64,000 bases of DNA, taken from positions 26,944 through 90,943 of the forward strand of contig ONWU01000006.1 in NCBI GenBank assembly GCA_900321655.1. The letters are read 5' to 3'. A program made the translations under genes and the position numbers. Within the stretch, counting starts at the first letter, position 1. Each line of letters starts with the position of its first letter. Below are positions 1-64,000 of this stretch, in pieces. Origin of the DNA: an uncultured Bacteroidales bacterium. Its GTDB lineage: Bacteria; Bacteroidota; Bacteroidia; Bacteroidales; UBA932. Under the pieces are notes generated by a model. The model ran no database searches, was not told where the DNA came from, and saw nothing but the letters and a program-made list of their open reading frames with translations.

Positions 1-862
1 TTACGCCCAGGGCCTTTTCCAGATACCCTTCCAGGGAGCCGTATTCCGCGTCCACCCGCTCCAGGGCTTTCAGGAAGTTTTCCGTGCTGCAGCCGATGAA
101 GGCTTTGACAACAGCAATTTCTTTATCGGTACCCCGGAGGAACTTAACCTCACGGATCAGTTTTTCCATATCCTTCTCGTACACCTTGTTGGTGGCGTCG
201 AAGTCGAAGACGATGGTCTCCCGGGAGGCGCCGAGGGCAGACAGAAGAAGGGCCGATGCAATGCCGGTACGATCTTTTCCCTGGGTGCAGTGGTACAGGA
301 TGCCGCCTTGCTCCGCATTCACCACCTGCCGGAAGAACTCTGCATACTGGGCCTGACACTCCGGCTCAAAGAGGAGGTTGAAATACATCTCCTGGGCCAT
401 TTTCTGGGCTTTTTCGTTGAAGGCGGCATAAACGATGATCTTGTTCAGGTCAAATTTTTTCATATTCTTAACCTGCTTGATCTCTGCTGCTGCCGATCCG
501 TCCGAACTGTTTTTGCCGGGATCCATGGGAAGCCGGAGGTATTCTGCCCCGGGGATAATGCGGTCCTGCTTGCCGGAGAGTTCGGGTTCTGTCCGGAAGT
601 CCATTACTTTCACTACCGGAAGGGAGGCCAGGAAGGCCAGGTCTTCGTCTGTGGCGTCGGCCAGGTGGGCCGCCCTGAGAAGCACGCTGTCCCGGACGGT
701 CCTGCCATCCTGAACGGGGTATCCGCCCAGGTCCCGGGCGTTCACGATGCCGTTTACCGGCAGGAACTGCTGGGCGAAAACCGTGGTGGACGCCAGCAGC
801 GCCACAATGATGACAAGAAAACGATATTTACAGTTCTCACACGAGAGTTTCGCCTGTTCCAT
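1..862 (-). CDS. Exported tyrosine phosphatase (partial at window edge)
   Basis: The protein is probably a phosphatase of the Y_phosphatase3 (protein tyrosine/serine phosphatase) family acting outside the cytoplasm. The frame was read from ATG at 862; 287 codons are visible and the frame is still open at base 2, so the C-terminus lies outside the window. A basic N-terminus and a hydrophobic stretch at about residues 13-31 form a signal peptide or anchor. The P-loop HCTQGKDRTG (CX5R, Cys near residue 190) is intact, and an NARDLGG motif, typical of the family, sits near the mature N-terminus. Substrate unknown. A TATATTTG -7 box lies about 30 bases upstream. Confidence 0.85.
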   Translation of the reverse strand, partial: MEQAKLSCENCKYRFLVIIVALLASTTVFAQQFLPVNGIVNARDLGGYPVQDGRTVRDSVLLRAAHLADATDEDLAFLASLPVVKVMDFRTEPELSGKQDRIIPGAEYLRLPMDPGKNSSDGSAAAEIKQVKNMKKFDLNKIIVYAAFNEKAQKMAQEMYFNLLFEPECQAQYAEFFRQVVNAEQGGILYHCTQGKDRTGIASALLLSALGASRETIVFDFDATNKVYEKDMEKLIREVKFLRGTDKEIAVVKAFIGCSTENFLKALERVDAEYGSLEGYLEKALGV

Positions 863-888
863 AATAGTTCTAAATGAGAATTATCTCT

Positions 889-896
889 CAAATATA
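889..896 (-). promoter_or_regulatory. -7 box for the tyrosine phosphatase
   Basis: On the minus strand this reads TATATTTG, matching the Bacteroidetes TAnnTTTG -7 box, 27 bases upstream of the ATG at 862. No clear -33 box was identified. Confidence 0.5.
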
Positions 897-928
897 TACA
901 AAATAAATGAAATATGGTTTTTATGGCA

Positions 929-2980
929 TTATTTATCCTGGACAAGACGGACAGGGCAGCAGTGATGCCACTTGGTAAACCACTTAACGCCCACATCGTG
1001 GACATAGTAGTAAGGGAAGTAAAAAGACATCGCAACTTCGTCACTGGCGCTAGTACTGGACCAATAGCGACCTATTACATTCATTACACTAGTACGGTCC
1101 TCATCATAATTCGCAACGTATATATAACCGGCCTGGGGCAAGATGAGAATACCGGCATCCTGCATCGCAGAGAAGTTTTCCGTGGTATATGCGATGGATT
1201 GCGTGCCAGCACTCTCAAAAAGGGACGGTTTTGTCCCCATGGCGTCAATCCAATCCGTTTCCTTGAAGGTGTCAGGGAAGATGAGCAGATGGTATCCTTC
1301 GCCAACCTGGGCGCCACTGATTGCGGCATATCTGTGCCAGGCCACCGTGCGGGAGGGATATTGGACACCGTCGTTTAAAGAGTCGTAGCCCATCAGATAA
1401 CGCCACTCTTCCGTACTGAGGGCACGCCAGGATGCGGAACCCAAATCCGATGTAATCTCATCCAGCACTTCGGACACCCCGCTGTCTATCCCCTTGAACA
1501 CGATGGGCCAATCGAAATACTGCGAGCCTGCTGTCTTATTCTTTACATTTCCACCTTCTAAGTTTAAAGTATACTCCCAGGAATTGCTCAGAAACTCCCA
1601 TTTGCTGCCGGAATAAGTGAGGTTGCCCGGAGCAAACTGGACCTTCGTCGTGGAAGAAACGCTGAACAAGAATTCGGGGTTGAAAACAAAGCAGGCACGA
1701 ACATATTTTGTGACATTCTTATAAGGATCGTGCACACTTTGACTGGCCCATGAAGTATTACCAGTGGGGAGCACCTTCACTACGCTGATTCCACTCACCG
1801 TCCCGGGTGAAGATGACCAGTAATAATCGTCCGACCGCAAGGCTGCGCCTCCGGCATTTGCGAGAGCCGTATTCAGACCGGCCCCACTCGTTTGGTCGCC
1901 ACCATTGGCTTCGAATACCTGATTCCACTCTGCCCGGCTGGGCAGGATCCAAGTGTATCCTTCTACGGACGGCGTGTAGGCAGAAACTCCATTCTGTCCG
2001 TTGACATCATTCCAGGTCATTCCGCTTCCGACGTTGTCGTCGGCCAGGGCGATGACCAGGCCGGACTTGCCGTTCCTGGAAGCCACCATACCCGCAGCGG
2101 TCACACCCTGGGGCAGGTCGTCTTTGTCTTCCGCGGCATAGGCCAGGCCGTCAGTGCCCACCACTTCACCAACAGCAGAAGAAGAAATGGCGTGGCCGGT
2201 GGCGTGCCCCGCCATCTTCAGCGCCGACCTGTAGAAATAGCCCGCGGTGAAACTGATGCCGGAATATGCGGCTTCATAGGTTCTGCCGTCGCTGCCCAAG
2301 GCCGAAAAGCTCACCGCCTGCGAGGAGATGGCCGGCAGGGCGGCGTAGAGCGTGGCCGTTGCCGATGCCGGGGTGACCACGTAATTCTGCGCACCGATGG
2401 TGATGGTAAGGGGCTTCACGTTGATGGAGGCCGATCCATCGGCGTTTTTGATAGTGAACTGGAAGATGGCAAACTGGGGCACAGGCTGGGTGGTGACCTC
2501 CAGGCCGGGCGTAGAAGTGTTGATGGTGCCCGCACCTACGCGAACGTCCAGGTTGGCATTGAGCGTGCCGTCCTGGGCGGAGAGGAGCACAGCGGCATCC
2601 TTTACTCCGGTATGGTCCTTCCAGGCGGCAGAGGCCGGATAGACCAGCGTGCAGGGGGTGTTGTCGGGAGTGCCGCTTTCTACGGTGAAGCTGATGGTGG
2701 CAGAACCGCTCTCGCCGTCCACGGCGTCCACGTTGGCCTCGGCCACATACTTGGTCTCGTTTACCTCATAGAGGATGGCAATCTTCTCGTCTTGTGCCCA
2801 GGTGGAGGTGATTTTATTGTCTCCGTTGTCGGCCACGGCTTTTGTAGGCGCAGTCTTAGCGGCCAGCGTGGCGGTTATGGTGATGCCTTCCGCCGTTTCT
2901 TCAGGCTGAAAATCCGTTTCGGCTTTGTTGCAGCCGGCGAGTGCCAGCAGCACGGCGAACATTCCAATTACTTTTCTCAT
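929..2980 (-). CDS. Fimbrillin-like lipoprotein with two FISUMP-type domains
   Basis: This is a surface lipoprotein of 683 residues. The lipobox (LALAGC) places the lipidated Cys near residue 17. The N-terminal ~270 residues resemble the fimbrillin/Mfa-like fold: a threonine- and alanine-rich beta protein with a TKA-type segment after the signal. Two FISUMP-like (C-type-lectin-like) modules follow, with the marks WILPSRAEW and YWSSS in the first and WRALSTEEW and YWSST near the C-terminus. Such proteins are thought to be adhesins or ligand binders; the ligand here is unknown. A strong ribosome site (AGGAGG) 8 bases upstream of the ATG overlaps the end of the preceding micro-ORF, which suggests coupled translation. 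Confidence 0.8.
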   Translation of the reverse strand: MRKVIGMFAVLLALAGCNKAETDFQPEETAEGITITATLAAKTAPTKAVADNGDNKITSTWAQDEKIAILYEVNETKYVAEANVDAVDGESGSATISFTVESGTPDNTPCTLVYPASAAWKDHTGVKDAAVLLSAQDGTLNANLDVRVGAGTINTSTPGLEVTTQPVPQFAIFQFTIKNADGSASINVKPLTITIGAQNYVVTPASATATLYAALPAISSQAVSFSALGSDGRTYEAAYSGISFTAGYFYRSALKMAGHATGHAISSSAVGEVVGTDGLAYAAEDKDDLPQGVTAAGMVASRNGKSGLVIALADDNVGSGMTWNDVNGQNGVSAYTPSVEGYTWILPSRAEWNQVFEANGGDQTSGAGLNTALANAGGAALRSDDYYWSSSPGTVSGISVVKVLPTGNTSWASQSVHDPYKNVTKYVRACFVFNPEFLFSVSSTTKVQFAPGNLTYSGSKWEFLSNSWEYTLNLEGGNVKNKTAGSQYFDWPIVFKGIDSGVSEVLDEITSDLGSASWRALSTEEWRYLMGYDSLNDGVQYPSRTVAWHRYAAISGAQVGEGYHLLIFPDTFKETDWIDAMGTKPSLFESAGTQSIAYTTENFSAMQDAGILILPQAGYIYVANYDEDRTSVMNVIGRYWSSTSASDEVAMSFYFPYYYVHDVGVKWFTKWHHCCPVRLVQDK

Positions 2981-2992
2981 CGCAATGTCCTC

Positions 2993-3136
2993 CTAAAGTG
3001 TAATAGATTCAAACGGATCTGTGCCTTCTATATAGTCCGCAGGATCTGTCAGACTTTGGCAGATAACGCCCTCAGTTTTGACGTACAGAACCCGCATCCG
3101 GGGAGCTTCGTAGAGCTCTTGAAGTTTTGTTTCCAT
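2993..3136 (-). CDS. Micro-ORF (47 aa) preceding the FISUMP lipoprotein
   Basis: A 47-codon ORF starting at ATG 3136 and ending 12 bases before the lipoprotein ATG. The peptide has no signal sequence and carries the core KTEGVICQS after a YEAPRMRV segment. A second, unlinked micro-ORF at 6760-6885 has the same layout (YETP, then V..IKQEGVICAS) and also sits directly upstream of a fimbrillin/FISUMP lipoprotein, so the similarity supports real coding. Its function is not known. It may be a conserved leader peptide or part of the surface system. The lipoprotein ribosome-binding site overlaps its stop codon. Confidence 0.65.
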   Translation of the reverse strand: METKLQELYEAPRMRVLYVKTEGVICQSLTDPADYIEGTDPFESITL

Positions 3137-3174
3137 AGTATTAAGCCAAGTTTATTTTACTTTTTAAAATTCTT

Positions 3175-3182
3175 CAAATTTA
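3175..3182 (-). promoter_or_regulatory. -7 box for micro-ORF/lipoprotein cassette 1
   Basis: On the minus strand this reads TAAATTTG (TAnnTTTG), 38 bases upstream of the micro-ORF ATG at 3136, in AT-rich DNA. It is the likely promoter of the two-gene cassette. Confidence 0.5.
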
Positions 3183-3187
3183 AGAAA

Positions 3188-3283
3188 ATGATTATTAATA
3201 TACAAGACCCGCGGAACCTCATTACCGATAAGGCCGATGCAGCCACCAGCATCCTCGGAGGGCTGTTGGGAAGAAAGAAATAG
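3188..3283 (+). CDS. Possible 31-aa ORF
   Basis: A short frame starting at ATG 3188 and ending at TAG 3283, ahead of a bidirectional terminator. The peptide begins MIINIQDP and ends in a glycine-rich basic tail (GGLLGRKK). No clear ribosome site is seen, and its start lies next to the -7 box of the opposite cassette. It may be a genuine small gene or a chance frame. Confidence 0.25.
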   Translation: MIINIQDPRNLITDKADAATSILGGLLGRKK

Positions 3284-3309
3284 TATTCAGATATATAAAC
3301 AAAACAGAC

Positions 3310-3332
3310 GAAGGCCCGGATCCCGGGCCTTC
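3310..3332. terminator. Bidirectional terminator after aqpZ
   Basis: A perfect 10-bp stem (GAAGGCCCGG with CCGGGCCTTC, 3-base loop), extended by a second CAGA/TCTG arm beyond one mismatch. On the minus strand it is followed by a T-rich tract, so it most likely ends aqpZ transcripts. Confidence 0.75.
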
Positions 3333-3357
3333 ATCTGCTTTAAAATATCGTTGTAGC

Positions 3358-4029
3358 TTATTTTGAAGGGGCAATTCCCTTCCATACGAGGGCACTGAGG
3401 GCACCGCCCACCATAGGAGCGCAAATGAATACCCAGACGTTGCTCAGAGCTTCTCCTCCGGCGAAGAGGGCGGGGCCGATTGAGCGGGCCGGGTTCACGG
3501 AAGTGCCGGTAAGGTTGATGCAGACAAGGTGGATGAGAACCAGGCTGAGTCCGATAGCCAGTCCGGCCAGGTTGCCGGCTCCCACTTTCTCATCGGTCGT
3601 TCCGAGGACTACGATGACAAACAGGAAGGTGGCGATGACCTCTACGAGGAAAGCGCCCCATACGCCTCCGGCATTGGCAACGCCGTTGGAACCGAGGGCC
3701 CCGGTGAGATCCGGTGCAGCGACGACTCCGGCCACAAGAAGAAGGACGGCTCCGGCGAGAATACCGCCGACAAGCTGCCCGCACCAGTAGCCGAAGGCTT
3801 CCTTCCAGCTCATCCGCCCGCTGAGGGCCACGCCAAGGGTGATGGCGGGGTTAATGTGGCAGCCGCTGATTCCGCCGATGGTGTAGGCCATGGCTACGAC
3901 CGCCAGACCGAAGGCAAGGGCCGTTCCCACTACGCCCGCAGGAGTGGTGCAACCAAGGAACATGGCGGTGCCGCAGCCGAGGAAAGTGAGCACGAAGGTG
4001 CCCAGGCATTCTGCAAAGTACTTTTTCAT
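3358..4029 (-). CDS. aqpZ: Aquaporin (AqpZ-type water channel)
   Basis: A 223-residue MIP-family channel, close to the usual length of AqpZ (about 230), with six hydrophobic segments. Both half-helix NPA motifs are present: HINPAITLG near residue 58 and SVNPARSIGP near 180. The selectivity positions fit a water channel rather than a glycerol channel: a His in LVLIHL of helix 5, a Thr shortly before the second NPA box, and the Arg after it, with no Asp following that Arg. The second MIP gene of the window (58337-59074) has the NPARD form of a glycerol channel. The gene is monocistronic, with its own -7 box and a terminator. Confidence 0.92.
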   Translation of the reverse strand: MKKYFAECLGTFVLTFLGCGTAMFLGCTTPAGVVGTALAFGLAVVAMAYTIGGISGCHINPAITLGVALSGRMSWKEAFGYWCGQLVGGILAGAVLLLVAGVVAAPDLTGALGSNGVANAGGVWGAFLVEVIATFLFVIVVLGTTDEKVGAGNLAGLAIGLSLVLIHLVCINLTGTSVNPARSIGPALFAGGEALSNVWVFICAPMVGGALSALVWKGIAPSK

Positions 4030-4058
4030 AATTCTAAAGTTTTGGTATTATTTCTATG

Positions 4059-4066
4059 CAAATATA
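4059..4066 (-). promoter_or_regulatory. -7 box for aqpZ
   Basis: On the minus strand this reads TATATTTG (TAnnTTTG), 30 bases upstream of the aqpZ ATG. Confidence 0.55.
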
Positions 4067-4081
4067 ACAAAATAAAGGTGA

Positions 4082-5059
4082 TTACCGCTTCAGCAAGGCT
4101 ATGATCTTTTCAATGAGCCAGGGGCTTTCGTAGTTCATTCCATCAAGGCCGAGAACCACAGCGAAGGAGAAATTATCTGCCATACACTCTTCGGAGGCAT
4201 CGACATAGTCTGTGTTTTTACCCACAACGTCCCAGAAATCAGAGGCTTCCTCGAAGGGGTACCAGGTGTCCGGTTCGTCGATAGGAACCAGGACCTGTTG
4301 ACTGAAATCGAAAAAGTCGGCCGCCTTCCCTGCTTTTGCATAGGCTTCCTCCCAGGTGGCGGTATAAAGGGTGAGGAGTGCGCAGTCCCGTTTCTCTCCA
4401 TTAATGGTGAAGGTGGCACAGTCATCCAGGTGCTCTACGTCGGGATTGGCCAAAATCATCTCCCGGATGGCGGGGGAAAATTCAATTTCTTTTTTCAGGA
4501 TGCGGAAGCCGATGAGTGCGTACATTTTCCGGCGGAAGTCCGGGGAATTGCGGGTAAGGCAATGGAAAAATTCGTGGGCGATGACGTGATGGACATAATC
4601 CGGATCTTGTTGCATAACAAACCCATCCAGGTATATCTCTGTCTTGTGAGTATAGCCAGCCGGCGTCCCACTCTCTTCCATCATATTGGTTTTTATGAAG
4701 ACGATATCGTGATCCGGGAAGGGAAGGGAAAGTGCCCCCATAGCCGTCAGCCTGCCCTCGATATACCCGACGGCCTCGTCGATGACAGCTTTATCTTCCT
4801 CGGAGAAGTCCAGCACGCTGGCTTGGCCTATTGCTTTGAGTTCGTCCAACGTGGCTCCGGTTTTTCTTGCCTTCCAGTCCAGGTCATTCTGCGTAAGCCT
4901 GTTATAGTACTCGGTGTTGGCGAGGAGCCGCTGCTGTCCCTCCGTTATCGTGGCAAAGTGGTAGTTGATTTCTACCGGCTTGGGACCAAGCGGATCCCTC
5001 TGGCAAGATAGAAAGAGACTGACCGAAACCAGGGCAAGGAGAATGGGACAAGATTTCAT
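4082..5059 (-). CDS. Lipoprotein with HExxH zinc-protease motif
   Basis: A 325-residue exported protein; start chosen at ATG 5059, directly before a signal peptide that ends in a lipobox-like LFLSC. Near residue 155 is HEFFH, preceded by a hydrophobic VIA, as in zinc metallopeptidases of the gluzincin type; Bacteroidota have a lipoprotein family annotated as putative zinc-binding metallopeptidase that it may belong to. A third zinc ligand could not be assigned with confidence. The start overlaps the stop of the 119-aa ORF upstream (ATGA), and the gene appears to be the last of the operon that begins at 6885. Confidence 0.65.
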   Translation of the reverse strand: MKSCPILLALVSVSLFLSCQRDPLGPKPVEINYHFATITEGQQRLLANTEYYNRLTQNDLDWKARKTGATLDELKAIGQASVLDFSEEDKAVIDEAVGYIEGRLTAMGALSLPFPDHDIVFIKTNMMEESGTPAGYTHKTEIYLDGFVMQQDPDYVHHVIAHEFFHCLTRNSPDFRRKMYALIGFRILKKEIEFSPAIREMILANPDVEHLDDCATFTINGEKRDCALLTLYTATWEEAYAKAGKAADFFDFSQQVLVPIDEPDTWYPFEEASDFWDVVGKNTDYVDASEECMADNFSFAVVLGLDGMNYESPWLIEKIIALLKR

Positions 5060-5415
5060 ATCACATGCTTTTTTTCGTTGTTGCAAAGATAACAAAAAAT
5101 ACGGTCCACGACGTGTTTCTCTACCACTTTACAGCCTTCGTAAACACAGAAGCAACCACTTTCACTGTCCCGGCCGAACCAGCGGCCTGCATTCCCGCGG
5201 CACGCCTTTTTGGCGGCCTGGAGGGCCGATTCGGCCGTGGGATGAGAGATTCGCCGGCTGGTGTCAACGGGCTTCTTTATGGGCCATCCCGGGCTCCAGG
5301 AGGGCTTGTCATAACGGGGAGACCAGACATAGTCCGGAATCTCTGTGGGCGGCGGGGCTATAAAAATGGGCTCATGTGGATTCATGAGCCCAAAGGTAAT
5401 GTTTACTTGTGCCAA
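5056..5415 (-). CDS. Hypothetical protein, 119 aa, Cys-rich C-terminus
   Basis: Not recognised. The frame starts 20 bases after the stop of the upstream FISUMP lipoprotein and ends with an ATGA overlap on the HExxH lipoprotein, so the spacing fits an operon member. There is no signal peptide. The N-terminal half is rich in Pro and Trp (IAPPPTEIPDYVW, then WSPRYDKPSWSPGWP); the C-terminal half has six Cys in CFCVYEGC, CYLC and a single upstream Cys, which could bind metal. An in-frame ATG at residue 11 is an alternative start. Confidence 0.45.
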   Translation of the reverse strand: MAQVNITFGLMNPHEPIFIAPPPTEIPDYVWSPRYDKPSWSPGWPIKKPVDTSRRISHPTAESALQAAKKACRGNAGRWFGRDSESGCFCVYEGCKVVEKHVVDRIFCYLCNNEKKHVI

Positions 5416-5435
5416 ACCGTTGCCGGAGCTGGTGT

Positions 5436-6734
5436 TTAGAAAGCGAGGCAGGCACGGGCACGGATCGTCCCAAGTTCCTTTCCTTGGGAGCTGCCGTCAA
5501 TGACATAAGTGCCATCACTGAAGGTCATAATGTATTTCCTGTTGCTCCCACCATCCGTGGACGTCCAGTAGGATTTCTGCGGAAGGGGTGTACCTCCTGC
5601 GTTCACGATAGCGGTGTTTAAATCATTGTATAGATATTGATCGTACTTAGATCCAGGTTTGAACATATTCTTCCACTCGTTCCGACTGGGTATTCTCCAT
5701 GTCCCACCACTGAATTTGGGAGCATGAGCTGCTGCGACTGCCATGGCCGGATCCCACTTTATATAATTGTCGTTATTTTCGTCGGTCATGGCGATGGCCA
5801 GGCCGTGGTTGCCACTTACATAGGCAATCACGGCAACGGCGGTCACACCAGAAGGCCGAGTAGCATTGTAAGCATAGTTCTTGCCGTCGCTACCGATAAC
5901 CTGTCCAAAAGAAGGACTTTTAAGGCCAAGCGTGGGCGCCGATTCCATCCTCCAGGACACGTTATAGCCGTTGCCAGCTGCGTAGGTCTTGCCGGTCAAT
6001 GATTTAGTATAGCTATTCGAGCCGCTGGTTGCGGTAATCGTAATGTTTTTATTACTTACAGGCTGGATGGCTACGTAGATGGGGCCTGCGGCAGCCGATC
6101 GGCTGATGGAATACGTGTTGGTACCGTCGCTTAAGGTCAGCCCCGTGATGGTGCTGGTAATGTCACTGCTACCGTCACTGTTTTTCAGCGTGATGGCCAG
6201 GATGGCGAGCTGATTTGTCAAAGTGACGTTAGCGGGCAGATTGGTCCCAGACAGATTTCCACTAGCTGTTGCCAAGTCAAGATTAGCAGAGAGCGATGCC
6301 AGCGTTCCGTTCTGCAAAATGATTTGATTATAATCAAACTCGCCATAATTATTAAATTTTACCAAAGCAGCAGGGTAACAGAATATAATGTTGCCATTCG
6401 CCTTCGGGTTAGTCAGCTCGAAGGTGAGGGTAGCAGTCTTACCGTCCGCAGAAATGTCTTCTTCGGAAAGTGCCTGGCTTGACGCATCACTCCATCCTTT
6501 AGTATTATCATAATAGTGTAGTGCTACCTGTTCGCCCTTGGCGAAGGTCTTCACGCCTTTATCACCTACAATCGACAGGGCTTTCGTGTCGTCGACGTCT
6601 AAAGTAACAGTCGTCGTGCAAACAACAATATTATCTTCGGCGACCGGGTTCACGTCTAATTCTTTTGCGCAGCCAGCCAGTATGGCACCCATTACAACGA
6701 GGGCAGTTATGCTGAGAAATTTGATAGTCTTCAT
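5436..6734 (-). CDS. Fimbrillin-like lipoprotein with one FISUMP-type domain
   Basis: A surface lipoprotein of 432 residues. The start at ATG 6734 is preferred because it directly precedes a signal peptide with lipobox ILAGC. The N-terminal ~250 residues are Thr/Ser-rich beta sequence resembling fimbrillin-family proteins (an ALSIVGDKGVKTF segment after the signal). The C-terminal ~150 residues form a FISUMP-like module, with WRIPSRNEWKNMF and SYWTST, ending in an ARACLAF terminus. Its layout parallels that of the lipoprotein at 929-2980 but with only one module. It follows a micro-ORF and seems to be cotranscribed with the two genes downstream. Confidence 0.78.
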   Translation of the reverse strand: MKTIKFLSITALVVMGAILAGCAKELDVNPVAEDNIVVCTTTVTLDVDDTKALSIVGDKGVKTFAKGEQVALHYYDNTKGWSDASSQALSEEDISADGKTATLTFELTNPKANGNIIFCYPAALVKFNNYGEFDYNQIILQNGTLASLSANLDLATASGNLSGTNLPANVTLTNQLAILAITLKNSDGSSDITSTITGLTLSDGTNTYSISRSAAAGPIYVAIQPVSNKNITITATSGSNSYTKSLTGKTYAAGNGYNVSWRMESAPTLGLKSPSFGQVIGSDGKNYAYNATRPSGVTAVAVIAYVSGNHGLAIAMTDENNDNYIKWDPAMAVAAAHAPKFSGGTWRIPSRNEWKNMFKPGSKYDQYLYNDLNTAIVNAGGTPLPQKSYWTSTDGGSNRKYIMTFSDGTYVIDGSSQGKELGTIRARACLAF

Positions 6735-6759
6735 TGATTTCTTCGTTTTTACGGGATCA

Positions 6760-6885
6760 TTACTCCTCCGGAATTGTAGTCCAATTGTAGTCCTGCATAG
6801 TACCACTGGCGCAAATAACGCCCTCCTGCTTTATCTCCACGAACGTAGTTACAGGTGTCTCGTAACTGATTCTATCTATTTTCAT
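6760..6885 (-). CDS. Micro-ORF (41 aa) preceding FISUMP lipoprotein 2
   Basis: A 41-codon ORF from ATG 6885 ending 25 bases before the lipoprotein ATG. The peptide shows YETPVTTFVEIKQEGVICAS, the same pattern as the micro-ORF at 2993-3136. There is no signal peptide. The shared core EGVIC.S and the same position relative to a fimbrillin/FISUMP lipoprotein argue that both are real. A longer upstream in-frame start exists but lies before the -7 box, so ATG 6885 is preferred. Function unknown. Confidence 0.65.
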   Translation of the reverse strand: MKIDRISYETPVTTFVEIKQEGVICASGTMQDYNWTTIPEE

Positions 6886-6921
6886 AGTCTTCTCATTTAC
6901 TGATAACAAACAAATAATCCT

Positions 6922-6929
6922 CAAAGATA
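6922..6929 (-). promoter_or_regulatory. -7 box for micro-ORF/lipoprotein cassette 2
   Basis: On the minus strand this reads TATCTTTG (TAnnTTTG), 36 bases upstream of the micro-ORF ATG at 6885. Confidence 0.5.
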
Positions 6930-6988
6930 TGTCAATCCGGGCCAATAAACAACGGGAAAGGTTTTTTATTGACGCAGAGTCATTAAAA

Positions 6989-7024
6989 CGCAAAAATATT
7001 TACGCAGGGTCGAATATTTTGCGT
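6989..7024. repeat. AT-rich inverted repeat in gene-poor stretch
   Basis: Arms CGCAAAAATATT and AATATTTTGCG pair almost perfectly (one extra A) around an 11-base loop. It lies in the roughly 210 bases between cassette 2 and the FISUMP remnant, where no gene is visible. It may be a terminator or a scar of an element. Confidence 0.4.
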
Positions 7025-7097
7025 TTTGAAACATCGGCCTGAAACACCGGCGGTGGATACCGTCCCGGTGAGGGGCGTCAGGAAGACCAGGTAATTC

Positions 7098-7261
7098 CTA
7101 CAAGTTTATCTCACGGACCAGGCGGACGCTGAAGCCGGCGTGGGAAATAAAACAGGAAACAATGTCCGCGCCTGCTTCACCTATTGACGATTGACAGTCA
7201 CGCCCCTATGGGCGTTCCCAAAAGTTGTATTTGGCCCGGAGAGCATCTTTGGTTTCTTCAT
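7098..7261 (-). pseudogene. Remnant of a FISUMP-type protein C-terminus
   Basis: Read on the minus strand, one frame gives a segment ending NFWERP, a TAG stop, then about 35 codons ending HAGFSVRLVREINL and TAG at 7098-7100. The GFSVRLVRE ending is typical of FISUMP/C-type-lectin-like modules. There is no start codon or N-terminal part, so it is best read as the decayed end of a third FISUMP gene. A 26-codon frame (7181-7261) overlaps it in another register and is probably meaningless. Confidence 0.5.
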
Positions 7262-7311
7262 CCTAAAACAGTATATTCGCCAAATAGGACGAAATTAGAG
7301 CTGAGTAAACG

Positions 7312-7595
7312 ATGAAAAAGATTCTGTTTATAGCCGCAATCGCGCTACTCTCCGGCTGCGAAACCGCCCCGCAAGGGGTGCAGGAAAGGGCACTGGAACT
7401 GCCCGGGTTGGTAGCCCTCTGGGATTTTGGCGGGGAAAACGGGTCAAGGCCGTAGGGGCACAGGGATTCACCCTGGAGCCCGTTGAAGGCATTGATACGC
7501 CAACCCTGGAGGCCTACGGCTTCCCGAAAGACGCCACCGAATCCGACATCGTCGCCCGGCTCTTCAAAATGTACCAGGAACTAACGACACAATAA
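7312..7595 (+). pseudogene. Broken lipoprotein gene
   Basis: From ATG 7312 there is a good lipoprotein signal (LLSGCET) and a segment LELPGLVALWDFGGENG, then a TAG at 7453-7455. A different frame opens at the same point and continues with VKAVGAQGFTLEPVEG, then TPTLEAYGFPKDATESD, and ends at TAA 7593-7595. The two halves read as one protein interrupted by a frameshift, and possibly an internal deletion. The LPGLVALWDF motif is reminiscent of LamG/sialidase-associated lipoproteins, but the family assignment is only a guess. Confidence 0.5.
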
Positions 7596-7707
7596 TAAAA
7601 GCCGCCCAGGTGTGTCTTTTTTCTAATTATATAGTGTTTTATTCTAGAGAGCGAAAAAAATGTTTATATTAGCTGTGCTAAAGCAAGTTCGTCAACTCTA
7701 GCCACTT

Positions 7708-8889
7708 ATGATTATGAAACGGTTATTATTACTTTTTATTTCCTTAAGCGTTCTTCTGACAGCATGTAACAACCATGACGTCGTGTTTGTCTCGGACCTC
7801 ACGGGTGCCAGCATGGATATCGATGGAGAAACTTCTGTCATGACGGAAGGATGGCTGACGCTCGAGTACTACAAGAGTGAGAACTCGTGGGCTCTGTACC
7901 TGAAGGTCCAGGATTACAGTGAAATAGTATATTATTCGACTCTTACCCTAACTGAATTCTTCCCGGATAAGAATATGTACTCGTTCTATCATCAAGGGGC
8001 CGATACGGGTATCGTCGTTACCGATGATGACTGCGAAATCTTCCTTCTGCTCGATGACAGTCATCACATCCGCGTCAGCAGGTGGCCCGCTGCGAGAAAA
8101 GATGCAAAGAAGATCCGGAAGGGAATTGAGAAGTATTGCCTTCACACGGGCACATCTGCCGAACAGATTGCTGCGGTCCTTGACAGCATTGCGTTTGCGA
8201 ACAACGATATGTCGTACGATGACGCGTATGACCACGATCCTGTCTCCGAACCGAAGATGACTGATTCCACGTCTTCCCCGAGTGCTTCACGGCAGGGCCA
8301 GGAGCCTCGTAAACCTGTTTTTGATGGGTATTACACCATGACCGGCGTCTATCAATCCGGGGGACAGTGGTTCAGCACGGGTATCACGTCACTAACCTAT
8401 TTCAAGGTGTACGATGATGAGATGTACGAAGGAAAAGGCACCTACGCCTATCAGTACGTCGGGAATGAACGGCTGGACGATACGGTTTTCCGCAGGTACG
8501 GAACCGATAACGACAACTACTTTCTCGTTACATACGATGGCCTGGTCCGTTGGGTGAGCGCTTTCACCGTCAACTACCCGATGATCGGCACGGTCCGGAC
8601 GGTCAATGTGAACTACTATGACCGGGGCGATACCCGTGCCGCATATTCGCAGGATTATAACAGCGGTGGAAGTTACTCTGGATCCACTTCAAGCAGTTCC
8701 ACGGCCCCTACGGGCGCCGGAACCCACAGATGCGGCCTATGCGACGGCAAGGGCTGGGTTCCCACAGACGAGGGCGTCACCGACTTTGGCAGCACGGCGG
8801 AGAAATGGTGTGAGGACTGCCGGAGATACGTTACAATGAGCCATTGGCACAAAACCTGCCCCAGTTGCTCCGGGAAGGGCGTGTGGTAG
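7708..8889 (+). CDS. Lipoprotein with C-terminal CxxCxGxG zinc-ribbon-like motifs
   Basis: Function not recognised. The protein has 393 residues; ATG 7708 or ATG 7714 precede a signal peptide with lipobox VLLTAC. The central part is beta-rich and acidic, with a Ser-rich linker (residues about 310-330). The C-terminus holds CGLCDGKG, CEDC and CPSCSGKG: the CxxCxGxG form seen in DnaJ zinc domains, here presumably a structural zinc or redox site outside the cytoplasm. It is followed 23 bases later by an apparent two-gene operon (8913-10258). The patch is flanked by decayed genes, which suggests acquired DNA. Confidence 0.6.
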   Translation: MIMKRLLLLFISLSVLLTACNNHDVVFVSDLTGASMDIDGETSVMTEGWLTLEYYKSENSWALYLKVQDYSEIVYYSTLTLTEFFPDKNMYSFYHQGADTGIVVTDDDCEIFLLLDDSHHIRVSRWPAARKDAKKIRKGIEKYCLHTGTSAEQIAAVLDSIAFANNDMSYDDAYDHDPVSEPKMTDSTSSPSASRQGQEPRKPVFDGYYTMTGVYQSGGQWFSTGITSLTYFKVYDDEMYEGKGTYAYQYVGNERLDDTVFRRYGTDNDNYFLVTYDGLVRWVSAFTVNYPMIGTVRTVNVNYYDRGDTRAAYSQDYNSGGSYSGSTSSSSTAPTGAGTHRCGLCDGKGWVPTDEGVTDFGSTAEKWCEDCRRYVTMSHWHKTCPSCSGKGVW

Positions 8890-8912
8890 TATCCAAGCCG
8901 GGAAGACGCCAT

Positions 8913-9608
8913 ATGAGTACCTTTTCCTATAAGCCTTCTCCTGACGGAATCTACCGCCTGAGCCAGTCGACGCATAGCCTGGGCGGGAGCGGTCTACTGG
9001 AGATCGGCCCGCTCACCCTTCATGAGGGCGATGAATCGCTGGTCTTCTTCAACCGGTATCTCCTTCTTTCCTGCAGGAAAGAGTGGAACTGTTGGAATCC
9101 GGAGGGGACGCGCTGTTTCTTCCTTGCGAAGCGTTATCCGGAGGGGACCTTCCCCGAGGCGGAGGATGACCTTCCGGAAGACAAGGCGGAGCTGGTCATC
9201 GCCGTTGTTTCTGTCGCCCTTCGCAAGGTGGTTCACGAGACCGTCCTGGGGGCGCGGCCCCTCTCTGTCCGTTGGAACCCGACCGGGGAGTGGGTTGTCA
9301 TTACGAGGGATGAACAGAGGGAGCAGGAGATTCTCAAGGGCCGGGCGCGGAGTGAGTACGACCGGGCTCTCTCCTACATGAGGAGTACCGAGAGCATCCA
9401 GGGCGATGACCCTGCCGATGACCCCACGCGGCTGGAGCACTACCTGATGAACTATGATGCGAGGTACTGCGGCCCCGACCCCTTCGCCTATGCCGTCCGT
9501 CAGCGGAACCTCTTCTTGCAGGCAGAGAAAAGGGCCATCCCTTATGATGAACACATCCTGGAGGAGAAGAATCCTCCTGGGGATAATGATTTTCGAAACC
9601 TTCTATGA
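8913..9608 (+). CDS. Hypothetical cytoplasmic protein, 231 aa
   Basis: Not recognised. The start at ATG 8913 is preferred over an upstream in-frame ATG inside the previous gene, because it leaves only a short gap after that gene. There is no signal peptide or membrane segment. One segment (RWNPTGEWVVITRDE) resembles a beta-propeller blade, but no repeat is apparent. A charged helical segment follows (residues about 130-170). The stop overlaps the start of the FISUMP gene downstream (ATGA), which suggests translational coupling and a shared role. Confidence 0.5.
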   Translation: MSTFSYKPSPDGIYRLSQSTHSLGGSGLLEIGPLTLHEGDESLVFFNRYLLLSCRKEWNCWNPEGTRCFFLAKRYPEGTFPEAEDDLPEDKAELVIAVVSVALRKVVHETVLGARPLSVRWNPTGEWVVITRDEQREQEILKGRARSEYDRALSYMRSTESIQGDDPADDPTRLEHYLMNYDARYCGPDPFAYAVRQRNLFLQAEKRAIPYDEHILEEKNPPGDNDFRNLL

Positions 9609-10258
9609 AAAAACTCCCTATCATGCTCATGGTCCTGACTGCGGCCATTCTGGTCACAGCGATTACCCATTGTGCTCCCAAGGAGAAGGGGCAGCCCCTT
9701 GCCGTCGATCTCGGCCTTCCCTCCGGCACCCTCTGGGCCTCCTGTAACCTTGGGGCTGACAAGGAAGAGGAGTACGGCTCTTACTTCGCCTGGGGTGAGA
9801 CTGCACCCAAGGATCATTACTTTTATGACAACTATGCATACGCCGCACCCGATGGAAGTCAGAGCACGGTAGACATCGGTGAGTCCATCTGCGGAACGCA
9901 GTATGATGCTGCCAAAGCCCTTTGGGGCGGTTCCTGGCGGCTCCCTACCGAGGAGGAAATGACGGAGCTCATCGATCTCTGCGAGTGGAAATGGGACAGT
10001 GTCGGTGACACCTACGGCGTGAGGGTCACAGGGCCCAGCGGAAAGAGCATCTTCCTTCCTGCCGGTGGAAAAAATGGAAAGCTGGAAGACGGGGAACTGC
10101 AGTGCGCCTACTGGACGGGTAGCGTCAGCCGGGGAGGCATCGGCCGGACGGCCAGCTCCCTTGACTGCACCTGGGATGAAGAGAACGACGAAACTACGCT
10201 ACAGGTTTGGGGAGAATACAAGGTCTTCGGCCTGCTGGTTCGTCCCGTCTGCAAATAA
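9605..10258 (+). CDS. Small FISUMP-domain protein
   Basis: A 217-residue exported protein consisting almost entirely of one FISUMP module. After a hydrophobic signal ending in a non-canonical lipobox (AITHC) come the classical marks VDLGLPSGTLWASCNLGA, YFAWGET, WRLPTEEEM and the closing LLVRPVCK. These modules have a C-type-lectin-like fold and are common in Bacteroidetes surface proteins. Unlike the two lipoproteins at 929 and 5436 it has no fimbrillin-like part. The gene overlaps the preceding gene by four bases. Confidence 0.75.
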   Translation: MKKLPIMLMVLTAAILVTAITHCAPKEKGQPLAVDLGLPSGTLWASCNLGADKEEEYGSYFAWGETAPKDHYFYDNYAYAAPDGSQSTVDIGESICGTQYDAAKALWGGSWRLPTEEEMTELIDLCEWKWDSVGDTYGVRVTGPSGKSIFLPAGGKNGKLEDGELQCAYWTGSVSRGGIGRTASSLDCTWDEENDETTLQVWGEYKVFGLLVRPVCK

Positions 10259-10277
10259 GCGAATTCCCACGGCTCAC

Positions 10278-10415
10278 ATGTCTATCGCCGATGCCATAGT
10301 CTATCTCCTTGCAACCTCCAACTGCGGGATGCGGTCCGAGCAGGTCTACGCCGTTTGCATGGCGAACAAGGGTGTCTTCTGTAAGGACGGAGGATTAATC
10401 AGACTTCTGATGTAA
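10278..10415 (+). pseudogene. Winged-helix (HARE-like) fragment
   Basis: A 45-codon frame giving MSIADAIVYLLATSNCGMR, then SEQVYAVCMANKGVFC and a basic C-terminus. The beginning looks like the first helices of a HARE-type winged-helix domain, and the end looks like its wing. The middle part of such a domain (roughly 20 residues) appears to be missing, so this may be an internally deleted remnant. A short functional protein cannot be excluded. Confidence 0.35.
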
Positions 10416-10528
10416 TGCGAAAGAAAACGAACAAAAGAAGAATATAGAAAGGGAGATAATGGCTCATAGCGGGACATCCAGTAAGTAAGAATGAATATGT
10501 CCGGTACTGCATAACGACAAAAAAATCG

Positions 10529-11293
10529 TCAGCGTTTCTCATACACCCGGATCCAGTCTACGCATAGCCTGGAGGGTAGTTCCTCCGGAGCATCCACCGG
10601 TCCCACCCAGGAGCCGCCCAGCTGATTGGACAGGATGAGGTAGAAAGGATAATCGGCCCAGGGGAACTGATGCTCTACTCCCTCCACACGGGGATAAGTG
10701 AGCGTTTTCACATCATTGGTAAAAAGGCAGACACTGTCCCGGTGGATTTCGGCCGCATAGACGTTCCACTCGTCCTTGTTGACCGGGGCCAGGGCATACT
10801 TCGGCGGCACCTCTCCCCCATTCAGCGTATAGCGTGAATGCACCGTCTGGTATACCGAATCCTCGTGATTGAGGTGCTCCATCAAGTCTATCTCGGCATA
10901 CTCCGGGGCGGGAAGCTCCGTATCCGGCATCAGCCATAGCGCAGGCCAGAAACCCTTTGCACTGTTGAACCGGGCCCGGATCTCTATCCTCGCGCACTTA
11001 AAAGACTTCTTCCCCCGGCTGGCAATACCGCCCGTAACAAAGGGAGTTTCGTCGTCATCGGCCCCTGCCTTTCCCAGAAGCACCAGCTGCCCTTGCTTGA
11101 TAAAGGCCAGATCCTCCCTCAGGGACATCATATCGTTCCAGTCACTGGAGCCCCTGGGGATACGCGTCCAGATGCTCCCGTCTATCTCGGGGCCGTCGAA
11201 ATTTTCCTCCCAGACCAGGTGCCACTGCGGCTGGGTGCTACAGGCGCATCCGGCGAGGAGTATCAGAGTAAGAAGTAAGGTGCGGATTTTCAT
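10529..11293 (-). CDS. GH16-family endo-glucanase-like lipoprotein
   Basis: A 254-residue glycoside hydrolase family 16 protein, likely cleaving beta-1,3- or mixed-linked glucans or related polysaccharides at the cell surface. The start at ATG 11293 precedes a lipoprotein signal (LLAGC). The catalytic signature EIDLMEH, with both acidic residues, lies near residue 140, after FWPALWLMP, which is a typical GH16 strand. The Trp-rich cleft continues with a C-terminal CVDWIRVYE motif. The exact substrate cannot be read from sequence. It has its own promoter, and a 21-bp palindrome lies further upstream. Confidence 0.85.
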   Translation of the reverse strand: MKIRTLLLTLILLAGCACSTQPQWHLVWEENFDGPEIDGSIWTRIPRGSSDWNDMMSLREDLAFIKQGQLVLLGKAGADDDETPFVTGGIASRGKKSFKCARIEIRARFNSAKGFWPALWLMPDTELPAPEYAEIDLMEHLNHEDSVYQTVHSRYTLNGGEVPPKYALAPVNKDEWNVYAAEIHRDSVCLFTNDVKTLTYPRVEGVEHQFPWADYPFYLILSNQLGGSWVGPVDAPEELPSRLCVDWIRVYEKR

Positions 11294-11313
11294 AGTGTAG
11301 GTGGTTAGCTGAG

Positions 11314-11321
11314 CAAAGATA
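11314..11321 (-). promoter_or_regulatory. -7 box for the GH16 gene
   Basis: On the minus strand this reads TATCTTTG, 20 bases upstream of the ATG at 11293. The palindrome 11359-11379 is 37 bases further upstream. Confidence 0.55.
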
Positions 11322-11358
11322 GTAATAATTATTGGATGGTTGTTGGTGTGGGTAGTGG

Positions 11359-11379
11359 TGTACATACCGGGTATGTGCA
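11359..11379. promoter_or_regulatory. 21-bp palindrome, copy 1
   Basis: TGTACATACC-G-GGTATGTGCA: 10-base arms with one imperfect pair. The same element recurs as a perfect palindrome at 14263-14283. It sits between the stop of the alpha/beta hydrolase (11387) and the GH16 promoter. It could be an operator for the GH16 gene or a hairpin ending hydrolase transcription. Confidence 0.45.
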
Positions 11380-11386
11380 CCGTATG

Positions 11387-12169
11387 TTACCGTGAGAGGG
11401 CAGAAAGGAAGTCGAGCAGGTGGCGGCGAAGGCTTCTTCGGAAGAAAAGGAAGATGTGCTCTGTCCAGCGGATGAAGTGGAGCTCGCTGTTGCGGTAGAG
11501 GGCGTGGTATCGTTTGCTGTAAACGGGAGGGACTACGATGTCCCAAGTACCGTGAAGAAGGAGCACGGGGCCGGTGAACCAGGAGGACTCCTCCTCGATG
11601 GGAAGGGTCTGGGCCGTAAGGATGTACTCCCTGCCGATATGGAAGCCGTACACGTTGACGCTTTCCGGAGGGTTCTGGGGATTGCAGCGGGTGGTGAAGA
11701 ACCGGCCCTTCAAGGCGAAATCTTTAATGACATAGGCGGGAGCCATAAGGATAAGGCCATCCGGGGGCGTACCGGCTTTTTCCAGCCTGCCGGAGAGCAT
11801 ACTGGCCACTACTCCGCCTTGCGAATGGCCCAGCAGGATGACACGGTTCACAAAGGGCAGTTTCCGGGCATAGTCATACATAACCTGGGCGTCCTCGATC
11901 ATTTTGGGAACCGTATTGCCTTCCTGCGTTCCTTCACTATGGCCGTAGCCGTCAAAATCGAAACGGAGAACGGCATAACCATGATGGGGGAACAACTTGC
12001 CCAGAAAGCCCATCGGCGCTCCTGTCATAGAGCCCAGGAAGCCGTGCATCAGGATGACAAGATCGCACTTTCCTGTCTCTTTGTTGAAACCGGGCGGCAG
12101 CAGGAGCTGGGTGGCCAGGTTTCCAACGGGGCCCTGGAGTTGGAATGAGTTATTCAATGCCTTTTTCAT
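11387..12169 (-). CDS. Alpha/beta hydrolase (esterase/lipase-like)
   Basis: A 260-residue cytoplasmic serine hydrolase of the alpha/beta fold. The start at ATG 12169 is preferred because the -7 box TATCTTTG lies directly upstream. Visible are the oxyanion HGFLG near residue 40, the nucleophile elbow GHSQGG (Ser near residue 115), the acid in LLLHGTWDIVVPP, and a His in WTEH near the C-terminus. The arrangement resembles acyl esterases of the cinnamoyl-esterase or monoacylglycerol-lipase type. The substrate is not predictable. Confidence 0.8.
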   Translation of the reverse strand: MKKALNNSFQLQGPVGNLATQLLLPPGFNKETGKCDLVILMHGFLGSMTGAPMGFLGKLFPHHGYAVLRFDFDGYGHSEGTQEGNTVPKMIEDAQVMYDYARKLPFVNRVILLGHSQGGVVASMLSGRLEKAGTPPDGLILMAPAYVIKDFALKGRFFTTRCNPQNPPESVNVYGFHIGREYILTAQTLPIEEESSWFTGPVLLLHGTWDIVVPPVYSKRYHALYRNSELHFIRWTEHIFLFFRRSLRRHLLDFLSALSR

Positions 12170-12174
12170 CTTTG

Positions 12175-12182
12175 CAAAGATA
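12175..12182 (-). promoter_or_regulatory. -7 box for the alpha/beta hydrolase
   Basis: On the minus strand this reads TATCTTTG, only five bases before the chosen ATG at 12169, implying a very short or no leader unless translation starts further downstream. Confidence 0.45.
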
Positions 12183-12241
12183 GGAATATTCTGGAATATT
12201 CCGGGAAACAGAGTCCTGCAGCAGGTTTCCGATTTTTTCAT

Positions 12242-12249
12242 TAATTTTG
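12242..12249 (+). promoter_or_regulatory. -7 box for the ZIP transporter
   Basis: TAATTTTG (TAnnTTTG) four bases before ATG 12254, again suggesting a nearly leaderless message. It is divergent from the hydrolase promoter about 60 bases away. Confidence 0.45.
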
Positions 12250-12253
12250 CACT

Positions 12254-13021
12254 ATGAGTCCTGTTTTTACCGCCCTTATGATTCCGTTCCTGGGTACGGC
12301 CCTGGGATCGGCCTTTGTGTTCTTTATGAAAAAGGAGATGCCCGCCCTGGTGCAGAAGGTGCTGCTGGGCTTTGCCTCAGGCGTGATGGTGGCCGCATCG
12401 GTGTGGTCCCTCCTGATTCCTTCCATGGAGATGGGACAGGGAACGGGCGCCGTGATTCCTCCCACCGTAGGACTCCTGGCCGGTTTTGCCTTCCTGCTTC
12501 TGATCGATTACATCACTCCGCACATCCATGCCAGCGGAGAGGCGGAAGGTCCCCGCAGCAGTCTTTCCCGTACGGCCAAATTGGCCCTCGCCGTTACCAT
12601 CCACAATTTCCCGGAAGGAATGGCCGTGGGCGTGGCCATTGCCGGGGCTTTGTCATCGGCCAACTTTAACATGGCGGGTGCTCTGGCCTTAGCCCTTGGT
12701 ATCGCCATTCAGAATGTGCCGGAAGGCGCCATCATCTCTATGCCGCTTCGGGCCGCGGGCAACAGCCGTTGGAAGGCCTTTGCCATTGGGGCGCTCAGCG
12801 GCATCGTAGAGCCCATTGGCGGTGCCCTGGTACTGTTTCTGGCCACTTCCATCCTGGGGATCATGCCTTATATGCTGGCCTTTGCCGCGGGCGCTATGCT
12901 CTATGTAGTTGTAGAAGAACTGGTGCCGGAGTATTCGCAGGGCAGGCATTCCAATATAGGAACCATCGGGTTTGCCCTGGGCTTTGCCCTGATGATGGTG
13001 CTGGATGTGGTGCTGGGCTAA
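12254..13021 (+). CDS. ZIP-family metal transporter
   Basis: A 255-residue inner-membrane ZIP transporter, probably for zinc or another divalent metal. Eight hydrophobic segments can be traced. The metal-site motifs are HNFPEGMAVG (near residue 117) and IQNVPEGAI (near residue 155), both diagnostic for the ZupT/GufA-type subfamily. The cytoplasmic loop before helix 4 is short and contains HIH. Specificity cannot be determined from sequence. The neighbouring DUF4491 gene follows after about 95 bases. Confidence 0.9.
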   Translation: MSPVFTALMIPFLGTALGSAFVFFMKKEMPALVQKVLLGFASGVMVAASVWSLLIPSMEMGQGTGAVIPPTVGLLAGFAFLLLIDYITPHIHASGEAEGPRSSLSRTAKLALAVTIHNFPEGMAVGVAIAGALSSANFNMAGALALALGIAIQNVPEGAIISMPLRAAGNSRWKAFAIGALSGIVEPIGGALVLFLATSILGIMPYMLAFAAGAMLYVVVEELVPEYSQGRHSNIGTIGFALGFALMMVLDVVLG

Positions 13022-13116
13022 AAAGCACGGAAAATCCTATCATTATATCTAATAGTCCTATATTATTCCGGGGCATTTTCCGATATTTGCATACTTATTT
13101 TTGGATTATTTGCTAA

Positions 13117-13440
13117 ATGAATTTCAACGGAATCATTATAGGCGCCGCCGTTTTCCTGAGCATTGGCATCTGCCATCCGCTGGTGATCAAGATGGAGTAC
13201 TGCTGGGGCAGGAAGAGCTGGTGGGTCTGGCTGGTGGCCGGACTGCTGTTCTGCGGACTTTCCCTGCTGGTGGACAATGACATCCTGTCCATCATCATCG
13301 GCGGCTTTGCTTTCTGCTGCCTCTGGGGCATCCACGAGATGTTCCTGCAGGAAAAGAGGGTCCTTCGGGGATGGTTCCCCGAAAACCCCAGGAGACACGA
13401 ATACTATGAGGCCCGTCGGCGCCTCCTTCATTTAAAATAG
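13117..13440 (+). CDS. DUF4491 membrane protein
   Basis: A 107-residue protein with three hydrophobic segments (about residues 4-24, 35-52 and 58-75) and a basic C-terminal tail (NPRRHEYYEARRR). It matches the small Bacteroidetes DUF4491 family, including the GRKSWWVWL and WGIHEMFLQEKRV segments. Function unknown. It lies 9 bases upstream of the glutathione peroxidase gene, suggesting cotranscription. Confidence 0.75.
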   Translation: MNFNGIIIGAAVFLSIGICHPLVIKMEYCWGRKSWWVWLVAGLLFCGLSLLVDNDILSIIIGGFAFCCLWGIHEMFLQEKRVLRGWFPENPRRHEYYEARRRLLHLK

Positions 13441-13449
13441 CCCGCCCTT

Positions 13450-14055
13450 ATGAAAAAGACTCTCATTACCCTTCTGGCTGCCCTCTGCACCCTTGCCTGC
13501 GGAAGCAACGAACCCACCATTTATCCGTACACGGCCGTCTCCAATTCCGGAGAGACGGTGAACTTTTCCGACTACAAGGGAAAGGTGCTCCTGATTGTGA
13601 ATACCGCCTCCAAGTGCGGCTTCACCCCGCAGTACGACGGCCTGGAGGCCCTGTACAAGAAGTACCAGGACAAGGGTTTTGTTGTTATAGGCTTCCCCTG
13701 CGACCAGTTTGGTAACCAGGAGCCCGGCTCTGACGAGCAGATCGAGGAGTTTTGCCGCCTCAACTTTGGCGTGACCTTCCCGCTGATGGCCAAGTCTGAC
13801 GTGAACGGAGAAAACGCGAACGAAGTGTTCAAGTTCCTCTACGGACAGAAGGCCTTCCAGGGTTTTGGAGACAGCAACCGCGGCAAGTATATGGATGGCG
13901 TCCTTTCCCGCCGGGATCCGGATTACGCCTCCAACCCGGACATCAAATGGAACTTCACCAAGTTCCTCATTGACCGCAAAGGCCACGTGGTAACCCGCTA
14001 CGAGCCGGTGGTCTATCCCCAGGACATTGAGGCCGATATCGAAGCCCTCCTTTAA
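13450..14055 (+). CDS. gpx: Glutathione peroxidase-like lipoprotein
   Basis: A thiol peroxidase of the glutathione peroxidase family, 201 residues, exported as a lipoprotein (lipobox TLAC). It reduces hydroperoxides; in bacteria without glutathione such enzymes usually use thioredoxin. The catalytic set is intact: Cys in NTASKCGFTPQ (near residue 56), Gln in FGNQEPG and Trp/Asn in WNFTKF. A second Cys in GFPCDQFG may be the resolving residue. A close paralogue without signal peptide lies 0.8 kb downstream (14877-15419). Confidence 0.9.
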   Translation: MKKTLITLLAALCTLACGSNEPTIYPYTAVSNSGETVNFSDYKGKVLLIVNTASKCGFTPQYDGLEALYKKYQDKGFVVIGFPCDQFGNQEPGSDEQIEEFCRLNFGVTFPLMAKSDVNGENANEVFKFLYGQKAFQGFGDSNRGKYMDGVLSRRDPDYASNPDIKWNFTKFLIDRKGHVVTRYEPVVYPQDIEADIEALL

Positions 14056-14077
14056 AAATCCCCATAAATAGGGATTT
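14056..14077 (+). terminator. Short hairpin after gpx
   Basis: AAATCCC and GGGATTT form a 7-bp stem with an 8-base loop starting directly after the gpx stop codon. There is no long T run after it, so it is at best a weak terminator. Confidence 0.35.
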
Positions 14078-14097
14078 CACAGTTTGACTTAACAGGA

Positions 14098-14105
14098 TAA
14101 CTTTG
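14098..14105 (+). promoter_or_regulatory. -7 box for small RNA candidate 1
   Basis: TAACTTTG (TAnnTTTG). No ORF follows before the strong terminator at 14160-14198; the -33 region is weak. Confidence 0.5.
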
Positions 14106-14110
14106 CAAAC

Positions 14111-14198
14111 AGAATTAGTGACTGTTTGGTTTAAAGTTATCCTTTTATATTGTTGTTGTAGCGATTCCCTGCCTTCCGGGCCGGGAATCGCTTTTTTT
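14111..14198 (+). ncRNA. Candidate small RNA (about 88 nt)
   Basis: Bounded by a -7 box (TAACTTTG, 14098-14105) and a strong intrinsic terminator (14160-14198). The body is AT-rich (TTAGTGACTGTTTGG, then a T-rich stretch) and contains no plausible ORF. The following ferritin gene has its own promoter at 14351, so this transcript would be independent. No known RNA family was recognised. Confidence 0.45.
14160..14198 (+). terminator. Intrinsic terminator of small RNA candidate 1
   Basis: Stem AGCGATTCCC / GGGAATCGCT with a 13-base loop, followed immediately by a run of seven T residues. Confidence 0.85.
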
Positions 14199-14262
14199 AC
14201 CGGTTTTCTGTTTCGTTTCCCAGCCTCTATGGTGTACACATGCGGGCATGTAGCTCTTGCGC

Positions 14263-14283
14263 TGTACATACCCGGTATGTACA
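14263..14283. promoter_or_regulatory. 21-bp perfect palindrome, copy 2
   Basis: TGTACATACC-C-GGTATGTACA, a perfect palindrome with 10-base arms; a near-identical copy lies at 11359-11379. A related imperfect repeat (TACACATGC, GG, GCATGTA) is 20 bases upstream. No T run follows, so an operator or recombination element is more likely than a terminator. Confidence 0.5.
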
Positions 14284-14321
14284 ACCCTGGAATAATCGCT
14301 ATTTTTTCACTTTTTTTCGAA

Positions 14322-14337
14322 ATATCGCTTGCGATAT
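14322..14337. promoter_or_regulatory. Operator candidate upstream of the ferritin/gpx/MarR promoter
   Basis: ATATCGC-TT-GCGATAT, a perfect inverted repeat centred about 25 bases upstream of the -7 box at 14351. A related repeat, ATCGT-GA-ACGAT, lies just downstream of the box (14360-14371). The operon encodes a MarR/OhrR-type repressor, so autoregulation is plausible. Confidence 0.55.
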
Positions 14338-14350
14338 AAAAAAATTATCG

Positions 14351-14358
14351 TACCTTTG
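14351..14358 (+). promoter_or_regulatory. -7 box of the ferritin/gpx/MarR operon
   Basis: TACCTTTG (TAnnTTTG), 60 bases upstream of ATG 14419 and lying between the two inverted repeats. Confidence 0.6.
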
Positions 14359-14359
14359 C

Positions 14360-14371
14360 ATCGTGAACGAT
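14360..14371. promoter_or_regulatory. Second operator candidate, just downstream of the -7 box
   Basis: ATCGT-GA-ACGAT, an inverted repeat beginning one base after the -7 box; a protein bound here would block initiation. It shares the ATCG/CGAT half-site core with the repeat at 14322-14337. Confidence 0.5.
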
Positions 14372-14418
14372 ATAAATAAACTATAGAAATAAACGTCAAA
14401 CATTTAAAACTAAATACT

Positions 14419-14874
14419 ATGGACAAGAACAAATCCATCCAGGCCCTTCAGGCCTACGCAACCGGCCTCGCCGCCCAGTCCCTCCAGCACAAAACGGAAT
14501 CCAAGATCTTCGCAGACCAGGGATATACCAAACTGGGTGAAAAATATGCAGAACACGCCGCCGAAGAAATGGGCTGGGTAGACCAGTTCATCCAGCGCAT
14601 CCTGGACCTGGGCGGTACGCCGCAGGTACTGGCCGCTCCGGCTATGCCCGTCTTTACCGACCCCGTGGACTACATCAAGGCAGACCTCGCCGTCTCCCAC
14701 GAGCAGGTTCCCGTGCTGCAGCAGTGCGTGATGTCCCTGGAAGAAGACTTCAAGACTTATGATATTATGAGAGCCTACGCCCTGGACGAGGAAGAGGATA
14801 TGCTCTGGAGCGAGCAGCAGCTTGCCCTCATCGAGAAGATCGGCTATCAGAACTGGTTAATCAAACAACTCTAA
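14419..14874 (+). CDS. Bacterioferritin-like four-helix protein
   Basis: A 151-residue protein of the ferritin superfamily, closest by eye to bacterioferritin in length (about 155) and in the segments AEEMGWVDQFIQRILDLGG (residues about 50-68) and LIEKIGYQNWL at the C-terminus. In bacterioferritin the di-iron site uses His in EMxHAD and EEGH; here the matching positions appear to be Trp (EMGWVD) and Asp or Met (EEEDM), so the ferroxidase centre may be altered. Role: probably iron or oxidative-stress handling. It leads an operon with a peroxidase and a MarR regulator, whose starts are only 2 bases downstream of, or overlapping, the preceding stop. Confidence 0.7.
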   Translation: MDKNKSIQALQAYATGLAAQSLQHKTESKIFADQGYTKLGEKYAEHAAEEMGWVDQFIQRILDLGGTPQVLAAPAMPVFTDPVDYIKADLAVSHEQVPVLQQCVMSLEEDFKTYDIMRAYALDEEEDMLWSEQQLALIEKIGYQNWLIKQL

Positions 14875-14876
14875 TA

Positions 14877-15419
14877 ATGGCAAAGATTTACGATTTTAAG
14901 GCCCAGGACAACAAGGGCCGGGACTTTGACTTCGCCGCCTGTGAAGGAAAAGTGCTCCTGATTGTCAACACCGCTTCCAAGTGTGGCTTCACCCCCCAGT
15001 ACGACGGTCTGGAAGCCCTGTACCAGAAATACAAAGACAAAGGCCTGGTGGTGATCGGTTTCCCCTGCGACCAGTTCGGAGGCCAGGAACCCGGTTCGGA
15101 TGAGCAGATTGCCGAATTCTGTCGCATCAACCACGGGGTCACCTTCCCCCTGATGCAGAAATCCGACGTGAACGGGGAAAACGAGAATCCGGTATTCGCC
15201 TACCTCAAGGAAGCGGCCCCCAGCGAGGAATACAAGGGACTGAAGGCCAAAGCGGCCCACGCTATGCTCAAGGGCATCAGCAAGAGTGCCAAGAAAGACA
15301 GCGACATCCTCTGGAACTTTACCAAGTTCCTGGTGAACCGGGATGGCACGGTGATCAAGCGCTATGCTCCCGTGGCGGAGCCCGAGTCCTTTGAGAAGGA
15401 CATCGAAACCATGCTGTAA
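14877..15419 (+). CDS. gpx: Cytoplasmic glutathione peroxidase
   Basis: A 180-residue thiol peroxidase of the glutathione peroxidase family without a signal peptide. The catalytic Cys lies in NTASKCGFTPQ (near residue 36), Gln in FGGQEPG, and Trp/Asn in WNFTKF; a GFPCDQFG Cys is also present. It shares long identical blocks with the exported paralogue at 13450-14055, so the two likely arose by local duplication and protect different compartments. It starts two bases after the ferritin-like gene, and its stop overlaps the start of the MarR regulator. Confidence 0.92.
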   Translation: MAKIYDFKAQDNKGRDFDFAACEGKVLLIVNTASKCGFTPQYDGLEALYQKYKDKGLVVIGFPCDQFGGQEPGSDEQIAEFCRINHGVTFPLMQKSDVNGENENPVFAYLKEAAPSEEYKGLKAKAAHAMLKGISKSAKKDSDILWNFTKFLVNRDGTVIKRYAPVAEPESFEKDIETML

Positions 15420-15859
15420 TGGACGAACGGTTCAAACTGGACAATCAGCTCTGTTTCAGGCTGTACAGTGCCTCGCGCCTGATGACGCAGGCGTACACGC
15501 CCCTGCTTTCAGAGCACGGACTCACCTACCCACAGTACCTCGTCCTGATGGTACTGTGGGAAAAGGATGAGCAGCCGGTCAACGACATCGCAAAACGGCT
15601 TCTGCTGGAAACCAACACCGTCACTCCCCTTCTCAAGAGGATGGAGGCCGAAGGGTTTGTCACCCGGAGCCGCGGCCGGGAAGATGCCCGGCAAATCATT
15701 GTACGGCTCACCCAAAAGGGAGTGGACCTCCAGAAACAGCTCACCGACGTGCCGGAGGCCATGGCCTGCGCCACCCTTTGTGAAAGCGTGAACGAAAGCA
15801 ATATCCTCCAGCTTTTCGGGATGCTGGACGGAATTATCCGTCAACTGCAAAAAAAATAA
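15419..15859 (+). CDS. MarR-family repressor, OhrR-type
   Basis: A 146-residue winged-helix regulator. The N-terminus has LDNQLCFRLYSASR, with a single Cys at about residue 12 placed like the peroxide-sensing Cys of OhrR; this supports an organic-hydroperoxide sensor. The recognition helix and wing (LLLETNTVTPLLKRMEAEG, then SREDAR-like GREDARQ) fit MarR. A second and third Cys occur near residue 120 (ACATLC). It overlaps the peroxidase stop (TAATG). Inverted repeats around the operon promoter are the likely binding sites. Confidence 0.85.
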   Translation: MDERFKLDNQLCFRLYSASRLMTQAYTPLLSEHGLTYPQYLVLMVLWEKDEQPVNDIAKRLLLETNTVTPLLKRMEAEGFVTRSRGREDARQIIVRLTQKGVDLQKQLTDVPEAMACATLCESVNESNILQLFGMLDGIIRQLQKK

Positions 15860-15860
15860 C

Positions 15861-15868
15861 TACCTTTG
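15861..15868 (+). promoter_or_regulatory. -7 box for the DUF1295/BASS/NhaC operon
   Basis: TACCTTTG (TAnnTTTG) immediately after the MarR stop codon, 38 bases before ATG 15907. Confidence 0.55.
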
Positions 15869-15906
15869 CAGATATTTATTTGTATTCCTAAAAACCCAGA
15901 CCTTTT

Positions 15907-16857
15907 ATGAAGAAGATGAACCTCCCGCTGATTGCCACCCTTCTGGTGCTCTCGGTGGTTGTATGTCCTTTCCTGTACCTTCGCGTGGGCCCCGCCCTGG
16001 ATGCCGCTCAGCTGGACACCCTGAAAACCCTTGGAATGATTGCCGGCTGCAGCGCCCTCTACTGCTTTGTAGTGGGAGAGCTCACGGGCAACAACTCCCA
16101 GATGGATAAACTCTGGAGCCTTCTCCCCATCGCCTACACCTGGATCATCGCCATAGACGGCGGTTTCAAGACCCGCCTGGTGGTGATGGCGGTTCTGGCC
16201 ACGCTCTGGGGAGCCCGCCTCACCATGAACTTTGCCCGGAAGGGAGCCTACAAGCTCAAGTTCTGGGAAGGAGAGGAAGACTACCGCTGGAGCGTAGTGA
16301 GGAACGGCGCCCCGTTCAAAGGCAACCGCCTGGGCTGGATGCTCTTCGACCTCTTTTTCATCTCCATCTACCAGAATGCCCTGGTGCTGATGACCACTTT
16401 CCCCGCCCTGGTGAGCATGAACTCCACCGCTCCTTTCGGCTGGGTGGATGCACTGGCCACGGCCCTGATGTTCGGCTTCATCCTCTATGAGACCATCGCC
16501 GATGAGCAGCAGTGGGCCTTCCAGACCAAAAAGTGGGCGATGATCAAATCCGGCCAGTCCCTGGAGGAACTTCCTTCCCCCTACAACCTGGGCTTCAACA
16601 CCAACGGCCTGTGGAGCATCAGCCGCCATCCCAATTATTTTGCCGAGCAGTCCATCTGGATCAGCTTCTATATCTTCTCCATCGGCGCCGGCATCGGCCT
16701 TTTCAACTGGAGCATCATCGGCTGCCTGCTGCTGGTTGTTCTGTTCCTGGGAAGTTCGGCCCTGGCCGAAGAGATCAGCGGTGGCAAATATCCTCTCTAT
16801 CAGGAATATTGCCAGAGCGTTTCCCGTTTCCTGCCCGGTAAAAAATACGTGCGATGA
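15907..16857 (+). CDS. DUF1295 membrane protein (steroid reductase/ICMT-like fold)
   Basis: A 316-residue protein with seven or more hydrophobic segments. The C-terminal part has SISRHPNYFAEQSIW, the conserved His-Pro-Asn-Tyr signature of the DUF1295 and isoprenylcysteine methyltransferase-like families, and SSALAEEISGGKYPLYQEYCQSV. Members are related to 3-oxo-5-alpha-steroid 4-dehydrogenases; the actual reaction in bacteria is not established. The stop overlaps the start of the BASS transporter by four bases, so the two are translated together. Confidence 0.82.
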   Translation: MKKMNLPLIATLLVLSVVVCPFLYLRVGPALDAAQLDTLKTLGMIAGCSALYCFVVGELTGNNSQMDKLWSLLPIAYTWIIAIDGGFKTRLVVMAVLATLWGARLTMNFARKGAYKLKFWEGEEDYRWSVVRNGAPFKGNRLGWMLFDLFFISIYQNALVLMTTFPALVSMNSTAPFGWVDALATALMFGFILYETIADEQQWAFQTKKWAMIKSGQSLEELPSPYNLGFNTNGLWSISRHPNYFAEQSIWISFYIFSIGAGIGLFNWSIIGCLLLVVLFLGSSALAEEISGGKYPLYQEYCQSVSRFLPGKKYVR

Positions 16858-17699
16858 ACACTATCTGGATTGTCATTCCCATCCTTACAGTCCTGATGTT
16901 TGACCTGGGCCTTACGCTCCGGGTCAAAGATTTTTATATGGTGGTAACCCGTCCCAAGGCCTTTTTCGTGGCCCTCTGCGGGCAAATCATCCTGCTGCCC
17001 CTCATCGCCCTGGGACTGGGCTGGGCCTTCAGCCTCACGCCGGTGTTCTTTATCGGCCTGATGCTCATCGCCTGCTCTCCGGGAGGCAGTTCTTCCAATA
17101 TTTTCTCCAAACTGGCAGGGGGTGACGTGGCCCTTTCCGTCACCCTCACGGCTATGAGCAGCCTCCTGACGCTCATCACCCTTCCCATCGTGATGGGCTG
17201 GGTAACAGCGGCTTCCGGGGCTGAGGTGGGCATCACCCTCCCGGTGGGGAACCTCCTCAAGCAGAACCTTCTGCTGATGCTGCTGCCGGTGGTTATCGGC
17301 CTGCTGATTAACCAGTTCTTTCCCAAGGCGGCCCAGGCCATCGACAAGGTGCTTTCCAAGGCGGCTTTCCCTGCCCTGATGCTGCTGGTCACCATCTTCT
17401 TTACCCAGCACTACCGCACCATCTTCGCCCACATAGGCCGGCTGGGCCTGTGCGTAACGGCCCTCATCCTGCTGGCCATCGGCTGCGCCTCGCTGCTTTC
17501 CCGCCTCTTTGGCATCACCGGCCGGGAGCGCCGCACCGTGAACATTGAAGTGGGCATGCAGAATGCCGCCCAGGCCATTGCCCTGGCCACCAGCCCCTTC
17601 GTGTTCAACAACCAGGAAATGGCCATTCCCGCCATCCTGTACTCCCTGATGATGAACGTGGTGCTGCTCACATACGTGGCCATAGTCAAGAAGAAATGA
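16854..17699 (+). CDS. Bile acid:sodium symporter (BASS) family transporter
   Basis: A 281-residue inner-membrane transporter with about nine hydrophobic segments. The family marks are ACSPGGSSSNIFSKLAGGDVALS (residues about 75-97), with the crossover helix region, and NIEVGMQNAAQAIALA near residue 230. Sodium-coupled import of a small organic anion is the family function; the substrate is unknown. It overlaps both neighbours by four bases (ATGA), giving a tightly coupled trio with DUF1295 and NhaC. Co-occurrence with a sodium/proton antiporter fits sodium-dependent transport. Confidence 0.88.
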   Translation: MNTIWIVIPILTVLMFDLGLTLRVKDFYMVVTRPKAFFVALCGQIILLPLIALGLGWAFSLTPVFFIGLMLIACSPGGSSSNIFSKLAGGDVALSVTLTAMSSLLTLITLPIVMGWVTAASGAEVGITLPVGNLLKQNLLLMLLPVVIGLLINQFFPKAAQAIDKVLSKAAFPALMLLVTIFFTQHYRTIFAHIGRLGLCVTALILLAIGCASLLSRLFGITGRERRTVNIEVGMQNAAQAIALATSPFVFNNQEMAIPAILYSLMMNVVLLTYVAIVKKK

Positions 17700-19141
17700 C
17701 AGACAGACAAAGGACGCTGATTGCGCTCATCCCGATGGGCGTAGTGGTAATGCTGCTGGCCACCACCATCGTCATCTGGGGGGCGGATTCCATAGCAGGA
17801 TCTTCCCAGGTGGCCCTTCTGGTGGGAGCCGGCGTTTGTATGGCGCTTTCCACCTGGCTGTACAAAACGCCCTGGAAGGCGTTTGAAAAAGCCATTATGG
17901 AGAACATAGGAGAGGTGGCCATCGCCATCCTCATCCTCTTTATGATTGGCGCCATCTCCGGCACGTGGACGGCCAGCGGCGTGGTTCCCGCCTTCATCTA
18001 CTACGGCCTCAAGATCATCAGCCCCAAGGTTTTCCTGCTCACGGCCTGCGCCCTCTGCGCCATCGTTTCCGTGATGACGGGCTCTTCCTGGAGCACCATC
18101 GCCACGGTGGGCGTAGCCCTGCTGGGAATCGGCCGGGCCGAAGGCTTTTCAGACGCAATGACGGCCGGTGCCATCATCTCCGGCGCCTACTTCGGAGACA
18201 AGATCTCTCCCCTGTCGGACACCACCGTGCTGGCCTCCTCCGTCAACAAAGTGGACCTTTTCGTGCACATCCGCTATATGATGCTCACCACGGTCCCCTC
18301 CTTTGTCATCACCCTCATTATCTTCACCATCCTGGGCCTTACCCACGGCGGAGGATCGGGAGATGAGATGAAAGTGTACAGCTCCGTCCTTTCCTCCACC
18401 TTCCACATCACGCCCTGGATTATGGTGGTTCCGGCCTTTACGGGATACCTCATATGGCGCCGCAAGCCCGCGGTGCTGGTGCTTTCCCTGTCGGCCCTGG
18501 CCGCCGCCATCGCCGCCATCTTCCTGCAGCCTGACATCATCAAATCCATTGGTTCCGGCGTCACGGAAGGAAGCAATGCCCGGGTGTATTTTGCCGGCAT
18601 CATAGAAAGCATCTACAACTCGGTTTCCATCGAAACCGGGAATGCCGATGTGAACCAGCTGGTTTCCAGCCGGGGAATGGTGGGAATGATGAATACGGTG
18701 TTCCTCATCCTTTGCGCGATGTGCTTCGGAGCCAGTATGAAGGCCAGCGGAATGATAGCGGACCTGGCCCGCATCATGGCCCCGCTCACCCGCACCCGCA
18801 CAGGCCTTGTGACCTCTACGGTGGTTACGGGAACCGGCATGGTGGGTATGGTTTCGGACCAGTACCTCGCCATCATCCTCACTTCCAACCTATACCGGGA
18901 TACCTATGAAAAGGAAGGCTACGAGCCGCGCCTTCTGAGCCGCAGCGTGGAGGATTCCGCCACGGTAACCTCTCCCCTTTTCCCCTGGAGCAGCTGCGGG
19001 ATGACGCAGGCCACCATCCTGTCCGTCCCCACGCTGGTTTACGCCCCTTTCAGCTTTTTTAATCTCCTCTCCCCTATGATGTCTATCCTGATGGCCATCA
19101 TCGGCTGGAAAATCATCAGAAGAAAGCAGGAAAAGTCCTAA
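17696..19141 (+). CDS. nhaC: Na+/H+ antiporter NhaC
   Basis: A 481-residue antiporter, the usual length for NhaC, with about eleven membrane segments. Recognisable are the motifs TGSSWSTIATVG (near residue 125), GAYFGDKISPLSDTT (near residue 163), and SATVTSPLFPWSSCG close to the C-terminus. It exchanges sodium for protons across the inner membrane. The start overlaps the stop of the BASS gene by four bases; it is the last gene of the operon. A weak AT-rich inverted repeat spans its stop. Confidence 0.92.
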   Translation: MTDRQRTLIALIPMGVVVMLLATTIVIWGADSIAGSSQVALLVGAGVCMALSTWLYKTPWKAFEKAIMENIGEVAIAILILFMIGAISGTWTASGVVPAFIYYGLKIISPKVFLLTACALCAIVSVMTGSSWSTIATVGVALLGIGRAEGFSDAMTAGAIISGAYFGDKISPLSDTTVLASSVNKVDLFVHIRYMMLTTVPSFVITLIIFTILGLTHGGGSGDEMKVYSSVLSSTFHITPWIMVVPAFTGYLIWRRKPAVLVLSLSALAAAIAAIFLQPDIIKSIGSGVTEGSNARVYFAGIIESIYNSVSIETGNADVNQLVSSRGMVGMMNTVFLILCAMCFGASMKASGMIADLARIMAPLTRTRTGLVTSTVVTGTGMVGMVSDQYLAIILTSNLYRDTYEKEGYEPRLLSRSVEDSATVTSPLFPWSSCGMTQATILSVPTLVYAPFSFFNLLSPMMSILMAIIGWKIIRRKQEKS

Positions 19142-19199
19142 CAAAGGGTTCGTTTGTTATAAATAATCTGCTCCCTTTTGCGGATATTTGCACCCGCAA

Positions 19200-21341
19200 A
19201 TGACAGGAGCATTTTTCATATCCCTTGCCCTCCTCTCGTCCCCGGTGGTGACGGATACGCTGCAGGAGTCCCGCGTGACTGCGCTCAAAGAAGGCATTCC
19301 CACGGCCCGCCTGGCCTCGTCCGTTACGGTCCTCGGCGCTTCCGTGATCCAGAAGACAGGGACCTATCGGCCCGGCCAGCTTTCCGCGATGGTACCGGGG
19401 CTTTACATCCCGGATTACGGAGCCTCCCTCACCTCCACCATCTATCTCCGGGGACTGGGTTCCCGGATGGAGAACCCCGTGATGGGCCTCTATGTGGACG
19501 GCATTCCGGTTTTGGACAAAAACGCCTACGACTTTGACTGGGAGGCCGTGCAGGGTGCCACGCTCCTTCGCGGGCCTCAGGGAACCCTTTATGGCCGAAA
19601 TGCGATGGGAGGCGTCCTTTCCCTCAGAACCTTGTCTCCTTCCGACGGGGCCCGGCCTTCTGCCCTGCTGGAATACGGAACGGCCAACACGGTGAGGGCG
19701 GCCGGCTTTTTTACGGCCGGAAACCACGCCTTCTCGGCCAGTTTCCGCCACACGGACGGCTTTTTCCGGAATACCTTCAGCGGCGCCCTCTGCGACCCTT
19801 ACAATGGTCTTTCCCTTCGCTGGAAATGGGAAAAGGGGAACTACAGCAACATCCTCAGCGCCAGCCTGTCCTCCGAAGGCGGCTTTGCCTACGGACAGGT
19901 GGTGGACGGCGTCCCTATGCCGGTAAACTACAACGACGAGGCCGGCTACCGCAGGCTTTCGGTGATCGAAGGCTTCCGGATGAAGCAGGAGCTGCCGCTC
20001 TTCGAGGTGGAAGGAACCGCTTCCCTGCAGCTGCTCGCCGATGATATGCAAATGGACCAGGACTACACGGCCCGGCCGGTCTTTACCCTGCAGCAGACGC
20101 AGCTGAGCGGGGCGGTCACCGCGGAAGTGCTGGCCCGCCGAAAAGAAAAGGACGCCATCTGGCATCCTGTAACGGGCTTTTTCACCTTCTACAAGCTCAA
20201 CCGGCAGAAAGCCCCCGTCCACTTTAAACGGGTGGGCATCCAGGAGCTTATCCTGGACAATGCCAACAAAAATATTCCTTCCGACATCGGCTACCTGTCC
20301 ATTCCGGACGAGCAGATGCCCATTTACTCGGGCTTTCTCACCGGGTCCTGGAATGCGGCTCTTTTCCACCAGTCTGTCTTCCGGCTGGGCCGATGGACGC
20401 TCACCGCAGGCCTTCGCCTGGATTACGAGGGCGCCAGTATGGACTACGACTGCCTGGCGCAGCTGCACTACCAGTTTGTGCCCACGATGAAGGCGGCCAA
20501 ACCGTTCGAAGTGCCCTACCGGGGGAATGTGACGCATCACTATTTCCAGGTGCTGCCGAAGGTATCGGCCCTTTTCGAGGCCACAGACCGTCTCCGCTTT
20601 TTTGGCACCGTCTCCAAGGGGTACCGCGCCGGAGGCTTCAACACGCAGATTTTCTCCGACATCCTCCAGTACCAGACGATGACGGCTCTGATGAAGGACC
20701 TGGGCGTCTACCTGGACAAGCCGATGGTGTCGGTAGTGGCCGGCAACACGGAATACAACCCCGAGAAGGCCTGGAACTTCGAGGTGGGCGCCCGCTACGG
20801 AAAGGGAAATTTCCGGGCCGATGCCGCCCTCTACTGGATAGAAGTAAGGGACCAGCAGCTCACCGTCTTTCCCGAAGGAATGACCACGGGCCGGATGATG
20901 ACCAACGCCGGCCGAAGCCGCAGCCTGGGGGCCGAGGGACAGCTTCTCTGGCAACCCGGTAACTGGCGCCTGCAGGCCTCCTACGCCTACTGCCACGCCT
21001 CGATGGAAGGGAAGGCGCTTCTTCCCTATGTGCCGGTCCACACGGTATTTGCCCTGGCCGGCTACCACTTTCCCATCGGGAAAACCGTCCTCAGCGCCGA
21101 TGCCTCCCTCCGCGGAGCCGGTCCCTTCTGCTGGAACGAGGAAAACTCCCTCCGGGAGCCTTTCACCCTGCAGGCGGACGCCCGCATCGGCCTGTCTTAC
21201 TCCCACATCGAGCTCTATGTGCGGGGCCAGAATCTGGTCGGCACCGCCACGCATTCCTTCTATTTCAAATCCATGGGGAATGAATTCCTGGCTCAGGGGA
21301 AACCCCGACAACTGATCATTGGTTTAACTTATAAATTCTAA
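19200..21341 (+). CDS. TonB-dependent outer-membrane receptor
   Basis: A 713-residue receptor. ATG 19200 is preferred; it precedes a short signal peptide (MTGAFFISLALLSS) and follows a GATATTTG box. There is no carboxypeptidase-like leading domain, so it is not of the SusC type. The plug domain has SVTVLGASVIQKTG, STIYLRGLGSRMENPVMGLY, and LLRGPQGTLYGRNAMGG (residues about 45-140). The barrel ends in the expected C-terminal Phe (GLTYKF). The ligand is unknown; the partner lipoprotein follows after four bases. Confidence 0.88.
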   Translation: MTGAFFISLALLSSPVVTDTLQESRVTALKEGIPTARLASSVTVLGASVIQKTGTYRPGQLSAMVPGLYIPDYGASLTSTIYLRGLGSRMENPVMGLYVDGIPVLDKNAYDFDWEAVQGATLLRGPQGTLYGRNAMGGVLSLRTLSPSDGARPSALLEYGTANTVRAAGFFTAGNHAFSASFRHTDGFFRNTFSGALCDPYNGLSLRWKWEKGNYSNILSASLSSEGGFAYGQVVDGVPMPVNYNDEAGYRRLSVIEGFRMKQELPLFEVEGTASLQLLADDMQMDQDYTARPVFTLQQTQLSGAVTAEVLARRKEKDAIWHPVTGFFTFYKLNRQKAPVHFKRVGIQELILDNANKNIPSDIGYLSIPDEQMPIYSGFLTGSWNAALFHQSVFRLGRWTLTAGLRLDYEGASMDYDCLAQLHYQFVPTMKAAKPFEVPYRGNVTHHYFQVLPKVSALFEATDRLRFFGTVSKGYRAGGFNTQIFSDILQYQTMTALMKDLGVYLDKPMVSVVAGNTEYNPEKAWNFEVGARYGKGNFRADAALYWIEVRDQQLTVFPEGMTTGRMMTNAGRSRSLGAEGQLLWQPGNWRLQASYAYCHASMEGKALLPYVPVHTVFALAGYHFPIGKTVLSADASLRGAGPFCWNEENSLREPFTLQADARIGLSYSHIELYVRGQNLVGTATHSFYFKSMGNEFLAQGKPRQLIIGLTYKF

Positions 21342-21345
21342 TCTT

Positions 21346-21789
21346 ATGAAAATCACGAACTTATTTACATTTGCAGCGGCTCTTCTCCTGCTGGCCTGCA
21401 ACAAGCCGGCCCAGCCCGTCATCCCCCAGGAAAGCAACTTCAAGGGCACCGTGACGGTCATCTACCAGGATGCACCTTTCGACAACGAGAACATCGAAGT
21501 GAACTTCAAGCCCTCCGCGGACGGTAAGACCGGATCCCTTACCATCTACCAGATCAAATTCGTGCCCCAGATGCCCGTTACCATTGATGTCACCATTCCC
21601 AACATCAACGTAACCAGCACACCGGAGCAGATCAACCTGGAATGCGCCCGGGTCATTCCCCTCGCGATGGGCGGAGAATACCCCCGCTACACGGTTACAG
21701 ACCTGAAAGGCAGCATTGTAGGAAAGGAAATCAGCTTCTCCCTCAATTTTGGATCCGTGCCCACTTCTTACAAGGGGAAGTTGGAGTAG
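21346..21789 (+). CDS. Calycin-like lipoprotein
   Basis: A 147-residue lipoprotein (lipobox LLLAC) made of beta strands, resembling the calycin-like family common in Bacteroidetes, with GTVTVIYQDAPFDNENIEV and SLNFGSVPTSYKGKLE. It starts four bases after the TonB-dependent receptor, so the two probably form a surface uptake pair. The ligand is unknown. No terminator was seen before the glnN promoter 65 bases downstream. Confidence 0.65.
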   Translation: MKITNLFTFAAALLLLACNKPAQPVIPQESNFKGTVTVIYQDAPFDNENIEVNFKPSADGKTGSLTIYQIKFVPQMPVTIDVTIPNINVTSTPEQINLECARVIPLAMGGEYPRYTVTDLKGSIVGKEISFSLNFGSVPTSYKGKLE

Positions 21790-21854
21790 GAACCCGGTTT
21801 ATAAATTTGTTCAAAAATTATAGGGTGCCCTTTCCAGCTTCTCAAATTAATTCG

Positions 21855-21862
21855 TAATTTTG
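21855..21862 (+). promoter_or_regulatory. -7 box for glnN-guaA
   Basis: TAATTTTG (TAnnTTTG), 20 bases upstream of ATG 21883. Confidence 0.55.
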
Positions 21863-21882
21863 TAGCTTTAAAATCTTAACAT

Positions 21883-24057
21883 ATGGACAGACTACAACTG
21901 GTTAGGGAATCCCTTACCCGCAAAGTGGAAGAGCCCAAAGGACCTTCCTGCAAAACGTCCGACTACTTCGGAGACCTTGTTTTCGACCGCAAGAAAATGG
22001 CTCAGTATCTGGAGCCCGGTACTCTCCAAGCCCTTTATTCCTGTATGGAAGGCGGCACCAGCCTGGACAGCAAAACCGCCGACGGCGTAGCCCTCGGAAT
22101 GAAAAAATGGGCCATGGAACACGGCGTCACCCACGTCACGCACTGGTTCCAGCCCCTCACGGAGGGAACGGCCGAAAAACACGACTCCCTCATAGACTAC
22201 GACGGCAAGGGCGGCGTCATCGAAACCTTCGACGGCAAGATGCTGGCCCAGCAGGAACCCGACGCTTCCTCTTTCCCCAGCGGAGGCATCCGCGCCACTT
22301 TCGAGGCCCGCGGCTACACGGCCTGGGACCCTACCTCCCCGGTCTTCATCCTGGACGACACCCTTTGTATCCCCACCGTTTTCATCTCCTACACCGGAGA
22401 CGCCCTGGATTACAAAACGCCCTTGAAGCGTGCCCTGAAGGCCGTCAGCGACGCCGCTGTTCCGGTTTGCAAGCTCTTTGACTCCAAAGTCACCAAGGTC
22501 TATTCCTACCTGGGCTGGGAGCAGGAGTACTTCCTGGTGGACGAGGCCCTCTATTCGGCCCGCACAGACCTGATGCTCACCGGACGCACCCTGTTCGGCC
22601 ACAACTCCTCCAAGGACCAGCAGCTGGACGACCACTACTTCGCCGCCATCCCCACGCGCGTTGCCGCCTTTATGAGGGACCTGGAATTTGCCGCCTATCA
22701 CCTGGGCATTCCGCTGAAAACCCGCCACAACGAGGTGGCTCCCGGCCAGTTTGAAATGGCCCCCATCTTCGGGGAAACCAACCTGGCCAACGACCAGAAC
22801 CAACTCATTATGAACCTGATGAACCGCATCGCTCCCCGCCACGGCTTTGTGGTGCTGCTGCACGAAAAGCCCTTCGACGGAGTGAACGGTTCCGGAAAAC
22901 ACAACAACTGGTCCCTGGGTACGGATACCGGTACCCTTCTGATGGCTCCCGGCAAGGACGCCAAGGGGAATCTCCAGTTCATCACTTTCTTTGTCAATAC
23001 CCTGGCCGCCGTGCAGAAGCACAACGGCCTTCTGAAGGCTTCCATCGCCAGCGCCACCAATGCCCACCGTCTGGGTGCCAACGAGGCCCCGCCGGCCATC
23101 GTATCGGCCTTCCTGGGCCAGACGATGACGCAGGTCCTTCGTAAACTGCTGGAAGTGCCTTCCGATACCCCCATCGAGATTGCCGGCAAGAAGGGCAAGA
23201 AGCTGGGCCTGGTGGAGATCCCGGAAATTTTCCTGGACAACACAGACCGCAACCGCACCTCTCCCTTCGCCTTCACCGGCAACCGCTTCGAGTTCCGCGC
23301 CGTGGGCTCCAGCGCCAACTGCGCCGGCGCCATGACCACCCTGAACGCCGCCGTGGCAGAACAGCTGCTGCAGTTCAAGGAGGATGTGGACCAGGAACTC
23401 GCTGCCGGGAAACCCCTCAATGTGGCCGTCATGGACACCCTGAAGCCCATCATCCGCTCCGTGCTGGATGTCATCTGCTTCGAGGGCAACGGATACAGTG
23501 AAGAGTGGAAAAAGGAAGCCGCCCGCCGCGGCCTGAACGTAGAAACGAACGTTCCCAAGATGATCTGCGAGTTCACAAGACCCGAATCCCTCCAGATGTT
23601 CACCCGCACCGGCGTGTACTCGGAGCGGGAGCTCACGGCCCGCAACGAGGTGAAGTGGGAAATCTATGTAAAGAAGGTGCAGATCGAGGCCCGCGTGATG
23701 TACCGGATGGCCGTGAACCACATCATTCCCGCCGCCGTGGAGTACAAGACCGCCCTTTTGAAGGAAGTGGCCCTTTCCCAGCAGGTGTACGGGAACCAGG
23801 ACAACTGCGTCACGGAACTGCAGCTTCTGTCCCTTCTGGACAAGCACATTAACAGCGTGCGCCTGCAGGCCCAGGCCATGAAAGAGGCCTGCGACAAGGC
23901 CGAAGCCATCGGCAACACTTACGAGCAGGCCCTGGCCTTCCACGAGGTGGCCGAAAGCTTCCCCGCCCTCCGCCGGCCCATCGACAAGCTGGAAGAGCTG
24001 GTGGACAACAAGCTGTGGCCGCTGCCCAAATACCGCGAATTACTGTTTATCAACTAA
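21883..24057 (+). CDS. glnN: Glutamine synthetase type III
   Basis: A 724-residue type III glutamine synthetase, forming glutamine from glutamate, ammonia and ATP in the cytoplasm. The length (about 720-730) and motifs fit GSIII rather than [17 protein letters not shown] near residue 88, [16 protein letters not shown] near 285, [10 protein letters not shown] near 335, and [19 protein letters not shown] near 465. GSIII is typical of Bacteroidetes. The next gene, guaA, starts two bases after the stop, so a major glutamine consumer is coupled to glutamine synthesis. Confidence 0.95.
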
Positions 24058-24059
24058 GC

Positions 24060-25637
24060 ATGCAAAAGATAATCATTCTGGACTGCGGGTCCCAGGTGAC
24101 CCAGCTCATCGGCCGGAGGCTGAGGGAGCTCAACGTCTACTGCGAGATCCAGCCTTATTCCAAACCTGTCAACCTCACCCCCGAAGTGCAGGGTATCATC
24201 CTCTCCGGCAGCCCCTGCTCCGTACTGGATGCCAATGCGCCCCAGATTGACTGGGATGCATTCCTGGGAAAACTGCCGGTCCTGGGCATCTGCTACGGCG
24301 CCCAGTACCTGGCCCACCGGCTGGGAGGAAAGGTGGGAAAATCCGACTCCCGTGAATACGGCCGCGCCATGCTGGATGTGGTGAAAGAGGATTCTCCCCT
24401 GCTGGAGGGCGTCAGTGCCCACAGCCAGGTGTGGATGTCCCACGGAGACACCATTTCCCAGCTTCCGGAAGGAGCGCAGCTGATTGCCTCCACGGCCGAT
24501 GTGCAGAACGCCGCCTTCCAGCTGGAAGGAAACATCTACGCCGTGCAGTTCCATCCGGAGGTGTATCACACGGCCGAAGGCACCAGAATGCTTGCCAACT
24601 TTGCCCTCAAGATCTGCGGCTGCAAGGGAGACTGGACGCCGGATTCCTTCATAGAGACCACCGTAGCGGCCCTTCGGAAGCAGATTGGGGACGAGCAGGT
24701 GATCCTCGGCCTCAGCGGAGGAGTGGATTCCACCGTGGCCGGCGTGCTGCTGCACAAGGCCATCGGGAAACAGCTCACCTGCATCTTTGTCAACAACGGC
24801 CTTCTTCGCAAAAACGAGTTCGAAGATGTGCTCTCCTCCTACCAGGACATGGGCCTGAACGTCATCGGAGCGGATGCTTCCGCCGAGTTCCTTTCCGCCC
24901 TCGCCGGAGTAGAAGACCCCGAGACCAAGAGAAAGATCATCGGCCGGCTCTTTGTGGAAACCTTCGACAAATATGCCCGGCAAATCAAAAACGCCCGCTG
25001 GCTGGCCCAGGGAACCATTTATCCGGATGTGATTGAAAGCGCCGGCATCCCCGGCATCGCTTCCAAGATCAAGAGCCACCACAATGTGGGCGGCCTGCCC
25101 CAGGAAATGAACCTGAAGATTGTGGAGCCCCTGAGAATGCTCTTCAAGGACGAGGTCCGCCGCGTGGGACGCTCCCTCGGCATCAAGGAAGAACTGGTGA
25201 GCCGCCATCCTTTCCCGGGCCCGTCCCTGGCCATCCGCATCATCGGGGACGTCACGGAAGAAAAGCTGCGCGTGCTCAGGGAGGCCGATGACATCTTCAT
25301 CAAGGGCCTTCGCCAGTACGACTGTAGCGGAATGGGCTTCCACAACGCTTCGGACCCCCGCATTATGGCCGACAATCTCTACGATGCCATCTGGCAGGCC
25401 GGCGTCATCCTCCTTCCCATCAAGAGCGTGGGCGTAATGGGAGATGAACGCACCTACGAAAATCCCGTGGCCCTGAGGGCCGTGGTTTCCACAGACGGTA
25501 TGACGGCAGACTGGTTCCCCTTCCCCTACGATTTCCTGGCCAAGATTTCCAATGAAATCATCCGGAAGGTGCGCGGAGTGAACCGCGTCGTGTACGACGT
25601 GTCTTCCAAACCGCCGGCAACCATTGAATGGGAATAA
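24060..25637 (+). CDS. guaA: GMP synthase (glutamine-hydrolysing)
   Basis: A 525-residue cytoplasmic enzyme converting XMP to GMP with glutamine and ATP. ATG 24060 is chosen; it follows the glnN stop by two bases and gives the standard [12 protein letters not shown] start. The GATase domain has [10 protein letters not shown] (catalytic Cys near residue 81) and HPEV (His/Glu near residue 170). The ATP-pyrophosphatase P-loop [10 protein letters not shown] is near residue 220, and the dimerisation domain ends in KPPATIEWE. All catalytic elements are present. Confidence 0.95.
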
Positions 25638-25655
25638 AACACTAAACACACAGAT

Positions 25656-27335
25656 ATGAAACGAATTTTTGTCCTGGCCCTTACGGCTGCCATCCTGGCC
25701 GTATCGGTCCCCGCCTACGCGTGCACCAACCTCATCGTGGGCAAGAAGGCTTCCGCCGACGGAAGCGTCATCTGCACCTACAACTGCGACGGTTTCGGCT
25801 TTGCATCGGCCCTATCCTATTCCCGGCCCGGCAAACACGAGCCCTCAGAGAAAGTAGCCATCCGCGGCTTTTTCCCCGGCTCCGAGGTCCACTACATAGA
25901 TCAGGCCCCGTACACCTACGCCGTGGTAGGCCTGATGAATGAAAAGCAGGTATCCATCGTGGAAACTACCTGGGGCGGGCGCCGGGAACTCCGCAACCCG
26001 GAAGGCTGGCTGGACTATTTCACCCTGATGGACCTGGCCCTGCAGCGATCGGCATCGGCCCGCGAAGCCATTGCCGTGATGAATCAGCTGGTGAACGAAT
26101 ATGGCTATAATGAGACAGGAGAATCCTTCGCCGTCTGCGACAAGGAGGAAGCCTGGATTATGGAGCTCATCGGCAAGGGCGAAGGCCGAAAGGGCGCCGT
26201 CTGGGTGGCCCGCCGCGTCCCGGACGACTGCATAACCGCCTACGCCAACTCCAGCCGCATCCAGCAGTTCCCCCAGGCCAGGAAAATAGATAAAAAACTG
26301 GGCTTTTACGTAACGGCCGATGGAGAAACGATGTATTCGGCCGATTGTATCAGTTTTGCCCGCGAAATGGGGTATTTCACCGGTTCCGACAAGGATTTCA
26401 GCTTCCGCGAGGCCTACGGTCCTATGGATTTCGGTAAAATCCGTGCCTGCGAAGCCCGCGTATGGAGCTTCTTCCGCCACCATTACAATACGGAGGCTAT
26501 GGATGCCTACCTGCCCTTTATCAACGGGGATATGAGTGAGATAGACCACCTTCCCCTGTGGATCCGCCCGGAAAAGCCCCTGACTTACAGGGACATCCAG
26601 AACGATATGAGAGACCACTACGAGGGCACTGCCTTGGATATGACGGTGGATGTGAGCGCCGGCCCCTGGGCTTCTCCCTACCGCAACCAGCCCGTGAACT
26701 TCAAGGATTCTGAAGGAACCGATATGTTCCGCGAGCGCCCCATCGGCTGCCAGCAGAGCGGTATGACGATGGTTTGCCGGATGCGCAGCTGGCTCCCCGA
26801 CGCCCTGGGCGGCATCACCTATTTCAACCTGGACGATGCCACAATGGTAGCCTACGTGCCCGTTTACTGCGGCATCAACCGAATTCCGGAGCCTTTCCGC
26901 GCAGAGAACAACAAGATCACGGAATTTTCCTTCGACAGTGCGTTCTGGATGAACAACTGGGTGGCCAATATGGTTTATCCTCGCTGGAGCGCTATGATCG
27001 GAGACCTCCGGGAAGCCCAGCAAGAGTTGGAAGACTATTATGAGGCAGACCAGGCCGAAGTGGAAGCCCAGGCTGCCCAGCTCACCCCCGGAGACCTCTC
27101 GGACTATCTCACCGACAAGACTTTTGCTTACACGGACAAAATGATGAATCGCTGGGATAAACTGGCCAAGCTTCTGATTGTCAAGCATAACGACCAAATT
27201 ATGCGTCCCTCCAAGGACGGAGAGATCGTCAGGGGACGCCACACCTCCCCGGCCTATTCTCCCGTATTCATTGATGCCGTGAAAGCCCTCACCGGACAGC
27301 GGTATGTGAAGCCGGAAGTAAAACCAGCCCGCTAA
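25656..27335 (+). CDS. C69-family dipeptidase
   Basis: A 559-residue exported peptidase of family C69 (dipeptidase A type, N-terminal nucleophile hydrolase). A signal peptide ends at VPAYA, and the next residue is the predicted catalytic Cys of CTNLIVGKKASADGS. Further family marks are NSSRIQQF (near residue 195) and WRLP-like blocks in the C-terminal half (FFRHHYNTEAMD, then GCQQSGMTMVCRMRSW). Its coding sequence overlaps the convergent histidine kinase gene by four bases. Confidence 0.88.
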   Translation: MKRIFVLALTAAILAVSVPAYACTNLIVGKKASADGSVICTYNCDGFGFASALSYSRPGKHEPSEKVAIRGFFPGSEVHYIDQAPYTYAVVGLMNEKQVSIVETTWGGRRELRNPEGWLDYFTLMDLALQRSASAREAIAVMNQLVNEYGYNETGESFAVCDKEEAWIMELIGKGEGRKGAVWVARRVPDDCITAYANSSRIQQFPQARKIDKKLGFYVTADGETMYSADCISFAREMGYFTGSDKDFSFREAYGPMDFGKIRACEARVWSFFRHHYNTEAMDAYLPFINGDMSEIDHLPLWIRPEKPLTYRDIQNDMRDHYEGTALDMTVDVSAGPWASPYRNQPVNFKDSEGTDMFRERPIGCQQSGMTMVCRMRSWLPDALGGITYFNLDDATMVAYVPVYCGINRIPEPFRAENNKITEFSFDSAFWMNNWVANMVYPRWSAMIGDLREAQQELEDYYEADQAEVEAQAAQLTPGDLSDYLTDKTFAYTDKMMNRWDKLAKLLIVKHNDQIMRPSKDGEIVRGRHTSPAYSPVFIDAVKALTGQRYVKPEVKPAR

Positions 27336-29227
27336 GCCTCTTCCCTCGGAATAGTCAGTACAAAGCGGGCACCTTCTGTGTAGGAGGTGTCCAGCCATAC
27401 TCTTCCTCCAAGGCTCTCGGCCATCATCCGGCAGATGCTGAGGCCCAGGCCGGCGCCCTGCTTGTTAACGTCCAGCTTCACAAAGCGGCCGAAGATGCTT
27501 TCGGCCTTTCCGGCCGGAATGCCGGGGCCGTGATCCGCTACGGAGAACGTGATGAAGCCGGGATGCTCTACCAGCGAGCTGGTGAGGACAATGTCCCCCT
27601 CCTTGGTATTCTTGCAGGCATTGGTGAGGAAGTTGATGAGGATCTGCTGCACGCGGATGCCATCCGTGATGTACCGGGAATCTTCGTCAATGCCCGGCAG
27701 AAGCACGATGCGTACGCCGCCCGGAACCCGGCTTTCCACCGCCTTGATGGCCTGCAGCGTCATCTCATTGAGGTCTGTAGGGGCCATTTCCACGGTATAG
27801 CGGCCGTTCTCCATATCCGACAGGCTTAACATATCTCCTATCATCACGGTGAGAAGGTGCGAGTTGTTGAGCACATAGCCCAGGTACTCTTCCTTCTCCT
27901 CCGGCGCCAGGGTGCCGTCCGGCATGCCCAGCAGCTGGGAAAAGCCGATGATGGAATTCAGGGGTGTGCGGATCTCGTGGCTCATATTCTGGATGAAGGC
28001 CGTCTTCATCAGGTTGGCTTTTTCGGCCAGGTCCCTGGCTTTTTGCATCCTGCGCATACTGCGGACCAGGGTAAGGATAATAAAGCCCATTAGAAGGACG
28101 AAGAAACCTATGCCGAACCACATAATCTGGCGCCTGTACGTCTTCCAAAAATTGACAGGACGGTTCACCACGATGGCATCCGGCGGAATGAGCCGGGTAT
28201 CCAGGCCGAAGTGTTTCATCGCGTGGTAGTTCAGCGTGGCGGAACCCGTCTGCAGGTACATAAAAGAAAGGGAAGAAGGCCGGATACCCCGGTCCAGGAC
28301 ATCCAGGATGTACTGCGTCAGGGTCTCTTTGTACTCATCCACCGAATAACTGTAATAGCCCACCTGGTTGGGGTGCTTATCCATATCGCTCCAGTACATC
28401 GTATACACGGGCGCCAGGGATTCGATGAGGGAAACCGTATTGTGGCGGGTGGAGACATTCTCCAGATACCCTTCCCGGATGAGCCAGGAGCTGAAGTAAA
28501 CGGCCATATCCGGACCGGATTCGCGCTGCAGGATGGCCAGCAAGCGGTCTGTAGAGGTGTTGGTGGAGGAGATGATGCGGAAGTCAAGATCCGGATGCTG
28601 CTGCTGGATATATTCTTCCACCCTCCACTGCCGCTCCTTGGACATATAGTTTTCTCCGGCCACAAAATAGAGCCTTTTCAGATGGGGCTGAACCGTCAGG
28701 ATGAGCTCTATGGTGTGCCGGATCATAGGCGGCGCAGAGATAAGGGTCATATTGAATCCCCGGGGCCGGAGGGAAGAGACGAAAATGCGACGGGCACCCG
28801 GGTCTCCGGGACCGTTGAGCGTATAGTCGATATCGCAGTAATAATCCTGCTCTCCCACCAGCATCATCGGGATGCCGGGCCAGAGCTTCTCGACATCTTC
28901 GGCAAAATTAAAAGCACTGCCGCCCAGGAGGATGACCAGTCGGGGCCGAAGGGTGCGCATACGAAGGAGGCTGTCCACCGCCTCCTGCAAGGTTTTTACG
29001 TCTTTATGTGCCAGCAGTTGCAGGTGTTCCACGTCCACCCGCAGTTCCGGGCGTTCTTCCTGCAACTGTTCTATGGGAAAGAGCATCTGCTGCGCCCATT
29101 CGCTGGAGGCGGTGTGCGAAGAGAGGATGAAGATATCATCGGCCTTCTGCCACTCCTGGGCAAAAAGCACGGAGGGAAGCAGCAGGAAAGCCCCGACAAG
29201 CCATTTGGTCAAGCCGTTCATACGCAA
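27332..29227 (-). CDS. Membrane sensor histidine kinase
   Basis: A 631-residue hybrid-free histidine kinase; ATG 29227 or 29221 may be used. The signal peptide (residues 1-23) is followed by a ~330-residue extracytoplasmic domain resembling a sugar- or ABC-type periplasmic binding fold (LVILLGGSAF, then FVAGENYMS). One transmembrane helix lies near residues 370-390. The kinase has the phospho-acceptor NMSHEIRTPLN, N-box FLTNACKNT, G1 DHGPGIP and G2 GAGLGLSIC. There is no receiver domain; a separate receiver protein is encoded at 32278-32700 in the same operon. Confidence 0.9.
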   Translation of the reverse strand: MRMNGLTKWLVGAFLLLPSVLFAQEWQKADDIFILSSHTASSEWAQQMLFPIEQLQEERPELRVDVEHLQLLAHKDVKTLQEAVDSLLRMRTLRPRLVILLGGSAFNFAEDVEKLWPGIPMMLVGEQDYYCDIDYTLNGPGDPGARRIFVSSLRPRGFNMTLISAPPMIRHTIELILTVQPHLKRLYFVAGENYMSKERQWRVEEYIQQQHPDLDFRIISSTNTSTDRLLAILQRESGPDMAVYFSSWLIREGYLENVSTRHNTVSLIESLAPVYTMYWSDMDKHPNQVGYYSYSVDEYKETLTQYILDVLDRGIRPSSLSFMYLQTGSATLNYHAMKHFGLDTRLIPPDAIVVNRPVNFWKTYRRQIMWFGIGFFVLLMGFIILTLVRSMRRMQKARDLAEKANLMKTAFIQNMSHEIRTPLNSIIGFSQLLGMPDGTLAPEEKEEYLGYVLNNSHLLTVMIGDMLSLSDMENGRYTVEMAPTDLNEMTLQAIKAVESRVPGGVRIVLLPGIDEDSRYITDGIRVQQILINFLTNACKNTKEGDIVLTSSLVEHPGFITFSVADHGPGIPAGKAESIFGRFVKLDVNKQGAGLGLSICRMMAESLGGRVWLDTSYTEGARFVLTIPREEA

Positions 29228-29235
29228 AAAAATCT

Positions 29236-30552
29236 CTATTTCCGGGAAGCCCAGACCTTGGGCGTATAGCCCGTTATCCGTTTAAACGTAGAATTGAAGG
29301 AGGAGGCGCTCTGGAAGCCGGAGGCACGGGCGATGTCTTCCTGGGAGGCTTCCGAATGCATTCTCATATACTGCTGGGCAAAGTCTACCCTCATGATATT
29401 GAGAACCTCTGGGAACCCGATTCCATACGTCTGGTTCACCATCTTGGAAATATACGTCTTGTTGCTGTCCAGCCTTTCGGCCACATCCTGCAGGGTAAGT
29501 CCCTGACGCAGGAAAAGGAGTTCGTCCTGCATCAGATGCTGGAAACGGTACACCAGGGAACCTTCGTCCCAGCTTTTGGACCCGCCAAAAAGGGCCGATG
29601 TCAGGGAACCCGTTCCTCCGGAAGCAGAGCCTCCCGCTTCTCCTTCCGCCTGCATGACCATCTGAGAGATGACATGTGTAAGAGACTGTCCCTGAAGATT
29701 TTCCATCATGTCCATCACCACCTCCTCGGCTACGCGGGACTGACTTTCGCGGGAATAATTAAAGCGAAGGGCCGATGTCACATCCTCCAGCGAGATGGAC
29801 TCCTTGGACCCGAAGAGCGCAAAGAGGCCGAAGAAAAACAGCAGGGTGGACATCAGAATCACGATAATCACCGTAACAACGGGATAGAGCCTATAGAAGG
29901 GAACGTGCAGATAAACCTTGACGGAAAAGCCAATCAGAATAAGGAGAGAAAGGGTCATCTGGATTTCCAGAACCCGCATCTTATACCCCTTGAAAAGAAA
30001 TCCATACCAATCCGACAACTTGAAATGCTTCTTTCTGATCAGGTATACGCAGTATACCAACATGTTCAGGGTTTCCAGCAGCATAACGGCGCGGAAAATG
30101 ACCACCGTCCATATATAATAGCTTCTCTCCAGACCCACGTAGGAGGCATCCGGATACAAAAGGAACCTGGAATGGATTCTCTCCAGCAGCATATCCGTCT
30201 GGGCAAGGCCGTTCAGACTGACCAGAATGATACCCGCGGTCAGCAGCATGGCCGGAAGAAGGATCCAGACAAACAGGACGGGCCGGGGCAGATAAGGCCT
30301 TTCCAGCTTGGCAAAATAAAGACAGGTGAGCGGAATGATGGAGGGGGCCGATGCCAGCACCACCAGGTGGCTGATGGTTTCAGAGCCTGTCAGGGCTTCC
30401 AGCAGGATGTCTCCTGCGGCAGCGAAAAAAACCGCCCCCAGCAGGGCCTGCAACAGTTTATACGCATCCAGGCGGGAGGCCAGGAAAAAATGCACCAACA
30501 TCCAGAAGGCGCAGATGAGGCCGCAGATGACAAAATAAGGGGTAAGACTCAT
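29236..30552 (-). CDS. Membrane-bound AraC-family regulator
   Basis: A 438-residue protein with about seven hydrophobic segments in the N-terminal ~245 residues, then a cytoplasmic linker and a C-terminal AraC helix-turn-helix domain (LTLQDVAERLDSNKTYISKM and SQEDIARASGFQSASSFNSTF). Such membrane-tethered regulators are typical of Bacteroidales fimbrial and surface loci. Its likely targets are the fimbrial promoters in the control region at 33798-34161. It overlaps the preceding small gene by four bases and is followed after eight bases by the kinase. Confidence 0.88.
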   Translation of the reverse strand: MSLTPYFVICGLICAFWMLVHFFLASRLDAYKLLQALLGAVFFAAAGDILLEALTGSETISHLVVLASAPSIIPLTCLYFAKLERPYLPRPVLFVWILLPAMLLTAGIILVSLNGLAQTDMLLERIHSRFLLYPDASYVGLERSYYIWTVVIFRAVMLLETLNMLVYCVYLIRKKHFKLSDWYGFLFKGYKMRVLEIQMTLSLLILIGFSVKVYLHVPFYRLYPVVTVIIVILMSTLLFFFGLFALFGSKESISLEDVTSALRFNYSRESQSRVAEEVVMDMMENLQGQSLTHVISQMVMQAEGEAGGSASGGTGSLTSALFGGSKSWDEGSLVYRFQHLMQDELLFLRQGLTLQDVAERLDSNKTYISKMVNQTYGIGFPEVLNIMRVDFAQQYMRMHSEASQEDIARASGFQSASSFNSTFKRITGYTPKVWASRK

Positions 30553-30971
30553 ATGCGCACTCCTCCCTGCGCTTTCAGCTCCTTATCCACCTTCTTTTTC
30601 TCTTCCATCAGAAGGGACAGCAGCCAGTCGCTCTGCTCCTGGCTTAATCCCAGATCCCGGCAGGCGCTGTCATAGCGGTTGATCACCGCTTCCTGGTACC
30701 GGTGGTACATCATAGACCTTTTGATCTCTTCCTCGATGGTTTCGTGCTCTATTTCGTAGCTTTCCTTGTAATACTTCCTGTACACCCTCTCCGAAGAATA
30801 GCTGAGGCTATAATAGAAAAGGCCGAAGGAGAGAACCACCACCCCGGCGATTCCCCATCCCAGGGGAATTCTCTGGAAAAGGGCCAGCATGGAAAGGCCT
30901 GCCCCTATGACAAACAGTAACAGGGCGTGAAGTTCGTGTTTATGGTAACGCAGCAGAGAGGAAAGTTTCAT
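30549..30971 (-). CDS. Small two-helix membrane protein of the fimbrial signalling operon
   Basis: A 140-residue protein with two hydrophobic segments (about residues 14-34 and 38-56) and a long charged C-terminal part rich in Glu and Lys (EIEHETIEEEIKRS, then MEEKKKVDKELK) that may be coiled. The family was not recognised. It overlaps both neighbours by four bases (TPR protein upstream, AraC regulator downstream). The conserved coupling suggests it belongs to the signal chain. Confidence 0.7.
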   Translation of the reverse strand: MKLSSLLRYHKHELHALLLFVIGAGLSMLALFQRIPLGWGIAGVVVLSFGLFYYSLSYSSERVYRKYYKESYEIEHETIEEEIKRSMMYHRYQEAVINRYDSACRDLGLSQEQSDWLLSLLMEEKKKVDKELKAQGGVRI

Positions 30972-32275
30972 AACTCGGTAGAATTGTACTCTTTATTCTG
31001 TAATAACTTGATCTTCAAAGCATTCTCGGCTTCCTTAGCATTGAGGGCCTGCTGGAAAGCCCGGCGGGCCATCAGCATCGAGTTCTGCTGGGCCTTCATC
31101 CTCTCCAGATTGTCCCTCACCCTCCACTGATGCACCAGCACGGCCAGAAAAGCCGCAACGAACATCAAAAAGAAGCCCATCAGCATTGCAAACTGATTGT
31201 GGGCCTTCATTCTCTGGGCCTCCTCCCTCAGCTGGGCATTGTCCATTTCGGCATCCAGGATGGCCACGTCCTCGTTCTGCACCTTGATGAAGAGGGAATC
31301 CTTTTCCTCCATCAGGTTAAACAGGCAGTCGTAGGCCTTGTCGTAATCTCCCAGGCCGGCATACAGGTGATACTGCTGCTCCAGCCGGTTCCTTCGTGTG
31401 AGGAGAGACTGGGAACGGACCAGCGCTTCCTCCAGCTGCCCCTGCGATCGGAGATACGTAATATCCAGCTGGGTACGGTCTTCGATATCCGTCTGCAGAG
31501 GATAAAGAGGGTCTTCCTGCAGCAGCTGGTAGCAGGTGTTGAAGGCCGGAAGGTCTCCCTGGGCATAATAGATGAGCGCCCGTGTTATCAAAACCTTCTG
31601 TTCAAGGCCCGGGAAGAAATCCTGGTAGGAGGCGGCTTCCGTGCAGGACTGATGAGCCTGAGTAAACTGGCCCATCTTCATCTGTTCCTGCGCCAGCAGG
31701 ATAAACAGATTGGGAAGTTCCTGTTCAGCCCTGGCTTCCCGGCAAAAGCGCACGGCCTCTTCCAGGTTTTGCCCGGCCAGGTAAGAATTGTTCCTGTAGC
31801 TTTGGATAAGGCCGATGACGCGGTAAGCATACATCCGGCCCAGCGGATTCCTCTCTTCCAGGGAAAGCCGCTCCATGGCACGGGCTTCCAGCACCGCCTC
31901 GGACACGCGGTCCGCCTTCAGGAGGAACTCGTTGTACTGGTCCCAGACATCAAAATAGAAATCCCTCAGATCTTTCCTCTTTCCCAAAAGGCCCTTGAGT
32001 TCTGCCGCAATGACGTCCATCCTTTCGTATTCCCCCCTTTCATACCGCACGGGCATCTCCAGGGAGAGGGCCAGGCACTTGTAGCGGAGATTTCCCTTCC
32101 TCACGCCCACCTGGTACAGGGAATCTGCCAGAGCAAGATTGGCGGGATTATAGGGTTGCATCCGGGCCTGGGCATACAAAAGGAAGGTGGGCTGGTCCAC
32201 CTTCAGACGGTTCACAATCTGAGCCTGGGCCGCCAGACCCAGGGACAAGCACAAAATGACGAGGAAGCGGCGCAC
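30968..32275 (-). CDS. TPR-containing membrane protein of the fimbrial signalling operon
   Basis: A 435-residue protein with a signal peptide (AAQA cleavage region near residue 18), TPR-like helical repeats over about residues 20-330 (NLRYKCLALSLE, then YHLYAGLGDYDKAYDCLFNL), one transmembrane helix near residue 370 and a basic helical tail. This is the layout of the periplasmic sensor part of Bacteroidetes TPR-kinases or TPR-regulators, but no output domain is present. Partners are likely the kinase or the AraC regulator downstream. It starts two bases after the receiver gene. Confidence 0.75.
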   Translation of the reverse strand: MRRFLVILCLSLGLAAQAQIVNRLKVDQPTFLLYAQARMQPYNPANLALADSLYQVGVRKGNLRYKCLALSLEMPVRYERGEYERMDVIAAELKGLLGKRKDLRDFYFDVWDQYNEFLLKADRVSEAVLEARAMERLSLEERNPLGRMYAYRVIGLIQSYRNNSYLAGQNLEEAVRFCREARAEQELPNLFILLAQEQMKMGQFTQAHQSCTEAASYQDFFPGLEQKVLITRALIYYAQGDLPAFNTCYQLLQEDPLYPLQTDIEDRTQLDITYLRSQGQLEEALVRSQSLLTRRNRLEQQYHLYAGLGDYDKAYDCLFNLMEEKDSLFIKVQNEDVAILDAEMDNAQLREEAQRMKAHNQFAMLMGFFLMFVAAFLAVLVHQWRVRDNLERMKAQQNSMLMARRAFQQALNAKEAENALKIKLLQNKEYNSTEL

Positions 32276-32277
32276 GG

Positions 32278-32700
32278 CTACTGGGCTTTCGCAGACTGCA
32301 CCATAGAGAGTTGCGTCACAACGCTGGTGAGCAGCCTTTCCATAATGATGGGCTTCATAATATAGTCGTTGGCTCCCATATTGAAGCCCTTGGAGACATC
32401 TTCCCCGGAAGTAAGGGCCGTCAGGATAACAATGCGGATGTCTGCCGTATCCGGATTGGCGCGAAGCCGGCGGATTACTTCAAAGCCGTCAATTCCGGGC
32501 ATCATCAGATCCAGCAGGATCAGGTCCGGCTTGGAACGGGCAATGGAATCCAGGGCTTCCTGACCGCCGGAGGCCGTTTCCATCTGGAAATTGAAACGGG
32601 ACAGCATCTTTTTCACCAGAACCAGGTTCAGGGGGATATCATCCACTGCCAGCACGCGGCAGGAGGAAAAATCGTGTTCTTGTGCGTAAACAGGGATCAT
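32278..32700 (-). CDS. Single-domain response regulator
   Basis: A 140-residue CheY-like receiver. It has the acidic pocket (AVDD), phospho-acceptor Asp in LILLDLMMPG (near residue 65), switch Thr in ILTALTSG and Lys in DYIMKPI. There is no DNA-binding or output domain. It most likely accepts phosphate from the kinase at 27332-29227, four genes further down the same operon. How the signal leaves the receiver is not visible; the AraC protein or the TPR protein are candidates. Confidence 0.9.
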   Translation of the reverse strand: MIPVYAQEHDFSSCRVLAVDDIPLNLVLVKKMLSRFNFQMETASGGQEALDSIARSKPDLILLDLMMPGIDGFEVIRRLRANPDTADIRIVILTALTSGEDVSKGFNMGANDYIMKPIIMERLLTSVVTQLSMVQSAKAQ

Positions 32701-32711
32701 ATCAGTAAAAA

Positions 32712-33797
32712 TTAAAAATCTTGGTTACTCTCATAGATTTTGGTTTCCCAGCCGCTGATGCCGGCCGAAAAATCGATGGGCCTGTAAATGGAACTCAGAT
32801 CCAGGCCGATATGGAAGGTATACTGCTTGCCGGGCACCATCGTGTTACCGGGAAGCACGCCATATATCATATATTTGAACACCTGGTCCTGCAGGGGGGC
32901 GTACTGCTCCCCGTCAATGGAAAAACCGTCCACATCAAAATGGACTTCCACATACTGCACACCCAGATCTATCTGATCCGGTACGGCATAGAAACGGTGA
33001 CTGTCTTCTACAAAGCCCACCAGGGCATCCTTACCCACAAAACGCTTGCCTTCCCTTCCCACCCCAACCGGAGCATCTCCTTCAAACACCACCACGTCCC
33101 GGTAATAGCCCTGGTAATTCCAGAAACCCCGGCTCTGGAGAATATCATTCACAAAGACACCGGCCGAAGCCACGTGCGTCGCAACCATCTTTCGAAGGTG
33201 AATAAGGCCCTGCAGCTCCGGATAAGGCGTGATATCGCACACCCGGAACCCGATATCATTGGTAATGTGACTGAACTCCAGCGGAAGCGTATTCATAAGG
33301 CTGAGGGAACGCTCCACGGTTTTGGACACCAGCGGACCGGCCTCGGTTTCTGAAAGCTGATAGGGAATGGAATAAGCTTCGTTGGATTTTTCGTAGGTGA
33401 CAGTACGGACGTGGGGATAATAGGCGCTGAAAAGAAGAGGATTCTCAATTTTCAGAAGGCCACCCTCCAAATAGGCTTCATACTTACCTGTACGGCCACT
33501 TGTAACAGCAATGTTATCAATTAGCAGAGTGTGGGAATCCGACTCGATGCCAATCAGGGAAAAAGGTCTGGACATATCCATCGTGGCCAGCATGTTGGAG
33601 ACAGAGGCCATAGAATCCTCCAGAGCACGGGTAACGAGATTGTTATCAGCTAGTTTTACTCCGTCCCGGGTCACAGAAATATCAAAACCCAGCATCTTGG
33701 AAGGCAGAATCGACTCCCCCTCTCCCTGATTCACAGCTACGCAAGCGGGAAAAAGAAGCCCACCTAAGAGAAAAACAGCTAAAATCTTACTCTTCAT
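32712..33797 (-). CDS. Fimbrillin-like lipoprotein heading the signalling operon
   Basis: A 361-residue lipoprotein (lipobox FPAC near residue 19) resembling fimbrillin or Mfa-type subunits: Thr-rich early strands (DNNLVTRALED), IEN strands and a C-terminal VPGKQYTFHIGLDL followed by a GISGWETK final strand. It is unusual as the first gene of a regulatory operon. Possible roles are a minor fimbrial subunit or an extracellular sensor component reporting on the neighbouring fimbrial machinery. It is transcribed divergently from the structural operon at 34162. Confidence 0.7.
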   Translation of the reverse strand: MKSKILAVFLLGGLLFPACVAVNQGEGESILPSKMLGFDISVTRDGVKLADNNLVTRALEDSMASVSNMLATMDMSRPFSLIGIESDSHTLLIDNIAVTSGRTGKYEAYLEGGLLKIENPLLFSAYYPHVRTVTYEKSNEAYSIPYQLSETEAGPLVSKTVERSLSLMNTLPLEFSHITNDIGFRVCDITPYPELQGLIHLRKMVATHVASAGVFVNDILQSRGFWNYQGYYRDVVVFEGDAPVGVGREGKRFVGKDALVGFVEDSHRFYAVPDQIDLGVQYVEVHFDVDGFSIDGEQYAPLQDQVFKYMIYGVLPGNTMVPGKQYTFHIGLDLSSIYRPIDFSAGISGWETKIYESNQDF

Positions 33798-33813
33798 ACC
33801 AAAAGCCTTTTTA

Positions 33814-33821
33814 CAAATATA
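33814..33821 (-). promoter_or_regulatory. -7 box for the signalling operon
   Basis: On the minus strand this reads TATATTTG (TAnnTTTG), 16 bases upstream of ATG 33797. Confidence 0.55.
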
Positions 33822-34079
33822 GAAAAAAATATCTGAATCAGCAATAATTTTCCCAAATAATTAATAAGAAACACGCCTTAGTAAAATTTATTAAAATAAA
33901 AATCACGAATAACATAGTTTCAAAATATCAATTGAAACCCCCTTCTGCTTAAGATGTTTCAAAAATCAAAAACGACCATCAAGGAAAGGCAAAAATTATT
34001 TCTGAATCAAAAATCAGGAATTGGAAAGTCTTGCTGAAAATAAATATAAATAAATTATTTTAGTTTGAAAAATTATCCC

Positions 34080-34087
34080 TAAATTTG
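34080..34087 (+). promoter_or_regulatory. -7 box for the fimbrial structural operon
   Basis: TAAATTTG (TAnnTTTG), 74 bases before the GTG start at 34162; a TTTG lies further upstream at 34064-34067. One of the three TGAATCA words overlaps its end. Confidence 0.45.
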
Positions 34088-34161
34088 AATCAGAAAAAAT
34101 AGGAAAATAGTAGCGACAAAATTGCTAACACGCTGATAGCCAGCTGCATAAAACATAATTA

Positions 34162-35457
34162 GTGGTTAGGAACAAATTCATTTCGGGGGTACTTTCAGCC
34201 CTGGTAAGCCTGAATTTCTGCACGTATGCGCACGCGCAGGAGCATTTCAGACTGCATTTTGCCCGTAACGAAAGTGAATTTTTCAACACCCTTCTGGACA
34301 ACGAAAAAACGCTGGATTCTCTCCAAAAATGGGTAAAAAACACAACTCCTGAGAGAATTTTGTCCATTGATGTTTCGGTTTTTGCATCCCCGGAAGGCCC
34401 CAAAGAATTTAATGAAGAGCTCTGTAGAGAAAGAGCAGAGGAATTTAACACCGCTGTCCTCCCCTACTTCAAAGGAGCAGAGGACAAAGTGAACATCCAC
34501 ATAGGAGGAGAGGCCTGGGAAGAGCTCAGGATGCGCGTTGCCAACGACAAAAAATTAAGACCGGAATACATTGAACAGATTCTCGGCATTCTGGACGACA
34601 AGAGCATAGACAACGAAACCCGCAAGCAGCACATTGCCACCCGGATCAGCGAGCACAATTACCGTTTCCTCCTCTGGGAGCATTACAGACTCCTCCGTTA
34701 TTACGACATTTTCATCACCGTCAAGCCGGAGCAGACAGAAAAGGCAATAGAACAAGTAGAACTGGAATCAACGGAGGAAAAACCCGTAAATGAGGTTGAA
34801 ACAGCAGTTGAAGCTCCAGTTATAGAAGAGAAAAAAGAGAAAGTAGAGGAGAGAGAGACAAAGCAGGAGCGGGCTTTTATGGCCATCAGCACCAACCTCC
34901 CCTACGATATCACCTACATCCCCGGTTACGGCATCACCAGCATTCCCAGCTTCACGCTGGAGATTATGCCCGGAAACAGCCGCTGGACGCTGGGAGCAGA
35001 CGTGGAATGGCCTATGTGGCAGCATCCGGAGGCCCACCGGTATTTCCAGATCAATAACATCACCCTCTGGACCAGAAGATATTTCCGCTCCAGGCAGGAG
35101 CCCCGCAAAAAAGGCTGGTATCTGATGGGAAATATCAACGCAGCCCGCTACGGCATTGGCTTTAACGCCAACAAGGGCTGGGAAGGAGAAGGAATAGGCG
35201 CATCGCTCGGAGGAGGATACCGCCTGCCCCTCGGGAAATACTTCTTCCTGGATATGGGCATTGCCGCCGGCGCCTTCTACAGCGCCTACGACCCTTACGT
35301 CTGGGGCAACGACGGCTCCAACTGGTATTACTACGACTACAACGGAAATCCGGAAGCCTTTGTCAGACGCAACCAGCGCCTGTGGTGGGTGGGTCCCACC
35401 CGCGTGTGGCTTTCCATCGGCTTTGATTTCTGGAAAAAAGACAGGAGAACGAAGTGA
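34162..35457 (+). CDS. DUF3575 outer-membrane protein with OmpA-like N-terminal domain
   Basis: A 431-residue exported protein starting at GTG 34162; a signal peptide ends at YAHAQ. Residues about 28-115 (FARNESEF, then SIDVSVFASPEGPKEFNEELCRERAEEF) resemble the OmpA-type peptidoglycan-associated fold. An acidic, Glu/Lys-rich linker (about 195-235) leads into the DUF3575 beta-barrel (STNLPYDITYIPGYG, then GASLGGGYRLPLGKYFFLDM). DUF3575 proteins commonly open Bacteroidales fimbrial operons and may help anchor or assemble the fimbriae. Confidence 0.82.
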   Translation: MVRNKFISGVLSALVSLNFCTYAHAQEHFRLHFARNESEFFNTLLDNEKTLDSLQKWVKNTTPERILSIDVSVFASPEGPKEFNEELCRERAEEFNTAVLPYFKGAEDKVNIHIGGEAWEELRMRVANDKKLRPEYIEQILGILDDKSIDNETRKQHIATRISEHNYRFLLWEHYRLLRYYDIFITVKPEQTEKAIEQVELESTEEKPVNEVETAVEAPVIEEKKEKVEERETKQERAFMAISTNLPYDITYIPGYGITSIPSFTLEIMPGNSRWTLGADVEWPMWQHPEAHRYFQINNITLWTRRYFRSRQEPRKKGWYLMGNINAARYGIGFNANKGWEGEGIGASLGGGYRLPLGKYFFLDMGIAAGAFYSAYDPYVWGNDGSNWYYYDYNGNPEAFVRRNQRLWWVGPTRVWLSIGFDFWKKDRRTK

Positions 35458-36584
35458 TGCAGGGATACAGGCATATTTTTGTTCTTCTGGCCTTCTGCAT
35501 CCAGGCCAGCGCCTGCAGCATCCGTCCGGAGCTGCACCTGCACCAGCCCATCCATACCCAGATTGTTCTGGAAACGGAGGTGAACCTGAACCTGATGTGG
35601 CAGGTGGAATGGGAAACCCGCTGGGAGTTCCCCTGGAACGAGAATGTTCTGGGGCCGCTTGGCTACCAGGAACCCGCCAGCATCAGCGCCCACGTGTACT
35701 CGCTGGACGAAAACGGAAATCACAAGTCTCATTTCACGCAGAATTTCTACGGTACCACGGCCAATATGCCCGTTACCGTAGGAACTTACGACCTCCTTTT
35801 CCACAACAACGATTCCGAGACGCTGCTTTTCAGCTCGGAAAACGAGCTGGGAACCATTCACTGCTCAACGCGCGTGATTTCCAGCGGTCTGAAGGAATCT
35901 CATCAGGTGTTAACCGCCCTGCAAAAGGAAGAGGATACCAAGGCCGAGGAGGAAATGCCCGGCGAGCCGGTAACCCTGATGCCGGACGGACTGTTTGTGC
36001 TGTACGACCAGAACGAGCAGATTAGCGGAAACCTGGAGGACTACGAGTATATCGACGGGAAGTATGTGCTTCGTATCCAGGGAGTTATGAATCCAGCTAC
36101 GTATATTCACCTTTTCCAGATCCATCTTCTTAACAATGAGGGCCGTGTGGCGGGAAGTAATGGCGGGGCTGCCCTGACGGGTGTGGCCGGTGGGGTGGAT
36201 CTGGATACGCGCGTGTCCGCGCGCACGAGTGTGTGCGTGCCTGCGGATGTATATTATGATCGCGCGAGGGAGCTGATGGCCGCCCGCTTTGTGAGTTTTG
36301 GTATTCCGGGATGCAATCCTTATGATGGGGAGAGTCTGGAGACGGCTCCGCAGGGGAATCACTTCCTGGTGATCAATGTTAGCTATTCCAACGGAAACTG
36401 GAAGAATATCCGGGTGGATGTTACCAATGCGCTCCGAGCCCTCCCCCTGGGAGGACTCATAGACCTCACGCTGGATGTGAATGACTTTCCTCCGGAACAG
36501 GGGGATACCGGCGGGGGTGGCGGTTTTGATGCCCTCATTGATGAGTGGGACGAGGAGCAGGGTGAAACGACAATTATATTTTAA
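35457..36584 (+). CDS. DUF5119 lipoprotein of the fimbrial operon
   Basis: A 375-residue lipoprotein (ASAC lipobox) starting at ATG 35457, which overlaps the preceding stop (TGATG). It matches the Bacteroidales DUF5119 family with the start ELHLHQP followed by ETEVNLNLMWQVEWETRWEF. A Gly-rich, acidic C-terminus follows (DTGGGGGFD). Members lie in fimbrial operons; the molecular role is unknown. A 40-base AT-rich gap separates it from the first fimbrillin. Confidence 0.75.
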   Translation: MQGYRHIFVLLAFCIQASACSIRPELHLHQPIHTQIVLETEVNLNLMWQVEWETRWEFPWNENVLGPLGYQEPASISAHVYSLDENGNHKSHFTQNFYGTTANMPVTVGTYDLLFHNNDSETLLFSSENELGTIHCSTRVISSGLKESHQVLTALQKEEDTKAEEEMPGEPVTLMPDGLFVLYDQNEQISGNLEDYEYIDGKYVLRIQGVMNPATYIHLFQIHLLNNEGRVAGSNGGAALTGVAGGVDLDTRVSARTSVCVPADVYYDRARELMAARFVSFGIPGCNPYDGESLETAPQGNHFLVINVSYSNGNWKNIRVDVTNALRALPLGGLIDLTLDVNDFPPEQGDTGGGGGFDALIDEWDEEQGETTIIF

Positions 36585-36624
36585 TTAACCAATAAACAAT
36601 TATTTAATTAACTAACAATTCTTT

Positions 36625-37704
36625 ATGAGTATGAAAAAAGCAGTACTCCTTGCTGCAGCGGCCCTCAGCCTGGTCGCCTGCGGAAAAACCTACCTGGACG
36701 AGCCCGTGGCTCAGAATTCCATCGGTTTCAACACCTGGACTAACAACCTTACCAAAGCCCGTGTACAGGGTTCGAACGAGTTTACTGACGGTGACACCTT
36801 TGCCGTGTATGGTTACAAGTCTATGTCTGACAATACCGGAGCCAACACCGTTTTCAACGGCGTTACAGTCAAGACTACAGATGGCACGACGTGGACCTAC
36901 GATACTCCCCGCTTCTGGGACTCCAATTATGACAAGTACACCTTCTTCGCCGTTTCTCCGGCATCTGCCGTTACCGGCGGAACCGTGGACGCCCAGACCG
37001 GTGAAATTACAAGTGCTTCCTTCACCTTCGACGGAAAAAACAACGATATCCTGGTAGCAGATAAAAAAGAAGTTGTAAAAGGAGATGGTCCTACATTCTT
37101 CAACGGTTTTGCAACTGTTCCGCTTCAATTCAACCACGTTGCTTCTCTGGTAGATATCAAAATAAAGAAAGCGCCCGCATTTCACAGTGCCACCGTTTCC
37201 GTTACCGCATTCAAGCTCTCCAATATCGAGAACAAAGGTGCCTTCTCCGTTAATGATGCCTATACCGATTCTCACCCTGTCGCCACTTGGAGCAGCTTAG
37301 GAACTGGCGAATACCTCCCGGCCGATGGCGTTCTCCCCCTTACCATCGATGAAGACACCAATTTCCCTTCCGAGAATGCAGCGGCATCCTCTGATATTAT
37401 CAAGAGCCTTATTGTTAAGCCCCAGGATTTTGTTGCCTCCAATGGTACCGATCCTCAGAAGATTACGCTTAGCTACAAGATTGCAGTTGGAGATGAATCT
37501 ATAGAGTACAATGATAAAAATCTTTATCTCGCAGATTTTGACGTTGTAGATGATGCAGACCAGAATGATACCAAAATCGGTTCTTGGGAGCCTGGGAAGC
37601 ACTACACCTTATACATTACCATTGGCGCAAACGCCATCAGTTTCAGCGCCAGCATCTCAAACTGGACGCCGGCAGATAACGGTTACCACTATCTCGTAAA
37701 GTAA
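36625..37704 (+). CDS. Fimbrillin-family lipoprotein (probable major subunit)
   Basis: A 359-residue lipoprotein (SLVAC lipobox) with fimbrillin-type features: a TKARVQGSNEFTDGDTFAVYGY segment soon after the signal (Arg for proteolytic maturation is plausible but not proved), FWDSNYDKYTFFAVSP, and the C-terminal WEPGKHYTLYITIG followed by the strand ISFSASISNW. The more AT-rich upstream spacer and the location suggest this is the most strongly expressed subunit. Either ATG 36625 or 36631 may serve as start. Confidence 0.8.
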   Translation: MSMKKAVLLAAAALSLVACGKTYLDEPVAQNSIGFNTWTNNLTKARVQGSNEFTDGDTFAVYGYKSMSDNTGANTVFNGVTVKTTDGTTWTYDTPRFWDSNYDKYTFFAVSPASAVTGGTVDAQTGEITSASFTFDGKNNDILVADKKEVVKGDGPTFFNGFATVPLQFNHVASLVDIKIKKAPAFHSATVSVTAFKLSNIENKGAFSVNDAYTDSHPVATWSSLGTGEYLPADGVLPLTIDEDTNFPSENAAASSDIIKSLIVKPQDFVASNGTDPQKITLSYKIAVGDESIEYNDKNLYLADFDVVDDADQNDTKIGSWEPGKHYTLYITIGANAISFSASISNWTPADNGYHYLVK

Positions 37705-37707
37705 TTG

Positions 37708-38697
37708 ATGACCCGTCGCATCATACTCATAGCAGCCATAGCTTCCAGCGCCCTGCTGACGGCAGGGTGCGCGAAGCTGGACAATCCGGCCCAGGAGCAG
37801 AACTCCATCTGCTTCCAGGCCGGATGCTCCCTGCTACGGGATGATGCCACCAAAGCATACGAACCTCTCACCTCAGAGCAGCAGATGCTCAGTTTCCGGG
37901 TCTACGGCACCAAAACCGTTTCCGGTAACCGCAGCACCGTCTTCCACGGAGAAGAGGTAAAAAACATCTACAGCAACTGGCAGTACAGCCCCATCCGTTT
38001 CTGGGACAGCAGCGCCAGCCGCTACGAATTCCTGGGCATAGCCGGACCTTCCGAATCGGCCATCACCCTGGATCTGGAGAATCCCCTGTCGGCCACGGTA
38101 ACCTACAACCCCACGGAAGCGGAATACGACCTGATGGCCGCCTGCTACTACCGCAGCAGCAACGCCCAGGGCACCCTGGATATGAGCACCCCGGTAGAAC
38201 TCCACTTCGAGCACTTCCTCAGTGCCGTAAACGTGAAAGTAACCAACGACTCCCCCACCCAGGAAATCACCCTCCTGCAGTACGGCTTCCGGAACCTCTG
38301 CACAGAGGCCGAAGTCCGGTTCAGCTTCTCCACCAGCACCCCTCAAGCCCAGTGGCAGGATCTCAGCAGAAAGAAAAACACCACAGACCTCCTTCTGACA
38401 AATGATAAGCCCTCCTGGAATATGATGATCCCCCAGGACCTGAACACCCTCTCCCTGGCTCCCCTTCTGATGATTCAATACAGGGTAGGTCCAGAGGATA
38501 CCGGAGAAATCGTGGAAACCCCCATCCGTCTGAGCAACATCACCACCCTGGGTGGAAATAATATTACCCAGTGGGAAGCCGGAAAGAAGTATACCTATAA
38601 TATACATATCCGCTACGGAGGAGGCATCACCGTACACGTGATAACCACCGAGTGGGATGAAAGAAAAGCCGGAACCCCCGGCCTCATTGTATCGTGA
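37708..38697 (+). CDS. Fimbrillin-family lipoprotein (minor subunit)
   Basis: A 329-residue lipoprotein (LTAGC lipobox) starting at ATG 37708, three bases after the previous stop. It shares with its neighbour the layout of a fimbrillin: the signal, SICFQAG, FRVYGTK, RFWDSSASRYEFLGI, and a C-terminal WEAGKKYTYNIHIRYGG followed by ITVHVITTEWDE. The gene overlaps the next one by four bases (GTGA). It is probably an accessory or adapter subunit of the fimbria. Confidence 0.78.
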   Translation: MTRRIILIAAIASSALLTAGCAKLDNPAQEQNSICFQAGCSLLRDDATKAYEPLTSEQQMLSFRVYGTKTVSGNRSTVFHGEEVKNIYSNWQYSPIRFWDSSASRYEFLGIAGPSESAITLDLENPLSATVTYNPTEAEYDLMAACYYRSSNAQGTLDMSTPVELHFEHFLSAVNVKVTNDSPTQEITLLQYGFRNLCTEAEVRFSFSTSTPQAQWQDLSRKKNTTDLLLTNDKPSWNMMIPQDLNTLSLAPLLMIQYRVGPEDTGEIVETPIRLSNITTLGGNNITQWEAGKKYTYNIHIRYGGGITVHVITTEWDERKAGTPGLIVS

Positions 38698-39719
38698 TTC
38701 TGAGAAAAGCCCATATCGCCCTCCTTCTCTCGCTGTCGATTGTACTCGGCAGCGGATGCCAGCGTAAAGAGCTTCCCGGTGGCGGCAAGATCACCCTCAC
38801 CCTGGTAACGGCAGAGCTGGAAACCAAAGCCATCACGGGAGAGAGCGAGCCAGACCTTTTCATTGCCCTGGCAGGCAGCAACGGCTCCATCCTCGCCACC
38901 TATCCTTCCAAAGAGAACGATACCTACAAGAGCCAATGCAATTCCTCCTCGGCCACGGAAGCCACCATCTCCATAGACAGCCCCGGCCGCGGAACCTATT
39001 CGGTGTTTGTAGTGGCCAACCACTCCTGGCTGACGGATTCCTCCAATCCCAGCCTGAGCGCCAGCCTCACATCGGCCTCAACGCTATCCGAGCTGGAGAA
39101 CCTGATTCTGAGCCGTTCCGCGGTCTTAACCTTTGATACAGAGCATCCTATGCCCCTTTCGGCCCGGGGAACCCTAACCCTTGCCGCCAGCGAAAACGGG
39201 CAGATCAACCTGGAGCTTAAACGCGTCGTAGCCCGCATAAGCCTTTCCTTCAGCAACAAGACGGAAGAGGAATTAACGCTTAAAGACTGCACCATTACCT
39301 TAAAGAAAATGAACCCCCTGAAGGGGTATCTCTTCCCGACCGCCACAGACTACGTGACAAGAGAAGAATCTGACCAGGACGACCTTGTCCTCTGCAATGG
39401 CCGGGACATTACCATCGAGGCCGGAAAAGAGAACGGGACAGAGCCTGTTCTGGTTTTCCCCAGCATAGCGCCTACCCAGAGCGAAGGCGGAAGGATGTAC
39501 CAATGCGACATCCGCTTCCACCTGGGAGATCAGGAGTACAACAACACCAACCTCCCGGTCCAGGACCTGAGCACCTTCGAAAGCATCCTTTCCCTGGAAA
39601 GGAACCAGAGTTTTACCATCCTCACAGAGATAAACAAGAGAGGGTCTGACAAAGACATTTCCTTTAACTTCCGCGTGAGAGGCTGGGAAAAGCTGACGGA
39701 AGAAATAACATTCAATTAG
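38694..39719 (+). CDS. Fimbrillin-like lipoprotein (minor subunit)
   Basis: A 341-residue lipoprotein (GSGC lipobox) that starts at GTG 38694, overlapping the previous stop. The sequence has fimbrial traits: LETKAITGESEPDLFIALAG (TKA-type site), ARISLSFSNKTEEEL, and the end FTILTEINKRGSDKD, then FNFRVRGWEKL. Similar genes between fimbrillin and DUF4906 genes in Bacteroidales encode anchor or tip-proximal subunits. The assignment to a position in the fibre is an inference. Confidence 0.7.
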   Translation: MILRKAHIALLLSLSIVLGSGCQRKELPGGGKITLTLVTAELETKAITGESEPDLFIALAGSNGSILATYPSKENDTYKSQCNSSSATEATISIDSPGRGTYSVFVVANHSWLTDSSNPSLSASLTSASTLSELENLILSRSAVLTFDTEHPMPLSARGTLTLAASENGQINLELKRVVARISLSFSNKTEEELTLKDCTITLKKMNPLKGYLFPTATDYVTREESDQDDLVLCNGRDITIEAGKENGTEPVLVFPSIAPTQSEGGRMYQCDIRFHLGDQEYNNTNLPVQDLSTFESILSLERNQSFTILTEINKRGSDKDISFNFRVRGWEKLTEEITFN

Positions 39720-39722
39720 ACT

Positions 39723-42700
39723 ATGAAAAAACTGGCAGGCATATTCCTTATGGCACTTCTAACCCTGGCATCCTGTACCAGGGCAATGGAAGAGACCATT
39801 CCGGGAGGAGACTTCGAGTGCTACCCGGAAGGAACGCCTGTAACCCTTAAACTGGGCTTTGGAACGCCCGATTTCCTGGATGTCAATATTGGGACCAAGG
39901 CCGAAGCATCGGCCGCAGACGAGTCCCGCGTGAAGGAACTGTACGTCCTTCTGTTCGACGAGGACGGCAACAAGTTCTACGGACGAAACTTCTCCTATGC
40001 CCAGAAAATCTCCAGCCTTCCCACCCTTATCAATGATACGGACAACGACGGCTGGTACGTGGAAACCGACGAGGCGGGCGTAACCACCCGGGGCGTGGTG
40101 AAACTCTCCACCGTTTCCAAACCGGGCTGCACCCTGGTGGTACTGGCCAACGTATCCAATACCATCAGCCACATCGGCACTTCTACAAAGGTGGTGGACT
40201 TCCTCTCCGGCATCCGCACGCTGGAGCAGCTGAAGGAAGCCAAAGTATCCCTGGAACAGGACATCGTTACCCGAAGCGACCTCTTCCTGATGATGGGAAC
40301 GATGGAGGACGTCAATACGGGCTCCCTCACCTGGGGCACCCTGCCGGAGGATTACAAGGACAACCAGATCCTCCTTGAGACCCTGGATGCCAAGATCAAG
40401 TTCCGCATCAAATACAATACGGATAACATAGACCCCCAGAGGTCTTATTCACGCTACTGGAAGGTACACAATGTGCCTACCAGCTGCCACCTCTTCGAGC
40501 CGTCTTCCGGGCCGCTTCAAGCATCGTCTTCCGAGGGGTTCTTTACCACGGAAGAAGCATTCTTTGACGGAACCGAAACGGATGATGGCGGCACCTGGGA
40601 AGTCTTTACCTTCTATATGCTGGAGAACTTCCAGACGGGTTCCGGTGCCCAGTTCTACCACGACCGGGAAAAGCAGGAGAAAAAGGACGTTGAAGGAGAA
40701 GGCGGATATGTAGAGAACGGAGACTGGATCTATGCTCCCTCCAAAGGAACCTATGTGTGGTTTGATATGGTTCTGGGCCTTACCAAGGAGGGTGTTGACA
40801 ACATCGTAGGAGAGAACCAGGTGGCACAGGCTATCACCTCCAAGGCAGAATTCACGGTACACCTCGGAGATTTTTCCCGTAACGGGGTGAACGACTATAC
40901 CGTAAAGCGCAATCACTGGTATACCTATGATATTACCATAGAGAATACCAAAAGCATCTACGTAGAGGTCAATTCCGAGACGGAAAACCAGCCCGGACAG
41001 GAAGGGTCCCTTCTTCTGGTGGCGGAAGGCATCGTCAACTGCGACGCCCACTACGAGTACCACGACCTGGTTTTCAACTATACGGAGGATTATCTGGACG
41101 AAGGGATCTCCTGGTATATCAAGACCCCCTTCAGCACGGGTGGAGAAGGAGAATGCCAGGACTATCTGTGGGTAAAGTTTGCCGTAAACGACCTTGTCGG
41201 AGGTGTCTATACCGATAACCGCAAAGCATACCCCACCAGTACCGGACCGGGATGGGTGGCCTACGACCCGGCCTGGACGCCCGGGAGCGATGCTTCCCGC
41301 CCTGCCTTGATGGATGTGAAGCAGCTGGTGAAATACATCGTAAACGAAACCCGGAAAGAAAAAAACAATCCGGGGAGCAGCGATTACAGGGACGGTGTTA
41401 TCCACGTAACGGCCTATGTAGACGAGTATTACTACGAGTACGACCCCCGGGAATACCAGCCCGCAACGGTGGAGGAGCTTTCCCAGATTCCGGCCCCCAA
41501 TCCGGAGCTGTGGCGCCAGTTTGTAAACCAGCCGCCCCGGGAGCTGCACATCCTTTCCGAAACCCAGTACAGCAAAGACCGCAAGAGCGACGTCATCCAC
41601 GCCAACAACTCCATTATCCAGCAGTCCATCCAGACTTTCTACAATATTTATTCGCCGGACCTGCATTCCATCTGGGGAACGGAGCATCTGGACGAAATGG
41701 AGTATCGTACCCGCTATGGAAAGGACAACTCGCAAATCCAGTGGCCCTGGTGGCCCTCGGCCGAAGAGGTAGGCTTTACCCGCAACATCTCCGGGAAGAT
41801 TGAGAATGCAGAAAACGGGCGCCTCAACACCTCTGTCATCTGGGGCCTGAATACGGGGACGCAGCTTTCCTGGGACAAATTCCTGGATTATAACGTAACC
41901 AACAACACGCCGGAACTCCAATATGACAGGGAACAGTCCGAGAATGACTTTGCCTTTATGGCCTATTCCTGCCTGACGCGCAACCGGGACAACAACTTCA
42001 ACGGAGTCATAGACCCGGAAGAGATCCGCTGGTACATTGCCTCCATCGACCAACTGGTAGGAATGTGGGTGGGGAATGAATCCCTCACTCCTTCGGCCCG
42101 CCTGTATCACCCGATGGACGCCTCCAATACCTCTGACGGAACGCAGTGGCGCTCCTGGGTTATCTCCAGCACGGGTAAATCGATTGAGGATCCCAATATC
42201 ATCCGTGCCGAGGAAGGCTGTACCAAGTCTGACTACAGCTTCTACAACTGGGCGGTCTATAACGGAGGGAAGTTCGGGACGAATGAGCGCAACAAGGTTT
42301 CTTCCATCCGCTGCGTGCGCAATATCGGCACATACCAGGACGAAGGCGTGATCAAGGACATCAGCTACGCCCCTTACGAGAGGATGGTGGATGAATACTA
42401 CGAGATTCCCGCCGGCACAGACAGCAATGGCAAGGCCCTTCCCAACGCCGATGGCACCTACACCATCCGCTTCTCCCGCCTGAATCCCGCCTCCATCCGC
42501 GAATTCACGGCGGAAGACCTTCCCTATCACGACGAGTTCTCCATCCACAACGATGTCTATCAGGAACTGGTGGCACAAAATCCTTCCGAGTACCGCTACG
42601 CCGACGGCGCCTTGCCGGCCAGGTATCCGGAAGAGACCGGTGCCATCCTGGACGAAGAGGTGATGAACAACGCCATCACCTCTCAGGGGCACAATTACTA

Positions 42701-44390
42701 CTGCCCGGAAGGATACCGCCTTCCCAATATGCGGGAACTGCTGATGATGGAACGATTGCTGCCTGGCGGCTACTGGGACAGCGGAAAGGCCTATCCCTGC
42801 CGCTCCTATTATTCCCACGGGAAACTGGGATCCCGCCCGGTGGATAACGAAACCCAGAAAATCGGCTGGGCCAAACAAAAGACCAGGGTAAGCCTGGTGG
42901 ATGAGAAAAGCAGGATTACCGGCCTTCGCTGCGTGCGGGATGAGAGCCGCACCGGCGTTGTCACGGGCGTTGTTTCCGTCAAAAACGGAGACCGCCTGCG
43001 CCACAACGAGGATATGACCGTCCAGATTAACCTCTCTTCCCTGGGATCGGCCATCCGGAGCCTGGAGATTGCCCTTGTGTATACTACGGCCTACGGCACG
43101 GAGGAAGCCCTCCCCATTACTCCGGAAGGCCTGCAGGTTTCCGGCATTTCCTTCCGGAAGGACGTCGTGTGCCACTTGCCCGATTTCGACGTACTGCCCA
43201 TCCTGGGCAATATGTCGGTTCGGGTGTCTGTACTCAATTACGCATCCTCCACCCCCCACGTGTTTGATGCGCCCATTACCCTCCTCTCCCCTGTATTCAC
43301 TTCCCTGCGCCTTCTGCACTGCCGCTACGACGAAGGGGCCGATAATCCGCCTTTCCCGGTGCTGGCTACGGCCACATCGGCCACCCCCATTACCCGGATG
43401 ACGCTCAAGGTGATAGACCCCGCCGGCATCACCCACACGGAGCTCCTGTTCAATGAGAACGATTCCGAACAGAAGCATCTGAGCATCCTGCACCCTTACA
43501 AGTACAGGACCAGCACCCGAGAGGAAGGGAACGCCCCAGTCCTTGTGAGCGGAACCTATACTTTCCAGCTGGAGGTGGTCTCCGACGGGAAAACCACCCG
43601 CTCGGAGGTGGCGTCTATGGAAATCCTGCAGGTGAATTACTGGCCCAACCCGGTGGATCCGGAACTGGAGCCCTATAACGCAGATGGCAGCGTAAACACT
43701 TCCTATCCCCTGTCGGAGGCCAGTGACATTGTAAACAAATGGCCGGCCCAGCAGATCAGTCAGATTGACTTCTATGCCGGAGACTTCATCGAGGCCAATA
43801 TGGATGTGAGAAGCTGCAAGTACAAGAATGTGGGAGGAAGCAAAGACAGGACCATCGGAAGGGACAACCTCATCAGCGTGGGTATTACCGGGACGGACGA
43901 AGCCACCGGTATGACGGTCCAGAACATCGTTCACATCTATTACCCGGCCCACGACGGAGGAAATACCAGCGGTCAGGACTGGCTGCGTCCCAACATCGCC
44001 CGCCGCTCCGGCAGTAATCTTTCCAACGGCTACAACTACACCCACTTTGTCAGCGGAAGCGGGACCGGATTCGTGGAGCAGGGCGCTGGAAAGGCCAAAC
44101 CCAATCTGCAGGCCAGGCAGCACTTCCGTCTGGACAAGGAGGGTATTCACTGGAACAACCAGTTCATAGACCTTGCCAAGTGGTCGGGTGAGGGCATTCC
44201 GGCGGAAGCCAGAGAAAGTATGAAACTGATTCTGGATTCCAAGTCCCTGTACGTAGGTGCCACGCAGGGCTTCCACCACTCCCGCGCCGGCTATCTGTTT
44301 GTGCGTGCCGTCCACAACACCGCTTCGTCCAACGAAACGGGAGGCGGCAGCCATTTTGACGAGGATCCCATTAACGGAGGCATTTTATAA
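39723..44390 (+). CDS. Large DUF4906 surface lipoprotein (probable fimbrial tip or adhesin)
   Basis: A 1555-residue lipoprotein (TLASC lipobox), the largest gene here. The N-terminal ~320 residues match DUF4906 (NIGTKAEASAADESRVKELYVLLFDEDG). The middle is beta-rich and negatively charged. Around residues 990-1080 lies a FISUMP-like module (YYCPEGYRLPNMRELLMMERLL, then SRITGLRCVRDES), a C-type-lectin-like fold often seen in adhesins. The C-terminus has a Thr/Ser-rich region and a His-rich end. Its position after the minor subunits suggests a tip or adhesin role. Its stop overlaps the start of the next gene. Confidence 0.82.
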   Translation: MKKLAGIFLMALLTLASCTRAMEETIPGGDFECYPEGTPVTLKLGFGTPDFLDVNIGTKAEASAADESRVKELYVLLFDEDGNKFYGRNFSYAQKISSLPTLINDTDNDGWYVETDEAGVTTRGVVKLSTVSKPGCTLVVLANVSNTISHIGTSTKVVDFLSGIRTLEQLKEAKVSLEQDIVTRSDLFLMMGTMEDVNTGSLTWGTLPEDYKDNQILLETLDAKIKFRIKYNTDNIDPQRSYSRYWKVHNVPTSCHLFEPSSGPLQASSSEGFFTTEEAFFDGTETDDGGTWEVFTFYMLENFQTGSGAQFYHDREKQEKKDVEGEGGYVENGDWIYAPSKGTYVWFDMVLGLTKEGVDNIVGENQVAQAITSKAEFTVHLGDFSRNGVNDYTVKRNHWYTYDITIENTKSIYVEVNSETENQPGQEGSLLLVAEGIVNCDAHYEYHDLVFNYTEDYLDEGISWYIKTPFSTGGEGECQDYLWVKFAVNDLVGGVYTDNRKAYPTSTGPGWVAYDPAWTPGSDASRPALMDVKQLVKYIVNETRKEKNNPGSSDYRDGVIHVTAYVDEYYYEYDPREYQPATVEELSQIPAPNPELWRQFVNQPPRELHILSETQYSKDRKSDVIHANNSIIQQSIQTFYNIYSPDLHSIWGTEHLDEMEYRTRYGKDNSQIQWPWWPSAEEVGFTRNISGKIENAENGRLNTSVIWGLNTGTQLSWDKFLDYNVTNNTPELQYDREQSENDFAFMAYSCLTRNRDNNFNGVIDPEEIRWYIASIDQLVGMWVGNESLTPSARLYHPMDASNTSDGTQWRSWVISSTGKSIEDPNIIRAEEGCTKSDYSFYNWAVYNGGKFGTNERNKVSSIRCVRNIGTYQDEGVIKDISYAPYERMVDEYYEIPAGTDSNGKALPNADGTYTIRFSRLNPASIREFTAEDLPYHDEFSIHNDVYQELVAQNPSEYRYADGALPARYPEETGAILDEEVMNNAITSQGHNYYCPEGYRLPNMRELLMMERLLPGGYWDSGKAYPCRSYYSHGKLGSRPVDNETQKIGWAKQKTRVSLVDEKSRITGLRCVRDESRTGVVTGVVSVKNGDRLRHNEDMTVQINLSSLGSAIRSLEIALVYTTAYGTEEALPITPEGLQVSGISFRKDVVCHLPDFDVLPILGNMSVRVSVLNYASSTPHVFDAPITLLSPVFTSLRLLHCRYDEGADNPPFPVLATATSATPITRMTLKVIDPAGITHTELLFNENDSEQKHLSILHPYKYRTSTREEGNAPVLVSGTYTFQLEVVSDGKTTRSEVASMEILQVNYWPNPVDPELEPYNADGSVNTSYPLSEASDIVNKWPAQQISQIDFYAGDFIEANMDVRSCKYKNVGGSKDRTIGRDNLISVGITGTDEATGMTVQNIVHIYYPAHDGGNTSGQDWLRPNIARRSGSNLSNGYNYTHFVSGSGTGFVEQGAGKAKPNLQARQHFRLDKEGIHWNNQFIDLAKWSGEGIPAEARESMKLILDSKSLYVGATQGFHHSRAGYLFVRAVHNTASSNETGGGSHFDEDPINGGIL

Positions 44391-45910
44391 TGAAGCTGAA
44401 AGGAATCATACGGCTGTTTCTGCTGGTCCTGGCCTTCTCCTGTTCCCGGGAGCTGGACCAGCCCGCAAAGGTTCGCACCATCCATTACAAGGCCCGGGTG
44501 GGGAATGAGGCCCTTACCCGCGCCACGGTGGACGGGGAAAAGCACTATATCTTCGAGGACACGGACCGGCTGTATCTGGAAGCCTCCGGCGAGGATGCCC
44601 CGAAGCTCTACGGCGTTCTCTTCCTGACGGCCGGGGCCGGCACCACCAGCGCCTGGTTCGAAGGAGATTTGTACTGCGCAGAAGAGTTCGAGATAACAGA
44701 GAGCACTTCTCTGAAGGGAACCCTGGTGAATGCCGATGACAAAGTCCACGCCCTCGCCAACGGGCGCGTATCGGCCACGGTTTATCCTCAAGAGGGGTAT
44801 GCCCCGGATTTTGCCACCGCCGTCCGGTACTACAGCGATTTCACTGCCACCGGCACCTACGGAAGCCACGAGTTTGTCATTTCCCAGAAATCGGCCTTCC
44901 TCCTCTTCAGCATCCGGATGAGCAATGAGGAAGTTCCGGAGAACGCTCCCGTATCGGCCCGGCTCCTGAATGGAGACAATCTCATCTGGAATTCTACCGT
45001 TACGGCGCTGCAGGCCGGAAAGCTTTCGTTTGTGACGGCTTTCCCGGGAGGCAATACGTACCTTTCCGATGCTAAGCTTTCCCTTTCCTGGGAGAATGGT
45101 GCGAAGACGAAAGATTTCACCCTTTCCGACAAGGGACTGTCGGCCAATAACTACTATTCCATTTCCCGCTCCACGCTTCCGTACAAAGGCTTCCGTATCA
45201 AGGCAACAGAAGATGGCACCAAGATTCACTTCAATTACACCGGAGACGGAATCCAATACAGTTTGGACAAGGGAGACAGCTGGACCGATTACAATGCCGC
45301 ATCGGACATAAACCTTGATGCAGGGAAGGAAATCTGCTTCAAAGGGCTAAGGGCCAACTATAAGAACATCAAGAATGACGGAAGTCCCAGTAACAAGCCC
45401 GTCTTTACGGCCGACAAGAAAGTCTTTGTTTCCGGTAATATTATGAGCCTTCTGGTGGAAGATGATTATTCCGAAAGCACCGCTATGCCCGAAGATGCCT
45501 TTAACGGGGCCTTCTACCAGGTTCAACTGGACAATGATCCTTCAGCCCCTCTGGTTCTGCCCTCCACGGTGAATGCGCGCTGCTACAAGAATATGTTCCG
45601 CGGCACCCTGCTCACCACGGCGCCCGATCTACCGGCTACCACAGTGGCCGATGCCTGCTATGCCAGCATCTTCCGCGAGTGCCCCAACCTGACTTCCGCC
45701 AGATGCAACCTGCGGGAAGCGACGAAAGCACAGCTGGAAAATGCCGTAGACAAATGGCTGGTCAAATCCGGATCCACCACTATGTTAAACAATGAAGGCA
45801 CGCTGTACTGTCCGGAATCTATGGCGGATGTATGGAACACGCTTCATAAATCCGGTATCAGCATCGGCGCCGTCCCTACCACCTGGACAATAAGTACCTA
45901 CCCGGACTAA
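44390..45910 (+). CDS. BspA-like fimbrial-operon lipoprotein
   Basis: A 506-residue lipoprotein (LAFSC lipobox) whose start overlaps the preceding stop (TAATG). The N-terminal half resembles fimbrillin-like proteins (NEALTRATVDGE, then FEDTDRLYL). The C-terminal part holds repeats of the BspA type (CYKNMFRGTLLTTAPDLPATTV, then CYASIFRECPNLTSA), which are leucine-rich-like segments found in surface binding proteins. It ends the operon with a four-base gap to the convergent anmK; no terminator is visible. Confidence 0.75.
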   Translation: MKLKGIIRLFLLVLAFSCSRELDQPAKVRTIHYKARVGNEALTRATVDGEKHYIFEDTDRLYLEASGEDAPKLYGVLFLTAGAGTTSAWFEGDLYCAEEFEITESTSLKGTLVNADDKVHALANGRVSATVYPQEGYAPDFATAVRYYSDFTATGTYGSHEFVISQKSAFLLFSIRMSNEEVPENAPVSARLLNGDNLIWNSTVTALQAGKLSFVTAFPGGNTYLSDAKLSLSWENGAKTKDFTLSDKGLSANNYYSISRSTLPYKGFRIKATEDGTKIHFNYTGDGIQYSLDKGDSWTDYNAASDINLDAGKEICFKGLRANYKNIKNDGSPSNKPVFTADKKVFVSGNIMSLLVEDDYSESTAMPEDAFNGAFYQVQLDNDPSAPLVLPSTVNARCYKNMFRGTLLTTAPDLPATTVADACYASIFRECPNLTSARCNLREATKAQLENAVDKWLVKSGSTTMLNNEGTLYCPESMADVWNTLHKSGISIGAVPTTWTISTYPD

Positions 45911-45914
45911 AAGG

Positions 45915-46973
45915 CTATACCTTGAACAGCATCCCGCCGATGTTGTCGTGGGAAGCACCGGTGACCGAGCGGAGGCAGGAGGGGATATCCCACATATACA
46001 GAACACCCAGGAACGCGAAAATAAGCGCTTCCTTGAACTCGATGATGGCGGGTTCCGGAACCACTATGTTGCAACTGGAAAGTTGTTTCATCCTTTCAAT
46101 GAGAAACTTGTTGTAGGCTCCACCGCCGGTAACCAGCAGGCTCTTTCCGGGGGTGGTTACTCTCTTTAACTGGAAGGCACAGTGCTCGTAATAAGTTCTG
46201 AGGAGATCCTCCAGGGAGAGGCCGGAAGCATCCAGAAGAGGGAAAATGTTGGCTTCCACCCATTCGCGGCCCAGGGACTTGGGCCAGGGCTTGGAATAGT
46301 AATCCTGGGAATTGAGCTTATCCAGCAGCAGCTGGTTCACGGCACCTTTTGCGGCTATTTCTCCGTCCCGGTCCATCTCCAGACCTATCTGCCGGGTGAA
46401 GCGGTTGATCACGTAATTGACCGGCGAAATGTCGAAAGCTATGCGCTTATCCCCTTCCCGCCAGGAAATATTGGAGAAGCCGCCGATATTCAGGCAATAA
46501 TCATACTGGCCGAAAAGGAGATTGTCTCCTACGGGAACCAGCGGTGCCCCCTGGCCTCCCAGCATAATATCCAGCCGACGGAAGTCCGACACCGTGGGAA
46601 TGCCCGTTTCCGCCGCAATGGCGGCACCGTCCCCAATCTGGCACATGATCTTCTTCCCGGGCTCGTGGAACACCGTGGAGCCGTGGGAGGCGATGATATC
46701 CGGCTTCACGCCGAATTCTTTCATGAACTCATTCACCCGCTGCCCCAGATATCGGCCGTATTCGCTGTGGAAGGCCACAAACTCGTAGGCGCTCATATGC
46801 TGGACGTCCTTTCCCAGCTTTCTTTTTAACTCATCCGGGTATTCATAGCCCCGGGCGCAGACTATTTGAAAGCTCCATTTTCCATCTTCCAGCGTAAAGG
46901 TGGCCTGGCACACATCCAGCCCGTCCACGGAGGTTCCGGACATCAGGCCGATACTGGTCATACTCTGTTTCAT
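45915..46973 (-). CDS. anmK: Anhydro-N-acetylmuramic acid kinase
   Basis: A 352-residue cytoplasmic kinase that phosphorylates and opens 1,6-anhydro-MurNAc in peptidoglycan recycling. Motifs: GLMSGTSVDGLD near the N-terminus (ATP phosphate loop), ASHGSTVFHEPG (near residue 95), DFRRLDIMLGGQGAPLVP, LNIGGFSNIS and VTGGGAYN near residue 290. The length is within the family range (350-390). It is alone in its transcription unit with its own -7 box, convergent with the fimbrial operon. A NamZ-type muramidase lies at the far end of the window. Confidence 0.95.
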   Translation of the reverse strand: MKQSMTSIGLMSGTSVDGLDVCQATFTLEDGKWSFQIVCARGYEYPDELKRKLGKDVQHMSAYEFVAFHSEYGRYLGQRVNEFMKEFGVKPDIIASHGSTVFHEPGKKIMCQIGDGAAIAAETGIPTVSDFRRLDIMLGGQGAPLVPVGDNLLFGQYDYCLNIGGFSNISWREGDKRIAFDISPVNYVINRFTRQIGLEMDRDGEIAAKGAVNQLLLDKLNSQDYYSKPWPKSLGREWVEANIFPLLDASGLSLEDLLRTYYEHCAFQLKRVTTPGKSLLVTGGGAYNKFLIERMKQLSSCNIVVPEPAIIEFKEALIFAFLGVLYMWDIPSCLRSVTGASHDNIGGMLFKV

Positions 46974-46994
46974 ACGGTTTTATTCTGATTAATA

Positions 46995-47002
46995 CAAATT
47001 TA
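46995..47002 (-). promoter_or_regulatory. -7 box for anmK
   Basis: On the minus strand this reads TAAATTTG, 21 bases upstream of ATG 46973, in very AT-rich DNA. Confidence 0.5.
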
Positions 47003-47147
47003 ATAAAAATTATAAATATTTACGAATTCATGATAAATATTCATTTTCTAAATTTTTTGATTACAAATTGAAAGTAATTTCTACGAAATTATGATTCTTC
47101 TAAAATACAAACCGTTGTAAAACACTCTCTATCTATAGATTTAAGCC

Positions 47148-47177
47148 TTGATTATTCATTTTAAATTGTTATCTTTG
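47148..47177 (+). promoter_or_regulatory. Promoter of small RNA candidate 2
   Basis: TTG at 47148-47150 and TATCTTTG at 47170-47177, with the 19-base spacing expected between the Bacteroidetes -33 and -7 boxes. This is the best-formed promoter seen in the window. Confidence 0.65.
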
Positions 47178-47183
47178 TATCCC

Positions 47184-47308
47184 GCAAGCCCTTCATAAGG
47201 GGCTTCAGAAAGCTAAAAAGTGAGTACAGTTATACAGATTTGTTAAACAAAATATTGATATGATCTGTACCCCCCGGAGCAAGTCCTTGGACTTGCTCCG
47301 GTTTTTTT
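47184..47308 (+). ncRNA. Candidate structured small RNA (about 125 nt)
   Basis: A predicted transcript between a well-formed promoter and a very strong terminator. Three hairpins are visible: AAGCCCTT/AAGGGGCTT-type stem at about 47186-47205, a 7-bp stem TACAGAT/ATCTGTA enclosing about 47233-47268, and the terminator. No credible ORF is inside. The FNT gene downstream has its own -7 box after the terminator, so this is not simply its leader. The RNA family was not recognised. Confidence 0.6.
47274..47308 (+). terminator. Intrinsic terminator of small RNA candidate 2
   Basis: A perfect 12-bp stem (CCGGAGCAAGTC / GACTTGCTCCGG, loop CTTG) followed by seven T residues (47302-47308). Confidence 0.92.
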
Positions 47309-47309
47309 C

Positions 47310-47317
47310 TATATTTG
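47310..47317 (+). promoter_or_regulatory. -7 box for the FNT gene
   Basis: TATATTTG (TAnnTTTG), immediately after the small-RNA terminator and 19 bases before ATG 47337. Confidence 0.55.
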
Positions 47318-47336
47318 AAGAAAAATACAAAGAGCT

Positions 47337-47921
47337 ATGAGTAACGATACCAGACTTTCCCTGTTTGCCGGCCTGCTGATTGGTCTGGGCGCCTACGGCT
47401 TCCTTTCCCTGGGAGGCATTCCCGGCGCTGTCATCTTTGCCTTCGGCCTGGTGGGCGTGGTTTTAACTGGCTCCCTTCTGTATACAGGGAAGGCGGGCGT
47501 CCTCACGGATATGGGCGCCATCGCCAAAATCTGGTTCTGGAACGTAGTGGCCTGCATAGTGGTGGGCCTGATGGTCTATGCCATAGGAGGAGATGCGTTC
47601 GAAAGGGCCCAGAGCGTGGTGGCCGGAAGGTTTGTCCAGGGTCCCTGGCGCAGTTTCCTGAGGGCCGTGGGCTGCGGCGTCATCATAGACATTTCCGTCT
47701 ATCTGTACCGCATTTCCAAATCCCTTGTCCCCATCCTTTTCGGCATTCCCCTCTTTATCCTCTGCGGCTTCTACCACTCCATCGCAGACGTAGTATACCT
47801 GGTGGCCGCCTTCAAGTGGGACCCGGCCATCCTCTGGTATTACCCCATCATCGTCATCGGCAACTTTGTGGGTTGCAATGTGCGACGGGTGCTGCTGCCT
47901 AAAGAACAGGCTTCCAAGTAA
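47337..47921 (+). CDS. Short formate/nitrite transporter-family channel
   Basis: A 194-residue membrane protein of the FNT fold, shorter than typical members (about 260-280). Diagnostic parts are GCGVIIDIS (near residue 115), CGFYHSIADVVYLV (near residue 140, with the conserved pore His) and the C-terminal GNFVGCNVRRVLLP. It likely conducts a small anion such as formate or nitrite across the inner membrane. The first part, equivalent to the early helices, appears trimmed. The 3' end overlaps the convergent M23 peptidase gene by 23 bases. Confidence 0.75.
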   Translation: MSNDTRLSLFAGLLIGLGAYGFLSLGGIPGAVIFAFGLVGVVLTGSLLYTGKAGVLTDMGAIAKIWFWNVVACIVVGLMVYAIGGDAFERAQSVVAGRFVQGPWRSFLRAVGCGVIIDISVYLYRISKSLVPILFGIPLFILCGFYHSIADVVYLVAAFKWDPAILWYYPIIVIGNFVGCNVRRVLLPKEQASK

Positions 47922-49131
47922 GTAAAGAATCCAGTTTACGGGATCTGAGCCGGTAGAGGGAATCCAAAGCCGGCTTGTATTGTTCCTGGATGGGGTCTCC
48001 GGAGGGGGCCTCCATCGTGAGCGGATTGATGGGCGTTCCGTTTTTGTATACGCGGAAGTCCAGGTGCGGGCCCGTAGCCGTTCCTGTCATTCCCACATAA
48101 CCGATCACCTGCCCCTGGTGCACGCGGTCCCCTACCTTCAGGCCGGCCGCATACTTGGAAAGGTGCATATAAGAAGTGGTATACACGGAATTGTGACGGA
48201 TCTTCACGGTGTTGCCGCCGCCTCCGGCCCAGCCGCGGCTGATCACGGTTCCGTCTCCGATGCTCATAACAGGCGTTCCGGTGGGCGCAGCATAGTCTAT
48301 GGCCGTGTGGGGCCTCACCACCCCGTGCACGGGATGAAGCCGGTGATAAGTGAAGCCGGAAGAGATGCGCGTAAACTTGAGCGGAGCCTTCAGGAAGGCC
48401 TTTCTCATACTTTCTCCCTTTTCGTTCCAGTACTTGTTACCACCGTCCCCCTGGTCAAAATAGAGGGCGTGGGCGTCCTTGTCCCCGCGGGAGAAGACGG
48501 CGTACTCCACATCCGTAATGCGGAAAACCTCCTCCTCGCAAACGTCCTGGTGATACAGCACCCGGAAGCGGTCTCCTTTCTGCAGGCCGAAAAAATCCAC
48601 TGTCCAGGCATAAATATCGGCCAGTTCCACAATGATGAGCGGCGAAGCCCCGGCTTCCAGCATATCCACCCACAGGGAGCTGTTGATGGTGACATCGGCC
48701 ACTTTCTCCTGATGGATCACTTCCTTGTCGTACGGCCAGGCGGCCAGGGAATCCCGGCACTGGAAGACGATGCTTCTGACGCGATTCTCCTGGTACACCA
48801 GGTACTTCAGAGAGGTGGAATCCTCGTAAAAGGCCTTCCAGGAGTTGCCGGCGCGGAATTTCCTCACGTCGAAAAAGCTGTCGGAGGCCTGGATCAGCTT
48901 ATAGGTATCTTCCCCCGAGAGGCCGAGGCTTCCCATCAGGCCGGAGAAAGTGGCCCCCTCCGGCACTTTTCCATCCACCACCCGGAAGGAATCCGTACAG
49001 AAACCCAGCGGGAACACCGTATCTTTCTTCTGCTGCGGTTCCTGAGCGGGAGCGGTGGCCTTCCGGCCTGTCCAGGTGCAGGAAAGAGTAAGGATAAAGA
49101 GTATGGCTACGGCGGCGGGGATTCTTTTCAT
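47899..49131 (-). CDS. M23-family peptidoglycan endopeptidase-like lipoprotein
   Basis: A 410-residue lipoprotein (LTLSC lipobox). The C-terminal ~130 residues form an M23 (LytM-type) domain: HTAIDYAAPTGTPVMSIGDG near residue 275, SYMHLSKYA, and GPHLDFRVYKNG, with the two zinc-binding histidines of HxxxD and HLDF retained. The N-terminal region resembles OapA- or LysM-free extension domains of similar proteins. Such enzymes cleave peptide cross-links. Own -7 box upstream; the 3' end overlaps the FNT gene. Confidence 0.88.
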   Translation of the reverse strand: MKRIPAAVAILFILTLSCTWTGRKATAPAQEPQQKKDTVFPLGFCTDSFRVVDGKVPEGATFSGLMGSLGLSGEDTYKLIQASDSFFDVRKFRAGNSWKAFYEDSTSLKYLVYQENRVRSIVFQCRDSLAAWPYDKEVIHQEKVADVTINSSLWVDMLEAGASPLIIVELADIYAWTVDFFGLQKGDRFRVLYHQDVCEEEVFRITDVEYAVFSRGDKDAHALYFDQGDGGNKYWNEKGESMRKAFLKAPLKFTRISSGFTYHRLHPVHGVVRPHTAIDYAAPTGTPVMSIGDGTVISRGWAGGGGNTVKIRHNSVYTTSYMHLSKYAAGLKVGDRVHQGQVIGYVGMTGTATGPHLDFRVYKNGTPINPLTMEAPSGDPIQEQYKPALDSLYRLRSRKLDSLLTWKPVL

Positions 49132-49150
49132 AGAGTAGAATTATTTCATA

Positions 49151-49158
49151 CAAAGGTA
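49151..49158 (-). promoter_or_regulatory. -7 box for the M23 peptidase
   Basis: On the minus strand this reads TACCTTTG, 19 bases upstream of ATG 49131. Confidence 0.55.
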
Positions 49159-49238
49159 TAAATAAAGCCGGAAAAATTCGGAATCCGGAAAAGATTTCGT
49201 AACTTTCGCCAATTAATAACACTAAAAAGGATCTGTCC

Positions 49239-49913
49239 ATGGACCCTGTCAAGATCATCGAAATCAAAAAGAGTGTTTTCGAGGATAATGACGCCGACGC
49301 CGGAAGACTTCGAAAAGAATTGAAGGAGAAAGGAGTATACCTTCTGAACCTGATGTCTTCCCCCGGAAGCGGAAAGACCACGACACTCATCAGAACCCTT
49401 AACCTGCTTAAGGATAATCTTCGCATCGCCGTCATGGAGGCCGATATAGACTCCGACGTGGATGCCGTCAAGATCAAGGAAGCCACCGGCATTCCTTCCA
49501 TCCAGTTGCATACCGGAGGCATGTGCCACCTGGACGCCGAAATGACACGTCAGGGCCTGGCCGGGGTAGAGATGGATAATCTGGACCTGGTGGTCCTGGA
49601 GAATGTGGGCAACCTGGTGTGTCCCGCAGAATTCGACACCGGCGCCTGCCGGAACGCCATGATCCTCTCCGTCCCGGAAGGCCACGACAAGCCTCTCAAA
49701 TACCCGCTGATGTTCTCTGTCTGCGACGTAGTGGTCATCAACAAAATAGATGTGCTCCCCTACTTCGACTTCGACCTGGACAAATGCAAGGAATATATCC
49801 ACATGCGCAATCCCAAGGCACAGGTAATCCCCATCTGCGCCAAAACGGGAGAAGGCGTGGAAGCCTTTGCGCAGTGGATCCTGGAGGAAGTTAAAAACTG
49901 GAAACAACACTAA
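49239..49913 (+). CDS. hypB: Nickel-incorporation GTPase HypB
   Basis: A 224-residue SIMIBI GTPase that delivers nickel to hydrogenase-like enzymes with HypA. Seen: P-loop SSPGSGKTTT (near residue 45), the metal/nucleotide-linked GGMCHLDAEM, ENVGNLVCPAEFDTGA, and NKIDVLPY (G4). There is no His-rich N-terminal extension. The Cys/His in GGMCHLDA match the shared metal site. It is followed 14 bases later by the large oxidoreductase gene and, beyond that, hypA. No hydrogenase subunit or hypCDEF gene is in view. Confidence 0.93.
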   Translation: MDPVKIIEIKKSVFEDNDADAGRLRKELKEKGVYLLNLMSSPGSGKTTTLIRTLNLLKDNLRIAVMEADIDSDVDAVKIKEATGIPSIQLHTGGMCHLDAEMTRQGLAGVEMDNLDLVVLENVGNLVCPAEFDTGACRNAMILSVPEGHDKPLKYPLMFSVCDVVVINKIDVLPYFDFDLDKCKEYIHMRNPKAQVIPICAKTGEGVEAFAQWILEEVKNWKQH

Positions 49914-49927
49914 AAAGATAACCTGTT

Positions 49928-52756
49928 ATGCCTGAGATGTCTAAAAAGTTTATCCCCAAGCACAAGGGGGATAAAAATCCCAATCCCAAGCTGTTGAAAT
50001 TTGTCCGTCACGTCACGGACCGCATTCCCGGAAAGATCAAGATGGATACGGACGCCCCGGAATACTGGGGCCTTGCCTGCATCTTCGAGGATGAAATGGA
50101 CGCCGTCACCCGGGAAGCCTCCCTGGATCTTCTGCTGGATATGCTGCCCGGCAATTTCTTCAAGGTAAGGAAGCACCACAGCTATTCCCAGCTGCACCGG
50201 ATGAATGCCCAGAAGCACTACACCCCGGACGACAAGTCCTTTGACGACCTTCTGGACAAGCTGGCCTTCTTCGGAATGCTGGAATACGACTACGGAGACC
50301 ACTACACCAACGGTCAGGGCCCGGATCCCGGCACCACCTTCAACCGGGAAGACCGGGAGTACTGGGTGCCGATGTTCGTTCCCGGCAGCGCCGAGTACAC
50401 CAATATGAACGTAGAGCTGATGGACAGGCATCCGGAGCTGGCTATGTTCTTCGAAAGGATGACCTTCCTCCCCCTGGAGAAGATTACTCCTATGGTCCCT
50501 ATGGGAGGCTCCGGCATCGGTATGCACGTGATTCCCGTGGAGAAAGCCATCTCCATGGAGAACCAGTCCATTGACATAGAGCACATTTCCTACTGGCTCA
50601 AAAAGTACGAAGGCCACCTGGGCGTTGGCATCTGCAGCTGCCGCTACGGCCGGAAAAAACTGGACGAAGGCTGCGCCGACGACTACCGGGACTGGTGCAT
50701 CGGCGTAGGAGACATGGCCGATTACCTGAGGGAAACCGGCCGCGGCCACGACATTACTTATGATGAGGCGATGGCCATCCTCAAAAAGGCCGAAGACCAC
50801 GGTTTCGTACATCAGGTCACCAATATCGACGGAGAGGGCAAGATCTTCGCCATCTGCAACTGCAATGTCAAGATTTGCAACGCCCTCAGAACCAGCCAGT
50901 TGTTCAATACGCCCAATATGTCCCGCAGCGCCTATGTGGCCGAGGTAGACCCGAAGAACTGCGTGGCCTGCGGCCGATGCGTGGAGTACTGCCCCGCCGG
51001 CGCCGTGAAGCTGGGCCAGAAGCTGTGCACCCAGCACGGCCCCCAGACGTATCCCAAGCAGGAACTGCCGGATGCATCGGCCTGGGGTCCCCACAAATGG
51101 ACGGAAGACTACCGGGACAAGAACCGCATCAACTGCTATCCTACCGGCACCGCCCCCTGCAAGACAGCCTGCCCCGCGCACATTGCCGTGCAGGGATATC
51201 TGAAGAAGGCGGCCGAGGGCAAGTATACCGAGGCCCTGGAACTCATCAAGCGGGAGAATCCCTTCCCCGCCGTCTGCGGCCGCATCTGCAACCGCCGCTG
51301 CGAGGACGCCTGCACCCGCGGCACCATAGACCGCGCGGTGGCCATCGACGCCGTCAAGAAATTCCTGGCCGACAGGGATCTGAAGGCCGAAACCCGCTTC
51401 GTACCGGAGGTGAACATCTGCTCCAATGTGGAGGAGCGCTGGCCGCAGAAGATCGCCATCATCGGCGGCGGCCCGGCCGGCATGAGCTGCGCCAACTACC
51501 TGGCCACCATGGGCTACAAGCCTACGGTGTTTGAAAAGAACGAGGAGCCCGGCGGCATGCTCCGCTACGGCATTCCTTCCTACAAGCTGGACAAGGCCGT
51601 CATCAAGGCCGAGATTGATATCATGAAGGAGATTGGCGTAGAGGTGAAAACCGGCGTGGAAGTGGGCAAGGACATCACCATCGCCCAGCTCCGCGAGCAG
51701 GGCTACAAGGCCTTCTACATAGCCATCGGCTGCCAGGGAGGAAAGCTTCCCGGCATCCCCGGAGAGACGCTGGAAGGCACCACCACCGCCATCGATTTCC
51801 TGCACAAGGCCAACTGCGGAGACGTAAAGGTCTCCGGCAAGGTGGTTGTTGTGGGCGGCGGCAACGTGGCCATTGACGCGGCCCGCGTGGCCAAGAGAAG
51901 CGGCGCTTCCGAAGTTACCATGCTGTCCCTGGAGACGGAAGACATCATGCCCGCCTCCCTGGAAGAAAGGATGGAAGCCCGCGAAGACGGAGTGGTCCTG
52001 AACCCCGGCTGGGGTCCGAAGGAAGTGCTGGGAGAGGACAAAGTCTCCGGCATCGTCTTCAAAAAGTGCACGTCCGTTTTCAACGCAGAGCACAAGTTTG
52101 CCCCGGAGTACGACGAGAACGAGCTCATCACCCTGGAGGCAGACCTTGTTATCTTCGCCATCGGCCAGACCGTCATCCTGAAGGATCTTCTGAAGGATAC
52201 CAAGGTGGAATTCTTCCGCGGAGTATACCCCGTGGCCGACAAGCTCACCTACCAGACGGCCGAGCCGGATATCTTCGTGGGAGGAGATGTCTTCACCGGT
52301 CCCAAGTTTGCCATCGACGCCATCGCCGCCGGCAAGGAGGCTGCCGAAAGCCTGCACCGCTTTGTGCAGAACGGGCATATGACCATCGGCCGCAACCGCC
52401 GGGACTTCATTGAACTGAACAAGCAGGATATCCTGGTAGAATCCTACGACAACGGTTCCCGTCAGGATCCGGGTGTGGTGCCTGTGAAAACCCAGTTCGA
52501 AGAGTACCACGGAACGCTCACGGAAGAGCAGGTGCGCAAGGAGACGGCCCGCTGTCTCAGCTGCGGCGCCTCCGTAGTGGACCAGAACCGCTGCATCGGC
52601 TGCGGCGTCTGCACCACCAAGTGCGCCTTCGACGCCATCCACCTGCACCGCGTCCATCCCGAAGCCTCTGTGATGCGCACCTCCGAGAACAAGTTCGACG
52701 GCATCCTTCCGTATATGATCAAACGTACCGGAAAGATCCTGTTCAAGAAGAAATAG
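49928..52756 (+). CDS. Multi-FeS, FAD/NAD(P)-dependent oxidoreductase
   Basis: A 942-residue protein. Residues about 235-330 contain a Cys-rich ferredoxin-like region (CSCRYGRKKLDEGC, then ICNCNVKIC). A first 4Fe-4S site, NCVACGRCVEYCPAG, is near residue 345. The GltD/dihydropyrimidine dehydrogenase-type domain (APCKTACPAHIAVQGY, then CGRICNRRCEDAC) is at 410-465. The FAD loop IIGGGPAGMSCA is near 512, and the NAD(P) loop VVVGGGNVAIDAA near 640. A last 4Fe-4S site, NRCIGCGVCTTKCAFDA, is near 890. It could pass electrons between NAD(P)H and ferredoxin; the N-terminal ~230 residues are unfamiliar. It lies between hypB and hypA. Confidence 0.85.
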   Translation: MPEMSKKFIPKHKGDKNPNPKLLKFVRHVTDRIPGKIKMDTDAPEYWGLACIFEDEMDAVTREASLDLLLDMLPGNFFKVRKHHSYSQLHRMNAQKHYTPDDKSFDDLLDKLAFFGMLEYDYGDHYTNGQGPDPGTTFNREDREYWVPMFVPGSAEYTNMNVELMDRHPELAMFFERMTFLPLEKITPMVPMGGSGIGMHVIPVEKAISMENQSIDIEHISYWLKKYEGHLGVGICSCRYGRKKLDEGCADDYRDWCIGVGDMADYLRETGRGHDITYDEAMAILKKAEDHGFVHQVTNIDGEGKIFAICNCNVKICNALRTSQLFNTPNMSRSAYVAEVDPKNCVACGRCVEYCPAGAVKLGQKLCTQHGPQTYPKQELPDASAWGPHKWTEDYRDKNRINCYPTGTAPCKTACPAHIAVQGYLKKAAEGKYTEALELIKRENPFPAVCGRICNRRCEDACTRGTIDRAVAIDAVKKFLADRDLKAETRFVPEVNICSNVEERWPQKIAIIGGGPAGMSCANYLATMGYKPTVFEKNEEPGGMLRYGIPSYKLDKAVIKAEIDIMKEIGVEVKTGVEVGKDITIAQLREQGYKAFYIAIGCQGGKLPGIPGETLEGTTTAIDFLHKANCGDVKVSGKVVVVGGGNVAIDAARVAKRSGASEVTMLSLETEDIMPASLEERMEAREDGVVLNPGWGPKEVLGEDKVSGIVFKKCTSVFNAEHKFAPEYDENELITLEADLVIFAIGQTVILKDLLKDTKVEFFRGVYPVADKLTYQTAEPDIFVGGDVFTGPKFAIDAIAAGKEAAESLHRFVQNGHMTIGRNRRDFIELNKQDILVESYDNGSRQDPGVVPVKTQFEEYHGTLTEEQVRKETARCLSCGASVVDQNRCIGCGVCTTKCAFDAIHLHRVHPEASVMRTSENKFDGILPYMIKRTGKILFKKK

Positions 52757-52757
52757 G

Positions 52758-53099
52758 ATGCACGAACTGGGAATTGTGTTCTATATTATCCGTGACGTCA
52801 AGAAGGCGGCACAGGAGCACGGTGTGGAGCACGTGAACGCCGTCGTGATGAATATCGGAGAGGTGTCCACGGTGGTGCCGGAGTACCTGACGGACTGCTG
52901 GAGATGGGCGGCGGACAAAGAGGATGTCCTGCGGGGCTGCGAGCTCAAGTGCAACATCCTGCCGGCCGTTACCACCTGCAACGCCTGCGGAAAGGAATAC
53001 CCCACCGTACAGCACGGCATCCGATGCCCGTACTGCGGCAGTGAAGACACGGTTCTGAAGTGCGGTAACGAAGTAGAAATCAAAGAATTAGAAGTTTAA
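52758..53099 (+). CDS. hypA: Nickel-binding metallochaperone HypA
   Basis: A 113-residue HypA: the nickel-binding N-terminus MHE, including His2, and the zinc site CNACGKEY followed by CPYCGSED (residues about 73-97) are intact. It works with HypB to load nickel. The gene starts one base after the oxidoreductase stop, and the DUF5692 gene follows 32 bases later. A nickel-enzyme partner is not visible in this window. Confidence 0.93.
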   Translation: MHELGIVFYIIRDVKKAAQEHGVEHVNAVVMNIGEVSTVVPEYLTDCWRWAADKEDVLRGCELKCNILPAVTTCNACGKEYPTVQHGIRCPYCGSEDTVLKCGNEVEIKELEV

Positions 53100-53131
53100 A
53101 ACTTATAAACCAATCAAACAAAATCTAAACT

Positions 53132-54229
53132 ATGTTCTTTCAAGTTTATGGGGCTAATGCCCTTTCCCAGTGGGGAATGCTCATCGTGGTCCTTCTGGGC
53201 CTGATTCTCCTCAATGAATTTGCCCGCCGCACGAAGCTGGGCGGCATCATCACCTTCCTGGCCATTCCGCTGGGCCTCACCGCCTACTTCCTGGCCATCT
53301 GGTGGGGTGTCCGTACCGGTGCCCAGTGGGCCCTGGAAAACCAGACGCACGTCTATATGCAGGGCTGGTTCCACTATGCCAAGCTGTACGCCGCCACCGC
53401 CGGCTGTATCGGCTTCATGATGATCAAGTACAAATGGGGCATCGGCGCCAAGCACTGGTTCAAGCCCTTCCCCTTTGTGATTGTGGGCATCAACATCCTC
53501 ATCGCCTGCGTATCGGACTTCGAGAGCGCCGTAATGGGCTGGAACAAGTGGTGGCTCACCTCTGAGGGCGTCTGGCAGTATGGCGGCTGGCACAATGTGA
53601 TGAACGGCGTAGCCGGTCTGATCAACATCATGTGCATGACCGCCTGGTGGAACGTCTATCCTTCCAAGGACAAGAAGGATATGATCTGGGCCGATATGAC
53701 CTGGGTGTACATCGTCATCTACGACATCTGGAACTTCGCCTATACGTACAACTGCCTGCCTACGCACAGCTGGTACTGCGGTATCGCCCTGCTGCTGGCC
53801 CCCACCGTGGCTGCCCTGCTGTGGAACCGCGGCGGCTGGATCCAGAACCGCGCCAACACCCTGGCTATCTGGTGCATGTTTGCCCAGGTATTCCCCCTGT
53901 TCCAGGAAACCTTCAAGAACGGTCAGCAGTGGTTCAGCTGGGCCACCCTGCCGGTGCTCTATCCCGAAGGTGTGGATACCATCGCCAAGCTCTATGAGGC
54001 TGCCGGCGGTGAGGCTGCAACCGTAGGAACCACCGTGGATCCTTCCGTTGTGGCTGCCAATCCCACGATGATGATCGTGATCAGCGCCCTGGCCCTGGTA
54101 ACCAACATCATCGCCATCTGCTACATCATCTCTGTCTCCCGCAAGCGTCACATCAACCCCTACAAGGAAGATGTCTTCGTGGACCAGAAGTACTACAAGG
54201 ATGCCATGGCCCGCGCTGTGGTGGACTAA
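53132..54229 (+). CDS. DUF5692 multi-pass membrane protein
   Basis: A 365-residue membrane protein with eight or more hydrophobic segments. It resembles the DUF5692 family, judged by blocks such as ALSQWGMLIVVLLGLILLNE, FHYAKLYAATAGCIGFM and YVIVYDIWNFAYTYNCLPTHSWYCG. There are several conserved-looking Trp, Tyr and His residues within or close to membrane segments. Function is unknown. Operon position after hypB, a redox flavoprotein and hypA suggests a membrane partner of that electron-transfer system. A strong terminator follows. Confidence 0.65.
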   Translation: MFFQVYGANALSQWGMLIVVLLGLILLNEFARRTKLGGIITFLAIPLGLTAYFLAIWWGVRTGAQWALENQTHVYMQGWFHYAKLYAATAGCIGFMMIKYKWGIGAKHWFKPFPFVIVGINILIACVSDFESAVMGWNKWWLTSEGVWQYGGWHNVMNGVAGLINIMCMTAWWNVYPSKDKKDMIWADMTWVYIVIYDIWNFAYTYNCLPTHSWYCGIALLLAPTVAALLWNRGGWIQNRANTLAIWCMFAQVFPLFQETFKNGQQWFSWATLPVLYPEGVDTIAKLYEAAGGEAATVGTTVDPSVVAANPTMMIVISALALVTNIIAICYIISVSRKRHINPYKEDVFVDQKYYKDAMARAVVD

Positions 54230-54250
54230 AATCATCCTTTATTCCCTTTC

Positions 54251-54279
54251 AGGAGGCCCCTTCCGGGCCTCCTTTTTTT
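54251..54279 (+). terminator. Terminator of the hypB-DUF5692 operon
   Basis: Stem AGGAGGCCC / GGGCCTCCT with loop CTTCC and a run of seven T residues (54273-54279). Confidence 0.9.
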
Positions 54280-54299
54280 GTCCCCTGCGAATTATTCAC

Positions 54300-54307
54300 T
54301 ATCTTTG
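54300..54307 (+). promoter_or_regulatory. -7 box for glpABC
   Basis: TATCTTTG (TAnnTTTG), 27 bases upstream of ATG 54335. Confidence 0.6.
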
Positions 54308-54334
54308 ACTGTTTATTTACGCACGTATACTAAA

Positions 54335-55945
54335 ATGAACCCTAACGAATTTGACGTAATCATCATCGGAGGCGGTATAACCGGAGCCGGAACGCAGAGA
54401 GACTGCGCCATGCGCGGGCTGCGGACGCTCCTGGTAGACCGTTCGGACATAGCCACCGGCGCCACCGGCCGAAACCACGGCCTGCTGCACTCCGGTGCCC
54501 GCTACGCAGTAAGCGACCCGGAATCGGCCGCCGAATGCATCCGGGAAAATATGATCCTGAGAAAAGTGGCCGCCCACTGCATCGATGAAAGCGATGGCCT
54601 GTTCGTCACCCTCCCCGAAGACGACCTGGACTATCAGAAAACCTTTGTACAGGCCTGCCACAATGCCGGTATCCGGGCAGATATCATAGACCCGGAACTG
54701 GCCCGCCGGCTGGAACCGGCCGTGAACCCGGATATCATCGGCGCCGTCCGCGTGCCGGACTGCAGCGTGGATCCTTTCCGCCTGTGCGCCGCCAATATGC
54801 TGGATGCCAAGCTTCACGGAGGACAGGTGCGCCTGCATACGGACGTGACGGGCATCATCAAGGAAGGAAATACCGTCAAAGGCATCCGGACGCACAACCG
54901 CAACACCGGAGAAGACAAAGATTTCTACGCACCCATCGTGGTGAATGCCAGCGGCGTCTGGGGCCAGGAAATTGCCCAGATGGCCGGAGTGAAGGTGGGA
55001 ATGTTCCCGGCCAAGGGCTCCCTCCTTATCTTTGCCCATCGGGTGAACAATATGGTCATCAACCGCTGCCGCAAGCCCTCCAACGCAGATATTCTGGTTC
55101 CCGGAGACACCGTGTGCATCGTGGGAACCACTTCTTCCCGCATTCCGCTGGAAGAGTGCAGAAACGTAGCCGTCACCCCGGACGAGGTAACGCTCCTGAT
55201 CACAGAAGGCATCAAGATGGCTCCGCGCCTCTCCTCCACCCGCATCCTCCGGGCATACGCCGGCGTGCGCCCGCTCGTAAGTGCCGATGACGACCCTTCC
55301 GGCCGCAACATCTCCCGCGGCATCGTCTGCCTGGACCACGAAACCCGCGACGGCGTGAAAGGCTTTATCACCATCACCGGAGGCAAGCTCACCAGCTACC
55401 GCCTGATGGCCGAAATGGCCACGGACCTGGTGTGTCGCAAACTGGGGGTGGACAAGGCCTGCGAAACCGCCATCGCTCCCCTGCCGGGCTCCGAAGAGGG
55501 TTCCTATGAGGAAGTAGCCAAAAAGATTTGGGAAAATCCCACCACGGCCCAGAAAGCCGCCGCCGCCCGGATGGGCAGCCGTGTCTCCCGCATCCGCAGC
55601 GCCGACCGCCGGGATGAGGCCCTCATCTGCGAATGCGAACAGGTATCGATGGGAGAAATCAACGCCGCCATAGACCGTCTGGAGGCTTCCACCCTCACAG
55701 ACCTCCGCCGCCGTACGCGCGTGGGAATGGGCACCTGCCAGGGTGAATTCTGCGCCTGCCGGGCCGCCGGCCTGCTGGCCAAGGCCCACGGCTGCATCCA
55801 GAAGGAAAGGGAAGACATCGATTACTTCCTCCAGGAGCGCTGGAAGGGCAACTTCCCCATCGGCTGGGGAGATACCCTCAGAGAGGCGGAATATACACAA
55901 TGGGTTTATAAACACGTATTAGGCATATGCGATTCGATACAGTAA
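54335..55945 (+). CDS. glpA: Anaerobic glycerol-3-phosphate dehydrogenase subunit A
   Basis: A 536-residue flavoprotein close to the usual GlpA length (about 540). ATG 54335 gives MNPNEFDVIIIGGGITG, with the FAD loop at the very start. Substrate-binding blocks GATGRNHGLLHSGARYA and ARILRAYAGVRPL-like RILRAYAGVRPL are present. A C-terminal BFD-like [2Fe-2S] domain has LICECEQVSM and GMGTCQGEFCACR. It oxidises glycerol-3-phosphate to dihydroxyacetone phosphate with GlpB and GlpC, passing electrons to quinone. Its 3' end overlaps glpB by 19 bases. Confidence 0.95.
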   Translation: MNPNEFDVIIIGGGITGAGTQRDCAMRGLRTLLVDRSDIATGATGRNHGLLHSGARYAVSDPESAAECIRENMILRKVAAHCIDESDGLFVTLPEDDLDYQKTFVQACHNAGIRADIIDPELARRLEPAVNPDIIGAVRVPDCSVDPFRLCAANMLDAKLHGGQVRLHTDVTGIIKEGNTVKGIRTHNRNTGEDKDFYAPIVVNASGVWGQEIAQMAGVKVGMFPAKGSLLIFAHRVNNMVINRCRKPSNADILVPGDTVCIVGTTSSRIPLEECRNVAVTPDEVTLLITEGIKMAPRLSSTRILRAYAGVRPLVSADDDPSGRNISRGIVCLDHETRDGVKGFITITGGKLTSYRLMAEMATDLVCRKLGVDKACETAIAPLPGSEEGSYEEVAKKIWENPTTAQKAAAARMGSRVSRIRSADRRDEALICECEQVSMGEINAAIDRLEASTLTDLRRRTRVGMGTCQGEFCACRAAGLLAKAHGCIQKEREDIDYFLQERWKGNFPIGWGDTLREAEYTQWVYKHVLGICDSIQ

Positions 55946-57051
55946 TAGTGGGAGGCGGTCTGGCAGGACTGGTAGCAGGCATCAGCCTGCTCAAGGCCGG
56001 CCGCAGCACCGCCATCGTGAGCACGGGGCAGAATGCCCTGCACTTCTTCTCGGGCTGCTTCGAATCCTTCCAGGAGGCGCCTCCGGAGGTTCTCAGCCTC
56101 TTCTCCGAGGCCGGCATCCGGCTTCACTACAAGCCCGGCGTGCGCCTGATGCCCATGGGCACCTTCAAGGAATCGGCCCTCTCCCTGGAAGACGTGAGTC
56201 TCTTCCCCACCCCGCAGTTCGGAAAGCGGGTGCTGGTGATCAACTTCATGGGCTACCACGATTTCTTCTCCTCTTTCCTGGCCGAAGGGCTGGAGAAACA
56301 GGGGATGGAATGCCGCATCCGTTTCCTCAATCTGGGAGAACTCACCCAGCCGGAACTGGGGCCCAACGAGATGCGCGCCGTACAGATTGCCCGCAAGATG
56401 GACGATGTCTGGGAAAAGGTGGTGCAGGAAGTTCGTGTGCTCCTCAAGGACGAAGACACTGTGGTGCTGCCGCAGGTTTTCGGCCTCAAAGATCCGTCCG
56501 TTCCAGACCGCATCCGGCAAAACATTCCCGCACAGGTGGTGTTTGCCGGCACCCTGCCGCCCTCTGTTCCCGGCATCCGCACGCAGATGCAGCTGAGAAA
56601 ACGCTTCGAAGTGCTGGGCGGTACCTATCTGATGGGAGACCGCGTCACCGGCGCCCACGTGTTTGAAGACAGGGTTCAGAATGTGGTTACCAAACATCTG
56701 GACCGCCATTACCTGGAAGCAGACCATTTCATCCTGGCCAGCGGAAGCTTCTTCTCCAAGGGCCTGGTGAGCAATCCCTTCAAGATTTACGAGCCCCTGT
56801 TCGAGCTGGATATGGACTACAACCAGGACCGCAACGCCTGGTACAATCCCACCTTTGCCGGAGCCCAGCCCTATATGGGCTTTGGCGTGAAAACGGATGA
56901 AAACCTTCGGCCCACTCGAAAGGGCGTTCCCCTGAAGAACCTCTATGTCATCGGTTCCATCCTGGGAGAAACCCATCCGGAACTGGGAAGCGGGGCGGGG
57001 CTGGCCATTCGAAGCGCCCTCAAGGCAAGCGAGCTCATTACCAAGGAATAG
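55927..57051 (+). CDS. glpB: Anaerobic glycerol-3-phosphate dehydrogenase subunit B
   Basis: A 374-residue FAD-binding subunit of the GlpABC complex, somewhat shorter than the E. coli protein (about 419). The FAD loop VIVGGGLAGLVAG lies at residues 6-18, followed by NALHFFSGCFESF. The C-terminal IGSILGETHPELGSGAGLAI block is the second flavin-contact motif. The start overlaps glpA by 19 bases and glpC begins four bases after the stop, so the three genes form one operon in the expected order. Confidence 0.92.
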   Translation: MRFDTVIVGGGLAGLVAGISLLKAGRSTAIVSTGQNALHFFSGCFESFQEAPPEVLSLFSEAGIRLHYKPGVRLMPMGTFKESALSLEDVSLFPTPQFGKRVLVINFMGYHDFFSSFLAEGLEKQGMECRIRFLNLGELTQPELGPNEMRAVQIARKMDDVWEKVVQEVRVLLKDEDTVVLPQVFGLKDPSVPDRIRQNIPAQVVFAGTLPPSVPGIRTQMQLRKRFEVLGGTYLMGDRVTGAHVFEDRVQNVVTKHLDRHYLEADHFILASGSFFSKGLVSNPFKIYEPLFELDMDYNQDRNAWYNPTFAGAQPYMGFGVKTDENLRPTRKGVPLKNLYVIGSILGETHPELGSGAGLAIRSALKASELITKE

Positions 57052-57055
57052 CATC

Positions 57056-58270
57056 ATGTATCAGGAGTTTACGGAGAGCCGGTACAATTTTGAAGAATGT
57101 ACCAAGTGCACCGTCTGTACGGCCTTCTGTCCGGTCTTGCAGGCGAATCCCCGGTATCCCGGTCCCAAGCAGGCCGGGCCCGACGGGGAGCGCCTCCGTC
57201 TGAGGGACCCGAACTTCTTCGACGAGTCCCTCAAATACTGCCTCAATTGCAAGCGCTGCGAAGTCTGGTGCCCTTCAGAAGTGAAAGTGGCAGACCTGAT
57301 CCAGTCGGCCCGCCTCAAATACGACTCCTCCCCCATCAAGCTTCGGGACCGCATCCTGGCTTCTACAGACTTTATGGGCAAGCTGGCGCGGCCGGTGGCT
57401 CCGGTGGTGAACGTCGTCACGGGCCTTCCGCTGGCCAAATCGGCCATGGATGCCATGCTCAAGATAGACCGGCACCGCACCTTCCCGCAGTATTCGGCCT
57501 CCAGCTTCGAGTTCTGGCTCAAGCGCCGGCACAAAGAGCAGGCCCTTTTTGACGAGCAGGTGGCCTATTTCCACGGCTGCTATGTCAACTACAACTATCC
57601 CCAGCTGGGAAAAGACCTGGTGAAGGTGCTCAATGCCCTGGGCATCGGTGTCCAGCTGCTGGACGGAGAAAAATGCTGCGGCATCGCCCTCATCAGCAAT
57701 CGGCTCACCAAAGAGGCCACCCGGAATGCCCGGCACAACGTGGCCGTTCTGGAAAAAGCGGTGGAGAAAGGGCTCAAGGTGGTCACTACCTCTTCCACCT
57801 GTACGCTAACCATGCGGGAAGAGTATCCCAGCCTTCTGGGAGTAGACAACGCTTCGGTCAGGGAATCCATCATCATGGCCACCCGCTTTATCTACGAGAA
57901 ACTGGAGCACGGCGCCACCCTCCCCTTCCGTTCGGATTTCCACAAGAGAGTGGCCTACCACACGCCCTGCCACATGCAGCGCCTGGGCTGGGGCATCTTC
58001 ACGGAGAAACTCCTCAGGATGATCCCCGGTCTGGAACTGGTGGTACTGGACAGCGCCTGCTGCGGCATAGGCGGCACCTACGGCTTCAAGAAGGAGAACT
58101 ACAAAACCTCCCAGTCTGTAGGAGAGGCTCTTTTCGAACAAATCCGCAGCGTGAACCCCGAGGTAGTGGCCTGTGACTGTGAAACCTGCAAGTGGCAGAT
58201 AGAAATGTCCACCGGCTACACGGTCCAGAACCCCATCTCTATCCTGGCCGAAGCGCTCTCCACCGAATAG
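57056..58270 (+). CDS. glpC: Anaerobic glycerol-3-phosphate dehydrogenase subunit C
   Basis: A 404-residue iron-sulfur membrane-associated subunit that carries electrons from GlpAB to menaquinone. Start ATG 57056 lies just after glpB. Two 4Fe-4S binding sets, CTKCTVCTAFCP and CLNCKRCEVWCP, occupy residues about 13-75. Two CCG domains follow (CCGIAL near residue 205 and CCGIGGTYG near 337, then CDCETCKWQIE). All Cys of these sites are intact. The operon ends here; a hairpin shared with convergent glpF follows. Confidence 0.95.
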   Translation: MYQEFTESRYNFEECTKCTVCTAFCPVLQANPRYPGPKQAGPDGERLRLRDPNFFDESLKYCLNCKRCEVWCPSEVKVADLIQSARLKYDSSPIKLRDRILASTDFMGKLARPVAPVVNVVTGLPLAKSAMDAMLKIDRHRTFPQYSASSFEFWLKRRHKEQALFDEQVAYFHGCYVNYNYPQLGKDLVKVLNALGIGVQLLDGEKCCGIALISNRLTKEATRNARHNVAVLEKAVEKGLKVVTTSSTCTLTMREEYPSLLGVDNASVRESIIMATRFIYEKLEHGATLPFRSDFHKRVAYHTPCHMQRLGWGIFTEKLLRMIPGLELVVLDSACCGIGGTYGFKKENYKTSQSVGEALFEQIRSVNPEVVACDCETCKWQIEMSTGYTVQNPISILAEALSTE

Positions 58271-58292
58271 CCTGATTTTCAATTACATATAA

Positions 58293-58326
58293 ATTGAGGG
58301 GTGTACCTGGAAGTGCACCCCTCAAT
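58293..58326. terminator. Bidirectional hairpin between glpC and glpF
   Basis: Arms ATTGAGGGGTG and CACCCCTCAAT form an 11-bp perfect stem with a 12-base loop. It serves both convergent operons, though no long T run follows on either side. Confidence 0.7.
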
Positions 58327-58336
58327 CTATAAAACA

Positions 58337-59074
58337 TTAATACACAAGTAAATAGATTCCAGCCGCCAGGCAGGCGCCCAGCATAGGGCCCGCAACAGGG
58401 ACCCAGCTGTAGGACCAGCCGCTGTCCCGTTTACCGGCAATGGGAAGGACGGCGTGGGCACAGCGGGGAGAGAGATCTCGGGCGGGGTTCATCGCATATC
58501 CTGTGGTGCCGCCCAGGGACATACCCAGGGCCATAATGACGCAGGTAACGGGCCAGGCGCCCAGGGCACCGGTAGAGGCATTCTGACCGCCGGCCACAAA
58601 GGCATTCCCCTGCGTGCCGATGGCAAGGATGAGGAAGACCAGCAGGCAGGTGGCGATGAATTCGCTGAGGAAGTTACGCCAGGGATTCCAGATGGCGGGC
58701 ATCGTGCAGAAGGTGCCCAGCATCACGTCCGGCTGATCGGCCGTAGCCTTGTAGTGATCCTTGTAGAAGATCCAGACCAGGCAGGCACCTACGAAACCGC
58801 CCAGCATCTGGGCCACGCAGTAGCCCAGCACCAGGTTCCAGGAGAATTTGCCCGCAATGGCCAGGCCCAGCGTCACGGCCGGGTTCAGGTGCGCACCGGA
58901 AACGGGACCGGCAATAAGCACGCCCATCATCACGGCAAAGCCCCAAGCCAGCGCAATCACTACCCAGCCTGCACCTTGTGCCTTGGATTTATTCAGAGAA
59001 CAGGCGGCGCATACGCCGTCACCAAACAGTACCAGCACCAGGGTACCGATGAATTCAAAGATATACTGTTCCAT
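58337..59074 (-). CDS. glpF: Glycerol facilitator (aquaglyceroporin)
   Basis: A 245-residue MIP channel with six membrane helices. NPA motifs: HLNPAVTLGLAIAG near residue 64 and AMNPARDLSPR near 195; the Asp after the second NPAR motif and the larger periplasmic loop mark a glycerol-conducting channel, in contrast to the AqpZ at 3358-4029. It overlaps glpK by one base (TAATG), so the kinase and facilitator are translated together. Confidence 0.95.
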   Translation of the reverse strand: MEQYIFEFIGTLVLVLFGDGVCAACSLNKSKAQGAGWVVIALAWGFAVMMGVLIAGPVSGAHLNPAVTLGLAIAGKFSWNLVLGYCVAQMLGGFVGACLVWIFYKDHYKATADQPDVMLGTFCTMPAIWNPWRNFLSEFIATCLLVFLILAIGTQGNAFVAGGQNASTGALGAWPVTCVIMALGMSLGGTTGYAMNPARDLSPRCAHAVLPIAGKRDSGWSYSWVPVAGPMLGACLAAGIYLLVY

Positions 59075-60567
59075 TACTTACTGATTGTTCTGCCAATAGC
59101 ATCGGCCCAACCCTTCCGGGCGGCCGACATATCCTCTCCGGTGGGCTGGAAGCAGCGTTCCACCTGCCACTGGGCCTTGATCTCGTCCAGCGAGTTCCAA
59201 TAGCCAACGGCCAGTCCTGCCAGGTAGCAGGCGCCCATCGCGGTGGTTTCCGTCACCTGGGGACGCACTACGCAGGCACCCAGGATATCGGCCTGGAACT
59301 GCATCATCAGGTTGTTGCGGGAAGCGCCGCCGTCCACCTTCAGTTCTGCCAGCGGTACGCCGGCGTCTTTCTCCATCGCGCGGACGATGTCCATCGTCTG
59401 GAAAGCAATGCCCTCCAGCGCCGCGCGGGCAATATGGGCCGATGTAGTACCGCGGGTGATGCCGCAGATTACTCCGTGGGCATACTGGTCCCAGTACGGG
59501 GCGCCCATTCCGGTGAGGGCCGGGACAAAGTATACGCCTCCGTTGTCCGGAACGGAAGCCCCCAGGGCCTCGATCTCCGAAGAGGAGCGGATGATGCCCA
59601 GGCCGTCCCGCAGCCACTGCACCACAGAGCCGCCCACGAAGATGGAGCCCTCCAGGGCGTAGTTCACGCAGTCCCCTATCTTCCAGGCCACGGTGGTGAG
59701 AAGGTTGTTCTTGGAGAGGATGGGCTTGGAGCCCGTATTCATCAGGAGGAAGCAGCCCGTCCCGTAAGTATTTTTCACAGAGCCGGGCTCTATGCACATC
59801 TGGCCGAAAAGGGCCGACTGCTGGTCACCTGCTATGCCGGCGATAGGAACCTCGTGGGCGAAAATGGTGGTTTTGGTATGGCCGTACACTTCGGAGGAAG
59901 ACTTCACGGCCGGCATCATAGAGGCCGGGATGTCCAGAAGGTCCAGCAGCTCCTTATCCCACTCCAGCGTATGGATGTTGAACAGCATCGTACGGGAGGC
60001 ATTGGTGACATCCGTCACGTGCACTTCCCCGCGGGTGAGCTGCCATACCAGCCAGCTGTCCACCGTGCCGAAGCGCAGCTGGCCGGCAAGGGCCTTTTCA
60101 CGCGCACCGGGCACATTGTCCAGGATCCATTTGATCTTGGTGCCGGAGAAGTACGCATCGATGATAAGACCCGTCTTTTCCCGGATCTTGTCCACCAGGC
60201 CCCGCGCCTTCAGCTGGTCACAGAAGGCCGATGTACGCCTGTCCTGCCACACGATGGCATTGTACACGGGAGCGCCGGTTTCGGCATCCCACACGATGGT
60301 GGTTTCTCTCTGGTTGGTAATGCCGATGGCGGCGAGGCTCTTGCCGTTGATGCCCAGCTTGGTGATGGCCTCGGCAATGACGGCGGCCTCGGAGGACCAG
60401 ATTTCCATAGGATTGTGTTCCACCCAGCCCGGTTTCGGGAAATACTGGGTAAACTCCATCTGGGCCACAGAGCAGATGTTGCCCTCGTGGTCAAAGACAA
60501 TGGCCCTGGAGGAACTGGTGCCCTGGTCCAGCGCCAAAATGTACTTGCTAGTGGTTGATGCTTCCAT
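59074..60567 (-). CDS. glpK: Glycerol kinase
   Basis: A 497-residue FGGY-family kinase, normal length, that makes glycerol-3-phosphate. Motifs: [13 protein letters not shown] near residue 14, [13 protein letters not shown] near 84, [13 protein letters not shown] near 170, [13 protein letters not shown] near 260 and the C-terminal [16 protein letters not shown]. The first 20 bases overlap the end of the hydrolase gene upstream. Product enters the GlpABC complex encoded by the convergent operon. Confidence 0.96.
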
Positions 60568-61528
60568 CTTCTATCATTTTATGAACCGTTTCAAAAAAGG
60601 CCGACAGCCTCCGGATATACTCCTGAGGATATTTGTAATAGGCTTCCGTATGACGGGCATCTGGGACCGCCCAATACTCCTTGTAGCCCTTTGTCTTGGC
60701 ATTGTAGTTTTCCTGAAGATGCTCGAAGGGAACCAGCTCATCCTCTTCTCCGTGGATAAAGAGCATCGGCCTTTCGCAGCGGGAAAGGGCCTTCCGGCAA
60801 TCGGCCTCGGAAAACCACCAGCCATACTTGATCCGGGTAATCACACTGGCGCCATAAAGGATAAATGTCGGAATCCGGGGATCTATGTCCTGCATCCCTT
60901 TGGCAAACATCCCGTAGACAGAGCTGTAGCCACAGTCCTCCACAAAGCACCTTACATATTCCGGAAGCTGTTCTCCGCTTGTCATCATTACCGTGGCGCC
61001 ACCCATCGACACCCCGTGAAGCACCATAAAATCCCCTCCGAAGAGGGTATGGGCCACCTCAATCCACCTCATCAGATCCAGGCGGTCTTTCCAGCCCATC
61101 TGGATTTCATCTCCATCGGAATACCCGTGGAACTGGAGGTCCGGAAAGAGGACATTGAAATTGAGGGAATCCCGGTACATCCTTACCAGATTCAGGAACA
61201 CATAGTGACTGTCCCCGTGGCCGTGCACCACAATGGCTGTGCCCTTGGCCTCCGAAGGACAGGCCGCCGGCACCGAGCAGGCGTGCAGCTTGAATCCGTC
61301 TTCCCCGGTGGTCCAGTGGTCTTTCAGGATATCCAGCGTCTTCAGGCTGTCATACCAGGCGATGGAACCCGGCATCAGGGTGTCTGCCTTGAAACGGGTG
61401 CGCTCCAGGTCTTCCAGCCCGTGAGGGTCCGGCGTAATCCCAAAACGAAGCATGTAGTTGCCGGCAAGGAGGAGACCCAGGAAAAACAGCACCAGGGCAA
61501 TGCCTATGCCGGAAAGAAGTTTTTTCAT
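60548..61528 (-). CDS. Membrane-anchored alpha/beta hydrolase
   Basis: A 326-residue serine hydrolase. The N-terminus (about residues 1-27) is one hydrophobic anchor, so the catalytic domain likely faces the periplasm. Seen: [12 protein letters not shown] near residue 98, the nucleophile elbow GVSMGG (Ser near residue 172), acid in HGEEDELVP and His in [10 protein letters not shown] near residue 290. It resembles DUF3089-free, cephalosporin-esterase-like alpha/beta hydrolases in general layout; the substrate is unknown. It lies between a beta-barrel gene and glpK, in one operon with glpF, which raises the possibility that it releases a glycerol-containing compound. Confidence 0.78.
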
Positions 61529-61529
61529 A

Positions 61530-62945
61530 TTAGAAGATATAGTTTAGGCCGACAGAGATGCCCAGACCATTCCCGTCGTTATTCTTCCAGCCGAACCTGT
61601 TCCCGTCAAAGAAGATTTTGCCGAATTCAAAACTGACATTGAAGTTCTGGTTCATTATGATATGAAGGCCGAGACCGGCACCCATATGAAGTTTTTGTTT
61701 ATCCTGCTTGTAGAAATCGCCGGCGACATACTGGGCAAAGCTGTTGTCTGCCTTCCCGGTGATCCTGTTGACCACAGTATTATCTGCGGCAAAGGCGCTG
61801 AAATCTGCCGTGTGTGAGGTATAAGGTTTTACAATCATCCCCATATCCAAGAAGGGGTTGGTGGCCAGGATGAAATTCTGGTTGAAGAGCACAAACCGGG
61901 CAAAATTCCAGCGGAGCTCCAGGTTGGCCCAGGCAAAGCTCTCTCCCTGCAGACGGTTGAACAGGGAACCGCGGAGGGTTGTGTTGGAGCCCAGACCTTC
62001 CGGGTTCAGCTGTTTGAAATTGATCACCTGGAGGGTTTGCAGCATATAGGAAGGAGTGCGACCGGCCAGGATGCCCTGAAAGGCCAGATGACCGCCAAAG
62101 ACCAGTTTATCGGGGACCAGGGTGAAGAACTGCTTGAAATGGACGGCCAGTTTGAGGTAATGGGTACGGTCTGCCGCAGAACGTCCGTTCAGGATGTCCG
62201 GAGAGCCGTACAGGCATACTTCCAGATTGGTACCCTTGCTGGGATTGTTCTCGTGGTCCCGGGTGTCGTACACAACGCCCATCTTGGCTTCCAGATGATG
62301 ACCGCCGAAGGCTTCCGCCTGGGGAATGAGCCCGTGCTTGACATAGAGGTCATAGAGGGAAAGGTCGTTTGCCGCAAGGCTCTTGTTCTGCGCGTGTCCG
62401 GTCTTGATACCCAGGTAAGTCAAACCGGCCACCCAGCCCCAATGGCTTTGGCCGAATTTTCCCTGGAAGACAGCCATGGAGCGAAGGATGTTCCGCTTCA
62501 TCAGGTAAAAACCCTGTCCCTGCTCGCTGAAAGAGTATTTCTTGTCCTTTTCACCGGTAATCTGGTCCAGGGCATTCACATAAAGGGCGTTACCACCGTT
62601 ATGGCCATAGAAGTTATAGGTTTTGTTTCCAAAATAAGACACGTCGAACGACATCCGCACCCCTGGAATGAGATACTTGCTGTCAAAGAAAGCGTGGTAG
62701 ATGGAGTTTCCCTTGGAGTACCAGGAGGCCTCCACGTTGATTTTCCAGATATATTCGGGATACTTGGAGCCGTCTCCGTACCAGTAAATGTCTGTCAGAA
62801 CACCGTAGTGCCAGCCCAGATTGGAATTATAGCCAATGGCCGGAAGGGGACCGAAATTGATACCGGTTTTGGTAATTTCCTTTTTCTGGGCCGTTGCAGT
62901 GAAACAGGCCATTATCAGAAGGATACCCGTAAGAATTCGTTTCAT
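61530..62945 (-). CDS. BamA/Omp85-like outer-membrane beta-barrel protein
   Basis: A 471-residue exported protein (signal cut near TATAQ). The rest is almost continuous beta strands with alternating aromatic residues. GHNGGNALYVNALDQITG and the end NNDGNGLGISVGLNYIF, closing in Phe, fit the D15/bacterial surface antigen barrel of Omp85-type proteins; no POTRA repeats are evident, so it could be a barrel-only member. It opens the operon with the hydrolase, glpK and glpF, one base separating it from the hydrolase start. Confidence 0.72.
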   Translation of the reverse strand: MKRILTGILLIMACFTATAQKKEITKTGINFGPLPAIGYNSNLGWHYGVLTDIYWYGDGSKYPEYIWKINVEASWYSKGNSIYHAFFDSKYLIPGVRMSFDVSYFGNKTYNFYGHNGGNALYVNALDQITGEKDKKYSFSEQGQGFYLMKRNILRSMAVFQGKFGQSHWGWVAGLTYLGIKTGHAQNKSLAANDLSLYDLYVKHGLIPQAEAFGGHHLEAKMGVVYDTRDHENNPSKGTNLEVCLYGSPDILNGRSAADRTHYLKLAVHFKQFFTLVPDKLVFGGHLAFQGILAGRTPSYMLQTLQVINFKQLNPEGLGSNTTLRGSLFNRLQGESFAWANLELRWNFARFVLFNQNFILATNPFLDMGMIVKPYTSHTADFSAFAADNTVVNRITGKADNSFAQYVAGDFYKQDKQKLHMGAGLGLHIIMNQNFNVSFEFGKIFFDGNRFGWKNNDGNGLGISVGLNYIF

Positions 62946-62985
62946 AAAGGGCAGAGTTAAGTTAAATTTTTAGTTACTCCTCCCA

Positions 62986-62993
62986 CAAATATA
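62986..62993 (-). promoter_or_regulatory. -7 box for the beta-barrel/hydrolase/glpKF operon
   Basis: On the minus strand this reads TATATTTG, 40 bases upstream of ATG 62945. A short inverted repeat TACAAA-ATA-TTTGTA (62992-63006) overlaps it. Confidence 0.5.
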
Positions 62994-63056
62994 CAAAATA
63001 TTTGTATTTCTCCCACACGAAAACTAACTTCGCATCACCAAACCATTAACCAACCC

Positions 63057-64000
63057 ATGAAAAACCATTTTCGCCGGATGTCGGCCGCCATCCTCCTTCT
63101 CTGCGGCCTCCTGAGCGTTTCCTGCGCCAAAAGTGAAAAGCGCGTCATCCTGGGAGACGAACAGTTCGATGTCTATATGCCCCTTCTGGAAGGAAAGCGC
63201 GTAGCCATCTTCTCCAACCAGACGGGCCTGGTGGGCAATACCAAAACCCACATCCTGGACACCCTCATCGCAAAGGGCGTCAACGTGAGCGCCATCTTCT
63301 CCCCGGAGCACGGCTTCCGGGATCTGGCCGATGACGGCTCCCACGTGGCCGACGGCGTAGAGCCCCTCACGGGCGTTCCCATCCTCTCGCTGTATGGCGG
63401 AGCCGGCGGCAACCATCCCACCGAGGAAGCGATGCAGATGTTCGACGTCCTCATCGTGGACATCCAGGACGTCGGCCTCCGTTTCTATACCTATTATATT
63501 ACGATGTGCCACCTGATGGGCGCCTGCGCCGAACACGGCAAGAAGATGATCCTGCTGGACCGTCCCAACCCCAACGGAATGTACGTAGACGGTCCCATCC
63601 TGGATATGAGCCTCAAGAGCGGCGTGGGGCACCTTCCCATCCCCACCGTGCACGGCCTCACCCTCGGAGAACTGGCCCGGATGGCCCAGGGAGAAAAGTG
63701 GCTGAAGGCCGGAAACGACTGTGACCTCACCGTGGTCCCCTGCAAGAATTACACGCACCAGACCCTCTACGAGCTTCCCGTCCGTCCCAGCCCCAACCTG
63801 CCCAATATGCAGTCCATCTACCTCTACCCCGCCCTCTGCGGCTTTGAAGGGACGGTGGTAAGCCTGGGCCGCGGCACAGACAAGCCCTTCCAGCAGTACG
63901 GTCACCCTGCAATGGGCGTCAAGTATACCTATACCTTCACGCCCCAGAGCGTCAAGGGTTCCAGCAATCCCCCGCTCCTGGGCCAGCAGTGCTTCGGAGT
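63057..64000 (+). CDS. namZ: NamZ-type exo-beta-N-acetylmuramidase (partial at window edge)
   Basis: The first ~314 residues of a DUF1343 protein, a family that includes NamZ, which releases MurNAc from the non-reducing end of peptidoglycan fragments. ATG 63057 precedes a lipoprotein signal (LSVSC). Typical blocks are IFSNQTGLVG near residue 55, IFSPEHGFRD near 82, DIQDVGLRFYTYYIT near 138 and LDRPNPNGMYVDGP near 175. The frame is open at the window end, so the C-terminal part (usually about 100 residues more) is not seen. It suits the muropeptide-recycling theme with anmK and the M23 peptidase, though the genes are not adjacent. Confidence 0.85.
   Translation, partial: MKNHFRRMSAAILLLCGLLSVSCAKSEKRVILGDEQFDVYMPLLEGKRVAIFSNQTGLVGNTKTHILDTLIAKGVNVSAIFSPEHGFRDLADDGSHVADGVEPLTGVPILSLYGGAGGNHPTEEAMQMFDVLIVDIQDVGLRFYTYYITMCHLMGACAEHGKKMILLDRPNPNGMYVDGPILDMSLKSGVGHLPIPTVHGLTLGELARMAQGEKWLKAGNDCDLTVVPCKNYTHQTLYELPVRPSPNLPNMQSIYLYPALCGFEGTVVSLGRGTDKPFQQYGHPAMGVKYTYTFTPQSVKGSSNPPLLGQQCFG

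Follow-up and report, generated by a model that had tools for sequence, protein, structure and literature searches.

Gene content and boundaries of the operon

Four genes stand head to tail on the + strand of the window, a 64,000-nucleotide stretch of DNA from an uncultured Bacteroidales bacterium, in the order hypB, isrA-type oxidoreductase, hypA and DUF5692. The genes and their associated features are as follows.

49200..49207, + strand: candidate -7 promoter element TAACTTTC, by string match
49239..49913, + strand: hypB, nickel GTPase/metallochaperone, 224 aa (TIGR00073, 234 bits, cut-off 121)
49928..52756, + strand: isrA-type FAD / multi-[4Fe-4S] NAD(P)H oxidoreductase, 942 aa (domain profiles, alignments, structure matches)
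50633..50878, + strand: six-cysteine N-terminal site of the oxidoreductase, C236xC238, C257, C310xC312 and C317, a candidate Ni/Fe-S active centre
51134..52372, + strand: GltD/NfnB-like segment of the oxidoreductase (PF14691, PF07992; covered from residue 389 on by the structures of Nfn, GltD and dihydropyrimidine dehydrogenase)
52758..53099, + strand: hypA, nickel metallochaperone, 113 aa (PF01155, E 5e-30)
53132..54229, + strand: DUF5692 multi-pass membrane protein, 365 aa (PF18948, E 4.5e-128)
54251..54279, + strand: intrinsic terminator at the operon 3' end, 9-bp stem with 7 G-C pairs and a T6 tail

The ORF coordinates give intergenic gaps of 14, 1 and 32 nt, the spacings listed in an earlier note on this DNA, and a strong terminator is likewise found where that note had placed one, 3' of DUF5692, its stem spanning 54251–54273. 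The TAACTTTC box starts at 49200, 39 nt 5' of hypB, and resembles what we take to be the Bacteroidetes -7 element, TAnnTTTG. The four genes are probably carried on one transcript. Anaerobic glycerol-3-phosphate dehydrogenase genes lie downstream of the operon in the window, with glpA beyond the terminator.

HypB possesses the CH...C nickel motif (Cys96-His97 and Cys128, by residue check in the alignment), and HypA possesses His2-Glu3 and two CxxC zinc motifs; on these motifs, the two class as nickel chaperones. HypA lies above the PF01155 cut-off but scores 69 bits against the 88-bit cut-off of the NCBIfam equivalog TIGR00100, which we counted against the nickel-reductase interpretation developed below.

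The description of the oxidoreductase in the earlier note, as a 942-residue protein with an unfamiliar N-terminal region, holds up in the Pfam search; no family scored above cut-off in residues 1–336, and these are followed by Fer4_20 (403–486), Pyr_redox_2 of the GltD/NfnB type (508–802) and Fer4 motifs, with no membrane domain annotated. The six N-terminal cysteines are invariant in a 60-row alignment and in a further 5-row alignment, and the CxC motifs are 74 residues apart, as they are in IsrA (180/182 and 254/256). The cysteine sets 345–355, 403–415/450–462 and 876–899, invariant in the 60 rows, fit four canonical [4Fe-4S] sites, to which individual cysteines can be provisionally assigned. 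The protein has the ~900 aa length of the IsrA class and an N-terminal extension ahead of the GltD/NfnB-like half; by the published domain plan and the cysteine spacing, it is probably of the IsrA type.

The PF18948 match of the DUF5692 protein (427 bits, residues 9–361) exceeds the gathering score, and the predicted model is mostly helical (pLDDT 83, pTM 0.84). Foldseek searches of two DUF5692 models, the first with pLDDT 69, against the PDB yielded no match at E <= 0.001; the single PDB profile match, to a chain annotated as an SLC39 iron-regulated transporter, is marginal (E 0.024). Across 35 diverse DUF5692 proteins 19 columns are invariant, and His and Cys are absent from all 19.

Co-inheritance and distribution

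Among 37 same-genus genomes, the IsrA N-terminus and DUF5692 were both present in 19 and both missing from 16, with DUF5692 alone in two (Fisher p 1e-8, relatedness uncorrected), bringing the carriers of DUF5692 to 21; one of the two, G011, has an IsrA C-terminus truncated at a contig end. IsrA and HypB were both present in 18 of the 37 and neither in 17, with one discordant genome in each direction (p 2e-8, relatedness uncorrected); each is thus accompanied by the other in 18 of 19 genomes. HypB is present in G035, where IsrA and DUF5692 were not found. Six cassette-negative genomes of the genus are 91–98% complete.

The arrangement extends beyond the genus. Cassette genes were counted by tblastn, discarding IsrA matches below 45–50% identity, and IsrA lies 5' of DUF5692 on the same strand in 65 of 80 public-genome loci. 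Neither IsrA nor HypA was in the fetched stretch for 14 genomes, in 12 of which IsrA is found elsewhere. A plasmid of the Firmicute Subdoligranulum (OY725877) carries all four genes in identical order, with identities of 71 (HypB), 60 (IsrA), 49 (HypA) and 56% (DUF5692). A fifth small gene is present in 55 of the 80 loci, with a hydrophobic product in most close relatives; a search of the window's own genome with a 115-aa query, run without a positive control, found none. Record titles name a ruminant host for 36 of the closest 80 loci, and another 33 bear RUG/RUI names, which we presume to denote rumen genome sets. The near all-or-none co-occurrence, the fifth small gene and the mostly ruminant origin of close relatives are new here. 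Accidental adjacency, which the earlier note had set beforehand as the finding that would count against its single unit, is rejected by the joint presence and absence in the 37 genus genomes and by the same order in the Firmicute plasmid; the operon is a conserved unit.

DUF5692 is distributed differently. The window's type occurs without IsrA in G037, G562 and G779 (99–100% complete), as well as in G464 and G465, and in G037 HypB is not above cut-off either. The IsrA N-terminus was unmatched in 22 of 24 examined genomes with DUF5692 or near-threshold matches. Several of their DUF5692 genes adjoin TetR- or Crp-type regulators. Because DUF5692 is found in IsrA-free genomes, it is not a strict partner of IsrA; it appears to be a wider family, often IsrA-free and with no match found to a solved fold, which is a new observation here. 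Within a phylum-wide sample of 395 genomes, DUF5692 was above cut-off in one, the window's own. Viral contig scans with the DUF5692 and IsrA alignments returned 24 and 16 pattern matches, none of them relatives. Three "Bacteriophage sp." records with DUF5692 are unverified fecal contigs and were discounted as phage evidence.

A candidate nickel-dependent reductase

The earlier note saw no hydrogenase or other hyp gene in 64 kb, and this stands for the part of the window covered by the Pfam scan: among 39 distinct ORFs (from a full listing of 121), no hydrogenase or HypC–F family was detected. Searches of the window's own genome (82.37% complete) for the [NiFe] large subunit (PF00374), HypD and urease alpha gave no match, and each is found in 0 of the 37 genus genomes. 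The 21 DUF5692 carriers are among these 37, and relatives in which hydrogenase genes continue the operon, the second finding that the earlier note had set against itself, did not emerge; the claim of hydrogenase absence covers the 37 genomes. A role in hydrogenase maturation is rejected on the absence of large subunit and HypD from all 37.

With the hydrogenase client missing, HypA and HypB would load the IsrA-type protein, and the nickel theme of the earlier note is likely to be right. The same note had centred the system on DUF5692; because DUF5692 is often IsrA-free and HypB and IsrA accompany each other, the IsrA-type oxidoreductase is more likely the centre.

Taken together, a model for the operon emerges, which we hold with slightly better than even confidence: it encodes a nickel-dependent enzyme that reduces C=C bonds which are unfunctionalised and probably conjugated. 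The GTPase HypB, together with HypA, would acquire nickel and load it into the Fe-S site that the six cysteines form in the IsrA-type N-terminal domain. FAD in the GltD/NfnB-like half would take up electrons from NAD(P)H, and the [4Fe-4S] clusters would relay them to the N-terminal site, where a bound hydrophobic diene or alkene would be reduced; the reduction may serve the anaerobe as an electron sink, and perhaps also in unsaturated-lipid detoxification. DUF5692, often with the small hydrophobic partner, may supply, transport or chemically prepare the hydrophobic substrate at the membrane.

Other assignments of nickel and of DUF5692 were weighed against this model. HypA and HypB are reputedly pleiotropic nickel chaperones, and their client could be another nickel enzyme whose gene lies elsewhere, be it a hydrogenase, urease, lactate racemase or CODH, with the adjacency of isrA incidental. 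The gene for such an enzyme may be unsequenced in a genome that is 82% complete, Lar_N has weak matches in some genus members, and G035 carries HypB with neither IsrA nor DUF5692 found. We nonetheless find this very improbable: PF00374, HypD and urease alpha turned up in none of the 37 genus genomes, Lar_N gave no match in the window's own genome and is distributed independently of HypB, HypB tracks IsrA in both directions, and the gene order recurs in another phylum.

The remaining alternatives concern DUF5692. That it is a permease for nickel or another metal, feeding HypB and HypA, would agree with its genetic linkage to the chaperone pair, its multi-pass membrane model and the marginal SLC39 match; the invariant columns lacking His and Cys, the IsrA-free genomes with their regulator-adjoining genes, and the window's DUF5692 type in G037 without HypB above cut-off make it decidedly unlikely. 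If DUF5692 instead anchored IsrA to the membrane or acted as its electron partner on the quinone side, IsrA would belong to a respiratory complex. This would suit an IsrA-type protein without an annotated membrane domain, electron sinks being often membrane coupled, and glpA/glpB adjoin the cassette in 8 of 80 related loci, as glycerol-3-phosphate dehydrogenase genes do in the window. Against this, a terminator separates the operon from glpA, the invariant columns offer no His or Cys for haem or Fe-S, DUF5692 occurs in IsrA-free genomes and its Foldseek matches to respiratory proteins are not significant; we judge this role unlikely.

If the nickel-dependent reductase model is correct, it would add new chemistry, the reduction of unactivated C=C bonds by an enzyme that falls in none of the known classes of nickel enzyme; HypA and HypB would gain a further dedicated client, and the operon would be a testable four-gene candidate for double-bond saturation by gut anaerobes. 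A more specific version, which we consider decidedly unlikely, assigns the operon to rumen/gut polyunsaturated fatty acid biohydrogenation, with DUF5692 as a membrane linoleate isomerase making the conjugated diene and the IsrA-type protein as a HypA/HypB-loaded Ni-Fe-S conjugated-diene reductase (CLA to vaccenate); IsrA-free DUF5692 would then isomerise without hydrogenating. In Butyrivibrio, a linoleate isomerase gene is reported not to have been found (PMC6249431).

Comparison with known systems

HypA and HypB are shared with the [NiFe]-hydrogenase HypABCDEF system. The HypD and large subunit of that system, by contrast, turned up in none of the 37 genus genomes, and Fe(CN)2CO chemistry is not expected here. 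Nfn, GltD and dihydropyrimidine dehydrogenase (PDB 9n5u, 5jca, 2vdc, 1gt8) correspond to residues 389–815, the half that holds Fer4_20 and the FAD/NAD(P)H part; their best stretches begin at residue 389 or later, leaving the N-terminal domain, with the candidate nickel/substrate site, uncovered.

In Acetobacterium wieringae ISORED-2 / strain Y, IsrA is regarded as a putative isoprene reductase (PMC10134865, PMC9765523), and isoprene raises IsrA, HypB, ferredoxin and one of two HypA proteins (PMC10134865). The isr operon resembles that of the window in its ~900-aa fusion, which joins ferredoxin-type motifs, Fer4_20 and an FAD/NAD(P)H part to an unfamiliar N-terminal domain whose two CxC motifs are spaced by 74 residues, and in holding hypA and hypB, in a genome where neither [NiFe]-hydrogenase large subunit nor HypD was found. 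The window operon differs by having one hypA rather than two, no 4Fe-4S ferredoxin gene, an added DUF5692 and another gene order; the isr operon as published is without a DUF5692 gene, which we counted against the nickel-reductase model. Tested Acetobacterium strains with 47–49% identical homologues fail to reduce isoprene (PMC10134865), so the substrate is not transferable from IsrA. Our literature search found no biochemistry for any operon member, and none for IsrA since 2023, with most subscription journals outside its scope.

The core of the system was noted in 2023, and "undescribed", as the earlier note had it, is too strong: among 988 IsrA homologues, HypA is a neighbour in 73%, HypB in 56% and DUF5692 in 40% (Kronen et al. 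2023, PMC10134865). Sections 8–10 of that paper do not describe the four-gene Bacteroidales unit, its small additional gene in relatives or the joint loss of the genes. Its 988-protein neighbourhood network does contain, in clade 9, IsrA homologues with a neighbour set identical to that of the window operon, and Bacteroidetes are among the phyla that the paper lists.

Operon layout and surroundings

An earlier note had read from the sequence a single transcription unit of four genes, separated by gaps of 14, 1 and 32 nt and closed by a terminator; ORF coordinates, profile scores and a 9-bp stem followed by a T6 tail bear this arrangement out. The second gene encodes an oxidoreductase of the type of IsrA, the putative isoprene reductase of Acetobacterium wieringae.

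Features of the operon and the adjoining glycerol cluster
49239-49913, plus strand: hypB (TIGR00073, 234 bits; cut-off 121)
49928-52756, plus strand: IsrA-type oxidoreductase, 942 codons (Fer4_20 and Pyr_redox_2)
52758-53099, plus strand: hypA (PF01155, 104 bits; cut-off 28.9)
53132-54229, plus strand: DUF5692 gene (PF18948, 427 bits over residues 9-361)
54251-54279: terminator at the end of the unit
58337-59074: MIP channel
59074-60567: FGGY (glycerol-kinase-family) gene

HypA reaches 69 of the 88 bits set by the NCBIfam HypA equivalog, placing it under that cut-off. Beyond the terminator starts a glpA-type gene, part of a glycerol cluster (54278-60567) of glpA/glpB, a glpC-like ORF, the MIP channel and the FGGY kinase. 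As in the window, glpA/glpB adjoin the cassette in 8 of 80 relatives (the best 80 of at least 558 stretches); these glycerol genes fit a lipid-fed life, yet the arrangement is confined to few relatives.

Other parts of the window were also annotated. A short formate/nitrite-transporter family protein (194 aa, 47337-47921) lies 5' of the operon, with a minus-strand ORF between. At 15907-19141, a gene for DUF1295, a steroid 5-alpha-reductase-like family, adjoins genes for a Na+/H+ antiporter and for a member of the sodium/bile acid symporter family; together they may form a cluster for the reduction of sterols or bile acids. A fimbria locus occupies 34162-39719, where DUF3575, DUF5119 and two fimbrillin-like (Mfa_like_1) genes stand in a row, followed by a 1555-aa protein.

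Conservation and co-inheritance of the gene unit

A search of named genomes with a DUF5692 alignment gave at least 558 stretches that encode the family; the analysis used the best 80 of them (L042-L121; L058 and L062 derive from one MAG). Their titles read Bacteroidales or Bacteroidia bacterium, with one 'bacterium F082'; a ruminant host is named in 36 and RUG/RUI names occur in 33 more, and since these are the closest of the at least 558 loci, the hosts of the remainder cannot be read from them. Gene content was scored by tblastn, with many stretches ending at contig ends. HypB, IsrA, HypA, a small gene and DUF5692 occur together in 47 of the 80 loci; the small gene is missing from this set in 7, HypB in 7, and both in 4, while HypA with DUF5692 and the small gene with DUF5692 account for one locus each and DUF5692 alone for 13. 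The genes are not adjacent by accident: 65 of the 80 loci bear IsrA, and in every one of these it lies upstream of DUF5692 on the same strand. Fourteen loci lack both IsrA and HypA within the stretch; 12 of these genomes encode IsrA elsewhere, and it was not found in the other two (G464, G465).

The small fifth gene, an ORF of ~96-120 residues, is present in 55 of these best 80 loci (for example L048:6987-7334 and L047:9653-9988), placed between hypA and DUF5692 or, where the stretch has no hypA, before DUF5692. Its product possesses two hydrophobic stretches, judged by eye, and the core EKMLWGGSVMLIVDHIINGEL; a Pfam scan of two examples gave no family over cut-off. The hypA-DUF5692 gap in the window is too short for this gene, and a search of the window's own genome did not find it.

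Within the genus, sampled as the window's genome and 36 others, DUF5692 is present in 21 of 37 genomes, HypB over cut-off in 19 and the IsrA N-terminus in 19. IsrA and DUF5692 co-occur in 19 genomes, with DUF5692 alone in 2 (G004, G011), IsrA alone in none and neither in 16 (p = 1.2e-8, relatedness ignored); IsrA and HypB co-occur in 18, with one discordant genome in each direction (G001, G035) and neither in 17 (p = 2e-8, relatedness ignored). In G011, the C-terminal quarter of IsrA lies at the end of the DUF5692-bearing contig, and in G036 IsrA is represented by only a 29-residue piece directly 3' of hypB. In L001, L008 and L024, three genus loci that are more distant, DUF5692 still adjoins IsrA but on the opposite strand. 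Six of the 16 genomes with neither IsrA nor DUF5692 are 91-98% complete, and DUF5692 is absent from two further, 100% complete, same-genus genomes (G469, G807); therefore, the cassette is accessory in the genus. Beyond the genus, the IsrA N-terminus gave only partial matches of 26-31%, in 4 of 24 genomes.

A 267-kb plasmid record of the Firmicute Subdoligranulum variabile (OY725877) carries the order HypB, IsrA, HypA, DUF5692 (71%, 60%, 49% and 56% identity, respectively), and the human fecal contig L124 the order IsrA-HypA-DUF5692-HypB; thus, the four-gene unit is conserved beyond one lineage, and we infer that it has probably moved between phyla. DUF5692 is also encoded in L124, L125 and L126 (MT835472, MT837070, MT837410), human fecal records with the unverified label 'Bacteriophage sp.', and one of the three has the whole cassette; they are probably bacterial contigs.

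The note had also claimed that no hydrogenase accompanies the unit. Across the genus, [NiFe]-hydrogenase large subunit (PF00374), HypD and urease alpha were each found in 0 of 37 genomes; control genomes gave matches to all three, and other genomes of the order to PF00374 and HypD. A search for Lar_N found none in the window's genome, and weak matches in other genus members do not track HypB.

DUF5692 as a wider family

The PF18948 cut-off is exceeded in 22 of 393 Bacteroidales genomes. Among 24 genomes, comprising the 22 PF18948 matches at E <= 0.001 (own genome excluded), G464 and G465, the IsrA N-terminus is present in one (G642), and G751 has only a 28% partial match. No IsrA N-terminus was found in G037, G562 and G779 (99-100% complete), the DUF5692 proteins of which (L003, L174, L173) are about 78-82% identical to that of the window. 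More distant members are 22-42% identical; several adjoin Crp-type or TetR regulators, others have no such neighbor, and some bear a secreted-looking N-terminal extension of ~120 residues. Loci L165-L184 (Bacteroidales, mostly without IsrA) include ~310-aa forms, several next to Crp-type regulators. They also include tandem pairs in which a ~280-aa form accompanies an N-terminally extended one, several next to TetR regulators. A Latilactobacillus curvatus plasmid encodes one DUF5692 (34%); IsrA was not found on it at E 1e-100.

Residues L24, E29, R32, W79, F80, K84, N121, I122, A125, D129, N158, G162, D183, Y197, W200, N201, R240, T243 and L244 are invariant in 35 DUF5692 proteins; many are charged or polar, and His and Cys are absent. 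A second structural model, built with 35 sequences (pLDDT 83, pTM 0.84), consists chiefly of helices of membrane length and has no PDB match at E 0.001. In our judgement, a role in converting or carrying an organic molecule suits DUF5692 better than the transfer of metal or electrons.

A putative nickel-loaded reductase and its relation to IsrA

In the window oxidoreductase, Fer4_20 (residues 403-486) and Pyr_redox_2 (508-802) form a GltD/NfnB arrangement, with ferredoxin motifs on either side (339-360 and about 876-899). Chains of Nfn, GltD and dihydropyrimidine dehydrogenase align only from residue 389 on (solved-structure profile search, 60 of 97 rows listed), and a Pfam scan of residues 1-336 gave no family over cut-off. 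In this N-terminal region, Cys236, 238, 257, 310, 312 and 317 are invariant across 60 alignment rows (the window protein and 59 near full-length relatives at >=57% identity, the same locus sometimes present twice); Cys249 is kept in 59, the exception being L124.

The operon most likely encodes an IsrA-type enzyme, nickel-loaded by HypA/HypB, that hydrogenates a C=C bond. Nickel would pass from HypA and HypB to IsrA, NAD(P)H would reduce FAD, and Fe-S clusters would carry the electrons on to the six-cysteine site, where the C=C bond would be hydrogenated. Kronen et al. 2023 (PMC10134865) propose nickel at the six-cysteine site, with bifurcation as a possibility. Strain Y cultures reduced isoprene and 1,3-butadiene and did not reduce ethene, propene or fumarate (PMC9765523). 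In A. woodii and a second A. species, an oleate hydratase gene lies near IsrA homologues. Unsaturated fatty acids, terpenes and phytol, all abundant in the rumen, are candidate substrates for a rumen lineage.

As described in PMC10134865, IsrA has 901 aa, with no domain recognised in residues 1-270, and a group of six neighbouring cysteines that takes in the CxC motifs at 180/182 and 254/256. Its domain plan is that of the window oxidoreductase, and the CxC-to-CxC spacing is 74 residues in both; because these features agree, we file the window protein, from its sequence, as IsrA-type (clade 9). The earlier finding is real and stronger than sequence alone could show, but not wholly new, its core association being already published. 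New relative to that work are the near all-or-none gene pattern without a hydrogenase, the four-gene order common to separate phyla, the additional small gene and the recognition of DUF5692 as a family in its own right.
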